This document shows, in pieces, positions 1 to 64,000 of a DNA stretch of 64,000 nt (position 1 is its first letter; every line of letters begins with the position of its first letter). The translations under genes were made by a program, and so were the position numbers. Below the pieces are notes generated by a model. The model searched no databases, was not told where the DNA came from, and was given only the letters and a program-made list of their open reading frames with translations. This DNA is from Stutzerimonas stutzeri. Its GTDB lineage: Bacteria > Pseudomonadota > Gammaproteobacteria > Pseudomonadales > Pseudomonadaceae. The stretch spans positions 3,038,001-3,102,000 of the forward strand of contig CP077641.1 in NCBI GenBank assembly GCA_019056435.1, given 5' to 3'.

Positions 1-214
1 CTGCTTTGATGTATCCCGCCGGATCTTGAATGGTCTCGGCTATGAGTTGCTGCCCGCCATCAAATTATTCGCCGTTGGCCTAAGCGACATGAAAGCAACA
101 CGCACAAAGAAACCAAAGCGCGGTCCCGCGCGATAACGCCTCACAACGGGCCAGCGGCCCTTTGGATGCTTTGCGAACCGAACTTTTGCCATCCGCTGAT
201 CATAGGGAGGCGGC

Positions 215-793
215 TTATGGCCAGGTCGACAAGGCTTGATCGGCCACCGCCTCGAGCATCTCGCGACTGAAGCCAGCCTTGGCCTGGACCGCCATGCCAT
301 GGGTCACCGCCATGACAAACGCAGCCAGGACACGGCAGTCGGCCGTTTCTGGCAGATCGCCGTCGGATTTTGCCTGCTCGAAGCGTTCACGCAGTGCACG
401 TTCGCCTTCGGCTCTGGCCTCAATCAACGTCTGCCGTACGGCCTCGGAATCGTCCGAACCAGCGAGCACGCCATGAATCCCCAGGCATCCGGTGCGGTCG
501 GGATAGCGAGTACTGAGTTCCGCCGCGCCGCGCAGGATATGTTTGGCCACCTCTCGCGATGTGGGCTGCGACAACGCTGCGGTGAAAAACGCAAGGTAGT
601 GCTCGTAGTAACGTGCCAGCGCCTGGCGAAACAGCGCTTCCTTGTTGCCAAACGCCGAGTAAAGGCCTGGCCGCTCTACGCCCGTGGCTTGGGTGAGGTC
701 GGTGTACGACGCCCCTTCGTAGCCCTTGCGCCAGAACACGCCAAGCGCGGCGTCCAGAGCCTGATCCACATCGAACTCGCGGTGACGACCCAT
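215..793 (-). CDS. TetR/AcrR-family repressor, divergent from SDR genes
   Basis: The 192-aa protein has an N-terminal TetR helix-turn-helix (about residues 8-52, including YTDLTQATGVERPGLYSAFG and NKEALF) and an all-helical ligand-binding C-terminus. It probably represses itself and the divergent dehydrogenase at 967. The shared 170-bp gap holds inverted repeats placed over a sigma-70-type promoter. The setting (TetR next to an SDR and bdcA) resembles the bdcR-bdcA pair of E. coli, but similarity to BdcR is only at family level, so no symbol is given. The ligand is unknown. The start ATG is the first in the frame and matches the usual N-terminus. Confidence 0.9.
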   Translation of the reverse strand: MGRHREFDVDQALDAALGVFWRKGYEGASYTDLTQATGVERPGLYSAFGNKEALFRQALARYYEHYLAFFTAALSQPTSREVAKHILRGAAELSTRYPDRTGCLGIHGVLAGSDDSEAVRQTLIEARAEGERALRERFEQAKSDGDLPETADCRVLAAFVMAVTHGMAVQAKAGFSREMLEAVADQALSTWP

Positions 794-833
794 GCATGGC
801 CTCCATCATTTTCATAACGATCGATATTAAAAC

Positions 834-875
834 TCTTGACAGCTCTGATCAAGAGCAGTTCAATAACGAACGTTA
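834..875 (+). promoter_or_regulatory. Promoter and candidate TetR operators for the 967 SDR
   Basis: A -35 box TTGACA (836-841) and a weak -10 TTCAAT (859-864) are 17 bp apart. Over them lie two inverted repeats: GCTCT-N5-AGAGC (842-856) between the boxes, and TAACG-AA-CGTTA (864-875) at the expected start site. A half-site TAACG recurs near 816. This is the position a TetR-type repressor would occupy. Binding is inferred, not shown. Confidence 0.5.
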
Positions 876-966
876 CGGTACCGAGCGTTACGCTACGTGC
901 TTCGCTGGTGCAGGTGCAGGCCGGGTTCGGCCCGAAAATTGAAGTGGGTAATCGAAGGGGATATCG

Positions 967-1932
967 ATGGAGAACATGTTGGGACCACGATCGACTGCAG
1001 ACGATGTGCTGTCCGGCATCGACCTCAAAGAAAAGCATTTCCTGATCACCGGCGTATCGTCAGGCATCGGCCTTGAAACCGCTCGCGCACTCGTCTCGCG
1101 CGGGGCAAGCGTAGTGGGCACGGCCAGACGCCTCGCCAAAGCCGAGACGGCGACGGCTAAGGTTCGTGAAGAGGCAGCGAGAAGCGGCGGCAGTCTGGCG
1201 TTGGTTGAGCTCGATCTGGCTTCGCTACAAAGCGTTCGTGCCTGTGCGGAACGGTTGCTGGAACAGGGCAAGTTCTTCGACGCGATCATTGCCAACGCCG
1301 GCGTAATGGCTACGCCGTTCGGGCATACGGTCGATGGGTTTGAACTTCAGTTCGGCACGAACTACCTGGGTCACTTTGCCTTGATCAACCGGATCGCAGC
1401 GCTGCTCGCTGATAACGGACGCCTGGTGATTCTGTCGTCCCAGGCGCATCGCGTCGCCGACGTCGATCTGGATGATCCGAACTTCGAACAACAGGTTTAC
1501 GAGCCCTTTGTTGCCTACGGCCGTTCAAAGACGGCCACCACGCTCTTGGCCGTGGCGCTCGACAGCCGCCATCGCGCCCGCGGTATTCGTGCCGCAGCGG
1601 TGATGCCCGGAAACAGCCTGACCGATCTTCCTCGACATCTTCCGCAGGAGGCCCTGCAAGGCTTGCTCGAGAGTGTCGCTAAAGAGCGAGCCGAAGCGGG
1701 CCTGGCTCCGTCGGTGCTGAAGTCGATTCCTCAGGCGGCGGCTACCTCTGTCTGGGCTGCGGTCGTCGCGGACAAAGACAAGATTGGCGGGCGCTATCTC
1801 GAAGACTGTGCGATCGCGCCGGTCATCGACACGCCGAACCCGTTCGCAGACGGCGCCAGGTCGTACGCGCTCGACCCTTCAAGGGCGCAGGCGCTCTGGG
1901 AAAAAAGCGAGGAGTTGATCGACACCGTATAA
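967..1932 (+). CDS. Short-chain dehydrogenase/reductase (retinol-dehydrogenase-like)
   Basis: The 321-aa Rossmann-fold oxidoreductase has the NAD(P)-binding TGVSSGIG motif near residue 29, the structural NAG of the SDR core near 110, and the catalytic YGRSK near 184. Length and motif spacing fit the atypical or retinol-dehydrogenase-like SDRs rather than the 250-aa classical group. The substrate cannot be predicted. It is the first gene of a likely operon running into bdcA at 1998 and is probably controlled by the divergent TetR protein. Confidence 0.85.
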   Translation: MENMLGPRSTADDVLSGIDLKEKHFLITGVSSGIGLETARALVSRGASVVGTARRLAKAETATAKVREEAARSGGSLALVELDLASLQSVRACAERLLEQGKFFDAIIANAGVMATPFGHTVDGFELQFGTNYLGHFALINRIAALLADNGRLVILSSQAHRVADVDLDDPNFEQQVYEPFVAYGRSKTATTLLAVALDSRHRARGIRAAAVMPGNSLTDLPRHLPQEALQGLLESVAKERAEAGLAPSVLKSIPQAAATSVWAAVVADKDKIGGRYLEDCAIAPVIDTPNPFADGARSYALDPSRAQALWEKSEELIDTV

Positions 1933-1997
1933 GCGCGGCCAGGCAGGGCGAAAGATCGCTCGTACCGCTGTTCATTCTTAGGTTCAAGGAGAAACGC

Positions 1998-2710
1998 ATG
2001 TCCTATTTCAAAGACAGATCCGTTCTGGTGCTCGGTGGTAGCCGGGGCATTGGCGCTGCCATCGTTCGCCGATTTGCATTGGAGGGGGCCAACGTGACGT
2101 TCACCTATGCGGGCTCGAAGCTAGCGGCCGAGCAGCTTGCCTCCCAGACGGGCAGCCGAGCCGTTGAGACCGACAGCTCCGATCGTGACGCGGTCATCGC
2201 ACGGGTACGCGACAGTGGTCCGCTTGATGTGCTGGTGGTCAATGCGGGGATCGCGATCTTCGGCGATGCGCTGGAGCAGGACCCCGACGAGATTGAGCGG
2301 CTCTTTCGGATCAATATTCACGCGCCGTACTACGCGGCGGTGGAGGCAGCCAGGAAGATGCCTGAGGGGGACGCATCATCATCATGGGCTCGGTCAACGG
2401 GGACCGGATGCCAATCCCCGGTATGGCGTCGTACGCTTTGAGCAAATCTGCATTTCAAGGACTGGCGAGAGGCCTTGCGCGGGACTTAGGACCCCGAGGC
2501 ATCACGATCAATGTGGTCCAGCCTGGGCCGATTGACACCGATGCGAACCCTGCGGAGGGTCCGATGAAGGAACTGATGCACAGCTTTATGGCAATCAAGC
2601 GGCACGGACGACCCGAGGAGGTCGCCGGTATGGTCGCTTGGTTGGCAGGACCCGAGGCCGGCTTCGTGACCGGGGCGATGCATACGATCGACGGTGCGTT
2701 CGGCGCCTGA
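1998..2710 (+). CDS. bdcA: BdcA-like SDR (c-di-GMP-binding biofilm dispersal family), frameshifted
   Basis: Residues 1-125 lie in one frame (VLGGSRGIG cofactor motif near residue 11, VVNAG near 80) and the rest in another (GSVNGDRMP, catalytic YALSK, C-terminus GAMHTIDGAFGA). The two halves match E. coli BdcA along their length. Adding one G to the G5 run at 2366-2370 joins them as MPEGGRI and gives 237 aa, the family length. In E. coli this SDR binds cyclic di-GMP and promotes biofilm dispersal. A good Shine-Dalgarno (AAGGAG) precedes the ATG. The break is probably a consensus error. Confidence 0.85.
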
Positions 2711-2763
2711 GAACCGGCCTCGCCTTGATGCGCGCGGCTCGAATGACCAGAGGTGACCGACGA

Positions 2764-3422
2764 ATGACAACCATTGGAATCATCGGAGCGGGTGAAGTGG
2801 GTAGCCAGATTGCTCGAGCCGCCATCGCATGCGGCTATAGCGTCGCTATAGCCAATTCGCGTGGACCTGAAACGTTAAGGGACCTGATAAACGAGCTGGG
2901 CCCCGCTGCTCGAGCGGAAACAGCCGCAGGCGCCGCCGCCGCAGGCGATGTGGTCGTCGTGGCTGTTCCGCTCAAGTTGGTCAACGACATGCCTGCCAGC
3001 GAACTGGTCGGGAAGATCGTGCTTGATACCAATAACTATATGGCTTGGCGTGACGGTCACTTCCCTATCGTTGATTCGGGGAGAAAACCGTTCATGAGCT
3101 TCGTCAGGAGCAGCTTCCAGGCGCAAAGGTCGCCAAGGCGTTTACCCATATTCAGGCTCCACGGATCACCCTTTGGGGAAAGCCGAAAGGCACACCCGGG
3201 CGGTTAGCGCTATCGACATCCAGCGATTATCCGGAGGCCGTCGAATTCGTGACCCGGCTTTACGATCAGTTCGGGTTCGATACCGTCGACCACAGCCCCC
3301 TCAGCGAATCCTGGCGCAGCGCTCCGGGACAACCGGCATGGAAGCAGGAGCGACAGACCGAAAGCGAGCTGAGGGCGAACCTCACTCAAGCCCGGCGTAC
3401 CGTATCCCTGGATATCGCGTAG
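2764..3422 (+). CDS. F420-dependent NADP reductase-like protein (COG2085 type), frameshifted
   Basis: The N-terminal Rossmann domain has IGIIGAGEVGSQIA near residue 4, then a VVVAVPL strand and the LDTNNY segment typical of the NADP-oxidoreductase/coenzyme-F420 family. After about residue 105 the reading moves to another frame, which carries the conserved ASDYPEAVEF-like and LSESWR segments. One extra G in the G4 run at 3078-3081 gives a continuous 219-aa protein ending at the TAG at 3420-3422. In this family Pseudomonas members most likely use NADPH as a dinucleotide-binding oxidoreductase. It follows bdcA by 53 bp and may be co-transcribed. Confidence 0.7.
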
Positions 3423-3677
3423 AACGTTTCACTTCAGCGACGGTGCGAAACAGGGCTCAGGTTTTAGCAGGTCAGGCATCGTACCGTCGTGAGGCGAAGC
3501 GCGTGCACATGCTTCCTGCTCAGGCAGAAGCGGATCAACGAATCAAAACGCGCGCGAAGTCTTGTTTTGGTCGAGGTGTCGATTTCTCCGTTGCCTATAC
3601 GACAAGTCCTGGCAAGCGCGGTGGATTCACGCCGCACATGCTTGCCACCATCTCGACTAGCAAGACGGAGACCCGCA

Positions 3678-4157
3678 ATGACCAACAAGAACACCATTTG
3701 CCTGTGGTACGACGGTACCGCGCTCGAGGCGGCTACCTTCTATGCCGAAACCTTTCCGGACGGTGCCGTAGGCGCCGTGCATCGTGCACCAGGCGACTAC
3801 CCTTCCGGCAAGCAGGGCGATGTCCTCACGGTCGAGTTCACGGTGATGGGGATTCCTTGCCTCGGACTAAACGGGGGCCCGGTCTTCAAGCATTCCGAGG
3901 CGTTCTCGTTCCAGGTTGCTACCGACGACCAGGCCGAGACGGATCGCTTGTGGAGCGCGATCATCGATAACGGTGGCCAGGAAAGCGAATGCGGCTGGTG
4001 CAAGGACAAGTGGGGCCTGTCATGGCAAATCACGCCCCGCGTTCTGACATCCGCCTATACCAGCCCTGATCGGGCAGCGGCCAAGCGTGCGTTCGACGCG
4101 ATGATGGGCATGCGCAAGATCGACATCGCTACGATCGAGGCGGCATTGAGGGGCTAA
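3678..4157 (+). CDS. PhnB-like VOC-superfamily protein
   Basis: The 159-aa protein belongs to the PhnB / 3-demethylubiquinone methyltransferase-like glyoxalase-fold group. It opens with CLWYDGTALEAATFYAETF, followed by the LTVEFTVMGIP strand, the LNGGP turn and the GWCKDKWGLSWQI signature of this family. The enzymatic role of these proteins is not established. The start ATG is preceded by a GGAG-type site. The 255 bp upstream hold no recognisable gene. Confidence 0.85.
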   Translation: MTNKNTICLWYDGTALEAATFYAETFPDGAVGAVHRAPGDYPSGKQGDVLTVEFTVMGIPCLGLNGGPVFKHSEAFSFQVATDDQAETDRLWSAIIDNGGQESECGWCKDKWGLSWQITPRVLTSAYTSPDRAAAKRAFDAMMGMRKIDIATIEAALRG

Positions 4158-4210
4158 TCGGGCCGACGATTCAACGAAAAGCGGCAGCCAAACCGACGCC
4201 CAAGCTCCTG

Positions 4211-4237
4211 GTGCCCGAGCGAGCAGCGAGCGGGCAC
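4211..4237. terminator. Possible hairpin between convergent genes
   Basis: A 7-bp perfect stem GTGCCCG/CGGGCAC with a 13-nt loop lies between the PhnB-like gene and the convergent LuxR-type gene. It has no clear T tract, so function as a terminator is only suggested by position. Confidence 0.3.
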
Positions 4238-4360
4238 TTCAGTGGGAAGCCGGCAAGGACATCGGTGAGCATCGGGCAAGCTTCTGAGCAGGGGCGAATC
4301 ATCACTGTAAAGGCAATTCAAGCGTACACCACGTCCATGCCGGTGAAGCCCTCTACACCA

Positions 4361-4393
4361 ACCCAAGGGCAGTTAGAACAACCCAAGGGCAGT
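4361..4393. repeat. 20-bp-spaced duplication at the luxR-type stop codon
   Basis: ACCCAAGGGCAGT occurs at 4361-4373 and again at 4381-4393. The second copy encodes the last residues of the regulator and the first lies just past its stop codon. Confidence 0.6.
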
Positions 4394-5113
4394 CGCCTCC
4401 CCCACGGCCGCGGCGATGTTGCGAGCACCGAGCTTGCACATGGCGTTCTCCTGGTGAAAGCGAACGGTGCGCGGCCGCAAGCCCAGTATCATGGCGATCT
4501 CTTCCTGCGCCTTTCCACGTGAGGCCCAGAGCAGGCACTCGCGCTCACGGCCTGTCAGCGATCGAGGCATACAGTCCGCCATCAACTGCCCGGCCCTCAG
4601 GTGCAGCGTCGTGGCAACGCCAGACAGCAACAGCGCGTCGCGGATACAAATTTCGCGTCCATGACCACCGCCCGCCGCCTGGCTGATACTCAGCAACGCG
4701 AGCTGCTCGCCTCGCACATGGACGGGGATCGAGGCACCTCGACACACATCGATGCCATGCCGCCTGGCACAGGCCAGGAACGCCGCATCAGGCGAACAGC
4801 ACGGAGTCCGCACATTCACGTCCCGCCAAAGAAAGGGAAGTGCACAACACCGCGCATAACGCACAAACGGATCGATGCACTGATAGCCATGCCTGCGATA
4901 CAGCTGCTGCCAGCAGGCGTGATGGTTCGAGAGGAGCAGGGGAGCGGTACCCAGCACGCCGCTGTCGACCCGAACGAAGGCGTACTGCGCGATGCCCAGA
5001 CCCGAAAAGAGCCTGCCCAACACAGCTCGCAGTTCATCCAGCGAATCCGCCTCGCTCAGCTCATGAAGCGCACGACGGATCAGCTCCAGTTCCACGGCAG
5101 TCTCCGGAAGCAA
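4373..5113 (-). CDS. LuxR-type regulator with autoinducer-binding domain (LuxR solo)
   Basis: The 246-aa protein has an N-terminal acyl-homoserine-lactone-binding-like domain. The conserved W, Y, DP and later W are present in WQQLYRRHGYQCIDPF and PFLWRD (about residues 68-98). A C-terminal LuxR HTH (about 182-240) starts with LTGRERECLLWASRGK. No luxI-type synthase lies nearby, so it is a solo that may sense a self-made signal encoded elsewhere or a neighbour's signal. The last codons and stop fall inside a short duplication. Confidence 0.85.
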   Translation of the reverse strand: MLPETAVELELIRRALHELSEADSLDELRAVLGRLFSGLGIAQYAFVRVDSGVLGTAPLLLSNHHACWQQLYRRHGYQCIDPFVRYARCCALPFLWRDVNVRTPCCSPDAAFLACARRHGIDVCRGASIPVHVRGEQLALLSISQAAGGGHGREICIRDALLLSGVATTLHLRAGQLMADCMPRSLTGRERECLLWASRGKAQEEIAMILGLRPRTVRFHQENAMCKLGARNIAAAVGEATALGLF

Positions 5114-5251
5114 TCACCCAAGGCAAAACGCCAAGACGAAACGATCAGCCTCGCCAATACGACAAGAACGAAAAAGGCACCCAGGCGTAACAGGGCAAAC
5201 GACGCAAACAGCGCGACGAGCCAACACCAAGCACCAACGAAAGGGCAAAGC

Positions 5252-5273
5252 GGGCCGCCCAAGCGGACGGCCC
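5252..5273 (-). terminator. Rho-independent terminator after the small ORF
   Basis: On the minus strand GGGCCGTCC-GCTT-GGGCGGCCC forms a strong stem (one G:T-type mismatch) 7 bp past the stop of the 5280-5545 ORF, followed by a T-rich stretch. It would separate that ORF from the LuxR-type gene. Confidence 0.55.
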
Positions 5274-5279
5274 AATGGC

Positions 5280-5545
5280 TCAGGCTTGCGCCGATTCCGC
5301 CCCGAATGCCCGTCGGTACAGTACGACCATCTCGTCGAGCAGTTCCTGGGCTGCATAGCCCAACAGGCGCGCACGCAGATCGAGGGTAGGCACGCCGCCA
5401 TCCTCGGTCAGCTGAAGCAAAAGCCCCGGATCATCTCGACCCGCATCTCCGCCTCGGCCAAGGGACCGGAAGACGAAACGGCAGCCGAACAACGCAAGGG
5501 GGCAGTGGAAGGAAAGGCCAGGAGATTGGAAGGATGCTCAGTCAT
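5280..5545 (-). CDS. Small protein of unknown function, frameshifted
   Basis: Reading starts at an ATG at 5543-5545 (MTEHPSNLLAF...) and is open to MRVEMIRG. It continues in the next frame as LLLQLTEDGG...LLGYAAQELLDEMVVLYRRAFG. Adding one base to the C4 run at 5424-5427 (plus strand) gives an 88-aa protein with an amphipathic helical C-terminal half. I do not recognise the family. It shares a strand with the LuxR-type gene, but a terminator lies between them. Confidence 0.5.
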
Positions 5546-6049
5546 GGCTCACCTCGCAGCGAGAAGTGGCAAGACCGCCAAACAAAGACGAAACGACAGG
5601 GTGGGGCGCGGGCGTAAAAAGGAGGTAGTGCATTCTGCTTGTGCTCCTCGGACTGGTTAAGGAGCCACGACCACCCGTTGTCACCCGGAGTGGAGGTGGA
5701 CCGCACGGGGGTGACAAACCGGCGTCCGAGGGAACCGGCCAGGCCGAAGCCTGCCCCGCACGGCCCACCATAGAATGCGGCGGCCAGGCACAGTAAAGTG
5801 CTGACCACACGGCTATGGCGCTGCCGCGCCCTCGAACGGTTTCGGGTTGTCACACCCGGTCGTGGGATTTACCACGACCGGGCCAGTCTAGCGCGGGGGG
5901 ATTGGGGAGGGCAAACAGGTTGGGCGGAACAGATCAGCGAGCCAGTCGGAGGCTCCGTCAACCTTGGATTCGTTCGAAACCGCGCGACTCTGTTCCGCCC
6001 TCTCATGCTCAAGGTAATATACCTATTTTGCCCAGTTGAAAGCGCGCCT
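5546..6049. other. Gene-free region with three inverted repeats
   Basis: No gene is seen. The region holds TTGTCACCC (5678-5686) facing GGGTGACAA (5709-5717); an 11-bp perfect hairpin CCCGGTCGTGG/CCACGACCGGG (5855-5882, loop GATTTA, no T tract); and GGGCGGAACAG (5922-5932) facing CTGTTCCGCCC (5990-6000). The last pair sits just upstream of the methyltransferase operon and may be a control site or the edge of the island. Confidence 0.6.
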
Positions 6050-7308
6050 ATGTCATTCCCCAATCAATACGAACTACCACCACAGACGCGTTAGGTCGCT
6101 ACTACACCAGATCCGATATCAGTTCGTTTCTCGTTAATCAGATAGACAATCAAAAACCACGTCGCCTGTTAGATTTGGGCGCCGGTGCGGGAGCGCTATC
6201 AATCGCTGCTACAGATCGATGGTCAGATTTGGAGCTTGTGACAGTTGATATCGACTCTTCACTAGCTAGTTACTGGGGAGGCGGGGATAGTAGGGCTACT
6301 AGATGTGGTGCGCATAAACATGTTCATATTCATGCTGATGCGCTATCTCAAGAGCTTCCTTTGATTTTAGATACAGCTTCAAAGCCGATCGATGTTGGAA
6401 TTTGCAATCCGCCATTCTTGATCCCTAAATGGAAGAAAAATTTTCATGAGATATTGGAAGAGACAGGGTTTGTGCATTGCTTTTCCTCGACATCAATTAT
6501 AGATGCGGCTCTACTTTTTTTGGCACAAAATCTCCGTCTATTAAGTAAGAACGCTACGCTGGCTATCATTTTGCCGAACAGTCTAGTGTCAGGCGCTAAA
6601 TATGAAAAATTCCGAAAGCACCTGCTCGTCAGTTATGAGGTTCTAAAAGTAATACAGCTCCCTCGTTGGGCGTTTCATAATACAGATGCACTGGCCAGTA
6701 TTTTTATAATAAGAAAAGCAACAAGCAGTTCAGGGTTTGTCGTTATTCAAAGTTTAGGTGAGAGCAGGCAGCTGAGCGACAAGCTGGTGATTCCACTTGA
6801 GTCTGGATTTGGCAGGCTGGATTACAACTTTCATGCACATAAACAATGTGATGATGAGACAGCTAACGCCGAAACGCTTGGTTCCGCTAACGTGCTTATC
6901 AGTAGAGGCAGCCTTTCTAGCTCACAAGCTAGGCAATTTGGACGGCCTGTTTTTCACACATCTCATATTAGCTCTGTAGATTGTGGCAAGTGGATAGATT
7001 TATCGGGATTTAGCATATCAGGGAGCCATTTTTCTGAAACAAAGCTGGTGTTGGGCCAGCCCGGCGACATCTTGCTTGCCCGCGTTGGGCGGAACCTAGA
7101 AACTAAGATAATAGGGGTTGCAGCGGGGAGCGTAATACTTACTGATTGCATTTATAGAATCAGAGCGCCTGATGTGTTGCGAGATCGGATATTGTCCGGT
7201 TTGTCAGGCAGTTACGGTCGCCAGTGGATTTCAGCTCGAGCACATGGGGTCGCGGCAAGACATTTAACAAAAGCCGATTTACTGTCGTTTCCAATATTGG
7301 GTAGCTAA
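6050..7308 (+). CDS. N6-adenine DNA methyltransferase fused to a type I S-like recognition domain
   Basis: This is the first gene of a low-GC operon. Motif I (LLDLGAGAGALS) and the catalytic NPPF (CNPPFLIPKWK) identify an N6-adenine methylase. The segment GRYYTRSDI resembles the HsdM-type N-terminal motif. The last ~100 residues (PGDILLARVGRNLETK, LTDCIYRIR, ARAHGVAARHL) resemble one target-recognition half of HsdS, so modification and specificity are probably in one chain. The reading frame from the ATG at 6050 breaks near 6072, and one added base gives 419 aa. It probably marks self DNA for the two downstream proteins. Confidence 0.8.
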
Positions 7309-7319
7309 TAAGGATGTTT

Positions 7320-9001
7320 ATGGAATTTGAAGAGCGTGCGGATCAGCTTTCTAACGAAGAGATTAATAGAAGTCTCGCAGATGGTGAGATTTTAATTAGA
7401 GCGAGGCAGAAGCTGCTTGCTTCTGGCGCTAAGTTTCTCATCGGTCCCCGTGGTACCGGTAAGACGCATTTGATGCGTTATACCTATACTCAGGCTCTGT
7501 TGGATAAAACTGCGCCGTTGGTGCTCTACGCTAGCTTCAACAGATATTTGCATTTAGAACCTTTGCTAAAAAAACTCCTGACGCGCTTAAGCGTTTCCAT
7601 TCTTGGGTGTTGGCAAAGCTACTCATTAGCGTATTCGATTTCGCAAACGATCTTAGTGCAAGTTCGAAGTTTCTTGAGGAGGTCGATGAGCTTTATGAAG
7701 AAGGGAAGCTTCGTGAGCTCGTAGCACTACTTGAGCGCGGTAGCGGTGAAGAATTGTATGAAGAATTCGGTAAGCGCATAACAGTTGATGCTGTGATCAA
7801 GGCGATAAAGGTGCTAACGACCCAGTTTGGGCGTGGCCGAGCAGTGCTGCTTCTGGACGATGCAGCGCTAAGTCTTTCAGATCAGTACCTTATAGCTTTT
7901 TTCGAGATATTCAGGGTCTTAAAAGTCGAAGGCATTGCTCCGAAGGCTTCCGTCTATCCTGGCTCTACGCAATATGGCCCCACGTTTCATGCCTCACATG
8001 AGGTTGAAGAGGTTCCATTATGGCTGTCGGTCGAAGATAGCGAATACTCTCAAATAATGGGCGATATAGCTGCGCGCCGTCTAACCGCTGAACAGGCAAA
8101 AAATGTCTCGCCTGAAGTTCTAGAGCTGCTGAAATATATTGCGTTTGGAGTGCCAAGAGTTTTTCTTCGATTGCTCCGAGAGTTTTTATCTGAAGCATCC
8201 AGTAACTCTCAGTCGAAGGTCAACAAAATTATCGAGCGTCAGGTTGAGTTGATTGAGGCTGAGTATGACTCTCTAGGCATGAAGTTAAAGCAATTTTCAA
8301 CCGTTGTTAAGACAGGTAAACGGTTTTTCGAAAACTCGGTGAGAGAAGTTGCTGCGGCCCAGACGGCTGACTTAGCCAGAAAGAATATAACTCTTGGCCT
8401 TCAACAAACTCCTGACAGGCATCCCCTTACAGAGCGGATGCTGAAGTTTCTTATAGAAATTGGACTGCTATTTCCTTTGCATGCTGTCTCGCACGGCCCG
8501 AATCGGAAATATGATCGGTATATCCCGCACTTGGGTTTCCTTTTACCAAGAAGGAGCGTTTCGAGAGGGAAGAAGAAGTACTTTTCGCGGCATATCTAAC
8601 GTTATGCAATCGCCCTCTTCAAAACACCCGTTACGTCGAGATTTTAAATCTCTATTGTCGGAACATGAGATTGATAATCTCAAGCTGGATCTGCCCCCTG
8701 TCAAGTCTGTGAGACTGCCCGTTTCAATGATTCTCAGCAGTTTTGCCATAATTGTGGGGAAAAACTGGTGGTGGCTTCGCTGTTTGAGGAGTGTATGAAA
8801 CTCCCGTTGAACGAAGTGCCGGATATCAGCCAAGCGCTAATACGACGGGTTCATAAAGATACGAAATTCAGGACCGTTGGAGATGTCATTGCATCGCAAA
8901 ATGCCTCTATGGAGTTGCAAAAGGCGAAATATATTGGTCCGGTGCGAGCTAATGAGCTTATAACTAAGGTGTCTCTCGCTGTTGATGAGTTTTTGTCGTA
9001 A
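7320..9001 (+). CDS. AAA-type ATPase with C-terminal zinc ribbon and HhH-like tail, multiply frameshifted
   Basis: Walker A is IGPRGTGKTH (about residue 43) and Walker B is RAVLLLDDA. The fold looks ORC/Cdc6- or STAND-like. Four one-base losses break the frame: the A7 run at 7568-7574, near 8535-8544, the T4 run at 8642-8645, and near 8706-8709. Repair gives exactly 561 aa. The repaired tail carries a Cys-rich ribbon (CET...FCHNCGEKL) and a helix-hairpin-helix-like end (YIGPVRANELI), both suggesting nucleic-acid binding. The start at 7320 is chosen for the AAGGA site 6 nt upstream. It overlaps the next gene as TAATG, so translation is coupled. Confidence 0.7.
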
Positions 9002-9849
9002 TGAGCAATCCATTCAAGTCAAAGCTTGACATTTCCCCGTCGTCCTCGGGTCCGGCGTTGTCTACACATTTGCTGTTCGATAGTGGTCATGTTGAACCGA
9101 ACCGTTCGGCAATTGATCAGTTTCTCGAGCGGCTGCATTCAATTAATAGGCTGTCGCCGCAGCCGCTACAGTTTGATGCGCTACAGGGACAATTAGTCCT
9201 TCTTGGGGTAATCGCAGCGGTCGAGAGTTACCTTCGAACATTGTTCCGGAAGATCATTTGCGTAGATGCGCTTTCAAAAGAGTGCGCTTATAAAAGGGAT
9301 ATCTCCTACGCAGCAGCAATTCATATGGATAGGGATATGCTGCCGGAAGCTATCCTTGAACGCATCTCGTTTATAAGCCAACAAAGTATTGTCGACGCTA
9401 TACGAGATATTTTAGGGATAAAAGGAGCGGTACCGAACGTGGTAGAGTCTTCAATCAAAGATTATGTTCGTATCTGTCACTTGCGGCACTGTGCTGTGCA
9501 CAGATTTGGCCGATTGGGCGCATCAAATGCTGTTGCCCTTGGAATAGATGATCATAAAGAGCTTTTGGAAAAACCTCTTGCTCTAAGTTATACTTCTCTG
9601 CAGACGTCTATTTTGATATGCACCAACTTGGTAAAAACTATCAATAACCATCTTTTTAATGAGCTGCTTTCAAGAATTCCTCAAGGCGAATGGACCGGTT
9701 ACTTTTCATCTGACAAAAAGTTATTTAAGCTTTATTATGATCTCTTTGCGGATAGCATAAGTAGTCAGGGTTCCTCGCCCCCGCTTAAGCATATGTACGA
9801 TTTATTCGTTCAGCAGCGTAGACTTTATATATCTGGTGCGCAAGCGTGA
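9001..9849 (+). CDS. HEPN-like protein, predicted ribonuclease effector
   Basis: The 282-aa, mostly helical protein contains LRHCAVHRFGRLG near residue 162. This fits the HEPN RNase signature R-x4-6-H (R-HCAV-H), preceded by helices as in RiboL-PSP/MAE_28990-type HEPN domains. HEPN proteins often act as toxins or RNA-cleaving effectors in abortive infection. It is the last gene of the methyltransferase-ATPase operon and overlaps the ATPase stop by one base. The assignment rests on the motif and predicted helicity only. Confidence 0.55.
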   Translation: MSNPFKSKLDISPSSSGPALSTHLLFDSGHVEPNRSAIDQFLERLHSINRLSPQPLQFDALQGQLVLLGVIAAVESYLRTLFRKIICVDALSKECAYKRDISYAAAIHMDRDMLPEAILERISFISQQSIVDAIRDILGIKGAVPNVVESSIKDYVRICHLRHCAVHRFGRLGASNAVALGIDDHKELLEKPLALSYTSLQTSILICTNLVKTINNHLFNELLSRIPQGEWTGYFSSDKKLFKLYYDLFADSISSQGSSPPLKHMYDLFVQQRRLYISGAQA

Positions 9850-9957
9850 AGAAGTTGCGCTTGTACCGCGCTGTAAGTATTTGCTCACGGCTTGGCAGCC
9901 CCCACGACAGTGTGTGTGCCCAAGTGAGTATGTTGCGTGCTGATTCGTTTTAGTTTT

Positions 9958-10034
9958 GCCTAACGTTTGGTTAAGGGGCGGGCTTTAGCCCGTCCCGAGT
10001 GAGCGAAGCGAACGACTTGAACCATTTGTTAGAC
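9958..10034 (-). other. Integron attC recombination site
   Basis: On the minus strand the element runs from GTCTAAC (10034-10028) to GTTAGGC (9964-9958), matching the R'' (RYYYAAC) and R' (GTTRRRY) core sites. Inner arms ATGGTT/AACCA and GGGACGGGCT/AGCCCGCCCC allow a folded hairpin of 77 nt, the usual attC size. It starts 20 bp past the stop of the DUF2971 gene and points the same way, as in a standard gene cassette. Confidence 0.8.
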
Positions 10035-10053
10035 ATTGCATTCAAGGCAATAG

Positions 10054-10890
10054 TCATCTGTAGCTTGCTGTGGATCTTCTAAAGCGTAACTTTTCAAAAC
10101 CATACATGGACAGAAATAATTCCAAGTCGTAATTCTGGATTTGACATTTTGGGCCTAAGACAAGATCGACAACGAAATCATTTTCTATTAAGTGAGAAAA
10201 ATCGTATTCGAAATATGTTATTAATTTTCCGTTGGATGTGCGATGTTTAATCTCAGAGATTCCGGCATGAATCGTTGTTATGTTAGTACTTGCATAACCC
10301 ATGATCATTGGTGTGTGGATTATTCTCCACTCTGCTTCTTCGATAAAGGCTTTATTTTTATACGATGGTGCTAAGCCGTTTAGTTTAAAAGCGGCATCTA
10401 TTAGTGCGTTATTTGTTTTCCAGTTTTCATCGGAAGAAATGGACGAAAATGCCGACCTCAAAATTGCATTGATTGTCCTATCCTGCTCATCATCGTCGTA
10501 TGTCACACGCATTGTCGTAATGCTGTTTTTTACTGCGGCCGTGTGGTGAGGAAGTGTTCCGGAGTTCGGGCATAATTCTTTGCTAAACCCTATTGCAAGG
10601 CCTGTCCCATTTCTTGCGTAGGCACGCCACTGACTTAGGAGATCGCCTTCCGATGAAAGAGAGCAGACGAATGGGGTAAGTCGATTATTAGAAATAATTT
10701 CCCACAAATAATTTATCTGCTCTACAGGATATTCTTGAGTCATTTGCTCAAGTGATGCTCTGATTTTTCTTAATGCCCAGTGCATTTCTTGATGATCATT
10801 GAGATTATGTGGGCCAGACAACCATAGTTTTTTGCTTTTAATTATATTGAAAAATCCATCTACATCGCTGTAGTGATAAATTATGGTCAT
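10054..10890 (-). CDS. DUF2971-family protein carried as an integron cassette
   Basis: The 278-aa protein matches DUF2971: the N-terminal IIYHYSDVDGFFNIIKSKKL, LNDHQEM, then SLSSEGDLLSQWRAYA and GTGLAIGFS, and a late EEAEWRI. DUF2971 proteins are of unknown activity and common in accessory DNA. Its low GC content differs from the backbone. It is bounded by GTTAGGC 10 bp before its start and an attC just after its stop, the geometry of a mobile cassette. Confidence 0.85.
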   Translation of the reverse strand: MTIIYHYSDVDGFFNIIKSKKLWLSGPHNLNDHQEMHWALRKIRASLEQMTQEYPVEQINYLWEIISNNRLTPFVCSLSSEGDLLSQWRAYARNGTGLAIGFSKELCPNSGTLPHHTAAVKNSITTMRVTYDDDEQDRTINAILRSAFSSISSDENWKTNNALIDAAFKLNGLAPSYKNKAFIEEAEWRIIHTPMIMGYASTNITTIHAGISEIKHRTSNGKLITYFEYDFSHLIENDFVVDLVLGPKCQIQNYDLELFLSMYGFEKLRFRRSTASYR

Positions 10891-10900
10891 TGTTTTTTTT

Positions 10901-10960
10901 GCCTAACAGTGATTAGACCGACGGTCGACTAATACGCAGCCTAACATTCCGCTAACAATA
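10901..10960 (-). other. attI-like integron insertion site
   Basis: Minus strand: GTTAGC, GTTAGGC, then GTCTAAT-CACT-GTTAGGC, where the last core (10907-10901) opens the DUF2971 cassette. An inverted simple site preceded by direct core-like repeats is how attI sites look. No intI gene is visible next to it. Confidence 0.5.
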
Positions 10961-11260
10961 TTGAGTTTCCAATTGCAGATCAGTGTCTTACGCATCTTTC
11001 ACTCCCTTCTGCTGCGACGTTATATCGAGCGCGGTATAAGTCCGTTATAGCCAAATGCGGCATAGGCCCGTGCTTCACCGCAGGTCGCCATAGGTGGGAG
11101 GAATGGATGCTTGTATGAAATAAGCAAGGCATCCATGCCGCCGAAGATGGGACTGCGCGTGAGCAGTTGTTTCCATAATGCTTTTCCTGCTGTTAATTGC
11201 CAAGAGTTTGATGGCAATTAGTGGCCGCTTTGGGCCGAAACCAGCCATCGCCACCACTCC
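10961..11260. other. Gene-free region where intI would be expected
   Basis: No gene is seen. One 9-bp inverted repeat, TAATTGCCA (11194-11202) and TGGCAATTA (11212-11220), is present. A divergent integrase gene would normally start here, and none is readable in any frame. Confidence 0.5.
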
Positions 11261-11494
11261 CCCCGCGTCAGCAATGAGCGCCCTCCGGGTCGAGACGTCC
11301 CCGGCCGGCTCGATGCGAAGCACGCCAGCGCGACCGGCCCAGCCGGGTGACGCCCTATCTTTTGCTCTTTTGCTCTTTTGCTCTTTTGCTCCTGCGGTTG
11401 CCCTATCTCACACCCGTCGGAAACCCCCGCAGCCACACCCCACCGCGACCTGGTGCAGGCAGCCCCGCAGTCTGTTGCAAGGATCGCCGTCCGG
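11261..11494 (+). repeat. Boundary repeat copy A with 4 x GCTCTTTT
   Basis: Closely similar to 19224-19559. It has the same GC-rich block ending in a CCGGC/GCCGGG hairpin and GTGACGCC, then the octamer array (4 GCTC units from 11364), then CACCCGTCGGAAACCCCCGC and the leader of the helicase gene. The block shared with copy B runs on into the 36-codon helicase fragment at 11495. Confidence 0.85.
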
Positions 11495-11602
11495 ATGGCT
11501 TCACCGTCTCAACCCAAAAGCTTGATCTTCGATCTGGAAGTCGCCCTTCGCAAAGCCGATCAGCCCGACCGCATCTTCATGCTTGGTGGGTCTGCTTCTT
11601 AG
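11495..11602 (+). pseudogene. Truncated 5' fragment of the RecQ-UvrD helicase gene
   Basis: The first ~29 codons (MASPSQPKSLIFDLEVA, then KADQPDRIFM) are nearly the same as the start of the intact gene at 19560. Similarity then stops, and a TAG closes the frame after 35 residues. This is a duplication end-point, not a functional gene. Confidence 0.85.
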
Positions 11603-11670
11603 GGGCTCGGTTCATGATGATGTTGAGCGGGTGAGGGTAGGGCAGTCCCTCGTCGGTTGATCTGCCACCT

Positions 11671-11979
11671 CTAACTCAGCACTTCATCTTCCTCGACCAC
11701 ATCCAGCGCTTCCTCCACCTCGATCTGGTGACGCGTCCATTCCGCGGCGATTGCCGGGTTATTTCGGATCTGCTGCTCAATGCGCAGCGTTTCGCGGAAC
11801 TCGTGGGCGAGGGCGCTCATGGTCCAGTGCGCCTCGACGCCGAGCGTTTCGAGCTCCTGGCGTATTTCGGCCAGCTCGACTTGGAAGAATTCTCTGCGCG
11901 GGTTGACCTTGTAGAAGCACTCCCTGTACGCACGGTCGCAGGTAAGGTTCTCGGCTAGACATTGGAAGTACACGATCAA
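11671..11979 (-). CDS. Hypothetical 102-aa protein
   Basis: This short protein is largely charged and helical, with an acidic C-terminus (VEEALDVVEEDEVLS) and a central WTMSALAHEFRETL segment. I do not recognise a family. It stands alone just inside the cargo block that follows the truncated helicase copy. Codon use looks like coding sequence, but no partner or motif supports a role. Confidence 0.5.
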   Translation of the reverse strand: MIVYFQCLAENLTCDRAYRECFYKVNPRREFFQVELAEIRQELETLGVEAHWTMSALAHEFRETLRIEQQIRNNPAIAAEWTRHQIEVEEALDVVEEDEVLS

Positions 11980-12237
11980 ACCATTGAGAGCTATTTCAAG
12001 CGACGTGGTCGCACTAGTGGGCTGCGGTTACCCGATTCTACGAAGCTGCTGTCACTCTGGATCTAGCAGAGCGGTACCGGATAGAGCGCGATATTATGAA
12101 TTGCCGTCGGCTGGTAGCGCTCGCAGTAGAGAGTCATCCTGGACATCGGGGCCTACTGGGATTAGAGGCCAGCATCGACCTGGACACCCCAATCCATGGG
12201 GCTGATGTTCTGCTACCTCGCTCGGAACCTGAAAGTA

Positions 12238-13275
12238 ATGTCTGATCATGACCATAACGACTGGCTGGCCCGCTATTTCGAGGACTTAAAAGACCAGTCC
12301 CGCAAACGGCTCGCAAAAGAAGCAGATCTGCTTGCCCGGTTTACTGACATGGCAGCATCCAAAGGGGTGATTCTAAGTGCAGACTCGTTCGAGTACATCC
12401 AAACCACCGGAATTGTCGCTAAGGCGAAAGGCATTGCTAGGAAGCTTCTAGGACCGATAACTGCAGAGCGTGATGGGCTGCTGCCGTTCAACGATATTGC
12501 GGCACGGTTACCCCCAAGCCACTTTGGTGGTGGGTGTTTTGCTGGTTCTGACTTTATTTTGATGGCCCACCCCTGTTACCGGCGCAGCATGAGCCTAGTG
12601 AACAACTGGGCCCCGCGGTTTATAGAGCTGTTCTGGAGCTTCGACGGTCCCGGGATAGAAAAATACATAGCCCTCGACGAGGACCGGGTTCGGATCGATG
12701 TTGACGGTGGGCGCTACTTCGAAGCCGACACATGGTTCGGCGCACCTTTCGACGATGACATCCGGAATATAAAACCCGGTATCGTCAAGCTGCGACCTCC
12801 TCTCGACCTCGATTCGATAGATATCTCGATGTTCTTCGCTGATGCCTATTGCCTAGACATCAAGTGGAGCGACTCGGATGGAATCAAGTCGTTCCAAGCC
12901 CTGGAGATGAAGACGGAGAGCGTAAGGGTCGAGGTCGAAGGGCAGCATTACTTTCCTGCTCGGTACCTGCATGCCGAGTACGACCTCAAGGCCGACTGCT
13001 TCAGGCACTTCGATGGCGCAATCCAGCTCTTTACGGAATATGAGTATTTTCAGAGGAGGGATTCTGACTTCAACATCGTCATGAAGAGTGCAGCGCACAT
13101 CAAGGCGAGGTCGACCAAGGTCTTCAAGATCAATGGCCCGCTGAGAACAAAAGACTGGGTCGAGTTCTGCAGTCAATTTCTTGCGAAAAACCCGCTTGTT
13201 TTCGAATACTTCACCGGTGAGTACCCGAAGCGCGTCACCGAGATCATCGAAAACATCAGGACACGTTTGTCGTAA
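12238..13275 (+). CDS. Hypothetical 345-aa protein of the cargo block
   Basis: The start ATG (MSDHDHND) at 12238 is chosen because the preceding codons have no ribosome site. A 49-codon ORF from 12096 would overlap it, but that ORF is weakly supported. The protein opens with a charged helix (about residues 5-35). The rest is mixed alpha/beta with many aromatic residues (FFADAYCLDIKWSD, YEYFQRRDSDFN). No membrane segment, nucleotide-binding loop or known catalytic signature is seen. It sits among restriction- and nuclease-like genes, so a defence role is possible but unproven. Confidence 0.65.
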   Translation: MSDHDHNDWLARYFEDLKDQSRKRLAKEADLLARFTDMAASKGVILSADSFEYIQTTGIVAKAKGIARKLLGPITAERDGLLPFNDIAARLPPSHFGGGCFAGSDFILMAHPCYRRSMSLVNNWAPRFIELFWSFDGPGIEKYIALDEDRVRIDVDGGRYFEADTWFGAPFDDDIRNIKPGIVKLRPPLDLDSIDISMFFADAYCLDIKWSDSDGIKSFQALEMKTESVRVEVEGQHYFPARYLHAEYDLKADCFRHFDGAIQLFTEYEYFQRRDSDFNIVMKSAAHIKARSTKVFKINGPLRTKDWVEFCSQFLAKNPLVFEYFTGEYPKRVTEIIENIRTRLS

Positions 13276-13432
13276 CCTTCTGGCGGATCCTAACCATTAC
13301 GGGGGCGCAACCCGGCTTGAATGGGCTGGCTTTCAGGTGTCTCCAAGGGAGCTAGGTGCGAACGAAGTCTTGGAGCAAGCAGCCTTAGGGTACACGGCGC
13401 TCGTTACTGAGGCTGTTGGTTGGGAATGCCGA

Positions 13433-14023
13433 TCATAGCGCGCTATGCGGAACAGCGTAGAAGTTAGACCGAACGTCCGGTCCGTAGATCTTTCCGTCTG
13501 ATCTGAAGCAGGGTTTTTGGCGTTTCAAGATCCCTACTTCGCATGTGCCCCACTCAAGGTTGACACCTCTGCGCTCAAGCTCGGCTGCCTTGGTTTCCAT
13601 CTCAGCAATCTGTGCGCGCCGAAACGCGAGCTCTGTTTGGCTCGGTAGCAGGGGCCCAACCAGAAGCCATGCTGTCGCGCCGATGGCTGCCAGAGAAGTG
13701 ACAAGTACCGCGAAGGTCTTCAGGCCAAGCATCCGCGCCGCGCTTTTGTACTGCTTAGCAGCATGGTCGGCTGCCTTGTTCGCCTGAACGAATTTATCAG
13801 ACAGCAAAGCTGCCGCTTTAGAGGCGGTTTTATCAGCAATGAGAGAAAGGTCTTGTCGTGCAGAGGTGATCTGACCCTCGACTACAGTCTGAAATTCTCT
13901 TAGAGCAGCGACTGCTTTTTCGACGTCCTCCTTGGTCCGCAACCCTGCAGTGAGGAGCGAGGTGAGCACCTCGGCTTGACCACGGATTTTCTCGTCGTAG
14001 GTTGCGTATTCACTAGCATTCAT
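13433..14023 (-). CDS. Single-span membrane protein with coiled coils
   Basis: The 196-aa protein has helices rich in A, E, K and Q (about residues 10-95), one transmembrane segment (TFAVLVTSLAAIGATAWLLV, about 103-122), and a second coil (RAQIAEMETKAAELERRG). A Cys-containing tail (CEVG...RQKPCFRSDGKIYG) follows. This order recalls accessory mobilization proteins of Pseudomonas plasmids, but the likeness is architectural only. It is the last gene of a three-gene minus-strand cluster and starts 7 bp after the stop of its upstream neighbour, so it is probably co-translated. Confidence 0.65.
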   Translation of the reverse strand: MNASEYATYDEKIRGQAEVLTSLLTAGLRTKEDVEKAVAALREFQTVVEGQITSARQDLSLIADKTASKAAALLSDKFVQANKAADHAAKQYKSAARMLGLKTFAVLVTSLAAIGATAWLLVGPLLPSQTELAFRRAQIAEMETKAAELERRGVNLEWGTCEVGILKRQKPCFRSDGKIYGPDVRSNFYAVPHSAL

Positions 14024-14030
14024 GAGGCGC

Positions 14031-14744
14031 TCATCCTAGGCTCGGACCATATGATTTATGTTTGGCGAGCTCCTTCGCTTTTGCGTTATGAAGAGCTAGC
14101 TGGTGATTTTCTTCGGGGCGTTCGAACCGCTCCTTTACCCATTCTCGATGCGTCAGGTTGAGCTCAAGCATGTCCTCTAGAGGAGTGAATTTCAGTACCC
14201 CTCCAGGTTCAGCCCAAAGCAGCAAGCCGCCAGACCCCGAGCTTTCAGTACCGTTAACGGTTTTGACTGCTAGGAGGTAGTCGTGGATATCCTTGGGGGT
14301 GAAGCTGGATTTCTGCAAGGCAATGGCCTTAGCAGTAGATTGGACGAGCTCGTGCAGCCGGCCGTCCCTCGCAGTTTCTCTAGGAAATGCATCCAGATAT
14401 GGAACGCTGAGGAGTCCTAGCGAATCCTCGGTGGCCTTGGTCTCAACGTACCAATGCACTTCACGGGAAATCTCGGAGAGCCCCTGATCTTCAATGACGT
14501 GCTTGAGCCCTGCGTGCTTACCGAGCTCCTTGTCTAGCCTCGCGCCCTCGGCTTTGAATTCCAAGAGACGAGCCACACCACCGAAATTCAACAACACGTC
14601 GGCTAGCAGTCGATCCGCAGGCGTCTGTTGGAGCAAATTGACCGATCCTACCGCAGCTGATTTTGAGCCTTGCTGGAAGTCACGGATGGCATAGCCGAGG
14701 GCAAACAGGAAATTTCCGATGGTGATGTTCTCGTAAAGCTTCAT
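14031..14744 (-). CDS. Hypothetical protein in a nuclease-associated cluster
   Basis: About 237 aa from the ATG at 14742-14744 (MKLYENITIGNFLFALG), chosen over a longer frame whose extra N-terminus looks non-coding. It is a soluble, mainly helical protein without a motif I recognise. It lies between the nuclease-like gene (14854-16021) and the membrane coiled-coil gene (13433-14023), on the same strand. The arrangement suggests one three-component unit. Confidence 0.6.
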   Translation of the reverse strand: MKLYENITIGNFLFALGYAIRDFQQGSKSAAVGSVNLLQQTPADRLLADVLLNFGGVARLLEFKAEGARLDKELGKHAGLKHVIEDQGLSEISREVHWYVETKATEDSLGLLSVPYLDAFPRETARDGRLHELVQSTAKAIALQKSSFTPKDIHDYLLAVKTVNGTESSGSGGLLLWAEPGGVLKFTPLEDMLELNLTHREWVKERFERPEENHQLALHNAKAKELAKHKSYGPSLG

Positions 14745-14853
14745 TCGGTGCGCGATATCCTTAGGGCTTAATGACGAAGGGCGACAAACAGCCACTCACG
14801 CTTAAAGCTCGTCAGCTTCTATCTCTGGTCACGCTTGTACCGGGGCCGCCGCG

Positions 14854-16021
14854 CTAATCATCTTCCGGCCAGCAGCTGGGAAGCCCAAGCACCTCAGCAA
14901 GCGAACAACCGTCGGACCTTTGCATCTGGTCCCCGTTAACGATCGCGTAAGGCATTGCTTTTAATACTTCGGGGAGTGGATGAGTAGCCCATGGATTGAT
15001 ATAGATCGTATGGCGCCGTGAGGAGAGCGTGTAAGCGGTCAGGTCGTTGAAAATCCATGCACCGCTAACACGCCTTGCTCGAGGTCCTGACGGGCCTACC
15101 CATGCTCCATTGGAAGCACGAGTAAATCTGACTTCCTTTTCCGGATCTCTAGTATCCAGAACGTACTGCTCCTGCCCGTATAGCGCGTTCATCTCATCAA
15201 TTGTGTCGAGATGGAACGAGCCGAAGTTCACAGCCACCAAGAGAGGCTTGTCGAGGTCGCCATACCTTGCACCCTTGAACTTGATGGCGTCCCGAATGGG
15301 TGACCACTGATCAATGAGCCCTGCGCCACCATCAAGCATGCCGACCAATGTCCGGGACTTACCGCGGGCCTCGGGCTTAAGTGGATAGGCGCGGAGGCGT
15401 ACTTGCCATCCTTCATGTGTCCATTCGTGTGTGGGGGTTGATTCCAAGCCTCGGCTTTCAGCTTCAGCTCGAACACTATCGGGGTCGAGTGAGTTCAGCC
15501 ATTTCAATGTGGCGGCGAGCAGTTTATTACCGCTCGGTTGAGTATCGGGTGTGCCGTGGTACTCAACGAGGACCATGAAGTTAGGGTGGCTAGCCTTACC
15601 CAGGGCATCGAGCGTTGAACCAATCATTGCTTCTGCTGCAGGAACAGACTCGTCCCTAATCGAAGCCAAAACAGCCTCGAGATAGAACTCCTCACCAGCG
15701 GGTGTTGTGACATGAAAATCAGGGCGTGCCTTTGACCCACTCGGCAGCTCGGGGTGGGGGGGACAAGGTGTAACCCAGTCGAACCAAGAACGCATAGAGG
15801 GCGAGTTCGAACACTGCAGACTTGAAGTGCGTGTCGTTGCCGCATTTGAGCCGAGCGACTAGCTCGGCTCGCTCCTCCTGTGGGTATTCCCCCACAAGGC
15901 TTTCTAGGTAATGGCGGACTCGCTCCATCTCCGGTCTAGCGGATCGATCCAAGAAGGCGAAATTACTCTCGCGGTTCGCTTTGGGGCTTGCGTTGGCGCG
16001 TTGGTAGTCAGTGAAGATCAT
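14854..16021 (-). CDS. Possible PD-(D/E)xK-type nuclease, frameshifted
   Basis: The N-terminal part (MIFTDYQRAN...FKSAVFELALYAFLVRLGYTL) and the rest (HPELPSGSKARPDFHVT, FYLEAV...) lie in two frames. Removing one base from the G7 run at 15756-15762 gives 388 aa. The helix with an E, then RPDF, then the FYLEA strand resembles the core order of restriction-type nucleases, although the usual K is not clear. A longer start at 16102 is possible. It heads the minus-strand cluster 13433-16021. Confidence 0.55.
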
Positions 16022-16243
16022 GTTCAAAACAGTAACATGGAGCTGCTTGGCTAAGCAGGTTGTGGGGACGCCTCTGAAAATCCACCTATTTTCGAGCGGC
16101 ATGCCGGCGACCTAGCCGGCGTGGCATGTGTGTCAGTTGGGCAGCTCTAGATGCGGAGCCGCGGGGCGAAACATAAGGCTGTTGCGCTCATATTGATTTT
16201 GCTAGTTTCAGAACTCCCACCGTAGGTGCCTGGAGGTCGGCCT

Positions 16244-16681
16244 TTGAAATCCCGCAAGATTGTTCAGCTGCAGATGAACTCTGGCACACATGCTGCCTTG
16301 GTGGCGCTATGCGAAGACGGGTCAGTCTGGCAACGCAGCCTAGACGCTACGGAGCAGCCTTGGCTGATGCTGCCTGCTATCCCCGCGAACGCGCCGGCGA
16401 CGCCTAAGGCAACGAGTCCATCGACGGGCCCTAAACCTGCCAATACTGGGCAGAGGTGGGAAGCTGAACATGATGAATACCTAAAAGTCCTCTGGCATCA
16501 GGAAAAGAAGCTGTGCTCAGAGATAGGAGAGCTGATGCAGCGAACCGAAGGCGCAATCGCAGCACGTCTAGCGCATCTGGAAATCGTTGCCGACCGTGAG
16601 GCAGCACGTGTAGCTGACCAGGCGCGAAGAGATGCCAGATCCGCACAGGGTAGAGGCAACTGGGACAAGCAGAACCTATAG
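16244..16681 (+). CDS. Hypothetical protein with SANT/Myb-like helix bundle
   Basis: The start is TTG at 16244, because a GGAGG lies 7 nt upstream; a GTG at 16226 would place that site inside the gene. The 145-aa protein has an N-terminal strand region with a W-rich segment, a Pro/Ala/Thr linker, and a C-terminal unit WEAEHDEYLKVLWHQEKK followed by EIGELMQRTEGAIAARLAHL. That pattern is typical of small Myb/SANT-like DNA-binding domains. It precedes the restriction-like gene at 16829 in the same direction. Confidence 0.6.
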   Translation: MKSRKIVQLQMNSGTHAALVALCEDGSVWQRSLDATEQPWLMLPAIPANAPATPKATSPSTGPKPANTGQRWEAEHDEYLKVLWHQEKKLCSEIGELMQRTEGAIAARLAHLEIVADREAARVADQARRDARSAQGRGNWDKQNL

Positions 16682-16828
16682 CCTAGGCCCCGAGGCGAGC
16701 CAAGACATCAGTCGAAGAGCCTTGTTCTGCCCAGTCCGCCTTAGCAGAGGTGGTTATGGATCTACGATGCAGCTCTGATCGCTAGCCAGCCTTGCGCCAA
16801 GCACCAGCCATTTCACAAGGACGTAGCT

Positions 16829-17936
16829 TTGAAACTGCCGGCTGTTAAAAAAGACAAACTCGAACGTGCTCTGCAGATGTTCGACCTGAAGCTTCGCCAT
16901 ACGCAGGAATGGCAAGGGTGGACGGACAACCAAGCGCACCGATACGCAATCAGCGCTAATGGCCAGCTGTACCCGGCCAAGAAGATTGTCTCTCTCGCAA
17001 CAGGTACCCCAGTCGGGCTTTTTTCAGGTGGCCAGCCTACCAACGGCTACCTGAAGCGCCACGGCTTCACGATCGTGGACCTGCCTCGCTCTTCTCAGCC
17101 CGAGCTCCGTTTTGTAGTGGGGCAGGTGTATGACCGTCAGACAGAGATACATGATCTGTTCGGTGGTAGCCGGCAAAGCGGTATTTCAGCCTCGGCTAAA
17201 GTGCCAGCGATCTTCATTTTTACGGGGGAGTCAGGCGAGCAGTTTGGGTACGCCGATAAACACGGGCCTGACGGCGTGCTCAGTTACACAGGTGAGGGGC
17301 AGTCGAACGACATGACGCTTACCAAAGGCAACCTCGCCATTCTTGAGCATGCCAAGACAGGTCGCGCTATTCATGTGTTTAAGGCCTTAGGCAAGAGTCA
17401 AGGACAGCGCTACATGGGGGAATATGCGTGCGCGAGCCATGAATGGCGTGATGGGCACGACAAGCACGGAAACGTTCGAAAGGTAGTGGCGTTTAACCTC
17501 GTGCCGGTAGGGCTTGAACTCGAGCGACCGGAACTCTTCGAGGACGACGATGAGAGCGATTCCAGTCTTTCACTGGAGCAGTTGCGAGCTTGCCTTAGCG
17601 GCCGCGGCCAGCGCCGGTCCGGGCAGTAAAAGCGATGCCTTAAGAACGAACTACCGGCGTAGCAAACGTATCGCAGATTACGTCCTAAAAAGAGCCGGTG
17701 GGAAATGCGAGAGTTGTCAAAAGCCAGCCCCATTTTTAAAGAGAAACGGGTCGCCTTACCTTGAGCCACACCACGTGAACCGCCTCTCCGATGGTGGTCT
17801 TGATGATCCACATTACATGGGGGCGGTGTGTCCAGACTGCCATAGGGAGATCCACCATGGTGTGCTGGGGCACGTGAAAAACGACCGGCTTAAGGCCTAC
17901 GTGGCTGATCGTGAGGAGCAACTAACGAAGGGCTGA
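16829..17936 (+). CDS. ScoMcrA-like type IV restriction endonuclease (head, SRA-like, HNH), frameshifted
   Basis: Residues 1-85 match the N-terminal head domain of ScoMcrA-like enzymes (RYAISANGQLYPAKKIVSLA, NGYLKRHGF). Residues 90-235 are SRA-like (VGQVYDRQTEIHDLFGG, GDKHG-like turns). The C-terminus is an HNH nuclease (CESCQKPAPF, LEPHHVNRLSDGG, CPDCHREIHHG). The HNH part is in a different frame. A +1 (or -2) shift near 17581-17586 joins them into about 368 aa. Such enzymes cut DNA carrying modified cytosine or phosphorothioate. The start is TTG with AAGGA 7 nt upstream. Confidence 0.8.
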
Positions 17937-18205
17937 GAACGCGCTTTGGTGCGGAGAATTGTTTCGGCGAAGGCATTCGTTCCGCGCTTGAGGACGATGG
18001 GTCACAGTGCGGCTTCGTCAAACCTTGAAAACTGGCGCAAGCGGCGTCTAGGTGGGTTGGTTTCAACGTGATCTAGGCCCCCAAAAGCGAACGCCGGTTC
18101 GGTTACATTGCGCCGCCTGCGCTGGTTTGCGAACAATTGGTTCGCGTCTGGCGCGCAACTGAGCCTAGCGTGGCTCAACCTTAATCTGGCTTTTCAAGGA
18201 TGAAT

Positions 18206-19177
18206 ATGGGTTTTTCTTTATTCAAAGCTGTTGTGCCCGCCGTCGTTCTAGCCCTAGGCGGATGCGGTTTCATCGAAGATTTCGGGCTGGCGATGGATAA
18301 CCCTGAAACGATCGAGACCGGAGCATTTTGGGAGGACATAACACCGGGGCGGTTGGATAGGTTTCTTACACGGCATCCGTATTCGGTCCATCGTTTCAGT
18401 GGATGGGAAGTTGCCCCAATTGCACGCGCTATGGATACCGATAGGCCTTTTGTCTACTTCGATGTGTTACTCAAACACAAGATAGATCTAAACCGGGCCG
18501 TTGGAAATGACGGAAGAACTGCGCTGCATTGGGCGATCGCTGAGGGTAAACCAATTGAAATCATCGATTGGCTGCTCGAGCACGGTGCCAACCCGAGCAT
18601 CATGAGCGGCGATTACGGTGCACTGAGCCAGGCAGCGATTCACACGCCGAATCTCGAGGTGCTCGATCACTTGCTCGACCATGCGGACCAAGGCTCAGTA
18701 TGTTGCACCCAAGGCACCCTGTTCATGCGTGAATTGTTGCCTGAAGACCAACGGCTGATCTTGGCTCATGTCGATCCCAGGCGCCTAACTGACTGGGACT
18801 TGACCGAAATAGGGATCAAAATCTTCCGATATGCGCGTAACCCCGAGACCGAGCAGGTCGCCATCGATTTCATGAAACTGTTGCTAGACAACGGCATGGA
18901 TATTCACCAATTAATTTCTGATCCGACTTCCACTGGGTCATTGCTCGCATGGGAGACCCGCTCGGACGCTTTTCTAAACTTTTTGTTGGATCAAGGCGTT
19001 TCGTTCGCAGCTGATGGTGATTTGTTATCTCTGAGATTGCGGCCTGAGGATTACAGGCCCGAAACCTTTGAACGTGTCTGCAACATGGAAAGGGAGGCCG
19101 GTCTTTTCGATCCGCATCGCACCTCATGTCCCCGCGGGGTGGAACGCAATCGAATTTATGACGGGCAGGGATGGTAG
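18206..19177 (+). CDS. Ankyrin-repeat lipoprotein
   Basis: The signal peptide ends in a lipobox (VLALGGC), so the mature protein is probably membrane-anchored in the envelope. Ankyrin-like units follow (DGRTALHWAIAEGKPIEIIDWLLEHGANPSI, then VLDHLLDHA, LLLDNGMDIH). The ATG at 18206 is preferred over 18200 because AAGG is 6 nt upstream. Ankyrin lipoproteins are often immunity or protein-binding factors. No cognate toxin is seen here. It closes the cargo block just before repeat copy B. Confidence 0.7.
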   Translation: MGFSLFKAVVPAVVLALGGCGFIEDFGLAMDNPETIETGAFWEDITPGRLDRFLTRHPYSVHRFSGWEVAPIARAMDTDRPFVYFDVLLKHKIDLNRAVGNDGRTALHWAIAEGKPIEIIDWLLEHGANPSIMSGDYGALSQAAIHTPNLEVLDHLLDHADQGSVCCTQGTLFMRELLPEDQRLILAHVDPRRLTDWDLTEIGIKIFRYARNPETEQVAIDFMKLLLDNGMDIHQLISDPTSTGSLLAWETRSDAFLNFLLDQGVSFAADGDLLSLRLRPEDYRPETFERVCNMEREAGLFDPHRTSCPRGVERNRIYDGQGW

Positions 19178-19223
19178 CGGTATAGGGCGGTTGGTAACTC
19201 AACTGACTGAGCCGCGAGCGACT

Positions 19224-19559
19224 CCCCGCGTCAGCGATGAGCGCCCCCTGGGTCGAGACCGCTCCGCGGGCTCGATGCGCAGCACGCCAGCGCGACCCGG
19301 CTCCGCCGGGTGACGCCTAATCTTTGCTCTTTTGCTCTTTTGCTCTTTTGCTCTTTTGCTCTTTTGCTCTTTTGCTCTTTTGCTCTTTTGCTCTTTTGCT
19401 CTTTCTCTTCCGCTCTCTGTTCCAGTCTTAGGGGTTATCGACACCCGTCGGAAACCCCCGCAACCACACCCCACCGCGACCTCACGCACCTACCTACACC
19501 GGGCATTTGCCGCTACAGTGCAGGCAGCCCCGTAGTCTGTTGCAAGGATCGCCGTCCGG
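19224..19559 (+). repeat. Boundary repeat copy B, leader of the RecQ-UvrD gene
   Basis: This is the full version of the block duplicated at 11261. A GC-rich part with hairpin ACCCGGC-TCC-GCCGGGT and GTGACGCC is followed by the octamer array, CACCCGTCGGAAACCCCCGC, and about 60 bp of leader before the ATG at 19560. The GC-rich part is also related to copies C and D. Confidence 0.8.
19326..19401 (+). repeat. Octanucleotide tandem repeat, 10 units of GCTCTTTT
   Basis: GCTC recurs exactly every 8 bp ten times (19326 to 19398). The truncated copy at 11364 has only four units. An 8-bp array of this length is prone to slipped-strand change. It lies about 160-230 bp upstream of the helicase start codon, in the probable promoter region. 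Confidence 0.9.
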
Positions 19560-22500
19560 ATGGCTTCACCGTCTCAACCCAAAAGCCTGATCTTCGATCT
19601 GGAAGTCGCCCCCGGCAAAGCCGACCAACCCGACCGCATCTTCATGGTCGGCGCCCTGCGCCCCGACACGGGCGAGGAACTAGAACGCAAGGTCGACAAG
19701 GACCTGCCCAGCGTCCTCGATGCCCTGGACACGCTGGGGCAGGGCGCGAGCTTCGTGCTTGGCCACAACGTCATCGACCATGACCTGCCGATCCTCAAAC
19801 AACAGGCGCCCCAGCTTGCCCTGCACCAGCTCCCGGTGATCGACACCCTGCGCCTGTCGCCTTTGGCCTTTCCGCAAAACCCGTATCACCGCCTGGTCAA
19901 GGATTACAAACTCATTCGTGACAGCCTCAACTCACCGCTGTCGGACTGCCGCTCCACGCTCACCCTGTTCAACGACCAGCGCATGGCCTTCGCCGAGCTC
20001 AACACGAGCCACCAGGCCGAGCTCCTGTGCTACCAGACGCTGCTGGCTCCAACACTCAAAAGTGACCTGGGCTCGTTCTTTGCCTCCCTCAGCGGCAAAA
20101 GCCCCAAACCGGTCACCGAACTGCGCAGCCTGATTCCGGAGCTGCTCAAAGAAACCGACCCGACCCTGACCCGTACCCTCAAGGTCTGCAGCACGCGTCT
20201 GGAGCAGTTGCTGGAAACCGACCTGCTGGACGAGTCCCTGCACTGGCCCCTGGCCTATGCACTGGCCTGGCTGCGCGTCTCGGGCGGCAACTCGGTGCTG
20301 GCGCCCTGGGTCCGTCACCAGTTTCCAGAAGTGGGCCGCCTGATCGCCGAGCTGCGCGACACGCCCTGTGGTCAGGCGAACTGCGGTTACTGCAGCACCA
20401 CCCACGACCCACGCCACGAGCTCAAGCGTTACTTCGGCTTCGACGACTTTCGTACCGAACCGGACGGCCGCACCCTGCAGCACGACGTGGTGTTGGCGGG
20501 CATGCAGGGCAAGCACGTGCTGGCCATTCTCGCGACGGGAGGGGGCAAATCGCTGTGCTACCAGCTCCCGGCCCTGAACCGTTTTCACCGCAACGGCAGT
20601 CTCACGGTGATCATCTCGCCGCTGCAGTCCCTGATGAAGGATCAGGTCGATGGCCTGTTGGCCCGCAACGTCCAATGCGCCGCCACCCTCAATGGCCTCC
20701 TGACCATGCCCGAGCGGGCCGAGGTGCTGGAGAAGATTCAGCTGGGGGACGTGGGCATCTTGTTGGTCTCGCCCGAGCAGTTTCGCAACAAGGCCTTCCG
20801 TCGGGCCATTGCCCAGCGCCAGGTCGGCGCCTGGATCTTCGACGAGGCCCACTGCCTGTCCAAGTGGGGCGCCGACTTTCGCCCGGACTATCTCTACGTT
20901 TCGCGCTTCATCAAGCAGTTCACCGGTGACGGCGCGCTGGCCGCCATCGGTTGCTTCACCGCCACGGCCAAGCCCGATGTGCTCGAAGACATCGAGCAGC
21001 ACTTCAAGGATCAGCTGGACATCGCCTTCGAGCGCTTCATCGGGACCCACGAGCGCACCAACCTGCACTTCGAAGTACTGCCTTGCGCCCGAGCCGAAAA
21101 GCGTCACCACACCCAGGCGCTGCTCGAAGGCGAACTGGGTCGGAACGAGGGCGGGGCAGTGGTCTTCGTCTCCAGCCGCAAGGGCGCCGAGGAACTGGCC
21201 GACTTTCTGATTGGCCATGGCTGGGCCTGCAAGTACTTTCATGCCGGGCTCGAGCCCCACGAGAAAAAGGATATTCAGGACGCATTCAAGAGCGGCGAAC
21301 TCAAGATCATCGTGGCCACCAATGCCTTCGGCATGGGCGTGGACAAGTCCGACATTCGCCTGGTGGTGCATGCCGACATTCCAGGTTCGCTGGAAAACTA
21401 CCTGCAGGAAGCCGGTCGAGCGGGGCGCGACCAGGGCGAGGCGCGCTGCGTGCTGCTGTACGACGCCCAGGACATCGAAAACCAGTTCGGCATGTGCGAG
21501 GGCTCGAAACTGACCCTGCGCGACATTCAGCAGATCCTGCGCAAACTGCGCAAGGAGAGCGAGCGGCGCAAGGGCGGCAAAGTCGTCATCACCGCCGGCG
21601 AAGTGCTGATGGACGAGCAGGTCGAGACGAGCTTCGAAGCCGGTGAGCGCGACGCCGAAACGAAGGTCGTCACCGCCGTGGCGTGGCTCGAGCGCGGGCA
21701 GTTTCTAAGGCGTGAGGAGAATCAGACCCAGATCTTCCCCGCGAGCCTGAAGCTCTCAAAAGCGGAGGCCGACAAGCGCCTGGCCAATGCCAAGCTACCG
21801 GCCCGTAGGCTGGAAGAATTCAAGGCCATTCTGAGCTTTCTTTATGACGCGAGCGCGGATGAGCGCATCAACACCGATGCGCTGATGGCCCTGACCAGCC
21901 TGACCTCCGAAGAGGTCACCGCGACCCTGCGGCAGATGGAAGATTTAGGCCTGCTGGTCAACGACTCCAAGCTCACCCTCTACGTGCGCCACGGCGTGGT
22001 GGGACCGTCCACACAACGTCTGCAAGCCACGCTGGAGCTGGAGTCGGCGCTGTTCGATCTCTTGCAGGAGCAGGCACCCGAGGCCGAGAGCGGCGACTGG
22101 CAGGATCTGAACCTGCCGCTGCTGACCGCAGCGCTCAAAACCGCCACGGGCAATCAGGAACTCATACCGCTGCACGTACTGCGTCTACTCCGCAGCCTCG
22201 CTCAGGATCACGACAGCGAAACGCAACTGCGCAGCAGCTTCGAGCTGCGCCAGATCAGCCAGGACTTTCTCAAGCTGCGCATCCGCGGTGGGTATAACTG
22301 GCGTGGCATTCAAGGGCTGGGGAGCGCCGTCGCGCCCTCGCCGCGGTGGTGCTGCCGTTTCTGATCGGCAAGCTGCCGCCGGGCTCGCGCAGCAAGGATC
22401 TGCTGGTCGACACCACGTTCGGTGAACTCATGGACCTGATCGATCAGGACCTCGAGCTGCGCTCCCGCATCGAAGCGCAACAACGCCGCCGAGCCATTGA

Positions 22501-24696
22501 GCACGTGCTGCTCTATCTGCACAAGCAAGACGTACTGACCCTCAACCACGGCATGACGGTGATGCGCCGGGCCATGACCATCGAGGTCGAGCCGGACAAG
22601 CGCACCGGGTACCTCAAAGACGATTACCAGCGCCTGGATGAGCACTACCGCGAGAAGCGCATTCAGGTGCACGTCATGCGCGAGTATGCCGAGGTTGCAC
22701 TGGGCTCGATGCGCGAAGCCCGCGACCTGGTGAAGCACTACTTCACCCTGGCCAAGCAGGAGTTCATTCGGCGCTATTTCGCCGGCCGCGAGGAGGTGCT
22801 CAAGCTTGCCACCAGCGAAGAGTCCTGGCGCAGCATCGTTGAGCGATTGAGCGCCGCGCAGCGCGTGATCGTCGAAGACGAACATGACATGAACCGACTC
22901 GTACTCGCTGGCCCCGGCTCGGGCAAGACACGCGTCATCGTTCACCGCGTTGCCTATCTGCTACGCGTACGCCGGGTTCCGGCACGCTGCATCGTCGCGC
23001 TGACCTTCAACCGGCATGCGGCCAACGAGATCAAGCAGCGCTTGCTGAGGCTGGTGGGCCCCGATGCATTTGGGGTCAACGTCATGACCTATCACCGCAT
23101 GGCCATGCGCCTGACGGGTACCCGCTTCGAACGCGGCGAAACGGTCGAGGAGGGGCGGCTCGCCCAGGTGATGAGCGAGGCCGTCGAGCTGCTCGAAGGC
23201 AAGCGTCAGGTCGAGGGCGAGGATGACCTGCGCGAACAGTTGATGCGCGGGTACCGCTACATCCTGGTCGACGAGTACCAGGACATCGACGATCTGCAGT
23301 ACCGCCTGGTCAGTGCCCTGGCAGGGCGCAAGGCCGAGGAAGAAGGGCGCCTGTGCATCTTGGCGGTGGGCGACGACGACCAGAACATCTACGCCTGGCG
23401 CGACACCAACAACCGGTACATCGAGCGCTTTCGCGAAGATTATTCGGCCTCGACCAGCTATCTGGTCGACAACTACCGCTCCAGTGCCCGCATCATCGAA
23501 GCCGCCAACAGCGTCATTGGCCGTAACCCGGATCGCCTGAAACAGGATCACCCCATTCAGATCGACACGGCCCGGCGCGAACGTCCAAAAGGTGGCAACT
23601 GGGAGAGCCTGGATCCGGAGCGGGCAGGGCGGGTGCTGCGTTTGAGGGTCGACACCGAAGACGATGCACGCGCGAACGTTCAGGCCCAAGCGGCAATGGC
23701 CGAGCTGCAACGGCTGCTCACGCTGGACACCGAGGATTGGCAGGGCTGCGCCGTACTGGCGCGCACCCACCAGTACCTGCTGCCGGTTCAGGCCTGGTGT
23801 GAGGCGCACGGCGTGCCGTACTGCCTGGCCGCGGACAAGGACAGTGCATTGCCGCTGACCGCCCAACGGGGCTTCGTGCGCGCGGTCGAAGGGCTAAGCG
23901 CGATCACCGAACCGGTCACGGCGGCCGAAGCATGGTCGCGTCTGAGCGAGACGGCCTTGGCGCCGGATTGGTACGGCTTCTTCATGACCGCATTCGACCA
24001 GCTTACTGCCGAGTTCGGGCAATGCCCCTCGCCGCCCACACGCTGATCGACTGGCTATACGACTACGCACGCGAGCTGCGCCAACAACCAAAGCAGGGGC
24101 TGTACCTGGGCACGGTGCACTCGGCCAAGGGGCTGGAGTTTCGGCATGTGGTTGTCCTGGACGGTGGCTGGTCCTTGCAGCCCGACACCCTGAGCGACGA
24201 GCGCCGACTCTATTACGTGGGCATGACCCGCGCCGAGCAAACGCTGACGCTGTGTGAATTTCCGAGCGGCAATCCTTTCGCACGCAACCTGACCGAAGAG
24301 GTGATGGGGCGGACCTTCGCCGGCGAGTTCATGCCAGAACTCGAGAAGCGCTACCTGCAGCTCTCGCTCAAGGACATCGACCTGGATTTTGCTGGACGCC
24401 AGCCACCGAGCTCAGCGGTCCACAAAGCACTTGCAAGCCTCGAGCCGGGCGATCCCCTTACAATCAAGCCGCAGGACGACCGCTACCTGATCCTGGACGC
24501 CCACGATCGAGTCGTCGGACGCACCGCCAAGTCCTTCGAGCTTGACCTCGATGTCGAGCACTGCGAAGTGGCGGCGATCCTGGTACGCCATACCGATCGA
24601 TGTGATGAGCAGTACCGGGCTTGGCACAAGTGCGAGCAGTGGGAGTTGGTGGTGCCGAGGGTGTTCGGTAGATTAAAAATGATTATGGTCCGTTAA
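19560..24696 (+). CDS. Giant DnaQ-like exonuclease / RecQ / UvrD helicase fusion, frameshifted
   Basis: Repaired length is 1712 aa. Residues ~10-150 look like a DEDD-type 3'-5' exonuclease (IFDLEVA, LGHNVIDHD). A RecQ core follows (TGGGKSLCYQLP about 326, FDEAHCLSKWGADF about 428, FTATAKPDV, FGMGVDKSDIR, QEAGRAGRDQG). The C-terminal third is a UvrD/Rep helicase (AGPGSGKTRVIVHR, VDEYQDIDDLQ, GDDDQNIYAWRD, GTVHSAKGLEF, YYVGMTRAEQ). One base is missing in the G4 run 22319-22322 and one in the C4 run 24025-24028. Such fusions occur in accessory and defence DNA. The role is probably processing of foreign DNA. Confidence 0.85.
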
Positions 24697-24720
24697 ATTG
24701 CCGCGATAGAGAATCATTAA

Positions 24721-25311
24721 ATGGTAAAAACTATGCAGAGCAACGGTGAGAATCCCCACAATCCTTTGACAAGTTTTGGTGTGCTAGTAATCTCGCTAAG
24801 TTTTGCATTGATCCCTTACCTATTTACGGTAGCGATGTATGGAACGTTTAACTCTGAGAGGTGGCGCGCGGCGGATGCGTCATTGTCGATTATGGTTCTT
24901 GTTCTGTTTGCTGCGTTTGGTATTGTTTTCTACATGATCAGAGAGCGCAACGTAGATGTGAGTACTGTATTGCGTGGCTATGTTGATATTCATGAGCTCG
25001 CGGATAAGCCTTACCTCGATTATTTATTGTCTCATTATGGTTATGTAGCGTCCTCTGCGACGTTCTGCGCAGCGATTGTATACGTTTCAAAGGCAATGCT
25101 CCCCGTGGCTGGAGTAAGTGTCACGTCCTTATTTATGTCTTTCACTGTCTGTTTTGTTTTCCTTGTTTACGGGGTGGTTTTTGCTAAGGCCGTTTGGGGC
25201 GCCCGTGAGAGGCCTTGGCCTGCCTTTTTGATGTTTCTGCCGATGATTGTATTGGACGTGACGCTCATGCAGATGGCGATTGAAGGAGCTAGCAGTTTGT
25301 ATAGCTCTTAG
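24721..25311 (+). CDS. Small multi-span membrane protein
   Basis: The 196-aa protein has four to five hydrophobic segments (FGVLVISLSFALIPYLF, SIMVLVLFAAFGIVFYM, a pair around 105-150, and AFLMFLPMIVLDVTLM). No catalytic motif is visible. Lower GC than the helicase gene 24 bp upstream suggests a separate origin, although the spacing allows co-transcription. Function unknown. A membrane effector in a helicase-linked defence unit is one possibility. Confidence 0.65.
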   Translation: MVKTMQSNGENPHNPLTSFGVLVISLSFALIPYLFTVAMYGTFNSERWRAADASLSIMVLVLFAAFGIVFYMIRERNVDVSTVLRGYVDIHELADKPYLDYLLSHYGYVASSATFCAAIVYVSKAMLPVAGVSVTSLFMSFTVCFVFLVYGVVFAKAVWGARERPWPAFLMFLPMIVLDVTLMQMAIEGASSLYSS

Positions 25312-25331
25312 CGAAGAGCCAGACTATTTAG

Positions 25332-25426
25332 AGCTCGTACTAAGGCCTTGTATTCATCGCTCCGCTGCGCCGCCGCTTAGTAGTGAGGCGGCGAGTGGCC
25401 AATACGCTTATCACTCAGTACGAGCT
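25332..25426. repeat. Nested inverted repeats (about 95-nt foldback)
   Basis: Three pairs nest in order: AGCTCGTACT (25332-25341) with AGTACGAGCT (25417-25426), GTATT (25350-25354) with AATAC (25401-25405), and CGCCGCC (25368-25374) with GGCGGCG (25387-25393). The rest of 25312-25631 has no gene. The element could be a folded RNA, a transcription stop or a recombination substrate. Confidence 0.55.
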
Positions 25427-25631
25427 GGAACGTGGCAATCATATGCCGGGCTACCAGAAAAACACCGGCGCAAGACGAGTGTCTGCGATCGCAATAACAG
25501 AAGTGGCCAACAATTCAGATTTCTGTTCAGCTGTTTGGGCCCAAGCCTGTCTTCGGCACGGGACAAACGCCGGGCAGGTCTGGTGCACCGACCACGGACG
25601 TGGCGCCCTGGCATCAGCCGACCGCAAGAAG

Positions 25632-25737
25632 GCACGATGGAAGCCCAAAGAGGCCCAAAGGGGCGAGACGGTCTCCGGCTCGGTTCACGACAGCGCGGCC
25701 CGGCAGCGCGTGACGGTGCCAAGGCCTCACACGGCCC
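25632..25737 (+). repeat. Boundary repeat copy C
   Basis: About 100 bp, from GCACGATGGAAGCCC through GGGGCGAGACGGTCTCCGGC to AGGCCTCACAC. It is closely similar to copy D at 26285-26381 and more distantly related to copies A and B (shared CGAGAC...CTCCG...GGCTCG...CCCGGC pattern). It forms the left edge of the DUF2750 insert. Confidence 0.85.
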
Positions 25738-25825
25738 TAAACATTCGAACCTCTAGATCCTAAATTGCATCGAACGCAACATAATTACGACGATTTCGGT
25801 CGAAAAATAAGGAGCGCCCGGTTCA

Positions 25826-26223
25826 ATGAGCACTCGTAAGATCAACCAAAAGCAAATTGAAGCAGTATTGGCACTTCCCGCGGCAAAGCGCTATGCGCAT
25901 TTCCTTAAGCTCGTGGCAGATTGGCAGGAGCTTTGGGGGCTTTATGACGACGGTTGGGCTATGGCTGCGACTGACTCTGGCGAACCTGTATTTCCCATGT
26001 GGCCCGCGGAAGAATATGCGGCCCGTTGTATTGGGGAACAATGGGTGGGGTATTTGCCTAAAAGTTCTCGCTTGATGAGCTGCAAAGCGAGCTTTTGCCC
26101 AAGTTAAAAAAGGATGGAGTCCTCCCTGGAATCTTTTTCCTTCCGTCGGATAAGGGGATGACACCTACGGTTGATGAATTGCTGAACGATCTAAAAGCAG
26201 AACTGGATAAGTACTCTGATTGA
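25826..26223 (+). CDS. DUF2750-family protein, frameshifted
   Basis: The first frame reads KQIEAVLALPAAKRYAHF, ADWQELWGLYDDGWA and FPMWPAEEYA, all typical of DUF2750. The second frame continues LDELQSELLPKLKKDGV...DELLNDLKAELDK. One A added to the A4 run at 26060-26063 gives 132 aa, the family size. The biochemical role is unknown. The gene sits alone between direct repeats C and D, like an inserted cargo unit. Confidence 0.8.
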
Positions 26224-26284
26224 GACGCTTTGCCTACCGAGTACATACTTTCGTGGCAGATTCGTCAGCCCACCGCAGGGAGGG

Positions 26285-26381
26285 GCACGATGGAAGCCCG
26301 AAGGGGCGAGACGGTCTCCGGCTCGCTCCACGACAGCGCGGCCCGGCAGCGCCGGGCGACGCCCAGGCCTCACACCGTGCC
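26285..26381 (+). repeat. Boundary repeat copy D
   Basis: Direct repeat of copy C with most positions shared, including the hairpin GCCCGGC-AGC-GCCGGGC followed by GACGCC. Its right end overlaps the last few codons of the convergent DUF2075 gene. Confidence 0.85.
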
Positions 26382-28244
26382 TAGGGGCCCAGCCGCCAAT
26401 CCGGCCCTGAAATACTCGGCCGTCTCCGCGTCCGTGCAATACACATAACACCCCTTCATGCCGCGGGTCATGAGCGTGCGATAGGTGTTCTTGATGATCA
26501 GGTCCGCTTCCTGCCTCGCCAGGTCCGGATGTGTCTTCATGAGCTTCTTGTATCCGCGGATGGAACGGTCCTGCTTGTCGCGCTGGTCGGGCGAGGTCAC
26601 GACACGGCCGTTACGCACGATCAGGTCCGGCCCGATGATCACGCCGATGTAGTCGACCTCCAGGCCCTGGCAGGTGTGGATGCACCCGACCTGCTCGATG
26701 GATTCCTCGGCAATGATCCAGAGGCTGCCGTCCTGGCTGAGGTTCCACTGCCGGCGGTAGTCACCGATCACGATGTCGTCGGCCAACTGATCCTTCTTGC
26801 TGCGCCAGGGCCAACAATAGCCGGCCACGACGCGCGCCTTGTTCTGGTGGTTGCGTGCCTCGATCGCCGCATGCAGCGCCTCGGGCGTATCGAATACCCG
26901 GAAGTCATACTCGCCGGCATCGAGCCGATCATTGGCGGTCGGCCGGATGTCGAGCACGTTGTCGAGCCACGCGAGATAGCCATCCGACCCGCTGCAACGG
27001 AACTGGGAGGCCAGGTCGTATTCCTCGACGAGGGCACCCTTGGCCTCGGCAAACTGCCGGATCGCCTGCTTGCTGCCCACGTCACTGAGGGTGACGCGCT
27101 GGTCCTCGTCGATGAAGAAGACCGTGCACTTCGAGGCCCCGATCAGCTCCTTGACCTGGTGCTCGCCGAGGTTGGCATACAAGCCGCTCTTCTCGTTGAG
27201 GCGATGGGCCTCATCGACGATGAGCACGTCGAAGACGTTGGGCTCGGCATCGACGAAGGCGCCGGACCCGGTAAACATGTGCGAGAACCGCGAGCGGGTG
27301 ATGGACCCGACGAGCTTGGTCTCGTAGACCTTTCGGGGCGCGGCGTTCTTCGACACGTACTTGCCCACCAACCCCTGCGAGGTGAGCTGCACCAGCAGGT
27401 TGATGGCCAGCACCGTCTTGCCGGTACCGGGGCCACCCTCGACGATGACGACTCGGGGCTGATCGGACGAAGCCGCCTTCGCCGCTGCAAGCGCGGCCTC
27501 GTAAACCTCCTTCTGGTCGTCGATCAGGACGAACTCAGGGTTGCCCTTCAGCAGGCCCGACAACGAATCGGCGAGCGCCTTGGACGGACGGATCCGACCG
27601 TTGGCCAGCTCGTACAGGACGGCCTTGTCGTCACCGGACTTGATGTACTTCCTGATGAAGGCCCGAAGCTGCTCGAGCTCGTCCTTGCCCTTGAGAAAGA
27701 GTGGGGCCTTCTCGATGTAGGGCTGGTAGTGCGCGGCGTCGATCACGCCGTCGCGGACGTAGTTGTGAAGGTAGGCGCAGGGCCGGACGGCAATGCTCTG
27801 GTCGTATACCGCCTCGTTGAAGCCTTCCAGCAGGGAGGCGTAGGACCAGGCCTGGTACGAGGGATGCACCTTCTCGCGAAGTCCCTTGCCGAGGGCGGTC
27901 ACCACGATGGCATCCTTGGCCGTGGCCTTCGCGGTGCTCCATTGCTTGAGTTCGACGAGCACGGCGTTCTTGCCGCCCAGCTCGTCACGGCCGGTGAGCG
28001 TGAAGTCGATGCGCTTGGAGGACTGCGGGATATGGAGCTCGATGGCGAGTCCCGTGTCGCCCGGCAACGCTTAGTCGCGTAGCACCTTGGCCATGTAGCC
28101 GAGCGACCCTTTCCACGACTCGATCTCCGATCGTCCGACCCGCTTGCCGGTGCGGGCAGTAAAGTGGGCGAGGATCACGTCCTCGATGTCGTCGTTGTCG
28201 GTGTCCTTGAGGAACTGCTGCTTGGTAGCTTCGTAGACGATCAC
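26370..28244 (-). CDS. DUF2075 (Schlafen-type) helicase with N-terminal nuclease-like domain, in-frame stop
   Basis: Walker A is EGGPGTGKTVLAINLL, Walker B is FDVLIVDEAHRL, and later motifs are FFIDEDQRV, EQVGCIHTCQGLEVDYIGV and YRTLMTRGMKGCYVY. The N-terminal half has the IDFTLTG...AVLVELKQW order of PD-(D/E)xK-like domains. Conserved family sequence extends upstream of the long open frame to a GTG at 28244 (VIVYEATKQQFL), preceded by AAGGA, but a TAA at codon 58 (28073-28071) interrupts it. This is either a base error or a true nonsense change. The gene follows the MazG-like gene by 21 bp and is probably co-transcribed. Confidence 0.8.
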
Positions 28245-28265
28245 GCGGTCTTCCTTGGCCGGTTT

Positions 28266-28649
28266 TTAAAGTTGGTCGTACTTCTTGCTCGTGTTGCGCG
28301 CCTTGTCGACGGGGTACTTCTGCCCATTGAGCCGAAGCTTGTGTTGCACGGCCTCGTCGAGGTCCACGCCCAGGACATCGGCCAGCCGCACCAGGTACAT
28401 CATCACGTCGGCCAGCTCGTCGCGCACCGCCTGGGCTGTTTCGGGGCGCTGCGCCGCGGTGATGGATTGTTCCTCGGTCATCCATTGGAAGATCTCGAGG
28501 AGTTCGCCCGTCTCGCCCGCGAGGGCCATGGCCAGGTTCTTTGGCGAGTGGAACTGCGCCCAGTTGCGCGCCTCGGCGAACTGTTCGAGCGCTTCGGCCA
28601 GTGGCGCTACATCAACGAGCGAGGAGGGCGGCGAGGCATCGATCGGCAC
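28266..28649 (-). CDS. MazG-like nucleotide pyrophosphohydrolase
   Basis: The 127-aa all-alpha NTP-PPase has the metal-binding pattern (ALAGETGELLEIFQW, about residues 44-58, and RDELADVMMYLVRLAD, about 80-95). The tail KARNTSKKYDQL is common to RS21-C6/dCTPase-like members. These enzymes hydrolyse (d)NTPs to monophosphates. The GTG start at 28649 is uncertain: a TCG-GCA-AAC frame extends upstream and would reach an ATG if one base were removed. It lies directly upstream of the DUF2075 helicase, so nucleotide depletion could be linked to DNA attack. Confidence 0.8.
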   Translation of the reverse strand: MPIDASPPSSLVDVAPLAEALEQFAEARNWAQFHSPKNLAMALAGETGELLEIFQWMTEEQSITAAQRPETAQAVRDELADVMMYLVRLADVLGVDLDEAVQHKLRLNGQKYPVDKARNTSKKYDQL

Positions 28650-28816
28650 GAGGTTGTCCTTGGTGGCGGCAGGGTTTGCCGATCATACTTGAGCGCAAGG
28701 CCGATGTAAGTGCGGCACCGGCCCGCAACCATCGAGCCAGGGCCTGCGAAGCGCCTGATGCGTTTGCTGCGGCTTGAAGGGTCCCAGCATTACACAACAT
28801 AAGGAAGTGGTCGTTT

Positions 28817-29952
28817 ATGTCCCAGCTTTCCCAGCTCCGCAGCCCCGCCGCCGTGCAGGCTGCCATCGACGAGTTCGTGCAACTCGGTCGCACCAAGTTT
28901 CTGGAACGCTACGGGTTCGGGAAGTCGCGCGACTTTCTCGTGCGCGACCCGAAGACCGGTACCGACTGCGATTCGAAGGCCATCGCCGGCGTCGCCTATG
29001 GCAAGCAGTTCCCTAGCCAAGGCCCGCTGACGGCCGATAGCTTCTCGGGCGGCGAGGCGACCGTGGTCCCCGCACTGACGAACCTCGGGTTCACGATCAT
29101 TCGCATCGGCGAGGACTGGTCGGAAGCCGAGGTCGAGGCCACGGTACGCGACTACTTCGAGATGCTGCGCGCCGAGGCGGCTGGCGCGGCCTACAACAAG
29201 TCCGAGCACAACCAGGCCCTGAGGCGCGTGCTCAATGGCCGTAGCAAGTCCTCGGTCGAGCTCAAGCACCAGAACATCAGCGCCGTGCTCGACGCGCTGG
29301 GGCTGCCCTACATCAACGGCTACAAGCCCCGGGGCAACAGCCAACTGCTGCTACGTAAATCCGTACAAGCGTATGTCCTGAAGCACCAGCAGGCGGTCGG
29401 CGCCATCGTCGATGCTTTGGAGGAAGTAAAGCTCCCGAGCGAAAAGACCTACCTGGCAGCGCTCGTCGAAGCGCCCAAGCGCGAGGCGTTTGTCCCTGGC
29501 CCCGCCAAGGTGCGAGAGCGCATGCCGCGCAAGTTCGACTTTGCCGCGCGGGACGAGGCCAACCGCAAGCTGGGCCGGGCAGGGGGCAGTGGGTGATCGA
29601 GTTCGAGCAACAGCGCTTGACGGCAGCGGGCCATCCCGAGCTTTTCCAACGGTTGGATTGGGTATCGGACACCCAGGGCGACGGTGCAGGCTTCGACATC
29701 CTGTCGTTCGTAGACGAGATGCAGCACCGCTTCATCGAGGTGAAGACCACCAACGGTGGCGTGGGCTCATCGTTTCTCGTCAGCCACAACGAACTCGAGT
29801 TTTCAAAGGAAGTTGGCGGGCAGTTCTACCTGTACCGGGTCTTCCAGTTCAGGCAGGGGCCGCGACTGTTTACCCTCACCGGCGACCTGGCCCGGCATGT
29901 CCACCTCAAGCCCACCGATTACCGGGCGAGCTTTCAGAGCGTTGTAGGATAG
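28817..29952 (+). CDS. ScoMcrA-head domain fused to DUF3883, frameshifted
   Basis: Residues 1-90 form the same head domain as the type IV enzyme at 16829 (FLERYGFGKSRDF, DSKAIAGVAYGKQF). A helical middle leads to a C-terminal DUF3883 domain (GDGAGFDILSF, FIEVKTTNGG, YRVFQF), which resembles a PD-(D/E)xK nuclease core (D...EVK). The two parts are in different frames. One G added to the G5 run at 29582-29586 gives 378 aa. The decayed paralogue at 47 kb has the repaired frame here. It is divergent from the MazG-DUF2075 pair. Confidence 0.75.
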
Positions 29953-30077
29953 GGCCTGGACAATCGGGTTGACCTGCTGCTGTCGGCCAGGAGCAGACGA
30001 TCAGTATTTTCGGTTTGAAGCCGCGAATGCTAGAGACGCCGCAAGCTAGGGAGGCCCCATTTGAATAATGCGATCAA

Positions 30078-31015
30078 CTACCTAGACTGACCTGTTCGAT
30101 TCAGTTGAACTGGATGGCAAGAATCAGCTACGAGAGCGATGAACTCACGTACCCATCTGAAGCCGGCGTGCCCATCCGACCGCTCATGCCAGAACATGCC
30201 AATTGAAAAACCTTCCACCGGCAAGGGGGCTCTATATACAGCAGCTTCTCGCTTTGATCCTCCACGAGACGACGTGGAACCAGAGCCACACAGTCGGACT
30301 GCGCGACCAGCTCCGGTACTGGAAGAAATGACGACGCTGACAGAACAACGTTACGCCGCAGTCCCCGCGCTACCAAGGCGTTATCCACCGAGGTAGAGAA
30401 ACCTCCGCCGCGTAGCGACACCACCACATGTTCCAGCTGTGCGAACTCATCCACCGTCAGGTCCGCGCGTAGGCTTGGATGCCCCCGACGCCCGATCAGC
30501 ACGTAACTCTCATCATAGAGGTGTTGCGAGTGCAGTGAGGGTGGAGCCCCGTTCATGTTTATCACGGCCAGATCCACCTCGCCGCGGGTCATCTGCAGCT
30601 CCAGCTGTGGTACGTCCAGGATGCGCAGTGCGATACGGACACCCGGCGCTTCGCGTCGCATGGCGACAACGAGATGCTTGATCAAGGCCGCCTGCACATA
30701 ATCCGTGCACGCGATTGACACCGTCAGGCTCGCTGTCGCGGGCTCGAAATTCAGGTGAGTAGTGACGGTGGTCCTTACTTGGTCAAGTGCTTGGCGAAGC
30801 GGGACGAGCAGCTCCAAGGCTTTGACGGTAGGGGTCATTCCACGCTGCGCGGGGATCAGAAGAGGGTCGTTGAATACGTCGCGCAGACGGCTCAACTGAG
30901 CACTGACCGCTGGCTGGCTCAAATGCAGACGGGCGGCCGCCCTGGTCACGTTCTGCTCGATGAGAAGGGCCTCCAACGTCACAAGCAGATTGAGATCAAG
31001 GCGTCTGGTATCCAT
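30078..31015 (-). CDS. LysR-family regulator (NodD-like), C-terminal frameshift
   Basis: The LTTR HTH lies at residues 5-64 (LNLLVTLEALLIEQNVTRAA, LHLSQPAVSAQLSRLR), followed by a substrate-binding domain. The open frame ends at 30128 with a scrambled tail. One base added at the G5 run 30225-30229 restores LPVEGFSIGMFWHERSDGHAGF, the usual LTTR ending, and moves the stop to 30078 (312 aa). The MDTRRLDLN start is chosen by family fit. It is divergent from the quinone reductase at 31105 and is its likely regulator. Confidence 0.85.
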
Positions 31016-31104
31016 CGAACTTATGCTAGCAGGAAAATTTCGCGATTTCACAGAGGGCCCGAGCCCCACGACACTCCAGCGACATCAAAGCGGAGCCGTC
31101 AATC

Positions 31105-31922
31105 ATGTCGAAAAAGTACTGATCATCTATGCCCATCCCGAGCCTTTGTCACTAACGCGGCAACTGGTGGATGTGTCTGTTGAATGCTTGACTGCGCAAG
31201 GGCACGAGGTCCAGCAATCCGATCTCTACGCCATGGGATGGAAAGCGATATTCGACGAGCACGATTTTCCCGAGCGGGCCAACCTTCAGCGGCTGTCGTT
31301 CGGCGCTGAGTCCACCCACGCCTATCGTAATAGTCGCCAAAGCCCAGACGTAGCGGCAGAGCAAGAGAAGGTTTTAGCGGCAGATGCTGTCATCTTCCAG
31401 TTTCCCCTTTGGTGGTACGCCATGCCTGCCATCATGAAAGGATGGATAGATCGCGTCTGGGCAGCTGGGCTCGCCCACAGCTACAAGGACGCTGGCAACA
31501 CCTACCGCTATGGTGACGGGGCCTTCAAGGGCAAGCGGGCCATGCTGTCAGTCGCTGTTGGCGGCCCCGAAGAAGACTACTCGCCGCGCGGTATCAACGG
31601 ACCACTTGAGCAACTGCTGTTTCCGATCACACACGGTTCGCTCTATTTTCCTGGGTTCGATGTGCTGCCTACGTTCGCCATATACGGCACTGGCAAGTTG
31701 ACCGCCGCGGATGCCATCGCAGCCAAAGAGGCTTGGCGCAAACGTCTCAAGGATTTATTCACCGACGCGCCAATACCTTTCCGGCCCCAAAACGGAGGGG
31801 ACTACACTCCCCGCAACGAGCTTAAACCGCACGTAGCAGTGGGCCAGACGGGAATAATGGCGCACGTTGCTTATGGTGAAACAACCCAGCGGCAGCTACT
31901 GGAAGCGGAGAGGACGTTATGA
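31105..31922 (+). CDS. NAD(P)H:quinone oxidoreductase, flavodoxin-like fold
   Basis: The protein reads VLIIYAHPEPLSLT at the FMN-binding N-terminus, then FQFPLWWYAMPAIMKGWIDRV and SVAVGGPEEDYSPRG, as in DT-diaphorase/MdaB-like enzymes. The ATG at 31105 is one base out of frame with the body. One A added to the A5 run 31111-31115 gives MSKKVLIIYAHPE and 272 aa. Such cytosolic flavoenzymes reduce quinones or electrophiles with two electrons. The stop overlaps the next start (ATGA), indicating an operon. Confidence 0.85.
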
Positions 31923-32209
31923 AAACCTTCGTGGTTCTGACTCGCCGTACTGATGTAGCGGTAGAGGACTTCAAGCGACTGGCGAAACCGGAGGTATTGC
32001 ACGTTTGGCAAGGCTTCGCCGACGGCATTGTTCGCGCAGTCCATGGGCTGGCAGCTGGTCCCGGTGCAGCGTTTGAGCTGGAGTCCGCCACCTTCGAAGA
32101 AGCTCGAGGATACATCGAGGCTCTGCCTTACGTTAAACAGAATCTGCTCCACGTGCAGTATTGCGCACTCAAGCCTTTCTCAGACTATGAGAGGCTCGTT
32201 TCCTCTTGA
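31919..32209 (+). CDS. YciI/muconolactone-isomerase-like dimeric barrel protein
   Basis: The 96-aa ferredoxin-like alpha/beta protein (MKTFVVLTRRTDVAVEDF, GAAFELESATFEEARGYIEALP) resembles small dimeric alpha-beta-barrel proteins of the YciI or muconolactone isomerase group. It overlaps the quinone reductase by 4 bp and is probably translated with it. It may help with the same quinone or aromatic substrate. Confidence 0.65.
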   Translation: MKTFVVLTRRTDVAVEDFKRLAKPEVLHVWQGFADGIVRAVHGLAAGPGAAFELESATFEEARGYIEALPYVKQNLLHVQYCALKPFSDYERLVSS

Positions 32210-32732
32210 TTGACTATATCAGCGCTAAGCCAGGGCTCGTTTGAAGCGAGAAGCTCTGGAGCAACGCGCTTTAGCCTCTCTTAAGGCGCAAGTAATGAGG
32301 CAGACGGCGCCAGTGCGCTGTGCTCTATCCAATCGATTGAACCAATTCCCCGAAGCAGACCTTAGGCCTATGCCGGCAAGTCGTAGTGCTCAATGGGAGA
32401 TTTCTCAATTGCAGTGCTCAAAACAGACGGATCCTGAACTTATTAGGCAGCGGCGTGCAGTCGGACTATGAAGAAACCAAGTCATTCTGCTTCATCATTG
32501 GTACGTTGATAGGCGGTGGTGAGCATCACCGCCTTACCACCTAGCACAGCCATGAGTACTTGTCGCTTCTGGCCGGCTTGGCCAACCACCCGTGTCCTCC
32601 GTAAGCGGAGGACAATTCATAGAGGTTTCTTGATCCCACCGATATATCTGCTTTCTGCTGGTATTGTGCAAAACAAGCTGCCCTTGGGTTGTCAGCCTGA
32701 AAAGCATGCAAATCAATTTTGTGGATAAGAGC
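32210..32732. other. Gene-free region
   Basis: No convincing gene is seen. A hairpin GGCGGTG (32512-32518) / CACCGCC (32527-32533) may end transcription from the quinone reductase operon. Confidence 0.5.
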
Positions 32733-33662
32733 ATGAATAAACTATCTGAAATGCATGCTTTCGTGGCTGTAGTGGACACCGGAAGTATTTCCGAGGCTGC
32801 TCGTCGTTTGGGCACGGCCAAGTCGATGGTTTCCCAGCGCATTCAGCAACTAGAAAAACGTCTAGGCTGCATCCTGCTGGAGCGTGGCCGGCAGACCCGT
32901 CCGACTGAGTCGGGCGAGGTTTTTTACCGGCATTGCACCGGAATTCTTGCTGACATAGAAAATGCCGAGAATGCAGTTCTGACGTCACAGTCGAATGTCC
33001 GTGGAAATCTGCGTATTGCTGCTCCGGCAGCTTTCGGTATGCGCTACCTAACGCCAATTCTGGCATCTTTTGCCAAGCAGTACCCTGAGTTGTATCTGGA
33101 CGTCGAGTTCGATGACCGGCGCGTCAACTTGCAGGAAGAGGGTTTCGATGCCGCGGTTCGTATTGGTGAGTTGCCGGACTCTTCGCTGGTGGCCAAGACC
33201 ATTACTCCCAACCGCCATGTCATCTGTGCCAGCCCTGATTACCTGAATGCTCATGGCACACCACAGACACCGCAAGATCTGGCTCAGCATTGCGCCATCC
33301 TGTACGTGAATCGAGAACCACATGGCATGTGGACGCTACCGGTGAACGACGCATTGGAGTCATTCCGTGTGCGCTGCCGGATGCGTACCAACTGTGGTCA
33401 TCAGCTTATGGAGGCGGCCAAGACGGGGCTTGGGCTCGCCATACTGCCCACATTCCTGGCCGCGCAGGCCATCGTGGATGGTGAGTTAAGAGAGGTGCTG
33501 CAGCCCTATGCGCCCCGCGGCGGCAATATATCTGTGGTCTATCGCCAGTCGCAGAGAGCCTCGCCCAAGCTTCGTGTGCTAAGTAGCTTTCTCAGTGAGC
33601 AGATCGGTAACCCACCAACCTGGGATCAGATGCTGACAGACCATATGTGTTCACAGGGTTGA
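32733..33662 (+). CDS. LysR-family regulator (CrgA/DsdC-like group)
   Basis: The 309-aa LTTR has an HTH at residues 4-62 (EMHAFVAVVDTGSISEAA, GTAKSMVSQRIQQLEKRLG). The effector domain is typical of the group in which AxxRF-like repressors occur (GNLRIAAPAAFGMRYLTPIL, LGLAILPTFLAAQAI). The start MNKLSEM is chosen over an upstream ATG because family members begin here. The target may be the genes that follow (dehalogenase relic, SDR at 34160), but no operator was identified. Confidence 0.85.
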   Translation: MNKLSEMHAFVAVVDTGSISEAARRLGTAKSMVSQRIQQLEKRLGCILLERGRQTRPTESGEVFYRHCTGILADIENAENAVLTSQSNVRGNLRIAAPAAFGMRYLTPILASFAKQYPELYLDVEFDDRRVNLQEEGFDAAVRIGELPDSSLVAKTITPNRHVICASPDYLNAHGTPQTPQDLAQHCAILYVNREPHGMWTLPVNDALESFRVRCRMRTNCGHQLMEAAKTGLGLAILPTFLAAQAIVDGELREVLQPYAPRGGNISVVYRQSQRASPKLRVLSSFLSEQIGNPPTWDQMLTDHMCSQG

Positions 33663-33839
33663 CTCGTTCGAGAAAACCGAAACGGTTATTCATTTTTCTC
33701 TGGATTATGGGTAGGTAAACCCTGGCTTATTCTTTTCTCCAACAGGCGCTTTACCTGTGTCTGACAAGAATTGGAAAGGCGTCGATGACATACCTTAAGC
33801 CTCTTTTCGCTGGTGGTATGGCTACCCTCGCAGCGGACA

Positions 33840-33997
33840 GACCGCTCGGTCCAGCAATAGCTCATTCGGCTTGGCGGCGCGATATCGATTGCCCATTACC
33901 GGTTGTCTGGGGCTCAAGGTCGGCGTTGTATGGGGCAATGATCGGGCTGTTGTCGACGACGATTTCGAGGGGGGAGGTGTCAAGCGATCTAGCTTAG
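33840..33997 (+). pseudogene. Possible haloacetate dehalogenase-like C-terminal relic
   Basis: The reading WRRDIDCPLPVVWGSRSALY recalls the core strand before the acid residue in DehH/haloacetate dehalogenase-type alpha/beta hydrolases (CPxLVLWG). No nucleophile region or C-terminal His segment is present. The rest of 33663-34159 shows no gene. Confidence 0.3.
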
Positions 33998-34159
33998 AGC
34001 GCCTGACAAATCGCGGCGATGGATGATTCATAAACGCATCGCTCTCACTACCGTCTCGCATCACCCCAAGAGCAATCTGCCGATTGTCATCAATCAGCGA
34101 CGGTATCTTCATTCAACCTTGGCTAGACATGCCTTGCTGCCTTCGTGGAGGGGCACAGA

Positions 34160-34897
34160 ATGAATCTCATTGGCAAGCGCGCACTGGTAACAGGAGGCTC
34201 CCGCGGTATTGGTGCCGCGATCGCACAGGCCTTGGCAGCAGACGGCGCGGACGTTGCAATCACTTATCGGCGCTCTGCTGAGCAGGCAGAACACATGGTG
34301 GCTTCCATGGAAAAAATGGGTAGCCGGGGTTTGGCCATTCAGGCCGACAGTGCTGATCCGGCGGCTATCCAGCGGGCCGTCAGGGAGACCGTCGATACAC
34401 TGGGAGGCCTCGATATTCTCGTCAACAGCGCCGCCATCGGATTGGCGGGACCGGTCGCGCAGGTCGACCTCGCAGAATTCCAAACGATGATGGATATTAA
34501 CGTCCGCGGGCCGTTTGTTGCGGCACAAGCCGCAATACCGCACCTGAGCGAAGGCGGCCGTATCATTTCGATCGGGTCGGCTTTGGCTGAGCGAGTCCCG
34601 TTTCCGGGCATCACGGCTTATGCCATGTCAAAGTCGGCACTTCTCTCGTTCACCCGTGGCCTATCACGTGAACTGGGCCCACAGGGCATCACAGTCAATC
34701 TTGTTCTGCCCGGATCGACCGATACTGAGGCGAATCCTGCTGATGGCGAAAGTGCTGATTTCCAGCGAGGCCTGACATCGATAGGGCGTTACGCCGAGCC
34801 GCGAGAAATCGCCAACGCAGTCGTATTTCTTGCAAGCCCTGCCGCGAACATGGTGACTGGCATCAGCCTGACGGTCGACGGCGGTGCGAATGCATAG
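34160..34897 (+). CDS. Classical SDR oxidoreductase (FabG-like)
   Basis: The 245-aa classical SDR has GGSRGIGAAIA near residue 12, LDILVNSAA, the catalytic serine in ISIGSA and YAMSK near 157, and the C-terminal TGISLTVDGGANA. The NAAG is NSAA, as in several 3-oxoacyl-ACP reductase-like enzymes. It resembles the intact form of the bdcA family in its PGSTDTEANPADG stretch. The substrate is unknown. It lies upstream of the DmpR-type regulator on the same strand. Confidence 0.85.
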   Translation: MNLIGKRALVTGGSRGIGAAIAQALAADGADVAITYRRSAEQAEHMVASMEKMGSRGLAIQADSADPAAIQRAVRETVDTLGGLDILVNSAAIGLAGPVAQVDLAEFQTMMDINVRGPFVAAQAAIPHLSEGGRIISIGSALAERVPFPGITAYAMSKSALLSFTRGLSRELGPQGITVNLVLPGSTDTEANPADGESADFQRGLTSIGRYAEPREIANAVVFLASPAANMVTGISLTVDGGANA

Positions 34898-34964
34898 AAT
34901 CGGAATGCATATCCAGGAAAGGGAATGCCTGACATTGCTGGTGTAGTCGTCAGTCATATCGTTC

Positions 34965-34982
34965 GCCCGCCCACGAGCGGGC
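34965..34982 (+). terminator. Hairpin after the SDR gene
   Basis: Stem GCCCGC/GCGGGC with a 6-nt loop and ATTTG after it, 68 bp past the SDR stop. The weak T tract makes termination uncertain. Confidence 0.35.
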
Positions 34983-35147
34983 ATTTGCCGAATGTCGGGC
35001 TCCTGGTCGGATAAAGGTCGTAGAGAGCCCTTGCTCAACACGCTGCACGGACTCTTACCGGTTGGCATGACAGATGCTCGTTTCGCACTTCTTATCCAGA
35101 GGCGAAATCAATCAAGACCTCCCAAAAAAACAATTGAGGCCTTACTG

Positions 35148-36860
35148 ATGACTACCAGTTACAACTCGACGCTTAAATACTCCGACTATCAGGACCTGAG
35201 TGAGCAGATTCGCTTTCAAAGCACAGAAGGCAAGATCTGGTTCGGCGAGCAGCGCATGTTGCTGATGCAGGTGTCGGCGATGGCAAATTTCCGCCGTGAA
35301 CTCATCAATAGCCTCGGTATCGAGCGCGCCAAGGGATTCTTCCTGCGACTTGGCTACCAATCCGGACTCAAAGACGCCGAAATGGCCCGCAAGCTGAGGC
35401 CGAACAGCCCAGAGCTGGAAATGTTCCTGGTTGGACCGCAGTTGCATTCCTTGAAGGGCATGGTCAATGCGAAGCCCATTCAGTTGGAAGTAGACCAGGA
35501 GGCTGGCCATTTTTACTGCGAGCTTGAATGGATTGATTCCTTTGAGGTCGAGAGCTGCCTGACCGAGGTGGGCCTGATGGATGAGCCCGTTTGCTGGTCC
35601 CTGCTTGGCTACGCATGTGCGTACAGCTCCTCGTTCATGAAACGCGAGATCATCATCCAGGAAACCAGCTGTCGCGGGTGCGGCGATGAGCGCTGCATTA
35701 TTATTGGCAAACCCGCCGAGCAGTGGGAAAACGCCGCGGAATTCAGACGCTACTTTCAAGCCGATCCAATCATCGAGGAGCTGTATGAACTGCAGTCGCA
35801 GATCAGTTCGCTGCGCACGTGCCTGGAGAAGCAAGAGGGCCAGTACTACGGTATAGGACGTTCTCCCGCCTACATGAGGGTCTGCAAGACGATCGACAAG
35901 GCAGCCAAGGGCAAAATCTCGGTTCTGTTGCTCGGAGAAACCGGCGTCGGCAAGGAGGTAATCGCACGGAGCGTCCATCTTCGCAGCGATCGGGCCGAGC
36001 AAGCGTTTGTTGCGGTGAACTGCGCTGCCATTCCGCAGGACTTGATCGAGGCCGAACTGTTCGGCGTTGAGAAAGGGGCCTTTACCGGCGCCAATCAGAC
36101 TCGCCCGGGGCGTTTCGAGCGCGCCAGCGGCGGGACCATCTTTCTGGATGAAGTGGTAGAACTGACGCCCAGAGCGCAAGCGAGCTTACTTAGGGTGCTG
36201 CAAGAGGGGGAACTCGAACGCGTGGGTGGCTCTCGGACCCACAGGGTCGATGTGCGAGTCATTGCTGCCACCAATGAGAGCCTCGCCGATGCAGTCGAGG
36301 CGGGTCGGTTTCGCGCGGATCTCTATTACCGCCTAAATGTGTTTCCGGTTCAGGTCCCCCGCTTCGCGAGCGGCTCGAGGATCTGCCGCTGCTGGTCGAG
36401 CACTTTCTAAGCAAGTTTCATCTGCAGTATCACAAGCGCACGCTAGGTTTGTCAGACAAGGCTCTAGCGCTGTGCCTCAGTTACGCTTGGCCGGGCAATA
36501 TCCGCGAACTGGAGAATGTACTTGAGCGCGGCGTTATTTTGACTGACAGCAATGAAACCATAGGGCAGGACGCGCTTTTTGCCGTCTCCCCAAAAGCGGG
36601 GGGCTCTGCATGGTGATCGTCTAAACGCCGATGGCTCGCTGATCCAGGCTGAAGACACGGAAAACGCAGCCGATTGGGTCACGCAGATCTTCGAACGAAG
36701 CATAAGCCTGGAAGCGGTGGAAGAGCAGCTGATGCGACGCGCAATGGACCTTGCTCAGCAAAACGTTGCGCAAGCCGCTCGAATCCTCGGGTTAACCCGA
36801 CCTGCGCTGGCTTACCGTCTCAAGAAGAGCGGCATCCTTGATGAAGATGCGACTGAGTGA
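35148..36860 (+). CDS. DmpR/XylR-type sigma-54 activator with V4R sensor domain, frameshifted
   Basis: The aromatic-sensing XylR_N/V4R region ([32 protein letters not shown] near residue 180) is followed by an AAA+ core ([21 protein letters not shown] containing the sigma-54 contact loop [15 protein letters not shown]) and a Fis-type HTH ([17 protein letters not shown]). One C is missing at the C5 run 36356-36360 and one G is extra at the G6 run 36598-36603, giving 570 aa when repaired. It probably activates the -24/-12 promoter at 37056 in response to a phenolic or similar compound. Confidence 0.85.
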
Positions 36861-36940
36861 GCTCGCTTACCTTCGCGGATAGGTCAAATCGATTACGAAG
36901 TTTTTGTGACGTTAACCAAATAATCAGTGCGCTGCCAAAT

Positions 36941-36956
36941 TTTATCAAATGATAAA
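36941..36956 (+). promoter_or_regulatory. Candidate upstream activating site
   Basis: Perfect inverted repeat TTTATC-AAAT-GATAAA, about 100 bp upstream of the sigma-54 promoter. The TTGATC-like arms resemble sites of XylR/DmpR proteins. GATAAA-type half-sites recur near 36970 and 37021. Confidence 0.45.
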
Positions 36957-37055
36957 TTTCGCCCCTGTTCGATAAACAATAGATTTGAGCCAAATCTCTT
37001 CTGCCGCAAGGCTATCTCGCTGATAAATATAGATTTTCCATAAACTCCGCGATGA

Positions 37056-37071
37056 TGGCATACCCTTTGCT
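37056..37071 (+). promoter_or_regulatory. Sigma-54 (-24/-12) promoter
   Basis: TGGCATACCCTTTGCT keeps the invariant GG and GC with exactly 10 bp between them and matches the TGGCAY-N5-TTGCW consensus well. It lies 90 bp upstream of the gene at 37161 and next to a DmpR-type activator gene. Confidence 0.7.
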
Positions 37072-37160
37072 GAAGTACTACCAGTTGCTGAGTGCGTCCC
37101 TGCACTTAGCGACGTATTAGGTCTCACGCCTCACAAACGGTAGTTAAACGGAGAAAGCTC

Positions 37161-37739
37161 ATGAGCATCCTCAAAATCAAGTCGCTGTTTGCAGCAATCA
37201 CGCTCGCTGCGTGCATTGTGACTGTTACTCCCGCGGTAGCGCAGTCAACTAGCGAAGCACAGTCCGCGGCTTCACTTTCGGTAGTCATGGAGTTCCTGGC
37301 CAATACTGCGCCCGATAAAGTTGAAGCAGCTGCCGAGAAACTGGCTGCGTCCGACGCCACTTATGTTTCGCTCAACTTCGATAACCCCGAATTGAGGGAA
37401 ATCATGCCTTGGACGGGTACAAACAAGGGACCGAAAGCCTTTAGTTCATTATTCCTGCAGGTCCAGGATTACTGGAAAATCGAAGACTTTACCATCAGCA
37501 CTAAAATAGCCTCCGGTGAGGACGTCGCGATTTTCGGCAAGTTCACCTATCGGTCTGTGGCAGTCGACCAGGTATTCACGTCGCCATTCTCCATCCATGC
37601 CAAGGTGCGTGACGGCAAGATGACCTATTTCCAGTTCATGGAAGATACCTACGCGTCTGCCAGTTCCTTCCGACAGTCTGGCTCCTGGACTGTGAAGACC
37701 TCTGCAAACGCAGCCCCCTTTACGGTGGCCGCGGATTAA
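37161..37739 (+). CDS. Exported SnoaL/NTF2-like protein
   Basis: A Sec signal peptide (LFAAITLAACIVTVTPAVAQ, cleavage after AVA) precedes an NTF2/SnoaL-type cone fold (YVSLNFDNPELREIMPWTGTNKG, the DFTISTKIASGEDVAIFGKF strand pair, MTYFQFMEDT). SnoaL-like proteins are small-molecule isomerases, cyclases or binding proteins. The periplasmic location suggests substrate handling. It is the first gene behind the sigma-54 promoter and precedes an aldehyde dehydrogenase. Confidence 0.75.
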   Translation: MSILKIKSLFAAITLAACIVTVTPAVAQSTSEAQSAASLSVVMEFLANTAPDKVEAAAEKLAASDATYVSLNFDNPELREIMPWTGTNKGPKAFSSLFLQVQDYWKIEDFTISTKIASGEDVAIFGKFTYRSVAVDQVFTSPFSIHAKVRDGKMTYFQFMEDTYASASSFRQSGSWTVKTSANAAPFTVAAD

Positions 37740-37966
37740 CGATTCGGTCGCGAGGACCAGCCTGTGCCGGCATCCCAGAGAACGAGCTCCTGGCGTGCCG
37801 GCAGATAGCGCGCAGAGGGGAGAGCATCATTACCAATCTCTCTTTGTGCACCGTTTCCAGAGATGCCGTTGGCGCCAACCAGAGTGACGTAATGGTCACC
37901 AACAGATCGCGGCCATCCGGGGACAGGTCCCGAAATTTCACACCGGGCAATATGCAGGAGTTAGCC

Positions 37967-39444
37967 ATGAATATTCATACCCCCACCCGTCCAGACATGC
38001 ATTGAATTGGGTGGGTGGCGAGTGGATGAGCGGGGATACGATCCGTGGATCCATCAACCCTGCCACCTATGAGGTCATAGGTACGTATGCCGAAGGGGGT
38101 GTTGAAACCGCCGAAGCGGCCATCACCGCGGCGAAACGTGCAATGCGCGAGACCGACTGGGTGCATGATCGCAAGCTGCGCGCGCGCGTGCTCGACAATC
38201 TTGCAGACGCGTTCGAACGCAATCGGGGCGAACTCATCAAGATCCTCTGCACCGAAAACGGCAAGATTCAAGGCGAGGCTGGCTTTGAAGTCGATCTCTG
38301 CGCGCCGTCACTGCGATACTTTGCCGGTATCGCGCGCACTGAGGCCGGACGGGTCGTGGATTCCAGACCGGGCAGAGTAGCGATGATGATGCGACAGCCG
38401 ATGGGCGTGGCGGGGATCATTGTGCCTTGGAATTCCCCGATAATTCTGACGATACGGTCACTCGCACCTGCGTTGGCGGCCGGCTGTGCGGTAATCGTCA
38501 AGGTGCCAGGCAAGAGCGCGCAGATCGCTTCGACCCTGTCCAAGATATTCAGCAACGTAACGGCACTGCCCCGCGGCGTGATCAATGTTTTTAGCGACGA
38601 GACTGGCGATGGAGCCAAGCATCTCGTTGCCTCGCCGGAGGTGCCGATCATCAGCTTCACCGGTAGCACTGGCACCGGCAAGGCGATCGCGCTCAGCGCC
38701 GCACCGCACTTCAAGCGCGTTGGCCTGGAACTCGGTGGTAAGACGCCATCGATCGTGTTCAACGATGCCGATCTCGATCTCGCGCTCCCCATCCTGGAAA
38801 AGTCAGTGACGGTGTTTGCCGGCCAGTTCTGTGTGACCGGGCAGCGGGTGATCGTGCAGGAAGGGATCGCCGACGAGTTTCGCAAGCGCTTTGCCGAGCG
38901 CCTGCGTGCGGTAAAGGTCGGGCCTGCTGCAGACCTGTCGAGCGACATGGGTCCAATGATCGACCGCGAGAACGTCGAGCGCGTCGATAATCTGATTGAA
39001 CGCGCCATTGCGCAGGGCGCGCAGACCATCGTGCGAGGTGGTCCGGTAGCCGAAGGCCCGCTGTCGAAAGGCGCATTCTTTCGCCCCGCGTTTCTGGAGG
39101 TAAGCGATCCGACAATGCCAATCGTCCAGGAAGAGACATTCGGGCCGGTTGTCACCATGCAGAGGTTCGCAACGGAACAGGAGGCCGTTGCGTTGGCCAA
39201 CGACAGCATCTATGGCCTGGGAGCGAGCATCTGGACGCGCGATCTCTCCAAAGCGCTGCGGATCGCACCCCGTATCGAAGCGGGCATGGTCTGGATCAAC
39301 GAGTGGGGCGCACTCGGCGAAGACACCGAGGAGGGCGGTTCCAAGCAGTCGGGGCTCGGCCGTCTGAATGGTGTGGCTGCGATTGAGGACTTCACCGAGA
39401 TCAGAACGATAACGCTCAACCCAGGCCAGATAGATGTGCTTTGA
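37967..39444 (+). CDS. NAD(P)-dependent aldehyde dehydrogenase, frameshift near start
   Basis: The ALDH fold has VPWNSPIILTIRSLAPALAAG, SFTGSTGTGKAI, the general-base LELGGKTP, the catalytic Cys in GQFCVTGQR and a C-terminal ETFGPV. The usual KPSE is VPGK here. A GGAG-preceded ATG at 37967 (MNIHTPTRPDMH) is one base out of frame at TT 38002-38003. Adding one T gives 492 aa. It probably oxidises an aldehyde made in the pathway controlled by the DmpR-type protein upstream. The 37740-37966 gap shows no gene. Confidence 0.85.
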
Positions 39445-39831
39445 GGTTATGGCGCGAACATCCATACGGGTGCAGATAACTTCAACTCCGACTTCGACTG
39501 TTAAAGATGTCGCTCAACAGAGCAAACATGAGAAGGTCGATGGATATCGGCAAATAAATGTCACGCAGTTGGATGTTTAGGTTATCTGATTCCCCCATTA
39601 GGAAGGCAAATAAAAGTACTGGGTAAGGGAACAGCCGTTGGCCGCAGTAGGTTCGTCGGATGAGTCTATTGCTCCTTCTAACGGTTCCCGCAAATTCTGG
39701 CGGCGTAACAAATATCAGTAATATTCTCAAGCAAGCGCTATAGGCTCGATTATGTTGAGAGCAAGCCAGTTGGCCATCTTGTAAGTAACACGAAGCTTAT
39801 GTATTAACCACCCTATCTAGGGGCGTGAGCT
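39445..39831. other. Gene-free AT-richer region
   Basis: No gene, repeat or clear promoter element was recognised. Confidence 0.5.
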
Positions 39832-40383
39832 ATGAGCGGAAGTATCGATACGGGAATCATATTAAGTAGCAGTGACGTCGGTAGTCCTGATCGCGCAGAA
39901 CAAGCAAGACGACTGTTGATGTTGCTAATGGAGACGGAGAAAGCAATCTATAATGATCCCGGTATCGCTTCGACTTATCTGAACCAGGCAATTAGTTTGC
40001 TGGCGGTCACCAAGCATAACAAACAAAACCCATACAAGCCTCGTGGAGGGTTGGCGAACTGGCAGATATCACGCGTAGATAAATTTATAAATGACAACAT
40101 CAGCAACAAAATACGGACAATTGAACTTTCCTCATTGCTAAGCTTGAGCGTCAGCCATTTTACACATGCGTTCAAACAAACAACCGGCATGACCCCTTCA
40201 ATATACGTAGCGAGCGTACGTGTAAAGGCTGCGCAGCAATTTATGCTTTCCTCTACGCGTTCCTTAAGCGACGTTGCGCTAAGTCACGGTTTCTGCGATC
40301 AGGCACACTTTTGCCGTGTATTTAGACGCAAAACAGGCTTGTCGCCAAAAACTTGGCGAAAGTTATATGCCTCCAACGCCTGA
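39832..40383 (+). CDS. Short AraC-family regulator
   Basis: The 183-aa protein has a C-terminal double HTH of the AraC/XylS type (KIRTIELSSLLSLSVSHFTHAFKQTTGMTP, then DVALSHGFCDQAHFCRVFRRKTGLSP). The N-terminal ~80 residues are too short for a classical cupin sensor, so ligand sensing is unclear. GC is lower than in the neighbours. The gene stands alone and its target is not evident. Confidence 0.8.
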   Translation: MSGSIDTGIILSSSDVGSPDRAEQARRLLMLLMETEKAIYNDPGIASTYLNQAISLLAVTKHNKQNPYKPRGGLANWQISRVDKFINDNISNKIRTIELSSLLSLSVSHFTHAFKQTTGMTPSIYVASVRVKAAQQFMLSSTRSLSDVALSHGFCDQAHFCRVFRRKTGLSPKTWRKLYASNA

Positions 40384-41118
40384 CTATCCGATTCATCATT
40401 TTACGTACGTCGGCACCGTATAAGGAGAGGCGCGGCCACTCGAAATGAGGACATCATCGGATTGCCGCAAGCAACTGTATGGATACAAGGTGCGTAAATC
40501 CGTTGTGCCCCCCGAGTTGTCAAAAAACTCGATGGACAAGACTGCAGAAATACTTGCTGCGAGACTGTGCTAAGGTGCCTTGACGAACACGCGGAGCCGC
40601 TGAACGTGCGGCACCCACTGGTATTAAAATGGCTGCTTTTGGCCGCAAGCCGCCCACCGTTCCCAGCTGCAATCGGCTTAAAGGTGCATTGGGAGCCATT
40701 TGGTCTACTCGTTGTTCTAGCATCCTAAGCAGGCTAGCCAGCGGTCGCAGTTAGGCAGAAAGGGAAACGCTATGTTTTCTGTATGCTCGATAGCATGTAA
40801 TGAGTGGCGGAGTACCAAGGTCTTTCCTACCAGCTCTCCCGGTCTTTCCTGATCAATTCGGAAGCAGACACGACATTCTCGCCGGCAGCCTACTTTCGCG
40901 AGAGGCTACCTCTGTCCGACAGTTGCACTGTCCTGACCAAAAACGTCCCCGCAGCGATGACTTGAAGTCTGGCTTGCGAAGCTATCCTCATGAATACCTC
41001 CGACCGGCATGCGGACGGCCCGACATGGAGTGGCCGTGCTAGGCTTGGGTCTGGCTGTTACATGGCCGATACGAACAGTTACGCATGGCCCGACTCGGCG
41101 CCCTGTTTGGAGTCCCGC
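40384..41118. other. Long gene-free region
   Basis: About 0.7 kb with no gene I can support. Short open frames here lack ribosome sites and family features. Confidence 0.5.
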
Positions 41119-43030
41119 ATGATCGCGCGCCCACCATCCGAGCTTCCAAGCGACCTTTCAGCGTTCGTTGCTACGCACTTCGCTGGCCGAGGCCCTAATC
41201 CGGATCGGCTAATCGCCGAATCCTGGTACCGCAGCGTCTACGAGCACGGGCTCGATCCAGCTAAACGTGCCTCTCATGTTCAGCTCGAGCACCACGAGAT
41301 CCGCCTGCATCAAGAGGAGCACCATGACTTTCTGGCCATCGCGAGCCAGGGCGTGGAAGGGCTCGCGCGGCGCCTGAACCCGGCCGGTTTTGCGGTGCTG
41401 CTCAGTGATTGCCGCGGCATCACGCTTGATGCGCGACTGCCTGGGGAGCACAGCCCCTACGCGGACTCGGGGCTGGTGATTGGCAGTTGCTGGGACGAGT
41501 CGCTGGTGGGGACCAATGGCATCGGCACGGGGCTGGCGGCCGGCCAGCCACTGATCATCCACCGGGACGAGCATTTTCTCAGCAGCAACGCCGTGCTGAG
41601 TTGCTCGGTGGCACCGCTGTTCGATCCCCAGGGTGCATTGCTGGGCTGCCTCAATGCCTCGTGCCTCAACAGTGGCGGGCCGAAGCAGGCGCAGTACCTG
41701 ACGCTCCAGTTGGTAAGCCTGTACGCTCGACTCATTGAGAACGCCAGCTTCCGCCAGCGCTATGCCGGTTGCGTGATGCTGACCCTGGGTGGCGAAGCCG
41801 GCGACCTCGGCAACGAGCGTTTGCTGGCGGTGGATGCGGCGGGCCGAATTCTCGGAGCCAATCGCGCATCCTTTTTGATTGCCGGTCAAGGGATCTCGCT
41901 GCTGGGGGCGGACGTCCAGGATGTCCTGTCCGTGTCGCTGGATCAACTGATCGCCCTGACTCAGGGGGCCAGCGCAGTGCATCCTTGCGGCCAGCCGGCG
42001 GAGCGGTGTTGGAGGTCACGCTGCGTATGCCCGCCGCCGAGCGGTGCGCCCGGAACGAGCAGGGCGTGAGCGTGGTTCCGACAGAGCCGACGCTTGAGCA
42101 CCTGGCAGGGGAGGACCCCAACCTGCAACGCTCCGTCCAGAAGCTGCGGCGCGTGCTTGATCGCGACATTTCGCTGTTGCTAACAGGCGAGACGGGTACC
42201 GGAAAGGAAGCGTTTGCGCGGGCGATCCATCAGGCTAGCATCCGCGCCAGGGGGCCCTTCGTCGCGCTCAATTGCGCCGCGATCCCGGAGTCGCTGATCG
42301 AGAGCGAGCTGTTCGGCTACCGTGCCGGGACCTTTACCGGCGCCAGCCGGCAGGGGATGAAAGGCAAGCTGGAGCAGGCCAATGGCGGGACGCTGTTTCT
42401 CGACGAGATCGGCGATATGCCGGCGCATTTGCAGACGCGGCTGCTACGCGTGCTGGCCGAACGGGAACTGGAATACCGCTGGGCGCCGCGACACCGGTAG
42501 CGCTGAACGTGCAGCTTGTGTGCGCGACGCACCGCGACCTGCCTGCCATGGTGGCTGCCGGCGAGTTTCGTGAGGACCTGTATTACCGGCTCAACGGATT
42601 GGCGATCAGGCTGCCCGCCTTGCGCGATCGGGCGGATCGTATGGCGCTTATCCGTCGTGTTTTGCTACGTGAGGCTGGGGGCGAGCATGTTGAACTGGCC
42701 ACTGATGCCATGGAGAGCCTGGCCGGTTATGGGTGGCCTGGCAACGTGCGCCAGCTCATCAACGTGCTGCGCTGCGCCGTCGCGCTGGCTGACGACGGGA
42801 TGATTGGTCTCGACTGCCTGCCGCAGGAGGTCCTGTCTGTGCGCTCGGAGGGGGCATCCGTTGCACATTCGTTGGTGACGACCCGGGACGCTGCCGAAGC
42901 GGCGCATCTGCGGGCGACACTCGAGCTGCACCGCGGCAACGTTACGTTGGCGGCGCGTTCGCTTGGCATCAACCGCGCCACCCTTTATCGCAAGCTGCAC
43001 CGTTATGGCCTGGCGGCGTTGCGCAAATAA
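41119..43030 (+). CDS. AcoR-type sigma-54 activator, frameshifted
   Basis: The N-terminal GAF-type sensor ([16 protein letters not shown], then [19 protein letters not shown]) is typical of AcoR-like regulators. The AAA+ core has [37 protein letters not shown] and WPGNVRQL. The C-terminal Fis HTH is [20 protein letters not shown]. One base is missing near 41994-41996 and another at 42472-42473; repair gives 637 aa. The ATG at 41119 has GGAG 6 nt upstream. It converges on the aldA/PQQ-alcohol dehydrogenase operon, whose promoter is sigma-54-type, and is the probable activator. Confidence 0.85.
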
Positions 43031-43083
43031 TGCCTCGCAGGTGACTTAGTCTGCTCGGCGGGGCGCCCGCTCGCCCAAATAGC

Positions 43084-43108
43084 AAGAACCCCGCCGGGGC
43101 GGGTTCTT
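43084..43108. terminator. Bidirectional terminator between acoR-like gene and aldA
   Basis: AAGAACCC (43084-43091) pairs with GGGTTCTT (43101-43108) around a GC-rich centre. The hairpin is flanked by A on one side and T on the other, and lies between two convergent stop codons. Confidence 0.8.
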
Positions 43109-43123
43109 CGTCATCTAAGTCAC

Positions 43124-44560
43124 TCAGCTCTGTACATACACCGCATGGGTGTGAGTGTACTCGTACAGCCCATGCTTGCCGTCCGCACCGCCGATGCCGG
43201 ATTTGCGCACCCCGGCGTGGAAGCCCTGCATCGCCTCGAAGTTTTCGCGGTTGATGTAGGTCTCGCCGAAGTCCAGCCCGGCGGCGGCCTTCATCGCGGT
43301 GGAGAGGTCGCGGGTGTAGACCGAGGAGGTCAGGCCGTACTCGCAGTCGTTGGCTAGGGCAATGGCTTCGTCCAGGTCGTCGATGATCTGCACCGGCAGC
43401 ACCGGGCCGAAGACTTCCTTGCGCATGATTTCCATGTCCTGCGAGCAGTTGGCGAGCAGCGTCGGCTGGTAGTGGAAGCCCTTGCCCAGGTCCGCCACGG
43501 CGCCGCCGGTGACGAGCTGTGCACCCTGGCTCTGAGCGGTGCGGACCATCTGCTCGACCTTGCGCAGCCCTGCCTCGTTGATCAGCGGGCCCATCTCCAC
43601 ATCCGCCTGGGCGATGGGGTCGCCATAGCGCGTCTCGGCCAGGGCACCGGCGATGCGTTCGATGAACTGCTCGGCCACGCCGCGCTGCACATAGACACGC
43701 TCGGCGCAGTTGCACACCTGCCCGGTGTTGATGATCCGCGACGCGCGAATCGCCGTGACGGCGAGGTCCAGGTCCGCATCGTTCATGACGATCGCCGGAG
43801 CCTTGCCGCCCAGCTCGAGGTTAAGCTTGGTGACGTTCTGCGCCGCGGCGGCCATGATCCGCTGGCCGGTGCCGACGCTGCCGGTAAAGCTGATCATGTC
43901 GATCTGGTCGCTGGTGGTCAGCGCGCTGCCAACGCCCGCGCCGCTGCCGCAGACCACGTTGAACACGCCCTTGGGTAGGTCGGTCTCGGCCACCAGCTTG
44001 GCGAATTCGAAGCAGTTGTTCGGCGTCTCCTCGCTGGGTTTGATGACGATGGTGTTGCCGGTGACCAGCGCTGGCGCCATCTTCCGGGCGATCAGGAAGA
44101 AGGGGAAGTTCCACGGCAGAATGCCGGCCACCACGCCCAGCGGTTTGCGGAACAGGAAGATGTTCTCGCCCGGGCGGTCGCTGGTGATGATCTCGCCCTC
44201 GATACGCCGCGCCCATTCGGCCATGTAGTCGAGGTAGTCGGCAGTGAAGTTGACTTCGATCAGCGCCAGGCTCTGGATCTTGCCGCCTTCCTCGGTGATG
44301 ACGCGGGCCAGCCGCCCGGCATTCTGGCGGATCTTGCTGGCGATGGCGCGCAGGTAACCGGCGCGCTCGATGGCAGGCTTCTGGCTCCAGCTTTTCTGCG
44401 CGGCGCGGGCTGCCGCGATGGCGCGTTCGGCGGTGGCCGCATCGGATTCGGGCACGCGGGAGAGCACCGCGCCCGTTGCCGGATTGCGCACCTCAATGAG
44501 GTTGTCGCAGGCGACGAAGGCGCCGTCGATGTAGTTCTGGTAAGTGGTTGCGTCAGTCAT
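43124..44560 (-). CDS. aldA: Lactaldehyde/glycolaldehyde dehydrogenase AldA-like
   Basis: The 478-aa protein matches E. coli AldA closely in length and motifs: TADYLDYMAEWARRIEGEI, ILPWNFPFFLIARKMAPAL, KPSEETPNN, LELGGKAPAIV, catalytic INTGQVCNCAERVYV, and C-terminal FGETYINRENFEAMQGFHAG. AldA oxidises small hydroxy-aldehydes with NAD. The start at 44560 is supported by GGAG 7 nt upstream. It follows the alcohol dehydrogenase gene by 16 bp, so alcohol to aldehyde (periplasm) and aldehyde to acid (cytosol) are probably linked. Confidence 0.9.
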   Translation of the reverse strand: MTDATTYQNYIDGAFVACDNLIEVRNPATGAVLSRVPESDAATAERAIAAARAAQKSWSQKPAIERAGYLRAIASKIRQNAGRLARVITEEGGKIQSLALIEVNFTADYLDYMAEWARRIEGEIITSDRPGENIFLFRKPLGVVAGILPWNFPFFLIARKMAPALVTGNTIVIKPSEETPNNCFEFAKLVAETDLPKGVFNVVCGSGAGVGSALTTSDQIDMISFTGSVGTGQRIMAAAAQNVTKLNLELGGKAPAIVMNDADLDLAVTAIRASRIINTGQVCNCAERVYVQRGVAEQFIERIAGALAETRYGDPIAQADVEMGPLINEAGLRKVEQMVRTAQSQGAQLVTGGAVADLGKGFHYQPTLLANCSQDMEIMRKEVFGPVLPVQIIDDLDEAIALANDCEYGLTSSVYTRDLSTAMKAAAGLDFGETYINRENFEAMQGFHAGVRKSGIGGADGKHGLYEYTHTHAVYVQS

Positions 44561-44576
44561 GTTGATCTCCTTGGCA

Positions 44577-46733
44577 TCAATTGCTGGCAGTTTTCTGGGT
44601 CGGCTGCGGCAGGTCGTCAGGGCCATGCTCGAGGCGGTCGTGGGCACGCTTGATCAGGTACTGGTGGATCTGCTCCATCTGCTCCTGGTTGAACGCTTCG
44701 GCAAAGGAGGGCATGCCATCCGGGATGCGTGCGCCGTAGAGGATGCCGAGGAACTGCTCATGCTTTTCCGGCGTGAGCATGCGCAGGTCCGGCAGCACGC
44801 CGCCGCTGACCGCGTGGATGCCGTGGCACTGGGAGCAATAGCCGTCGTAGAGCTTGGCGCCGGCCTCGACGGTGGCCGCATCGGCGGTCAGTGGCGGCGG
44901 CTTGGGCGCATCCTCACGCGGCGCCGGTTCCTGCAGTTCGGCGGTGCCGCCGAGCTTGTAGGTGAGCACCTGGGCGTAGGGCTGAACGCCGGCGCGCAGC
45001 GACAGGGCGCCGGCGAAGGTGGAGAAGGCGCCGCCCCAGCCTGCCATGAAGGTCACGTACTGCTCGCCGTCCACGCTGTAGGTAACGGGCGCCGCCATCA
45101 CGCCGCTCGCGGCGGGTTGCTCCCAGAGCTTCTTACCGGTGTCGGCGGCGTAGGCGATGACGCGACCGTCGGCGCTGCCTTCGAACACCAGGTTGCCTGC
45201 AGTGGTCAGCGTGCCGCCGTTGAAGATGGTGACGTAGGGCACTTCCCAGGCCTGCTCTTGCTTGACCGGATCCCAGGCGATCAGCTTGCCGGACCAGGTG
45301 TCGGCGTACTTGCCGAGGCCTTCCGGGTCCTCGGGCATCATCCCGGTCTTGAGGCCCAGCTGGTACATGCTCTTGAATTTGTTGCGCGTCGGCTTATCCG
45401 GCACGTGCTCGTACCACGCCGACATGATGTGCGCCGGGATGTAGACGAGGCCCGTGTTCGGGTTATAGGACATGGGGTGCCAGTCATGAGCGCCCCAGAA
45501 GCCCGGCTGGACCAGCTTGGCCTTCTTTTCACCTTTCCAGTAGGCCGCCGCTTCGTCGTCGACGATGGGCCGGCCAGTCTTCAGATCGACGCCCTTGGCC
45601 CAGTTAATCGGCACGATGTTTTCAGCCGAGAGCAGCTCGCCGGTGGCGCGGTCGATGACGTAGAAGAAGCCGTTCTTCGGCGCCTGCATCATCACCTTGC
45701 GCTGTTTGCCCTCTATCTCGAGGTCAGCCAGGATCATGTGCTGCGTGGCGGTGTAGTCCCAGGCATCGCCCGGCGTGGTCTGGTAGTGCCAGACGTATTC
45801 GCCGGTGTCGGCGTTGACCGCGACGATGGAGGACAGGAACAGGTTGTCGCCCTTGCCCTCGCTGCGCCAGATCGGGTCCCACAGCGAGCCGTTGCCGACT
45901 CCGATGTAGAGCAGGTTCAGCTCCGGGTCGTAGGCGAAGGAGTCCCAGGCAGTGCCGCCGCCGCCCTGTTCGACGAAGGCGTGGCCATGCCAAGTCTTCT
46001 TGGCGATCTCCATGCCCTTGCCTTCGGCGGGTTTGTCGGGATCGCCCGGTACGGTGAAGAAGCGCCAGGCCTGCTTGCCGGTCTCGGCGTCGTAGGCGGT
46101 GACGTACCCGCGCACACCGAACTCGGCCCCGCCGTTGCCGATCACCACCTTGCCGTTCACCACACGCGGTGCGCCGGTGATGGAATAACTGCGGGCCTTG
46201 TCGTAGCGGGTGTCGACCGACCAGACACGCTCACCGGTCTTGGCGTCGATAGCTTCCAGGCGCCCGTCGAGGACGCCCACGTAGACCTTGCCCTTCCACA
46301 CGGCAACGCCGCGGTTGATCGCATCGCAGCAGGCCTCACCGGCGCGGGAACGGTCGGACTGGGGGTCGTACTTCCAGATTTCTTTACCGGTACGCGCATC
46401 GAGCGCGTAGACGATGGAGAAGGGGCCGGTGGTGTACATCACGCCGTCAACCACGATGGGCGTGGCTTCGACGCCGCGGTCGATGTCGAGCTTGTAGCTC
46501 CAGGCCAGGCCGAGTTCGTCGACGTTGGCGTCGGTGATCTTCTCAAGCGGGCTATAGCGCTGCTCGCCATAGTCGCGGCCGTGGCTCATCCAGTTGCCGG
46601 GCTCGGCGTCGGCATTGGCGATGCGCTGGCCGTCCACATCGGCGGCATACAGCGGCAGGGACAGTAGCGCGGCTAGGCTGGCGCCAAGCAGAGCGGTGGG
46701 CCGTCGGCCCGAACAGGGATCGAACTGATTCAT
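44577..46733 (-). CDS. PQQ- and heme-c-dependent alcohol dehydrogenase (quinohemoprotein)
   Basis: The 718-aa protein has an N-terminal signal peptide (LLGASLAALLSLPLYAAD), an eight-bladed PQQ propeller with tryptophan-docking repeats (DARTGKEIWKYDP, DAKTGERVWSVD, DAETGKQAWRF), the adjacent-Cys disulfide (EACCDAINRG), and a C-terminal cytochrome c domain with CSQCH. This is the type II ADH layout: alcohol oxidation in the periplasm with electrons passed to heme. It is the first gene of the operon with aldA, behind the sigma-54 promoter at 46792-46807. Confidence 0.92.
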   Translation of the reverse strand: MNQFDPCSGRRPTALLGASLAALLSLPLYAADVDGQRIANADAEPGNWMSHGRDYGEQRYSPLEKITDANVDELGLAWSYKLDIDRGVEATPIVVDGVMYTTGPFSIVYALDARTGKEIWKYDPQSDRSRAGEACCDAINRGVAVWKGKVYVGVLDGRLEAIDAKTGERVWSVDTRYDKARSYSITGAPRVVNGKVVIGNGGAEFGVRGYVTAYDAETGKQAWRFFTVPGDPDKPAEGKGMEIAKKTWHGHAFVEQGGGGTAWDSFAYDPELNLLYIGVGNGSLWDPIWRSEGKGDNLFLSSIVAVNADTGEYVWHYQTTPGDAWDYTATQHMILADLEIEGKQRKVMMQAPKNGFFYVIDRATGELLSAENIVPINWAKGVDLKTGRPIVDDEAAAYWKGEKKAKLVQPGFWGAHDWHPMSYNPNTGLVYIPAHIMSAWYEHVPDKPTRNKFKSMYQLGLKTGMMPEDPEGLGKYADTWSGKLIAWDPVKQEQAWEVPYVTIFNGGTLTTAGNLVFEGSADGRVIAYAADTGKKLWEQPAASGVMAAPVTYSVDGEQYVTFMAGWGGAFSTFAGALSLRAGVQPYAQVLTYKLGGTAELQEPAPREDAPKPPPLTADAATVEAGAKLYDGYCSQCHGIHAVSGGVLPDLRMLTPEKHEQFLGILYGARIPDGMPSFAEAFNQEQMEQIHQYLIKRAHDRLEHGPDDLPQPTQKTASN

Positions 46734-46791
46734 CGAAGGCTCTCTCTTGTTATTGGATAGGGCCGCCACGCAGGGCAGGTAAACCGAAGAG

Positions 46792-46807
46792 AGCAACCGC
46801 TGTGCCA
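46792..46807 (-). promoter_or_regulatory. Sigma-54 promoter of the alcohol dehydrogenase operon
   Basis: Minus strand TGGCACAGCGGTTGCT is a near-consensus -24/-12 element with GG-N10-GC spacing, 59 bp upstream of the start codon. Confidence 0.85.
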
Positions 46808-46882
46808 GCCGTTCCGATTTCGCCGCGAACCCAGGGGTGGCATGGGCTGGCGCGATCCACGTCCGCCGCGGTTGAAGGGACC

Positions 46883-46934
46883 TGTCGCACCTGGGCCGTT
46901 GCACGGCTGCGACACCTGTCGCGTCTCTGCGACA
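46883..46934 (-). promoter_or_regulatory. Palindromic upstream activating sites
   Basis: TGTCGC-N6-GCGACA (46917-46934) is a perfect palindrome. A second, wider pair TGTCGC (46883-46888) / GCGACA (46909-46914) lies next to it. The distance of 80-140 bp from the sigma-54 promoter is right for enhancer sites of the AcoR-like activator. Confidence 0.65.
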
Positions 46935-46960
46935 GGGGGGCAGGCGGGGGCGCGATCACA

Positions 46961-47237
46961 GGTTGGTCGACTGGCTACACGATTACGCGCGCTAGCGGCG
47001 CCAACAACCGAAGCAGGGGCTGTATCTGCGCAAGGTGTACTCGGCCAGGGTTCGGGGTTTCGGGCGTTTGTCCCGAGTTACACCGAGATGCGCAACCGGA
47101 TGCCGAACAAGTTTGACTTGCCGGGCCAGACGAATCCAACTGCGAGCAGGCCGAGCAGGCCGAGCAGGCCGAGCAGGGGATCAGTGGGTGATTGAGTTCA
47201 GTTCACGCAACAGCGCTGATTGACAGCGGGCGATCTG
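46961..47237 (+). pseudogene. Scar of fused UvrD-helicase and DUF3883 gene fragments
   Basis: Bases 46961-47060 align with the UvrD part of the helicase gene (24041-24146: GACTGGCTA, CGCCAACAACC, AAGCAGGGGCTGTA, ACTCGGCCA), with a TAG in frame. Bases ~47061-47237 align with the DUF3883 gene (29485-29641: GGCGTTTGTCCC, ATGCCG..CAAGTT, CAGTGGGTGAT). They include four 9-bp units of CCGAGCAGG type (47142-47177). It is the remains of a former copy of the island after an internal deletion. The rest of 46734-47351 has no gene. Confidence 0.8.
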
Positions 47238-47351
47238 GGTGTCGCTGGAGCGAGGGGAGTTCTCGAACTCGCGATCTGCTGCATCCTAAATGCTCGCTCA
47301 AGAATGCAATGGTCATTGCGAACAGTAGTGAACGCGAAGGTTAGGCGTCGC

Positions 47352-48245
47352 TTACATATGGTGATGGTCCAGCAGAAAGTCTACGAATACCCGAACCCGC
47401 GCGGGCATTGCAGCGCCCCCAATGAAGACTGCATGGATCGGTTCCCTGTCGCCGGGGTTCCAAGCTTCGAGCAGCGGCACCAGATCGCCACGCTGCAGAT
47501 CCTTCGCCACGCTGAATTCGCCGATACGAGCGATACCGGCACCAACCCGGGCCAGTTGCGCCAGCGCCTCACCACTGCTGCATTCGATGTTGCCGCTGAC
47601 CTTCACGGAAATCTCTTTCCCGTTGCGTATGAATGGCCAGTTGGGTTCGGCACGGCGGAAGTTGAAGCGCAGGCAGTTGTGTCGTAGCAGGTCTTCCGGT
47701 TCCTCAGGTATGCCGTGGCGCTGAAGATACTCGGGCGAGGCCACTACGACTTGGCCGGTGTCGCCGATCTTGCGCGCGGTGAGCGGGCTGTCAGGCAGGC
47801 GGCCAAAACGTACTGCTACGTCGGCCTGGCCAGCAAGAATATCGACTACCTCGTCGCCTAGGGTGAGGTCGACAACAATGTTCGGATAGCGGGCGCTGAA
47901 TGCTGCTACCAAGGGAACAATGGCAAGTCGCCCATGGCCGAGGGCGGCGCTGACCCGTAAGCGGCCTCTGGGCATGCCCTGGTCGGCGATGGCTTCTTCG
48001 ACCTCAGCCATGTCAACCAGAATTCGCCGGGCGCCACGCAGGTAAGCCTCGCCCTCTGCCGTAAGGGTGATCGCTCGGGTGGTCCGCAATAACAGGCGGG
48101 TTCCAAGACGTTGTTCGGTGCGCGCGATAATTCGGCTGACCGCTGAGGGCGTTAGCCCCAATGCACGCGCGGCGGCCGACAGGCTGCCTTCCTGCGCTAC
48201 CGTGGCGAATACAGCCATTTCGCCTGATCTGCCGTTGAAGTCCAT
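47352..48245 (-). CDS. LysR-family regulator
   Basis: The 297-aa LTTR has an HTH at residues 8-66 (EMAVFATVAQEGSLSAAARALG, LTPSAVSRIIARTEQRLG) and an effector domain (GRLRVSAALGHGRLAIVPLV, LARVGAGIARIGEFSVAKDL). It is divergent from an MFS exporter at 48341 across 95 bp, the usual layout of a LysR protein controlling its neighbour. Confidence 0.88.
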   Translation of the reverse strand: MDFNGRSGEMAVFATVAQEGSLSAAARALGLTPSAVSRIIARTEQRLGTRLLLRTTRAITLTAEGEAYLRGARRILVDMAEVEEAIADQGMPRGRLRVSAALGHGRLAIVPLVAAFSARYPNIVVDLTLGDEVVDILAGQADVAVRFGRLPDSPLTARKIGDTGQVVVASPEYLQRHGIPEEPEDLLRHNCLRFNFRRAEPNWPFIRNGKEISVKVSGNIECSSGEALAQLARVGAGIARIGEFSVAKDLQRGDLVPLLEAWNPGDREPIHAVFIGGAAMPARVRVFVDFLLDHHHM

Positions 48246-48340
48246 CTGTGATCCCTACGCAAAGGTGTTTGCCAGAGAACGCTATCTACCGCCTGAATGT
48301 GCCAGATCGTAGCATTGACGGCACAGATGAGGAGCCTTCT

Positions 48341-49504
48341 ATGCGTATCAATCCACCACTTGTGGCACTAGCCATCGGTGCCTTTGGCATCGGCGTCACC
48401 GAATTCGCCCCGATGGGCATGTTGCCGGGTATCGCTACGGACCTCGGTGTTTCCGTTCCTGCTGCAGGTCTGTTGGTCAGTGCTTACGCAATGGGAGTGC
48501 TGCTCGGCGCGCCGCTGATGACCCTGACCACCGGCAGGGTTCCTCGGCGCTATCTGCTTATAGGACTCATGGCGATCTTTACCCTAGGCAATTTAATGTC
48601 GGCCCTGGCGACCGATTACTACAGCCTGATGATCGCCAGGGTGGTGACCTCACTGAACCACGGTGCGTTCTTCGGCGTTGGCTCCATCGTCGCCGCCAGC
48701 GTGGTTGTCCCGGAGAAACGTGCCGGGGCAGTGGCGGCGATGTTCATGGGCCTGACCCTGGCGACTATCGGCGGAGTCCCATTGGCCGCCTGGTTTGGCG
48801 AACTGTTCGGGTGGCGCACCGCGTTTTGGGGAATTACCGGCCTCGGCGTGCTAGCCATGATCGCTTTGTGGTACGCCCTGCCCAACATGCCAGCGCCGCA
48901 ACGCGTCGGTTTACTGGCCGAAATTCGGGTACTGGGCCGCGGCTCGGTATTGGGCGCTTTGGCTCTGACCGTGGTCGGCTCGGGTGCAATGTTTACCGTA
49001 TTCACTTACATCGCGCCCATCCTCAGCAGCGAGACCCACGCGTCCGCTGCCTTCATCACCGCCATGCTGGTGCTGTTTGGGGTGGGGCTGACGCTGGGCA
49101 ACATGTGGGGCGGCAAGTCCGCCGATCGCTCGATCGACCGCACCCTGATCGTTTCCCTGAGTGTGCTGATTCTTGTCTTGCTGGGGTTCACCGTGCTGAT
49201 GCGCTGGCCGCTGTCGGCTGCCGTGGCGATTCTAATTTGGGGTATTGCCAGCTTTGCCCTGGTGCCTCCGCTGCAAATGCGCGTTATGGAAGTGGCCAAG
49301 GACGCGCCCAATTTGGCCTCGGCAGTGAACATCGGTGCCTTCAACCTCGGTAACGCTATTGGTGCGGCGTTGGGCGGCGCGGTGATCAATGCGGGCCTAG
49401 GCTATCCTGCGGTTTCACTAGCCGGAGCCGTGATGGCCGCGCTCGGATTGCTGATGGTACTGGTCTTTGCGTTGCGCTCTAGAGTTGCGGCGGCGGCTGC
49501 GTAA
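48341..49504 (+). CDS. MFS transporter, DHA1 family (AraJ/YdhP-like)
   Basis: The 387-aa protein has twelve predicted membrane spans. The first helix AIGAFGIGVTEFAPMGMLPGIA and the motif A region GAPLMTLTTGRVPRRYLL are typical of the AraJ/YdhP-like drug:H+ antiporter subgroup. It is an inner-membrane exporter of unknown substrate. The ATG at 48341 is chosen over an upstream one because GGAG precedes it at 7 nt. It is probably controlled by the divergent LysR protein. Confidence 0.88.
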   Translation: MRINPPLVALAIGAFGIGVTEFAPMGMLPGIATDLGVSVPAAGLLVSAYAMGVLLGAPLMTLTTGRVPRRYLLIGLMAIFTLGNLMSALATDYYSLMIARVVTSLNHGAFFGVGSIVAASVVVPEKRAGAVAAMFMGLTLATIGGVPLAAWFGELFGWRTAFWGITGLGVLAMIALWYALPNMPAPQRVGLLAEIRVLGRGSVLGALALTVVGSGAMFTVFTYIAPILSSETHASAAFITAMLVLFGVGLTLGNMWGGKSADRSIDRTLIVSLSVLILVLLGFTVLMRWPLSAAVAILIWGIASFALVPPLQMRVMEVAKDAPNLASAVNIGAFNLGNAIGAALGGAVINAGLGYPAVSLAGAVMAALGLLMVLVFALRSRVAAAAA

Positions 49505-49725
49505 GTGGGTAGAGCTTTGGCCGTCGTCGTTGAGTGGCGGCTATTCACTAATTTCAGACGGATTGATACAGGCGGAACCGGCCAAAGCGGTACCAATCGC
49601 AATGGGACTATGCGGCCATGCCTCAATGATGAGCTCTTCTTTTCAACGCCTCGGTGAACCATAATCCTGACCAAACCACTCGGCTATGGATATTTATGCG
49701 AGACGAGGCCTCTACGGACGCAATA

Positions 49726-51626
49726 ATGAGCTCGCAAGAGCGCTATCGCCTGCTCATCGATGCAGTGACCGACTACGCCATCTATATGCTCGACGCTGAC
49801 GGCAAGATTGCCAGCTGGAACCCAGGGGCTCGACGCTTTAAGGGATACGAGGAGGCCGAGATCCTGGGCCATCATTTCTCCCAGTTCTATACTGAAGACG
49901 ACCGAGCCAATGGGTTGCCGGAGCACGCGCTGAGTCGCGCTACCACGGAAGGTCGTTTTGAGGGGGAGGGTTGGCGCTTACGCAAGGATGGGACGCGCTT
50001 TTGGTGTCATGTCGTCATTGATCCGATCTGGTCGCCTACTGGAAGGTTGCTCGGTTTCGCCAAAATCACCCGGGACTTGACCGAACGCAAACTCGCAGAA
50101 GAATCGTTGAAACAGAGCGAGCAGCAGTTTCGTCTGTTGGTTCAAAGCGTCACCGATTACGCCATCTTCATGCTTGATCCAGCTGGCGTGGTGACAAACT
50201 GGAACCAGGGTGCCCAACGCATCAAGGGGTACCTTCCAGAAGAGATCATCGGTCAGCACTACTCTATTTTCTTTACCGACGAAGACCGACAAAACGGTGC
50301 GCCGCAGCGCGGCCTCGATACTGCGCTGCGTGAAGGGCGGTTCGAAAACCAAGGATGGCGTTTGCGTAAAAGATGGCTCGCGGTTCTGGGCCAACGTTAT
50401 GGTAAAACCGATCCGCAGTGAGACGGGCACCCTAATTGGTTACGCCAAGATCACACGCGACATCACCGAGAGTGTCGAGGCGCAACGTGAGCTGGAGGCC
50501 GCGCGCGAAGCCCTTTTTCAATCACACAAGATGGAGTCGCTCGGTCGGCTTACTGGCGGGATCGCGCATGATTTCAACAACCTCCTCATGGCGGTTCTGG
50601 GAGGGCTCGAGATCGTTCGACGTCGGGCGGAGGATAACCCCAAGATAATCCCGCTGCTCGACAATGCAATCCAAGGGGCCAAGCGAGGCGTATCGCTCTC
50701 CCAGCGCATGTTGGCGTTCGCGCGACGGCAGGAGTTGAATCGCGAACTGGTTGACCTAACAGATCTGGTTCATGGTATGGCCGACCTGCTCAGGCAATCG
50801 ATCGGCCCTCGGATCCAGATCGAAACCCGCTTTCCCTCTCTCGCTCAGACCCGTTTTGGTTGATGCGAACCAAATCGAGCTTGCGCTTCTCAATCTGGCT
50901 GTGAATGCCCGCGACGCGATGCCCAATGGCGGCACAGTTACAATTTCCGCACGTGAGCGCAGGCTGGACCTGAAGGATGGGCCACTCGCGCCCGGCGAAT
51001 ATGTCTGCCTGAGCCTGGAGGACGAGGGCATCGGCATGGACATGGAAACGCTTGAACGCGCAACGGAGCCTTTTTTTACCACAAAGGGAATTGGCAAAGG
51101 CACGGGGCTTGGACTTTCCATGGTCCATGGCCTTGCCGCTCAATCTGGCGGTCATCTTGTGCTCAAGAGCGAGAAGGGGCGTGGGACAACCGCTGAGCTG
51201 TGGCTACCAATTGCGCCCGATGACGTCATAACGCCAACCGAGGCGGTCGAGCCGCCACGTTCAACGTTACAGCACCTAGCGGCACTCAACGTCCTGGCAG
51301 TGGACGACGATCCGCTGGTCTTAACAACCACTGGCGCGATGCTCGACGAGCTCGGGTGCCATGTGTTCGAGGCGGGATCAGCAGAGCAGGCGCTGGAGAT
51401 CCTGACGCGGAACACCATCGACTTGGTGCTGACTGATCAGGCTATGCCGCAAATGACTGGATCAGAACTGGCAGAGGTGATCAGGAATCGGTACCCGTCA
51501 CTTCCGATCATACTTGTCACTGGATATTCCGAGCAGATGAGCGGGCCGGCAGGAGAACTTCCTAAGCTGAGCAAACCTTTCGATCAGAGTTCACTAGCGC
51601 AGACCATCGCTTCGGTAATGCATTAG
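49726..51626 (+). CDS. PAS-PAS hybrid histidine kinase with receiver domain, frameshifted
   Basis: Two PAS domains (YAIYMLDADGKIASWNPGA; YAIFMLDPAGVVTNWNQGA) are followed by a HisKA-type dimerisation helix with the phospho-acceptor in SHKMESLGRLTGGIAHDFNN. The ATPase domain has NLAVNARDAMPNGG and GTGLGLSMVHGL. The C-terminal receiver has AVDDDPLVL, acceptor D in LVLTDQAMP, and K in LSKPF. One A is extra at 50368-50371 and one C at 50834-50836; repair gives 632 aa. Starts at 49654 (GTG) or 49696 are possible. It has no transmembrane segment, so it senses a cytosolic cue. Confidence 0.85.
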
Positions 51627-52075
51627 TCCTCCTTGAGAAACGTCAGTCGCGCTGTCGGACCGACGCTTGTCGTCTGCGTCCGGTAGTGGGATGCGTTGCC
51701 AGGGTCAGCGACAAGCACTCGGGCGGCTATCTTCGGTTTCGAGCACATCTATCGCGAGGGCGCTGCGTTCAGCAAGGCCGACGTCCAGCTGGTGAACCTG
51801 TGCCAGTGGCGAATACACGCACGGCACACCAGCGGGACCCGATGGCCGGTGACGCCTCCACCAGCGCTGCGCTCTGCCCAACCGGCGTGTACCGAGTGCT
51901 GGTCATTCCAACTCTTGCTCGATCGATATTTTGACGATGTCAAAAACGCGGGCTCTCATGAAGACAACGTTCCTGCCATGCTTCCGAACTCATTCGACGG
52001 CAGCCGCCGGGGCACCGTGTCCAGCCATGCGCTTGCGAGTGGGGGCGTCCAACGGTACGAAGGGGCCAACGGCAA
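51627..52075. other. Gene-free region
   Basis: No gene is supported. A frame reading FGFEHIYREGAAFSKADVQL (near 51735-51795) looks protein-like but has no start and no family I recognise. It may be a relic. Confidence 0.4.
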
Positions 52076-53380
52076 TCAGGCAAGGCGCTGGGCCTGGTCC
52101 GCGATGATCACCTTGGTGATTGCACGCAAACAGCGCAACTCCCCGGCAAGCGTTGGTTTGAGCGCAGGCTGTGAGCTGCCAAGTTGCTGGTGGGCTCGTT
52201 CGGTTGCTTCGTAAAGGCTGCCTGCCTCTTTCATTACGGCATTGCGAAGCCGGTCGACCATGGCACCGGCCGTTGCGGCCTTGATCCCCATCCTCTGGCC
52301 TGCCTCGAGCAGGTCCGACCGCCCGATGTCCTGCAGCCGTGCCGTCTGACCGATCGGCCAGGCTAGTGTGCAGCCCTGAGGCCATCCATCCCGATCGAAT
52401 GCTCGTGTCTCGTAAACGGCAGTACTGAGCAGGTCGTAGAAGGGTGCTAAATCGACACCGTCATGATTGATGAGAAAGCTCAGGTTCTTGAGGTGCGCAT
52501 CCGTATTGCCTACCAGCACGTTGAAGATCAGCCATTGAAAAAGCTGTGCGCGCGCAATCGCGGGTGCTTTACATATATTGGCCAATCGGGCCAATTGCTC
52601 GACGCTGCGGGCGCTGTACTTGTAGGTTCGATCCAGGCCGAGCAGCTGGCAGGCATCGATGCTATGAAGGCGGCTCCAGCCATTGTCCTCGTTGCGCCGG
52701 TCGAAGCGCTGGATCAGGTAAACGGGCTGCGGGACGTAGCGGTGCTCAACGGGCGGCACGTTCAGTTTTGCCCGTGCGGCCAGGGTCATCACGAACCATT
52801 CGTTTATCACGGGGTGGGCGTACGAGAGATCAGGGTGATCGGGCTTGAGGATGTGCGTGGAGGCTGCACCGCCCTCGGGTTCCTGTAGGCCGCCGGGCCC
52901 CAGGATGACGGCGAGTTTGTGTTGTGCGCCGGCTAGAGACATCCGCTTCCGGGCTTCATGGGTGAGCGGGATGCTGGGCATCTGCTGGATCCGTCGCGAC
53001 AACGCCTCGTCGGGCAAAGGATGGGTTGCGTGAGGCGCCTGAGCGGTTCCCTGCGCAAGCAACGTCACCGAGCCAGCCGACTCCGCACCGTAGTGGGCCA
53101 GCAGCGCAAAAGCATCGTGGGCATCGAGGTGGGCCGAACCGGCGAGCAGGGTTCGCTGGCCTTCCTCGGGCAGCAGATTATCGAAGTACCATTGGACCGG
53201 ACGGCTGGTGGCACCATCGCGTTGCAGCCCTTCGACCAGCGGAATGCCCGGGCACAATGCGTAGGCACCCGGGTGTGTCAGCCATGGCCGGGAATACTCG
53301 AAGGCCCACAGGCCGTTCGCCTCGTGAAGGGTGCCGACAAGCTGGTCGTTAATCCAGGCCTGGAGCATGCGCGGCATCAA
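52076..53380 (-). CDS. hipA: HipA-family serine/threonine kinase toxin
   Basis: The 434-aa protein has the HipA N-subdomain (WYFDNLLPEEGQRTLLA), the couple of LAGAQHKLAVI and HILKPDHPDLSYAHPVINEWFVM, the catalytic loop NVLVGNTDAHLKNLSF and the metal-binding LAPFYDLLSTAVY. HipA kinases phosphorylate aminoacyl-tRNA synthetases and can induce growth arrest. It overlaps hipB by 4 bp, giving coupled translation and control by the operators at 53666-53783. Confidence 0.9.
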   Translation of the reverse strand: MMPRMLQAWINDQLVGTLHEANGLWAFEYSRPWLTHPGAYALCPGIPLVEGLQRDGATSRPVQWYFDNLLPEEGQRTLLAGSAHLDAHDAFALLAHYGAESAGSVTLLAQGTAQAPHATHPLPDEALSRRIQQMPSIPLTHEARKRMSLAGAQHKLAVILGPGGLQEPEGGAASTHILKPDHPDLSYAHPVINEWFVMTLAARAKLNVPPVEHRYVPQPVYLIQRFDRRNEDNGWSRLHSIDACQLLGLDRTYKYSARSVEQLARLANICKAPAIARAQLFQWLIFNVLVGNTDAHLKNLSFLINHDGVDLAPFYDLLSTAVYETRAFDRDGWPQGCTLAWPIGQTARLQDIGRSDLLEAGQRMGIKAATAGAMVDRLRNAVMKEAGSLYEATERAHQQLGSSQPALKPTLAGELRCLRAITKVIIADQAQRLA

Positions 53381-53658
53381 CGCGGCTCACTCTGGCGCGC
53401 CACGAGTTTTTTCATCTCGGCATCGTGTAGGGCCTTGGCTTGCTCCGGTATCTCGGCGGTGAGGCCAATGCCCAACTGCTCCAGCACTTGGAACAGCTTG
53501 CTCCACTGCACGGAGTCGTCACCGCGCTCGACCTTGCCCAGGAAGTTCTCGCTGACGCCTATCGTGCCGGCGGTATCGTCTTGGCGCAGGCCAAGTGTTT
53601 TGCGCGTAGCGCGTACGAGCGGGCCTATTTCTGATGCGGAGCCGAGGGTAACCTTCAT
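53377..53658 (-). CDS. hipB: HipB-family antitoxin and repressor
   Basis: The 93-aa Cro/CI-type HTH protein (LVRATRKTLGLRQDDTAGTIGVSENFLGKVERG, then VLEQLGIGL) starts at MKVTLGS. A longer frame upstream runs through the operators and is rejected. It neutralises HipA and represses the operon. Confidence 0.88.
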   Translation of the reverse strand: MKVTLGSASEIGPLVRATRKTLGLRQDDTAGTIGVSENFLGKVERGDDSVQWSKLFQVLEQLGIGLTAEIPEQAKALHDAEMKKLVARQSEPR

Positions 53659-53665
53659 CACTAAA

Positions 53666-53783
53666 ATCCTCATGGTCACGAGGATAATAATGCAACCGCC
53701 TGGAATCTCAAGTTTATCCTCACGACAGTGAGGATAATGAATTTCGAGTCGGTGGGTGGCGCTCAAACCTCACGAACGTGAGG
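53666..53783. promoter_or_regulatory. Three HipB-type palindromic operators
   Basis: O1: ATCCTC-N8-GAGGAT (53666-53685). O2: TTATCCTCAC-GACA-GTGAGGATAA (53714-53737), a perfect 10-bp inverted repeat. O3: CCTCAC-GAAC-GTGAGG (53768-53783). The TATCC/GGATA ends match the known E. coli HipB operator core. They lie 8-125 bp upstream of hipB. The following 53784-54061 holds no gene. Confidence 0.8.
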
Positions 53784-54061
53784 ATCGCTTCGGATCCACT
53801 ATTCGCTTGCGTTATGTCCCATTAATTCTAAGCACTCGAGACCTTGCGAAGGCTGGCTGTTGCAGGTCTGCAATGACGCCTGCGCGCTCGAGTCAGCGAG
53901 GCAATGGCGAGCAGATAGACGTTGGCGTTCATGACGTCGATGGCGCTGCACCGCGGCTCTAGTCAGTGATGCACGCTTCGGCTTGCTTACGCGAAGCCCA
54001 ACCAAACGGACGATCGCTTGTCAGTTTCCTTACCCAACAACAATGATGATAAGGAACTGCC

Positions 54062-55114
54062 ATGAGAACATGCTCATTGCTAATCGCCGGACTCTGCGCG
54101 GCCCTGCTTGGTAACGCCAACGCGCAGGAGAAACCGACGGTCCAGTTCATTGCGACCGGCGGGACGATCGCAATGAAGATCGACCCGGTCAAGAAGGCTC
54201 CCGTGCCTGCCATATCGGGTGATGATCTGCTTGCCACGGTGCCGGAGGTGGCCGACTTCGCCCGGATCGAGGTCAACAACCTCTCGAACGTACCGTCCGA
54301 CTATATGGATCCGCCGCGCTGGGTCGAGCTGTCCAAGACCGTCAACGCTGCGCTCGACCAATCAGAGGTATCGGGCGTCATCGTCTCGCACGGCACCGAT
54401 ACGCTCGAGGAAACCGCATTCTGGCTTGACCTGACCGTCAAGTCTGACAAACCGGTCGTGGTCATTGGGGCGCAGCGCAACGCCTCATCGTCTGATTTCG
54501 ACGGCCCGCGCAACCTGCTCAATGCGGTGCGTATCGCGGTCGATGAGCAGGCCAAGGGCAAGGGGGTACTGCTTGCGATGAACAACCAGATCAACGCCGC
54601 GCGCCATGTGGCCAAGACCCATACAGCCAACGTGGAGACCTTTCAGTCCGGTGACTACGGCTTTTTAGGAGAGGTCTATCCCGACCGTGTGATCTTCGCA
54701 AGGGAGCCGCTGCGCCGACAGCACATCGAAATCCGGACCGATGACATGCCAAGAGTCGAGATCGTCGCCATGTACGGGGGCGCCGATGGCAGCCTTCTTC
54801 GCAGCGCCGTCGACCAGGGCGCAGAGGGTATCGTCGTTCAGGCGCTGGGCATGGGGAACATGAACCAGCCGATGTTCGAGGCCGTCAAGTACGCGCTGGG
54901 CAAGCAAGTCCCGGTCGTGATCTCCACCCGCGTGCACAACGGGCGTGTCATGGCCAACTACGGTTTCGAAGGCGGCGGCAAAACGACTGCCGATGCAGGC
55001 GCCGTCATGGCTGGAAACCTCAGCCCGCAGAAGGCGCGGATTCTACTGATGCTGCTTCTGCAAAGCGGGAAGAAGGGGCAAGAGAAACTGCAGGTCGCGT
55101 TTGACGAGATGTAG
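54062..55114 (+). CDS. ansB: Type II L-asparaginase/glutaminase (periplasmic)
   Basis: The 350-aa protein has a signal peptide (LLIAGLCAALLGNANA), the first active-site threonine in FIATGGTIAM, and the second in SHGTDTLEETAFWLDL with its TD pair. It ends with the PQKARILLMLLLQ segment common to the family. It hydrolyses asparagine (and often glutamine) in the periplasm, giving ammonia. It appears monocistronic. The symbol follows the type II family. Confidence 0.9.
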   Translation: MRTCSLLIAGLCAALLGNANAQEKPTVQFIATGGTIAMKIDPVKKAPVPAISGDDLLATVPEVADFARIEVNNLSNVPSDYMDPPRWVELSKTVNAALDQSEVSGVIVSHGTDTLEETAFWLDLTVKSDKPVVVIGAQRNASSSDFDGPRNLLNAVRIAVDEQAKGKGVLLAMNNQINAARHVAKTHTANVETFQSGDYGFLGEVYPDRVIFAREPLRRQHIEIRTDDMPRVEIVAMYGGADGSLLRSAVDQGAEGIVVQALGMGNMNQPMFEAVKYALGKQVPVVISTRVHNGRVMANYGFEGGGKTTADAGAVMAGNLSPQKARILLMLLLQSGKKGQEKLQVAFDEM

Positions 55115-55193
55115 ATCTGAGTTGCCCTTACGCGTGGACCAGGCCAGGCAATGTAGTAACACGGCTACATCATGTCTGCGGGAGGTATCAAGC

Positions 55194-55445
55194 ATGCCCA
55201 CCACGATAAGCAGTCGGGAATTCAATCAGGACACCAGCGGTGCCAAAAAGGCTGCGCTTTCAGGTCCTGTTTTCATCACGGATCGTGGCAGGCCTGCGCA
55301 TGTTCTGCTTTCGATCGAAGACTACCGGCGCCTGGCTGGTGGCAACGCGAGCATCATCGACTTGCTGGCCATTCCAGGTGCCGAGGATTTTGCATTCGAT
55401 CCGCCGAAAGCGCGAATACAGACCCGCAAGGTCGATCTTTCCTGA
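55194..55445 (+). CDS. Phd/YefM-type antitoxin
   Basis: The 83-aa antitoxin has the Phd fold (SSREFNQDTSGAKKAA, PVFITDRGRPAHVLLSIEDYRRL) and a flexible toxin-binding tail. The stop overlaps the toxin start as TGATG. The gene is intact while its VapC partner is decayed, so it may now be an orphan. Confidence 0.85.
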   Translation: MPTTISSREFNQDTSGAKKAALSGPVFITDRGRPAHVLLSIEDYRRLAGGNASIIDLLAIPGAEDFAFDPPKARIQTRKVDLS

Positions 55446-55766
55446 TGTTTTTCGTGCTGGACACCAGTGTGTCTCCGAGCTACGCAGAGCCAAGCCGGGC
55501 AGGGCGGATGCGGGTGTCGTCGCCTGGGCCGAGACCACTCAGGCAAGCGACCTATTCGTGTCGGAGATTACGATTCTGGAACTGTAGATGGGCGTGCTTC
55601 AGATTGAACGGCGCGATGCGACCCAAGGCGCCGTGTTGCGAGCGTGGCTCGATAAGCAGTCAATCCGGTCTCTTTCAGCGCAAAGGCGATTTCGAACTCA
55701 TTCACCGCAATACCGCTGTTGGGATGGTCAGCGAAATTCGATCGTCGAACTTGCCGCGGGACCCGC
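55445..55766 (+). pseudogene. Decayed VapC/PIN-domain toxin
   Basis: The start MFFVLDTSV carries the first PIN acidic residue. A base is then missing near 55470, and the next frame reads VSELRRAKP, VVAWAETTQASDLFVSEITILEL, followed by a TAG where QMGVLQIERRD continues. After RAWLDKQ the central PIN region is missing and only a tail-like piece (GDFELIHRNTAVG) remains. Frameshift, nonsense codon and internal loss together show a true pseudogene. Confidence 0.8.
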
Positions 55767-56591
55767 TTAATCCGAGATCCGCTTCAGCACCATGTCGTGC
55801 CTGGTGCCACCAATGAAGAAAGAATCCATCATCGTCCCGTCAGGCAGCGCCTTCAATATCTTCGCATGTTGCGACTTGTGGTAGGGGTGGCGGTATAGCG
55901 ATTCCTTCTCGGAGTACGCGTATTTTTGGTAATGCAGCTCATCGCCAACCCAGTGAACCGCGTTGAACAGCTGCCGCCAGTTCTCGTTGCTGGCCTGATA
56001 GATCAAAGCACTGCCGTCGGCGCTGCGCCGCACTTCGACCTGAACGTCACCTTCGGCCGTCGCCCACTTTCCAATGTAGCGGCCCAAATCCTGGTGAGCC
56101 GGGACAAGCGGGGCGGGAATGAAGTCACTCTGCTGGTAGGGCGTTGCCTTCGCCTGCAGATTTGCCAATTGATAAAGCGCGCACAACGGTGCGACTTTTT
56201 GGGCCTTCACGTAGGCGAATGTAAGGTTCGAGTCGGCAATATGAAGGCCGAGCTGCATCGTCTTGCGGTTGAATTCCAAAACGTTCAGATCGAAGTCGTC
56301 CATCGGCGAGCTGATATGGATCGTCTGGCCGTCATCGGCAACCTGATACGTGGACTCTTCAATTTCTGGCTTACCCGGCTCAGCACAATTGAACGGATGA
56401 AGCAGTGCTGTACCGTCGGCCTTGTACTCGACCACGTTTGCGATACCGTTGCGCAGCGGAACCATGGCCCAGATACCGACTAGATGAGCTTTGTTTTCGG
56501 CGAGCGAAAGGGGTTCGTTGCTCTCCGTCTTGTTCGCGCATCCGGTAACAAGAAGGGCCGTCAGGCAAATCGGAACAAATCTATTCGGCAT
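55767..56591 (-). CDS. Putative lipoprotein of unknown function
   Basis: The 274-aa protein has a lipoprotein signal (TALLVTGC). The mature part is a two-part beta-rich fold (HLVGIWAMVPLRNGIANVVEYKADGTALLHPF; then GRYIGKWATAEGDVQVEVRRSADG) with repeated G-x-W motifs. This suggests two lipocalin-like or similar barrel units. No family name is certain. It is monocistronic. Confidence 0.7.
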   Translation of the reverse strand: MPNRFVPICLTALLVTGCANKTESNEPLSLAENKAHLVGIWAMVPLRNGIANVVEYKADGTALLHPFNCAEPGKPEIEESTYQVADDGQTIHISSPMDDFDLNVLEFNRKTMQLGLHIADSNLTFAYVKAQKVAPLCALYQLANLQAKATPYQQSDFIPAPLVPAHQDLGRYIGKWATAEGDVQVEVRRSADGSALIYQASNENWRQLFNAVHWVGDELHYQKYAYSEKESLYRHPYHKSQHAKILKALPDGTMMDSFFIGGTRHDMVLKRISD

Positions 56592-56979
56592 GATGCGTCA
56601 TCCATGATGCGTTGAAGTGTGGCTCTTTGGCGAACCCGCCGCGTGGAGCGGCGAGCAATGGTCGGCTGCGAAAGGCAGATCATCGCGCTGCTAGGGTGCA
56701 GGCAGGCCGCAATAACGCGAACTAGCAGCGCGTGGCCAGGCAGCAGCCGAGAGGCGCGCATGCTAGCCAAGCGACAGATTTCCAAGGAGACCTCGGTCAC
56801 ATTCCCAGTACATCCGGAGCGCCGTCGGTCAGACAGCTGCGAGTAACGACCGAGGCGCGTAACCGGGGGATTGCAGCGTTCTCCCAGCGGCAGCCGGGCC
56901 GCATAAGGGGAGACACGGATTTGGGCGACGCCCCCTGCGCTCAACTTCTGCTTTCGCATGTGGGCCCTTAAGCTCAGAT
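56592..56979. other. Gene-free region
   Basis: Nothing supported in either strand between the lipoprotein start and the LysR stop. Confidence 0.5.
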
Positions 56980-57870
56980 TCAAATTGGGTTCGCACCCAA
57001 GTGGGCCAGCAAGCTCTGCATTGGAGCGGAAAGCGCACTCCAGCTCCTGAAGCACAGACACAGCCGTCTTTGCGCCCATTTGTCGGTCAGCTGAAGCGTT
57101 TGCAGCAAATACCTTCGCTTGTGACGCGTCGCTATGCGCTGTGGCAGGATGCCAATTCCGACGCCATGGGCAACCATCTGAGATACGCCCTCGTATGTTC
57201 TCATGTGGATTCGAAGGTTGAGCGTTCTGCCTGCCGCACGAGCATGGTCGTTGAGATGATCCTGCAAAGCGCTTCCCTGTGAGAGGCCTACGAATGGTTG
57301 GTCCAGAACGTCCGAGAAGCAAATCTTGTCTTGCCGTGCTAGGGGATGACTCGCAGGGGCAATTAACACCAGGTGGTCTTTGGCGATGGCTCGTAGCTCA
57401 AGGCCGTGCGCCGCTACCGCATCCGAGACGATTCCGGCTTCAGCCAACCCTGACGTCACTGCACGGATGATATCGACACTGGTGCGTTCCTTGAGCTCGA
57501 TGCGCAAACCAGGACGCTCGGCTAACCAGGGTCCGAGCCGGCTCGGAAGAAACTCGGTGAGCGCGGCCGTATTGGCGTAAAGGCTAATCGTTCCCTTGGT
57601 ACCGGTAGCGAAATCGACTAGCTCATCCTTGAGCAAAGCCTGCTGACGCAGGATCAAGCGCGCGTGATGCGCGAGTGCTTCGCCCGCTTCGGTTGTTATG
57701 ACCCCCCTTGGCCTACGCTCCAACAGGGCAACGCCGGCGGCGCTTTCGATACGACGTAACCGTTCGCTGGCCGACGCCAACGCAAGATTTGCACGAGCCG
57801 CGCCGGCCGTGATGCTTCCTGCGTCGACGATGCAAAGAAAGAGTTGGAGGTCCGCCAAGTCAAGCCGCAT
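56980..57870 (-). CDS. LysR-family regulator, divergent from TauE-like transporter
   Basis: The 296-aa LTTR has an HTH at residues 4-62 (LADLQLFLCIVDAGSITAGA, LALASASERLRRIE). The rest is a two-lobed effector domain (TKGTISLYANTAALTEFLP; VSQMVAHGVGIGILPQRIA). It is divergent from the membrane protein at 57990, which it probably regulates. Confidence 0.88.
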   Translation of the reverse strand: MRLDLADLQLFLCIVDAGSITAGAARANLALASASERLRRIESAAGVALLERRPRGVITTEAGEALAHHARLILRQQALLKDELVDFATGTKGTISLYANTAALTEFLPSRLGPWLAERPGLRIELKERTSVDIIRAVTSGLAEAGIVSDAVAAHGLELRAIAKDHLVLIAPASHPLARQDKICFSDVLDQPFVGLSQGSALQDHLNDHARAAGRTLNLRIHMRTYEGVSQMVAHGVGIGILPQRIATRHKRRYLLQTLQLTDKWAQRRLCLCFRSWSALSAPMQSLLAHLGANPI

Positions 57871-57989
57871 CGGTTTAACGCTCCTGATGCCTTCGGAGCA
57901 ACCGAAGGCTGCGATGAGTATTCCGCATTGTGCCGGGAAGCATTGGGCGCTTCAATTTGCCTCCTTTGTATGGCGATCCGAGCGTCTCT

Positions 57990-58736
57990 ATGGACGATTC
58001 CGTTCAGCATCTTCCCTTATTGGTCGGCATCTTTTTAGCAGCTGGTTTGGTGAAAGGCGTGACGGGCATGGGGCTGCCTACGGTGGCCATGGGGTTACTT
58101 GGGACGGTGATGTCACCGGCTGCCGCTGCGGCAATTCTTGTCATGCCGGCTTTGGTGACCAACCTGTGGCAGTTGCTGTCGGGCCCGCCCGTGGCGCCGC
58201 TCATAGGCAGGCTTTGGTCGATGATGCTCTGCATTGTCATTGGCACGGTTGCAAGCGCAGGGTTACTGGTACAGGTCGACCCAGTCTGGTCTGGGTTCGG
58301 GCTCGGCGTAGCGCTCGTGGTGTACGCAAGCTATGCCCTCGTGGCTCCTGCCTTTGCCGTACCGAGGCGGATCGAGGGGTGGATGTCGCCGGCAATCGGT
58401 TTGATAACTGGAGTGATCACCGGGGCCACCGGTGTCTTCGTGATGCCAGCGGTCCCGTATTTAGGCTCGCTCGACATCAACCGAGAAGAGCTGGTCCAAG
58501 CGCTTGGCTTGTCCTTCACCGTTTCTACCGTTGCACTGGCAATAGGACTCTTCTCGCAGAATGCATTGCCGAGTATGCAGATCGGCACGTCGTTGATGGC
58601 GATCGTTCCGGCCCTGATCGGAATGTGGGTGGGGCAACGAATGCGGGTTCGGATTGGGCCCAGACGCTTCCGCCAATGCTTCCTGCTGTTTCTCATTGCG
58701 CTCGGCCTTGAGCTGGCGTCAAGACCCTACCTCTGA
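57990..58736 (+). CDS. TauE/SafE-family membrane protein (putative anion permease)
   Basis: The 248-aa protein has about eight hydrophobic spans. The TauE/SafE signature glycine-rich loops are seen in two repeats (GLVKGVTGMGLPTVAMGLL and GLITGVITGATGVFVMP). This family moves sulfite, sulfoacetate or related organic anions. The substrate here is unknown. It is under a divergent LysR protein. Confidence 0.85.
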   Translation: MDDSVQHLPLLVGIFLAAGLVKGVTGMGLPTVAMGLLGTVMSPAAAAAILVMPALVTNLWQLLSGPPVAPLIGRLWSMMLCIVIGTVASAGLLVQVDPVWSGFGLGVALVVYASYALVAPAFAVPRRIEGWMSPAIGLITGVITGATGVFVMPAVPYLGSLDINREELVQALGLSFTVSTVALAIGLFSQNALPSMQIGTSLMAIVPALIGMWVGQRMRVRIGPRRFRQCFLLFLIALGLELASRPYL

Positions 58737-58966
58737 GATATCGCCTGAATTCAGACGAGCGTGCGAACTGGCTCGTTGGTCAGTGCGAACTGTCGGCCTG
58801 GGTATTGAAATCCGTCCCTGCTGCCACGCTGGGTTCGCGAGGCGCATTGGCGTAGATCCACAAAGACTGCCATCTGGTAAAGCAGGCGGTTTGTTGGGAA
58901 GAGTTCAGTCTGTACAGCAAAACAGAAAGTGCATCGCTTCTGACTCCCTAACCAAGTTAACCGCTA

Positions 58967-59290
58967 TCATCTATGCGTCGAAAAAAATGAAAAGTCGTTG
59001 AGGCTGTAGAAAAGCCCTGGCACGGCGTTGACCTTCAAGCGAAGGTAAGCGACGTGATCTAACATGTGGTGGTCCCTAACACGGGTATCGCCAAACAATC
59101 CAAATGGGGTGAAGAACACCAAGTCTGACTCTGCCCGTCCTATCGCCTCACAAATTGTCCGTAGCAAGAGTCGGCGCCATATAGCCTGCTTCGCTTCATA
59201 ATTGGGCCTAGCCGGGAAATAGACTGTCCCGCTCCGGTGGCGATCAGCAATCGAATATTCAAACTCATAACGAACAGATACTTCAGCCAC
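58967..59290 (-). CDS. Hypothetical 107-aa protein
   Basis: The GTG start at 59290 is supported by a GGAGG about 5 nt upstream. The protein is rich in aromatic and basic residues (YEFEYSIADRHRSGTVYF, AKQAIWRRLLLRTICEAIG). No known family is recognised and no partner lies nearby. Confidence 0.5.
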   Translation of the reverse strand: MAEVSVRYEFEYSIADRHRSGTVYFPARPNYEAKQAIWRRLLLRTICEAIGRAESDLVFFTPFGLFGDTRVRDHHMLDHVAYLRLKVNAVPGLFYSLNDFSFFSTHR

Positions 59291-60000
59291 GCCACCTCCG
59301 AGTGCGGATCAACTTGTGAATCGCCAGGTAATTAAGCCGCTCCGGCTCGTTTGCGATTAATACCATAGCGGAACGGCCTGAGAAATGGCGGCTATTCGAT
59401 ACCACCCCGACTGAACCTCCGCTTTGCGTGGGTTCACCTGGGGATATTCGCAATGGTTTGAAGGGAACCGTTTGCAATGACTGGAGGTTTTACAGGCGAC
59501 ACACTGTTCTTCAGCGGGCAGAACGGGTCAGGCGCTTTGGATGCCTTCGGTCCCATTATGCTTAAGGCTGAGGTGTCGCAGTGTGCGGCACGTTAATGCC
59601 ACAACAAAGCGCAACTACCGGGCCAGTACGGGCGCGTCCAACTTGCGCGAAACACTAATGTTTAACGGGCGTTCATTTAACATTCGCCTATCATCCCAGC
59701 CGGATGGTGTTGCGCAAGTATTGGCTCACGGCAGCGGACGCAACCACAGGGCACAAGGCGCGATTCATTTACAGTCAGCGGCTGCAATTTCGTAGTGAGC
59801 CTCAGCAACTACAGCGACGCGAGTTCTAGTCCCGAGCGATGCAGGGCCATCGCGAGATCGTAGTCGGTAGGTCGACCGAGGCTGATTCCACCGAAGCGAA
59901 GTTCCGAGCGGCAAAAGCCGACTAAAACGCAGCAGAGCGTCTCAGCGCGTGGTACGCCCGGCCGACCGCGCGGTTGCCGGAGCGCATCTCAGAGGGGAAG
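59291..60000. other. Gene-free region
   Basis: About 0.7 kb in which I see no gene, RNA or repeat. Confidence 0.5.
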
Positions 60001-60274
60001 TCAGTTCACCGCGTCTCTTAGGAACTTGCCCGGCTTGAACCCAGGGACTTTCGCGGCGGCGATCTTGATCTCCTTGCCGGTTTGCGGATTGCGGCCGGTC
60101 CGCGCCGCGCGCTCTTTTTACCGAAAACGTTCCGAAGCCCACGAGGCTAATGTCCTCGCCCTTGGCCATCCGTTCCTGGATCGTCGATTGCAGCGCCTCC
60201 AAGGCTTTCTTTGCATCGGTCTTGGAAAGATCCGCGGCCGCTGCGATAGCGTCGATCAGTTCGCTCTTGTTCAT
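60001..60274 (-). CDS. HU-family DNA-binding protein, frameshifted
   Basis: [20 protein letters not shown] and [10 protein letters not shown] are in one frame, and [17 protein letters not shown] plus [10 protein letters not shown] in another. Removing one T from the T5 run at 60115-60119 gives a perfect 90-aa HU protein. HU is a small dimeric nucleoid protein. A break inside its most conserved DNA-binding arm is hard to reconcile with function, so a consensus error is likely. Confidence 0.9.
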
Positions 60275-60498
60275 GGGAGGTTCCGTGTTAATTGGCGAGC
60301 GGATGAGAATAGCGGGCCAAACAATTGCTGCCTATCCGATGGTCGTAGCGTATGACGGGAAGCAGGGCCAAATTGCATGGATGAGTGTCACGGTGAGACA
60401 GACCGCACATCCCGCACTCAATGCGTAGGGTTTCCGCGCGCCTTCTCAGGCTTTCTATCCATGGAGAATTCAAGCAGCTTAATTTCCGTATAACACCG

Positions 60499-61045
60499 TT
60501 AGGGCAACTGGGGGACTCCTAGCCCTACCAAGCCGCGGAAGCCTCTGGCTGCGTAGTAGGACTGCGCACCGTTATGGTAGGTGAAGAATCGGTTGTAGCG
60601 TCGATCGCAGAACAGCGCGCCCCCGAGCGCGCGGATGCTGTCCGGCGTCGCTATCCAGGAAGAGGTCTTGCAGTCGAACTGGCCGTATGATTGAAGCCTT
60701 TGGTAATGGTCCTCCGTCATCATCTCCACACCCATCTCAAGGGCCATGCCGAGGGCACTCCCGCCAGGTTTGTGCGCCTTGCGCGCGTCTAGCGCGGCCG
60801 CGTCGTAGCAAAGGCTTCGGCGGCCAATCGGGCTTTCGGTGGAGCAGTCAATGAACGCAAAGCTGCCATCGGTCTCGCTCAAGAGAATGACGTCCGGCTC
60901 GCCGCCGGTGGCTTCCATCAAGCGAACGGCAGCGAATGCGTCCGGAGCGGACTCGAGCCTAGACCGTACGTCATTCCAAGCGATGCCCGGGTGCCGCCAG
61001 GTGCTGCTTGAAGCGAGCCTCCAACAAACGAAGCAATGCATTCAC
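60499..61045 (-). CDS. DUF4256-family protein, N-terminal frameshift
   Basis: The body matches DUF4256 (HPGIAWNDV, TGGEPDVILL, DCSTESPIGRRSLCYD, GALFCDRRYNRFFTYHNGAQSYYAARGFRG). The reading frame's own N-terminus is odd. A GTG at 61045, preceded by GGAGGAG, reads VNALLRLLEARFKQH and joins the body if one base is removed near 60994-60999, giving 181 aa. Its role is unknown. It is a conserved cytosolic protein. Confidence 0.75.
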
Positions 61046-61509
61046 GCTTGCTACTCCTCCGCGGCGCGGGTCATGGCTAGCTTAGTCAAGTTCGTCGGCA
61101 AGCCAGCCGGGACATTACATTCGTGCCGAATGCGGAACGAAGTCAAAAGAATTGCATGAAAATGCACTCCTATCGGTTGGAGTTGAAAAGACCGATGGGG
61201 CACGCTGTCGGCCCAGTGGATGAGAGTCGGATTTGGTGCTCGTGAAACAGCTCCGAAACCGGACAGTCCGGGTGCGCGAATGACTGGCCAATCATCTAGG
61301 TTTGGCGGTCGAATCGGCGTCGCGCGCGCTTGCGTGCTTTCGTGCCGAAGGCATGCTAGGCATCCGGGGCAAAGGAGGTGGAGATACGAGATCTGCCACG
61401 GCTGCAGGAGGTGGCATGCAGCAAGCAGTTCCGGCGCAGCGAGCGCTCTCGTCGAGACGATGCCCGCGGAAAGTCCGGTCCATGCGCTTGACCGCTAGGA
61501 CGAAGAGAA
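61046..61509. other. Gene-free region
   Basis: No gene is supported. Its right end holds the terminator of the RadC-like gene. Confidence 0.5.
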
Positions 61510-61525
61510 GGGGGCCGAAGCCCCC
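61510..61525 (-). terminator. Terminator of the RadC-like gene
   Basis: Minus strand GGGGGC-TTCG-GCCCCC, a UUCG-capped 6-bp stem followed by TTCTCTT, starting 7 bp past the stop codon. Confidence 0.8.
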
Positions 61526-61531
61526 GCTGCC

Positions 61532-62038
61532 CTAGAGCAGTCCCAGTTCTGCGAAGGACACCCGCTCGTGACCTGCCACAATGATGTGATCGAGCGTCCG
61601 CACCTCCACGAGACTCAGCGCTTCCTTCAATCGCCCGGTCAGTGTCCTGTCCGCCTGGCTCGGTTCCGAGTGCCCACTGGGATGGTTGTGCGAGAAGATC
61701 ACCGCTGCTGCATTGTGTTTCAGGGCTTCCTTGACCACTTCCCTTGGATAGACCGAAGCCGAGTCGATCGTCCCTCGAAACATCTCAACGTAACGAATCA
61801 GGTGATGCTGATTGTCAAGAAAGAGCACCGCGAAGACTTCGTGCTCGAACCCCGCGAGCTTGCCTCCGAGGTAGTCCTTGACGATGTCCGGTGACGTGAA
61901 CGGCGCCCCGTAACGGATCCTCTCATCGACGATCCGACGTGCCGCTCCAAGTATCTGATCGGTCGTCGCCGGCAGGTAACGTCCATCGTCGTCGCGGATG
62001 AGTAGGGGGGATTCGAAGTCGAATGACGCTTGAGACAT
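61532..62038 (-). CDS. RadC-like JAB/MPN-domain protein of integrative elements
   Basis: The 168-aa protein has the JAMM metal site (SHNHPSGHSEPSQAD near residues 117-131) and KDYLGGKLAGFEHEVFAVLFLDNQH. The short N-terminus (MSQASFDFES) without the helix-hairpin-helix of chromosomal RadC is typical of the copies on integrative and conjugative elements. The start at 62038 is chosen by this family form. Function is unproven. Confidence 0.85.
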   Translation of the reverse strand: MSQASFDFESPLLIRDDDGRYLPATTDQILGAARRIVDERIRYGAPFTSPDIVKDYLGGKLAGFEHEVFAVLFLDNQHHLIRYVEMFRGTIDSASVYPREVVKEALKHNAAAVIFSHNHPSGHSEPSQADRTLTGRLKEALSLVEVRTLDHIIVAGHERVSFAELGLL

Positions 62039-62481
62039 GACGGCATGCTCCGGTTGCTCGGGCGGAATTGCCCGGAACCGACCCGGCACGGCGCAGCGCA
62101 TGCGGTCACAGGGGCATCGCCGGCCGCAGGCCGCCAGCGCGAAGCGTGCAGCCCTTGACGGCGAGCACGCCGTGATAGCGTGAACGGAACCAGCAAGACC
62201 GCCTCCTGTATCTCCCTGGCAGGGTCCTATAGGCAATGCAGTACCTGCTTTGCTTGCTAAAAGCCGTCCCGTCTCTTCGTGATGCGCATCCTTTCGATTC
62301 GTAATGCAGGTCCCGGCTGAGCTGCAGCTTTTTCACCACGGTTGGGCCCGGATCGTTCAAACATGGCTTTTCCGCAGGGCGCCAACGCTCCTCACGAGGC
62401 GGGAAGGGGCAAACTGTGCGGACCCCTGGCCGACCGTAGCGGACATCGCACAGCTCATGATGAGCCGAATCATCAAAAGAA
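62039..62481. other. Gene-free region upstream of the RadC-like gene
   Basis: No gene is supported. A structured leader RNA is possible in this position but was not identified. Confidence 0.4.
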
Positions 62482-62503
62482 GCGCCCTGGAGTGCCAGGG
62501 CGC
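62482..62503 (-). terminator. Terminator of the DUF736 gene
   Basis: GCGCCCTGG pairs with CCAGGGCGC (9 bp, 4-nt loop). On the minus strand it is followed by TTCTTTT, 8 bp past the stop. Confidence 0.85.
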
Positions 62504-62510
62504 CTTGGCG

Positions 62511-62819
62511 TCATTCGGTCTTGCTTCGGCTCCACATCAGTATGTGGGAGCCTTCGGATTCCTCCAGCAGTCGTGCGTATACGGTGGCTGGGAAGGCCGG
62601 ATCATCGAGCGTAACCGACAGGTAGGAGCGATCGTTCTGGCTGAGCTTCTTCCAAGCGGCCCCGATCTCGACCCCGCCCGAGGTGAGGATGCGGTAGTCG
62701 GGAGCATTGGCTGTGCCCTTGTCGTTGGGCACGAAGGCGACTTTAGCTTTGAGCGTCAGGGTTTGCAGCGTGCCGGTGAATCCGTCGTTGAGAGTGGTGA
62801 AGGTGCCGATGTTGGCCAT
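62511..62819 (-). CDS. DUF736-family protein
   Basis: The 102-aa protein matches DUF736 (MANIGTFTTLNDGFTGTLQTL, APDYRILTSGGVEIGAAWKK, YLSVTLDDPAFPATVYARL). These proteins are found mostly on integrative conjugative elements next to RadC-like and replication genes. Their function is unknown. A GGAG site precedes the start. Confidence 0.88.
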   Translation of the reverse strand: MANIGTFTTLNDGFTGTLQTLTLKAKVAFVPNDKGTANAPDYRILTSGGVEIGAAWKKLSQNDRSYLSVTLDDPAFPATVYARLLEESEGSHILMWSRSKTE

Positions 62820-63348
62820 GGTGTTTCTCCTTTCGGATTGAGGGCCGCGCCTATCGCGTCCTCGTTGTGATCCGGTCGGCGGGAGAGGGCGGGCCGCACT
62901 GCCTGCAGCCGAAACGCAGAGAAGGACCGTAAGCTCCGAACAATTTGCCGCGCGAGGAAGCCGGGTACCGGCGGGGAAAATGTTCGGTGCGAACGGTTGC
63001 GGGCCACGGCACGATCCCGCCAGGATTCGCTACGAGCAGAGGACGCCTGGCCGGCGCTGCCGCAAAGAAGAGCGCCTGGTTGAACCGATGACCATCGCCA
63101 TGCTCGACGAGGCCCCTCGCGCGCATCTGATCACTCGTCGCGGCGCTGGCGCCCTGCCAACCGGGGTGTCGAGCGCGATGAGCTATCTGGCGGCTTGGAG
63201 CGGGATCGAATGGGCAATGCTCGAAAGGTGCCTGTCTGGATATGCTCCGCCACGGGCAGTGATCAGGCCACCCGCAGGGGCGCAGCCTGGACAGGCTGTT
63301 CGCAGTGTGGCGTAGGGGAGGATTTGCGGGCCATTCCTCGTACAGAGA
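62820..63348. other. Gene-free region
   Basis: No gene is supported on either strand. Confidence 0.5.
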
Positions 63349-63368
63349 AAGGCCCCGGGCGGGGCCTT
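63349..63368 (-). terminator. Terminator of the chemotaxis receptor gene
   Basis: AAGGCCCC pairs with GGGGCCTT around a 4-nt loop. On the minus strand TTCTCT follows. It lies 10 bp past the receptor stop codon. Confidence 0.8.
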
Positions 63369-63378
63369 CGAGCGTTAA

Positions 63379-64000
63379 TCAGCGAACCTTGAAACGATTT
63401 ACCAGGGCGGTCAGGCGGGCATTGGTGTCGAGCAGGGACTCTGTGCTTCGATCGACGCTTACACCGCTTTCGACCAGATCATCGACGACATGCCGCACGG
63501 CGACCATGTTTCGGTTGATCTCCTCGGCTACTGCGCTTTGCTCTTCCGCCGCGGTGGCAATCTGGGTGCTTAGGTCGTTGATGTGAACGACCGAGCTTGC
63601 CATCTCGTCCAGCCCGACCGTGACCTGAGCTGTTTTGTCGGCGGTCGCCTGGCAGCTCGCCTTGGTTTGTTCCATCGCCTGCACGGCGGAGCCGACGGCA
63701 TCCTTCAGGCGTTGCAGGGTTTCATTGATTTCGGACGTGCTCTGCTGGGTGCGTGCCGCAAGCGCGCGGACCTCGTCGGCAACAACCGCGAAGCCACGAC
63801 CCTGCTCGCCGGCTCGAGCTGCCTCGATTGCAGCGTTTAACGCAAGCAGGTTGGTCTGCCCGGCGATGTCGCCAATCACACCCAGTACGTCGTTGATACG
63901 CTGGGCATCGGCCTGCATCGCCTGTACCTTCGCCGTCGCGCTTTCGACCTCGCCGACCAGCGAGCGTACGCTGCGGGACGCATCGTCGACGACCAGCTTG
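63379..64000 (-). CDS. Methyl-accepting chemotaxis protein, C-terminal part
   Basis: This is the signalling domain of an MCP, cut by the window edge. The hairpin tip is present ([20 protein letters not shown] then [20 protein letters not shown] and [12 protein letters not shown]), flanked by long methylation helices. The C-terminus [11 protein letters not shown] is typical of Pseudomonas receptors. The sensor and membrane parts lie beyond position 64000. Confidence 0.95.

Follow-up and report, generated by a model that had tools for sequence, protein, structure and literature searches.

The short stretch at 46957–47237 of the window (the whole 64,000-nucleotide stretch of Stutzerimonas stutzeri DNA analysed here) is probably what is left, long since dead, of a module of two genes, one for a RecQ-UvrD helicase fusion and one for a NOV_C protein; this second copy of the module, the fuller one lying 17 kb away, would have arrived beside the alcohol dehydrogenase gene exaA and subsequently been eroded by deletions. 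That the remnant is the scar of another copy of a helicase/DUF3883 module, as the original prediction had it, is well supported by sequence comparison, since it is collinear with the module and neutrally decayed. Loss in place of a whole module copy is likely; here the claim of an internal deletion draws support from the fusion, the decay and a natural deletion in a congener (G025), while the former presence of a whole island at this very position is something that we infer. The remnant and its immediate surroundings can be set out as follows.

44577–46733, minus strand: left neighbour, an exaA-type PQQ-dependent (quinoprotein) alcohol dehydrogenase gene in one open frame of 718 codons
46734–46941: region upstream of exaA, conserved in 11 congeners and ending just before the remnant
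46957–47062, plus strand: remnant piece 1, from the helicase portion of the RecQ-UvrD fusion gene (C-terminal part of UvrD), about codons 1495–1530, with one stop and a conserved helicase motif ruined
47063–47237, plus strand: remnant piece 2, part of the NOV_C/DUF3883 gene starting at about codon 223, with frame lost and with deletions and insertions
47143–47177, plus strand: 9-bp tandem repeat inside the remnant, 3.9 perfect copies
47349–49500: right neighbour, an accessory LysR-MFS cassette that occurs elsewhere in six congeners, where similarity begins at the cassette's lysR end

Within the window, BLASTN aligns 46957–47073 with 24037–24157 (98 of 121 columns identical, 81%; E 1.8e-24) and 47063–47235 with 29485–29635 (117 of 174 columns, 67%; E 1.9e-15), so that the two-piece similarity originally proposed for 46961–47237 is real, its stated limits being off by no more than a few bases. 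When the whole of the genome (4,733,426 bases) was searched, 40 matches were scored, namely the remnant itself, the two parent pieces (E 5.9e-25 and 9.2e-9) and 37 short matches of 16–38 bases (best E 1.1e-4), 32 of which fall on the 9-bp repeat; among these 40 the two pieces thus give the sole long matches besides self. Order and strand of the pieces are those of the window's island and of the module generally, and both the own-genome matches and the comparison with the nearest copies point to descent from the module genes. Nothing separates the two pieces, and one base at their junction fits both parents (as judged by eye); the fragment contains one stop in the parent's frame in the UvrD piece, two in the NOV_C piece (both after loss of frame) and the perfect repeat, which is absent from the three fuller copies aligned; direct join, internal stops and repeat were therefore all as first described. 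On neither side does homology to the module extend demonstrably further: the tail at 47236–47350, to the right of about 47237, scores 24.0 against shuffles with a median of 23.5 and a 95% point of 32.0, and the sequence to the left of 46957 scores 30.0 against 28.0 and 34.0, respectively. The fused fragment has no other copy in its own genome and was not found in 398 genomes of the family searched with the remnant, where the longer matches were module genes and the rest matches to the repeat; a search of plasmids with the remnant gave one 35-base match. A single match to the exact junction 18-mer was seen in viral contigs, and was taken as chance, being alike over 22 bases only.

The way in which the remnant has changed indicates loss of coding constraint. 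At columns where five fuller copies agree (those of the window island, G007, G012, G030 and G133), piece 1 has private changes at 6/30, 6/32 and 3/18 columns by codon position (20, 19 and 17%); for piece 2, where the agreement is that of the window island, G012 and G133, the corresponding figures are 9/42, 9/41 and 5/23 (21, 22 and 22%). The fuller copies vary mostly at codon position 3, to which 15 of 19 variable columns belong in piece 1 and 28 of 45 in piece 2. The degree of decay is alike in the two pieces, at 15/80 and 23/106. The inference of decay rests on these per-site rates, as the Fisher p-values compare columns that were selected differently. Taking together the even spread of changes over codon positions, the stops and the loss of frame, the remnant is to be regarded as a neutrally decayed, once-coding copy and a genuine pseudogene remnant, and it most likely yields no useful product.

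With 38 of 186 sites changed, the JC-corrected neutral distance of the remnant is about 0.24, which is comparable to the per-lineage silent divergence from G030 and G006 in the genes of the exa block (about 0.18–0.24), implying that decay began at about the time when the species of these two congeners split off; the scar would accordingly be old, roughly the age of that split. The values underlying this comparison, for genes picked by hand, are 0.29–0.30 for exaA, 0.32 for the aldehyde dehydrogenase and 0.34–0.35 for the regulator (against G030 and G006), and the dating is rough, because other real genes span 0.24 to about 0.65; pooled values, which include antisense frames, were set aside. 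In nine of the 11 congeners exaA shows 4D differences of 0.22–0.32 (loci L044 and L047, where the alignment was at 33% identity, were set aside).

Among the copies available, the nearest to the remnant is that of the window's own island. For piece 1 the identities are 79.8% to the window island, 78.8% to both G030 and G007 and 74.0% to G012, with nine others lower; for piece 2 they are 72.7% to the window island and 60.8% or less to 14 others, a comparison in which G007 and G030 have no place because their copies do not include the corresponding part of gene 2. The island departs from G012 and G133 alike at 16 columns, and of these the remnant agrees with the island at 12, with the other two at one and with none of them at three.

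The parent module is best seen in Pseudomonas linyingensis (G133, L085), where gene 1 is a single frame of 1712 codons in which a RecQ-type helicase (DEAD, Helicase_C) is joined to a UvrD-type helicase, and gene 2 has 378 codons and encodes a NOV_C domain (PF13020), which we take to be the former DUF3883; plasmid records name gene 2 DUF3883. The description of piece 1 as a UvrD fragment therefore stands insofar as it is a C-terminal part of the UvrD portion, but its parent is one RecQ-UvrD fusion gene. Of 13 distinct copies of gene 1 compared, ten align over at least 1698 of the 1712 codons in one frame, eight of these being stop-free within the match and two (V81 and G011) having one stop each; the match in G007 begins only at codon 370, and that in G025 (L120, 176–2914) has a natural in-frame internal deletion from codon 705 to codon 1501, leaving the RecQ half and the C-terminal end of UvrD. 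Both genes occur together in Stutzerimonas nitrititolerans, S. stutzeri V81, P. linyingensis and two further Pseudomonas species, and in Acinetobacter, Kluyvera and others the stretch fetched matches gene 2 but not gene 1. No match for the module was found in phages. The module query matches 1213 plasmid records, 1174 of them at 80–90% identity, and 26 of the 30 plasmid matches listed cover gene 2 (DUF3883) only; in the one record opened (NZ_CP047003.1; L127, 6020–7156), gene 2 lies between two copies of IS26 together with an aac(3)-IId gene.

In the window itself the module is represented by a fuller copy and by a further remnant, as follows.

11261–11586, plus strand: further module remnant, made up of the sequence preceding gene 1 and of the initial 92 bases of that gene, 8 of which are changed
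19224–24696, plus strand: gene 1 of the fuller copy (RecQ-UvrD fusion), in three frames
24697–28816: extra segment between the two island genes that carries a Schlafen-group-3 helicase gene and is missing from this place in four relatives
28817–29952, plus strand: gene 2 of the fuller copy (NOV_C/DUF3883), in two frames

The stretch before gene 1 at 19224–19379, which includes the TTTTGCTC octamer run, is a dispersed repeat, with short matches elsewhere in congeners, G038, G040, G023 and G050 among them; in G012 and G051 it occurs a second time, downstream of the module.

Spacing between the genes bears on the size of the deletion. The distance of 5.3 kb that was originally ascribed to the intact island is correct for the window but does not hold generally, as the genes are adjacent in G012, G133, V81 and BN417 (about 40–435 bases between matches); gaps of about 3.5 kb, 4.1 kb and more than 4 kb separate them in GOM6, the window and G007, respectively. 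From one fixed motif to another there are 1374 bases in G133, as against 1670 in G012 and 5404 in the window. Since the two genes are adjacent in four relatives, the lost middle could have been 1.3–1.6 kb (about 1.3 kb on the G133 arrangement and about 1.6 kb on that of G012), or else about 5.3 kb; the closest allele to the remnant, that of the window island, is of the spaced kind, and either size may apply. As to the frame changes of the window island, these may be real or may be sequencing errors, because other genes here look frame-broken too: 5/19 genes of G030 and 1/11 of G006 appear broken against the window genome, and 3/23 and 2/12 window genes against G030 and G006, respectively, while in the controls the counts are 0/15 (G006 against G030) and 2/16 (G030 against G006).

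The site at which the remnant lies is conserved on one side only. The exaA-type gene is followed by an aldehyde dehydrogenase gene, and the region upstream of exaA is matched, up to 46934–46941, in 11 others of the 56 genomes of the genus (the present one included in the 56). In eight of these 11 congeners the next gene is a divergent TonB-dependent receptor gene of 666–667 codons, the other three differing. Judged by eye, the flanks of G006 and G030 resemble the window up to about 46959, where the remnant starts, and a CAC common to flank and helicase sequence could be microhomology, although automatic alignment is not clear as to the likeness of the flanks. The only receptor match in the genome itself at E ≤ 1e-30 is in two frames at 4025367–4027357, some 940 kb away; it is 75–80% identical to the congeners' genes, which are themselves 90.9–97.4% identical to the gene of G006, so that the local receptor appears to have been lost in this lineage. 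Relocation of that receptor to 4026 kb was considered and is disfavoured by the same low identity; in the 1.2 kb upstream of the 4026-kb copy, only one 175-base stretch (68%) is matched in the G006 locus, about 7.4 kb beyond the exaA flank. On the right, about 110 bases separate the remnant from the LysR-MFS cassette, part of which is matched in 14 of 56 genomes (the present one included) and nearly all of it in six others; being an accessory cassette, it implies that the right flank is not original either. Immediately upstream of exaA, the conserved sequence at 46898–46937 contains an inverted repeat (by eye) and recurs in G030 beside sequence like 42560–43226 of the window; it is perhaps a candidate regulator site of alcohol oxidation genes.

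The suggestion that this locus may be a second docking site for the island finds no support in the relatives compared. None of the 11 congeners sharing the exaA flank has the module beside it, let alone a full island at this position (about 10–14 kb fetched beyond the flank), no exaA orthologue is present in the 28 loci that hold or flank module genes (there is one 37%-identical relative, in L122), and no island end was recognised at the scar when both sides were tested against shuffles. There is no tRNA gene in the 64-kb window.

The most probable course of events, then, is that a module resembling the window's own island came to lie next to exaA, in the place that the receptor gene occupies in most flank-sharing relatives, and that deletions whose joins have little or no homology then wore it down. 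The fusion is observed; the arrival and the path leading to the fusion are inferences. Erosion would have left about 35 codons of the helicase end directly joined to about 55 codons of the NOV_C gene, and this leftover would then have drifted free of coding constraint and grown its 9-bp repeat, both of which can be seen in the sequence. That an in-frame internal deletion of gene 1 arose independently in G025 supports erosion. What counts against an arrival of the module at exaA is its absence there from all 11 relatives, together with the fact that no module end is recognisable at the site; what counts against decay in place is that the decay is about as old as the split from species that keep the receptor there, so that it may have begun elsewhere. 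These same three observations (no module ends, no relative with the module beside exaA, and decay as old as a species split) would fit a different history, in which a short fragment, already fused and decayed, was brought in by illegitimate recombination or as filler during break repair, the whole module never having stood beside exaA. This is unlikely, though to be taken seriously; it needs an unseen donor with the same fused fragment, and none is present either in the genome itself or in the 398 family genomes.

Other origins are much less probable. Given that the remnant directly adjoins the LysR-MFS cassette, it might have come along with it, but in six congeners similarity to the cassette begins at 47349–47362 and the remnant is absent, making this very improbable. 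Had part of the window's present island been duplicated recently, this would account for that island being the nearest copy; such an origin is nonetheless hardly credible, as about 20% of sites are changed, evenly over codon positions, and the island differs from the G007 and G030 copies by only 1–2 bases over the same stretch. UvrD helicases do have motifs in common, but chance or a general likeness of such motifs can be given practically no weight: it is refuted by two DNA-level matches with E of 1e-24 and 1e-15 lying side by side, and no other helicase genes of the genome appear among the matches.

Returning to the preferred reading, that of an eroded second module copy, two remnants and a fuller copy of the module lie within 36 kb, and these three traces suggest turnover in a variable region. 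The remnant at 11261–11586 is 8.7% decayed, against about 20% for that at 46957–47237, which hints at separate events, the 92-base piece being short and the hint correspondingly weak; on this sequence evidence the region would thus have gained and lost the module more than once. Of the congeners with the exaA flank, G030 has the module 82 kb away, G049 carries it on a different contig, and in G006 about 675 bases survive from the module's left end. Window blocks at about 3.6–5.9 kb and from 61.5 kb onwards are common to G030 and G006, exaA lying between those blocks there too, and shorter pieces of the window are common to G012. The block at 51982–53737 lies to the right of exaA in the window and to its left in G030 (2173209–2174950), indicating rearrangement within the variable region. 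A C4 antisense RNA with a1/b1 targets (Rfam RF01695, RF03163) lies on the minus strand at 5689–5891; such elements are linked with phage immunity.

It is a general phenomenon that mobile defence-type genes leave pseudogene remnants in the variable regions of genomes, and the present case has the same character: a truncated, frame-broken, neutrally drifting leftover next to conserved genes, in a variable region that also holds a fuller copy. There is no essential difference, except that the present region has three traces of a single module within 36 kb. With PADLOC profiles the RecQ half of gene 1 gives DpdF (best E 1.3e-98), the UvrD half gives GajB (best E 3.8e-49) and the gene 2 protein gives the phage-defence candidate PDC-S36 (E 2.7e-105; NOV_C, PF13020, at 1.5e-20), and because of these profiles a defence role is likely, the module being probably an anti-phage or anti-plasmid defence cassette. 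It differs from each of the known systems, however. Unlike DpdF of the Dpd system, the RecQ half is fused to a UvrD helicase, and it misses the NCBIfam cut-off for DpdF (185.4 against 550 bits, for 19560–22364 of the window); unlike GajB of Gabija, the UvrD half is part of a fusion followed by a NOV_C gene, and no GajA is among the matches listed for ten window proteins; and gene 2 follows a RecQ-UvrD fusion gene here, while the PDC-S36 profile has no description. The combination of RecQ-UvrD fusion and NOV_C gene seems to be little described, no paper in the collection searched joining DUF3883, RecQ and UvrD. DUF3883 and defence are mentioned together in PMC3710099 and PMC10609329, and PMC10121019 concerns the repertoire of E. 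coli defence islands.

One further pattern may be mentioned as an incidental observation: the join in G025 at codon 1501, a frame change of the window copy at about codon 1491 and the start of the remnant at about codon 1495 all fall within ten codons. A more speculative and rather doubtful extension of the account would be that the region has taken in the RecQ-UvrD/NOV_C module at least three times and that it was repeatedly inactivated, with breaks clustered at codons 1491–1501 of gene 1; were that true, the module would be useful only briefly, or costly, and regularly killed at a preferred point. More generally, such remnants preserve a record of how defence-like cassettes come and go, and with two unequally decayed remnants and a fuller copy within 36 kb, the turnover of one module may be read from a single genome.
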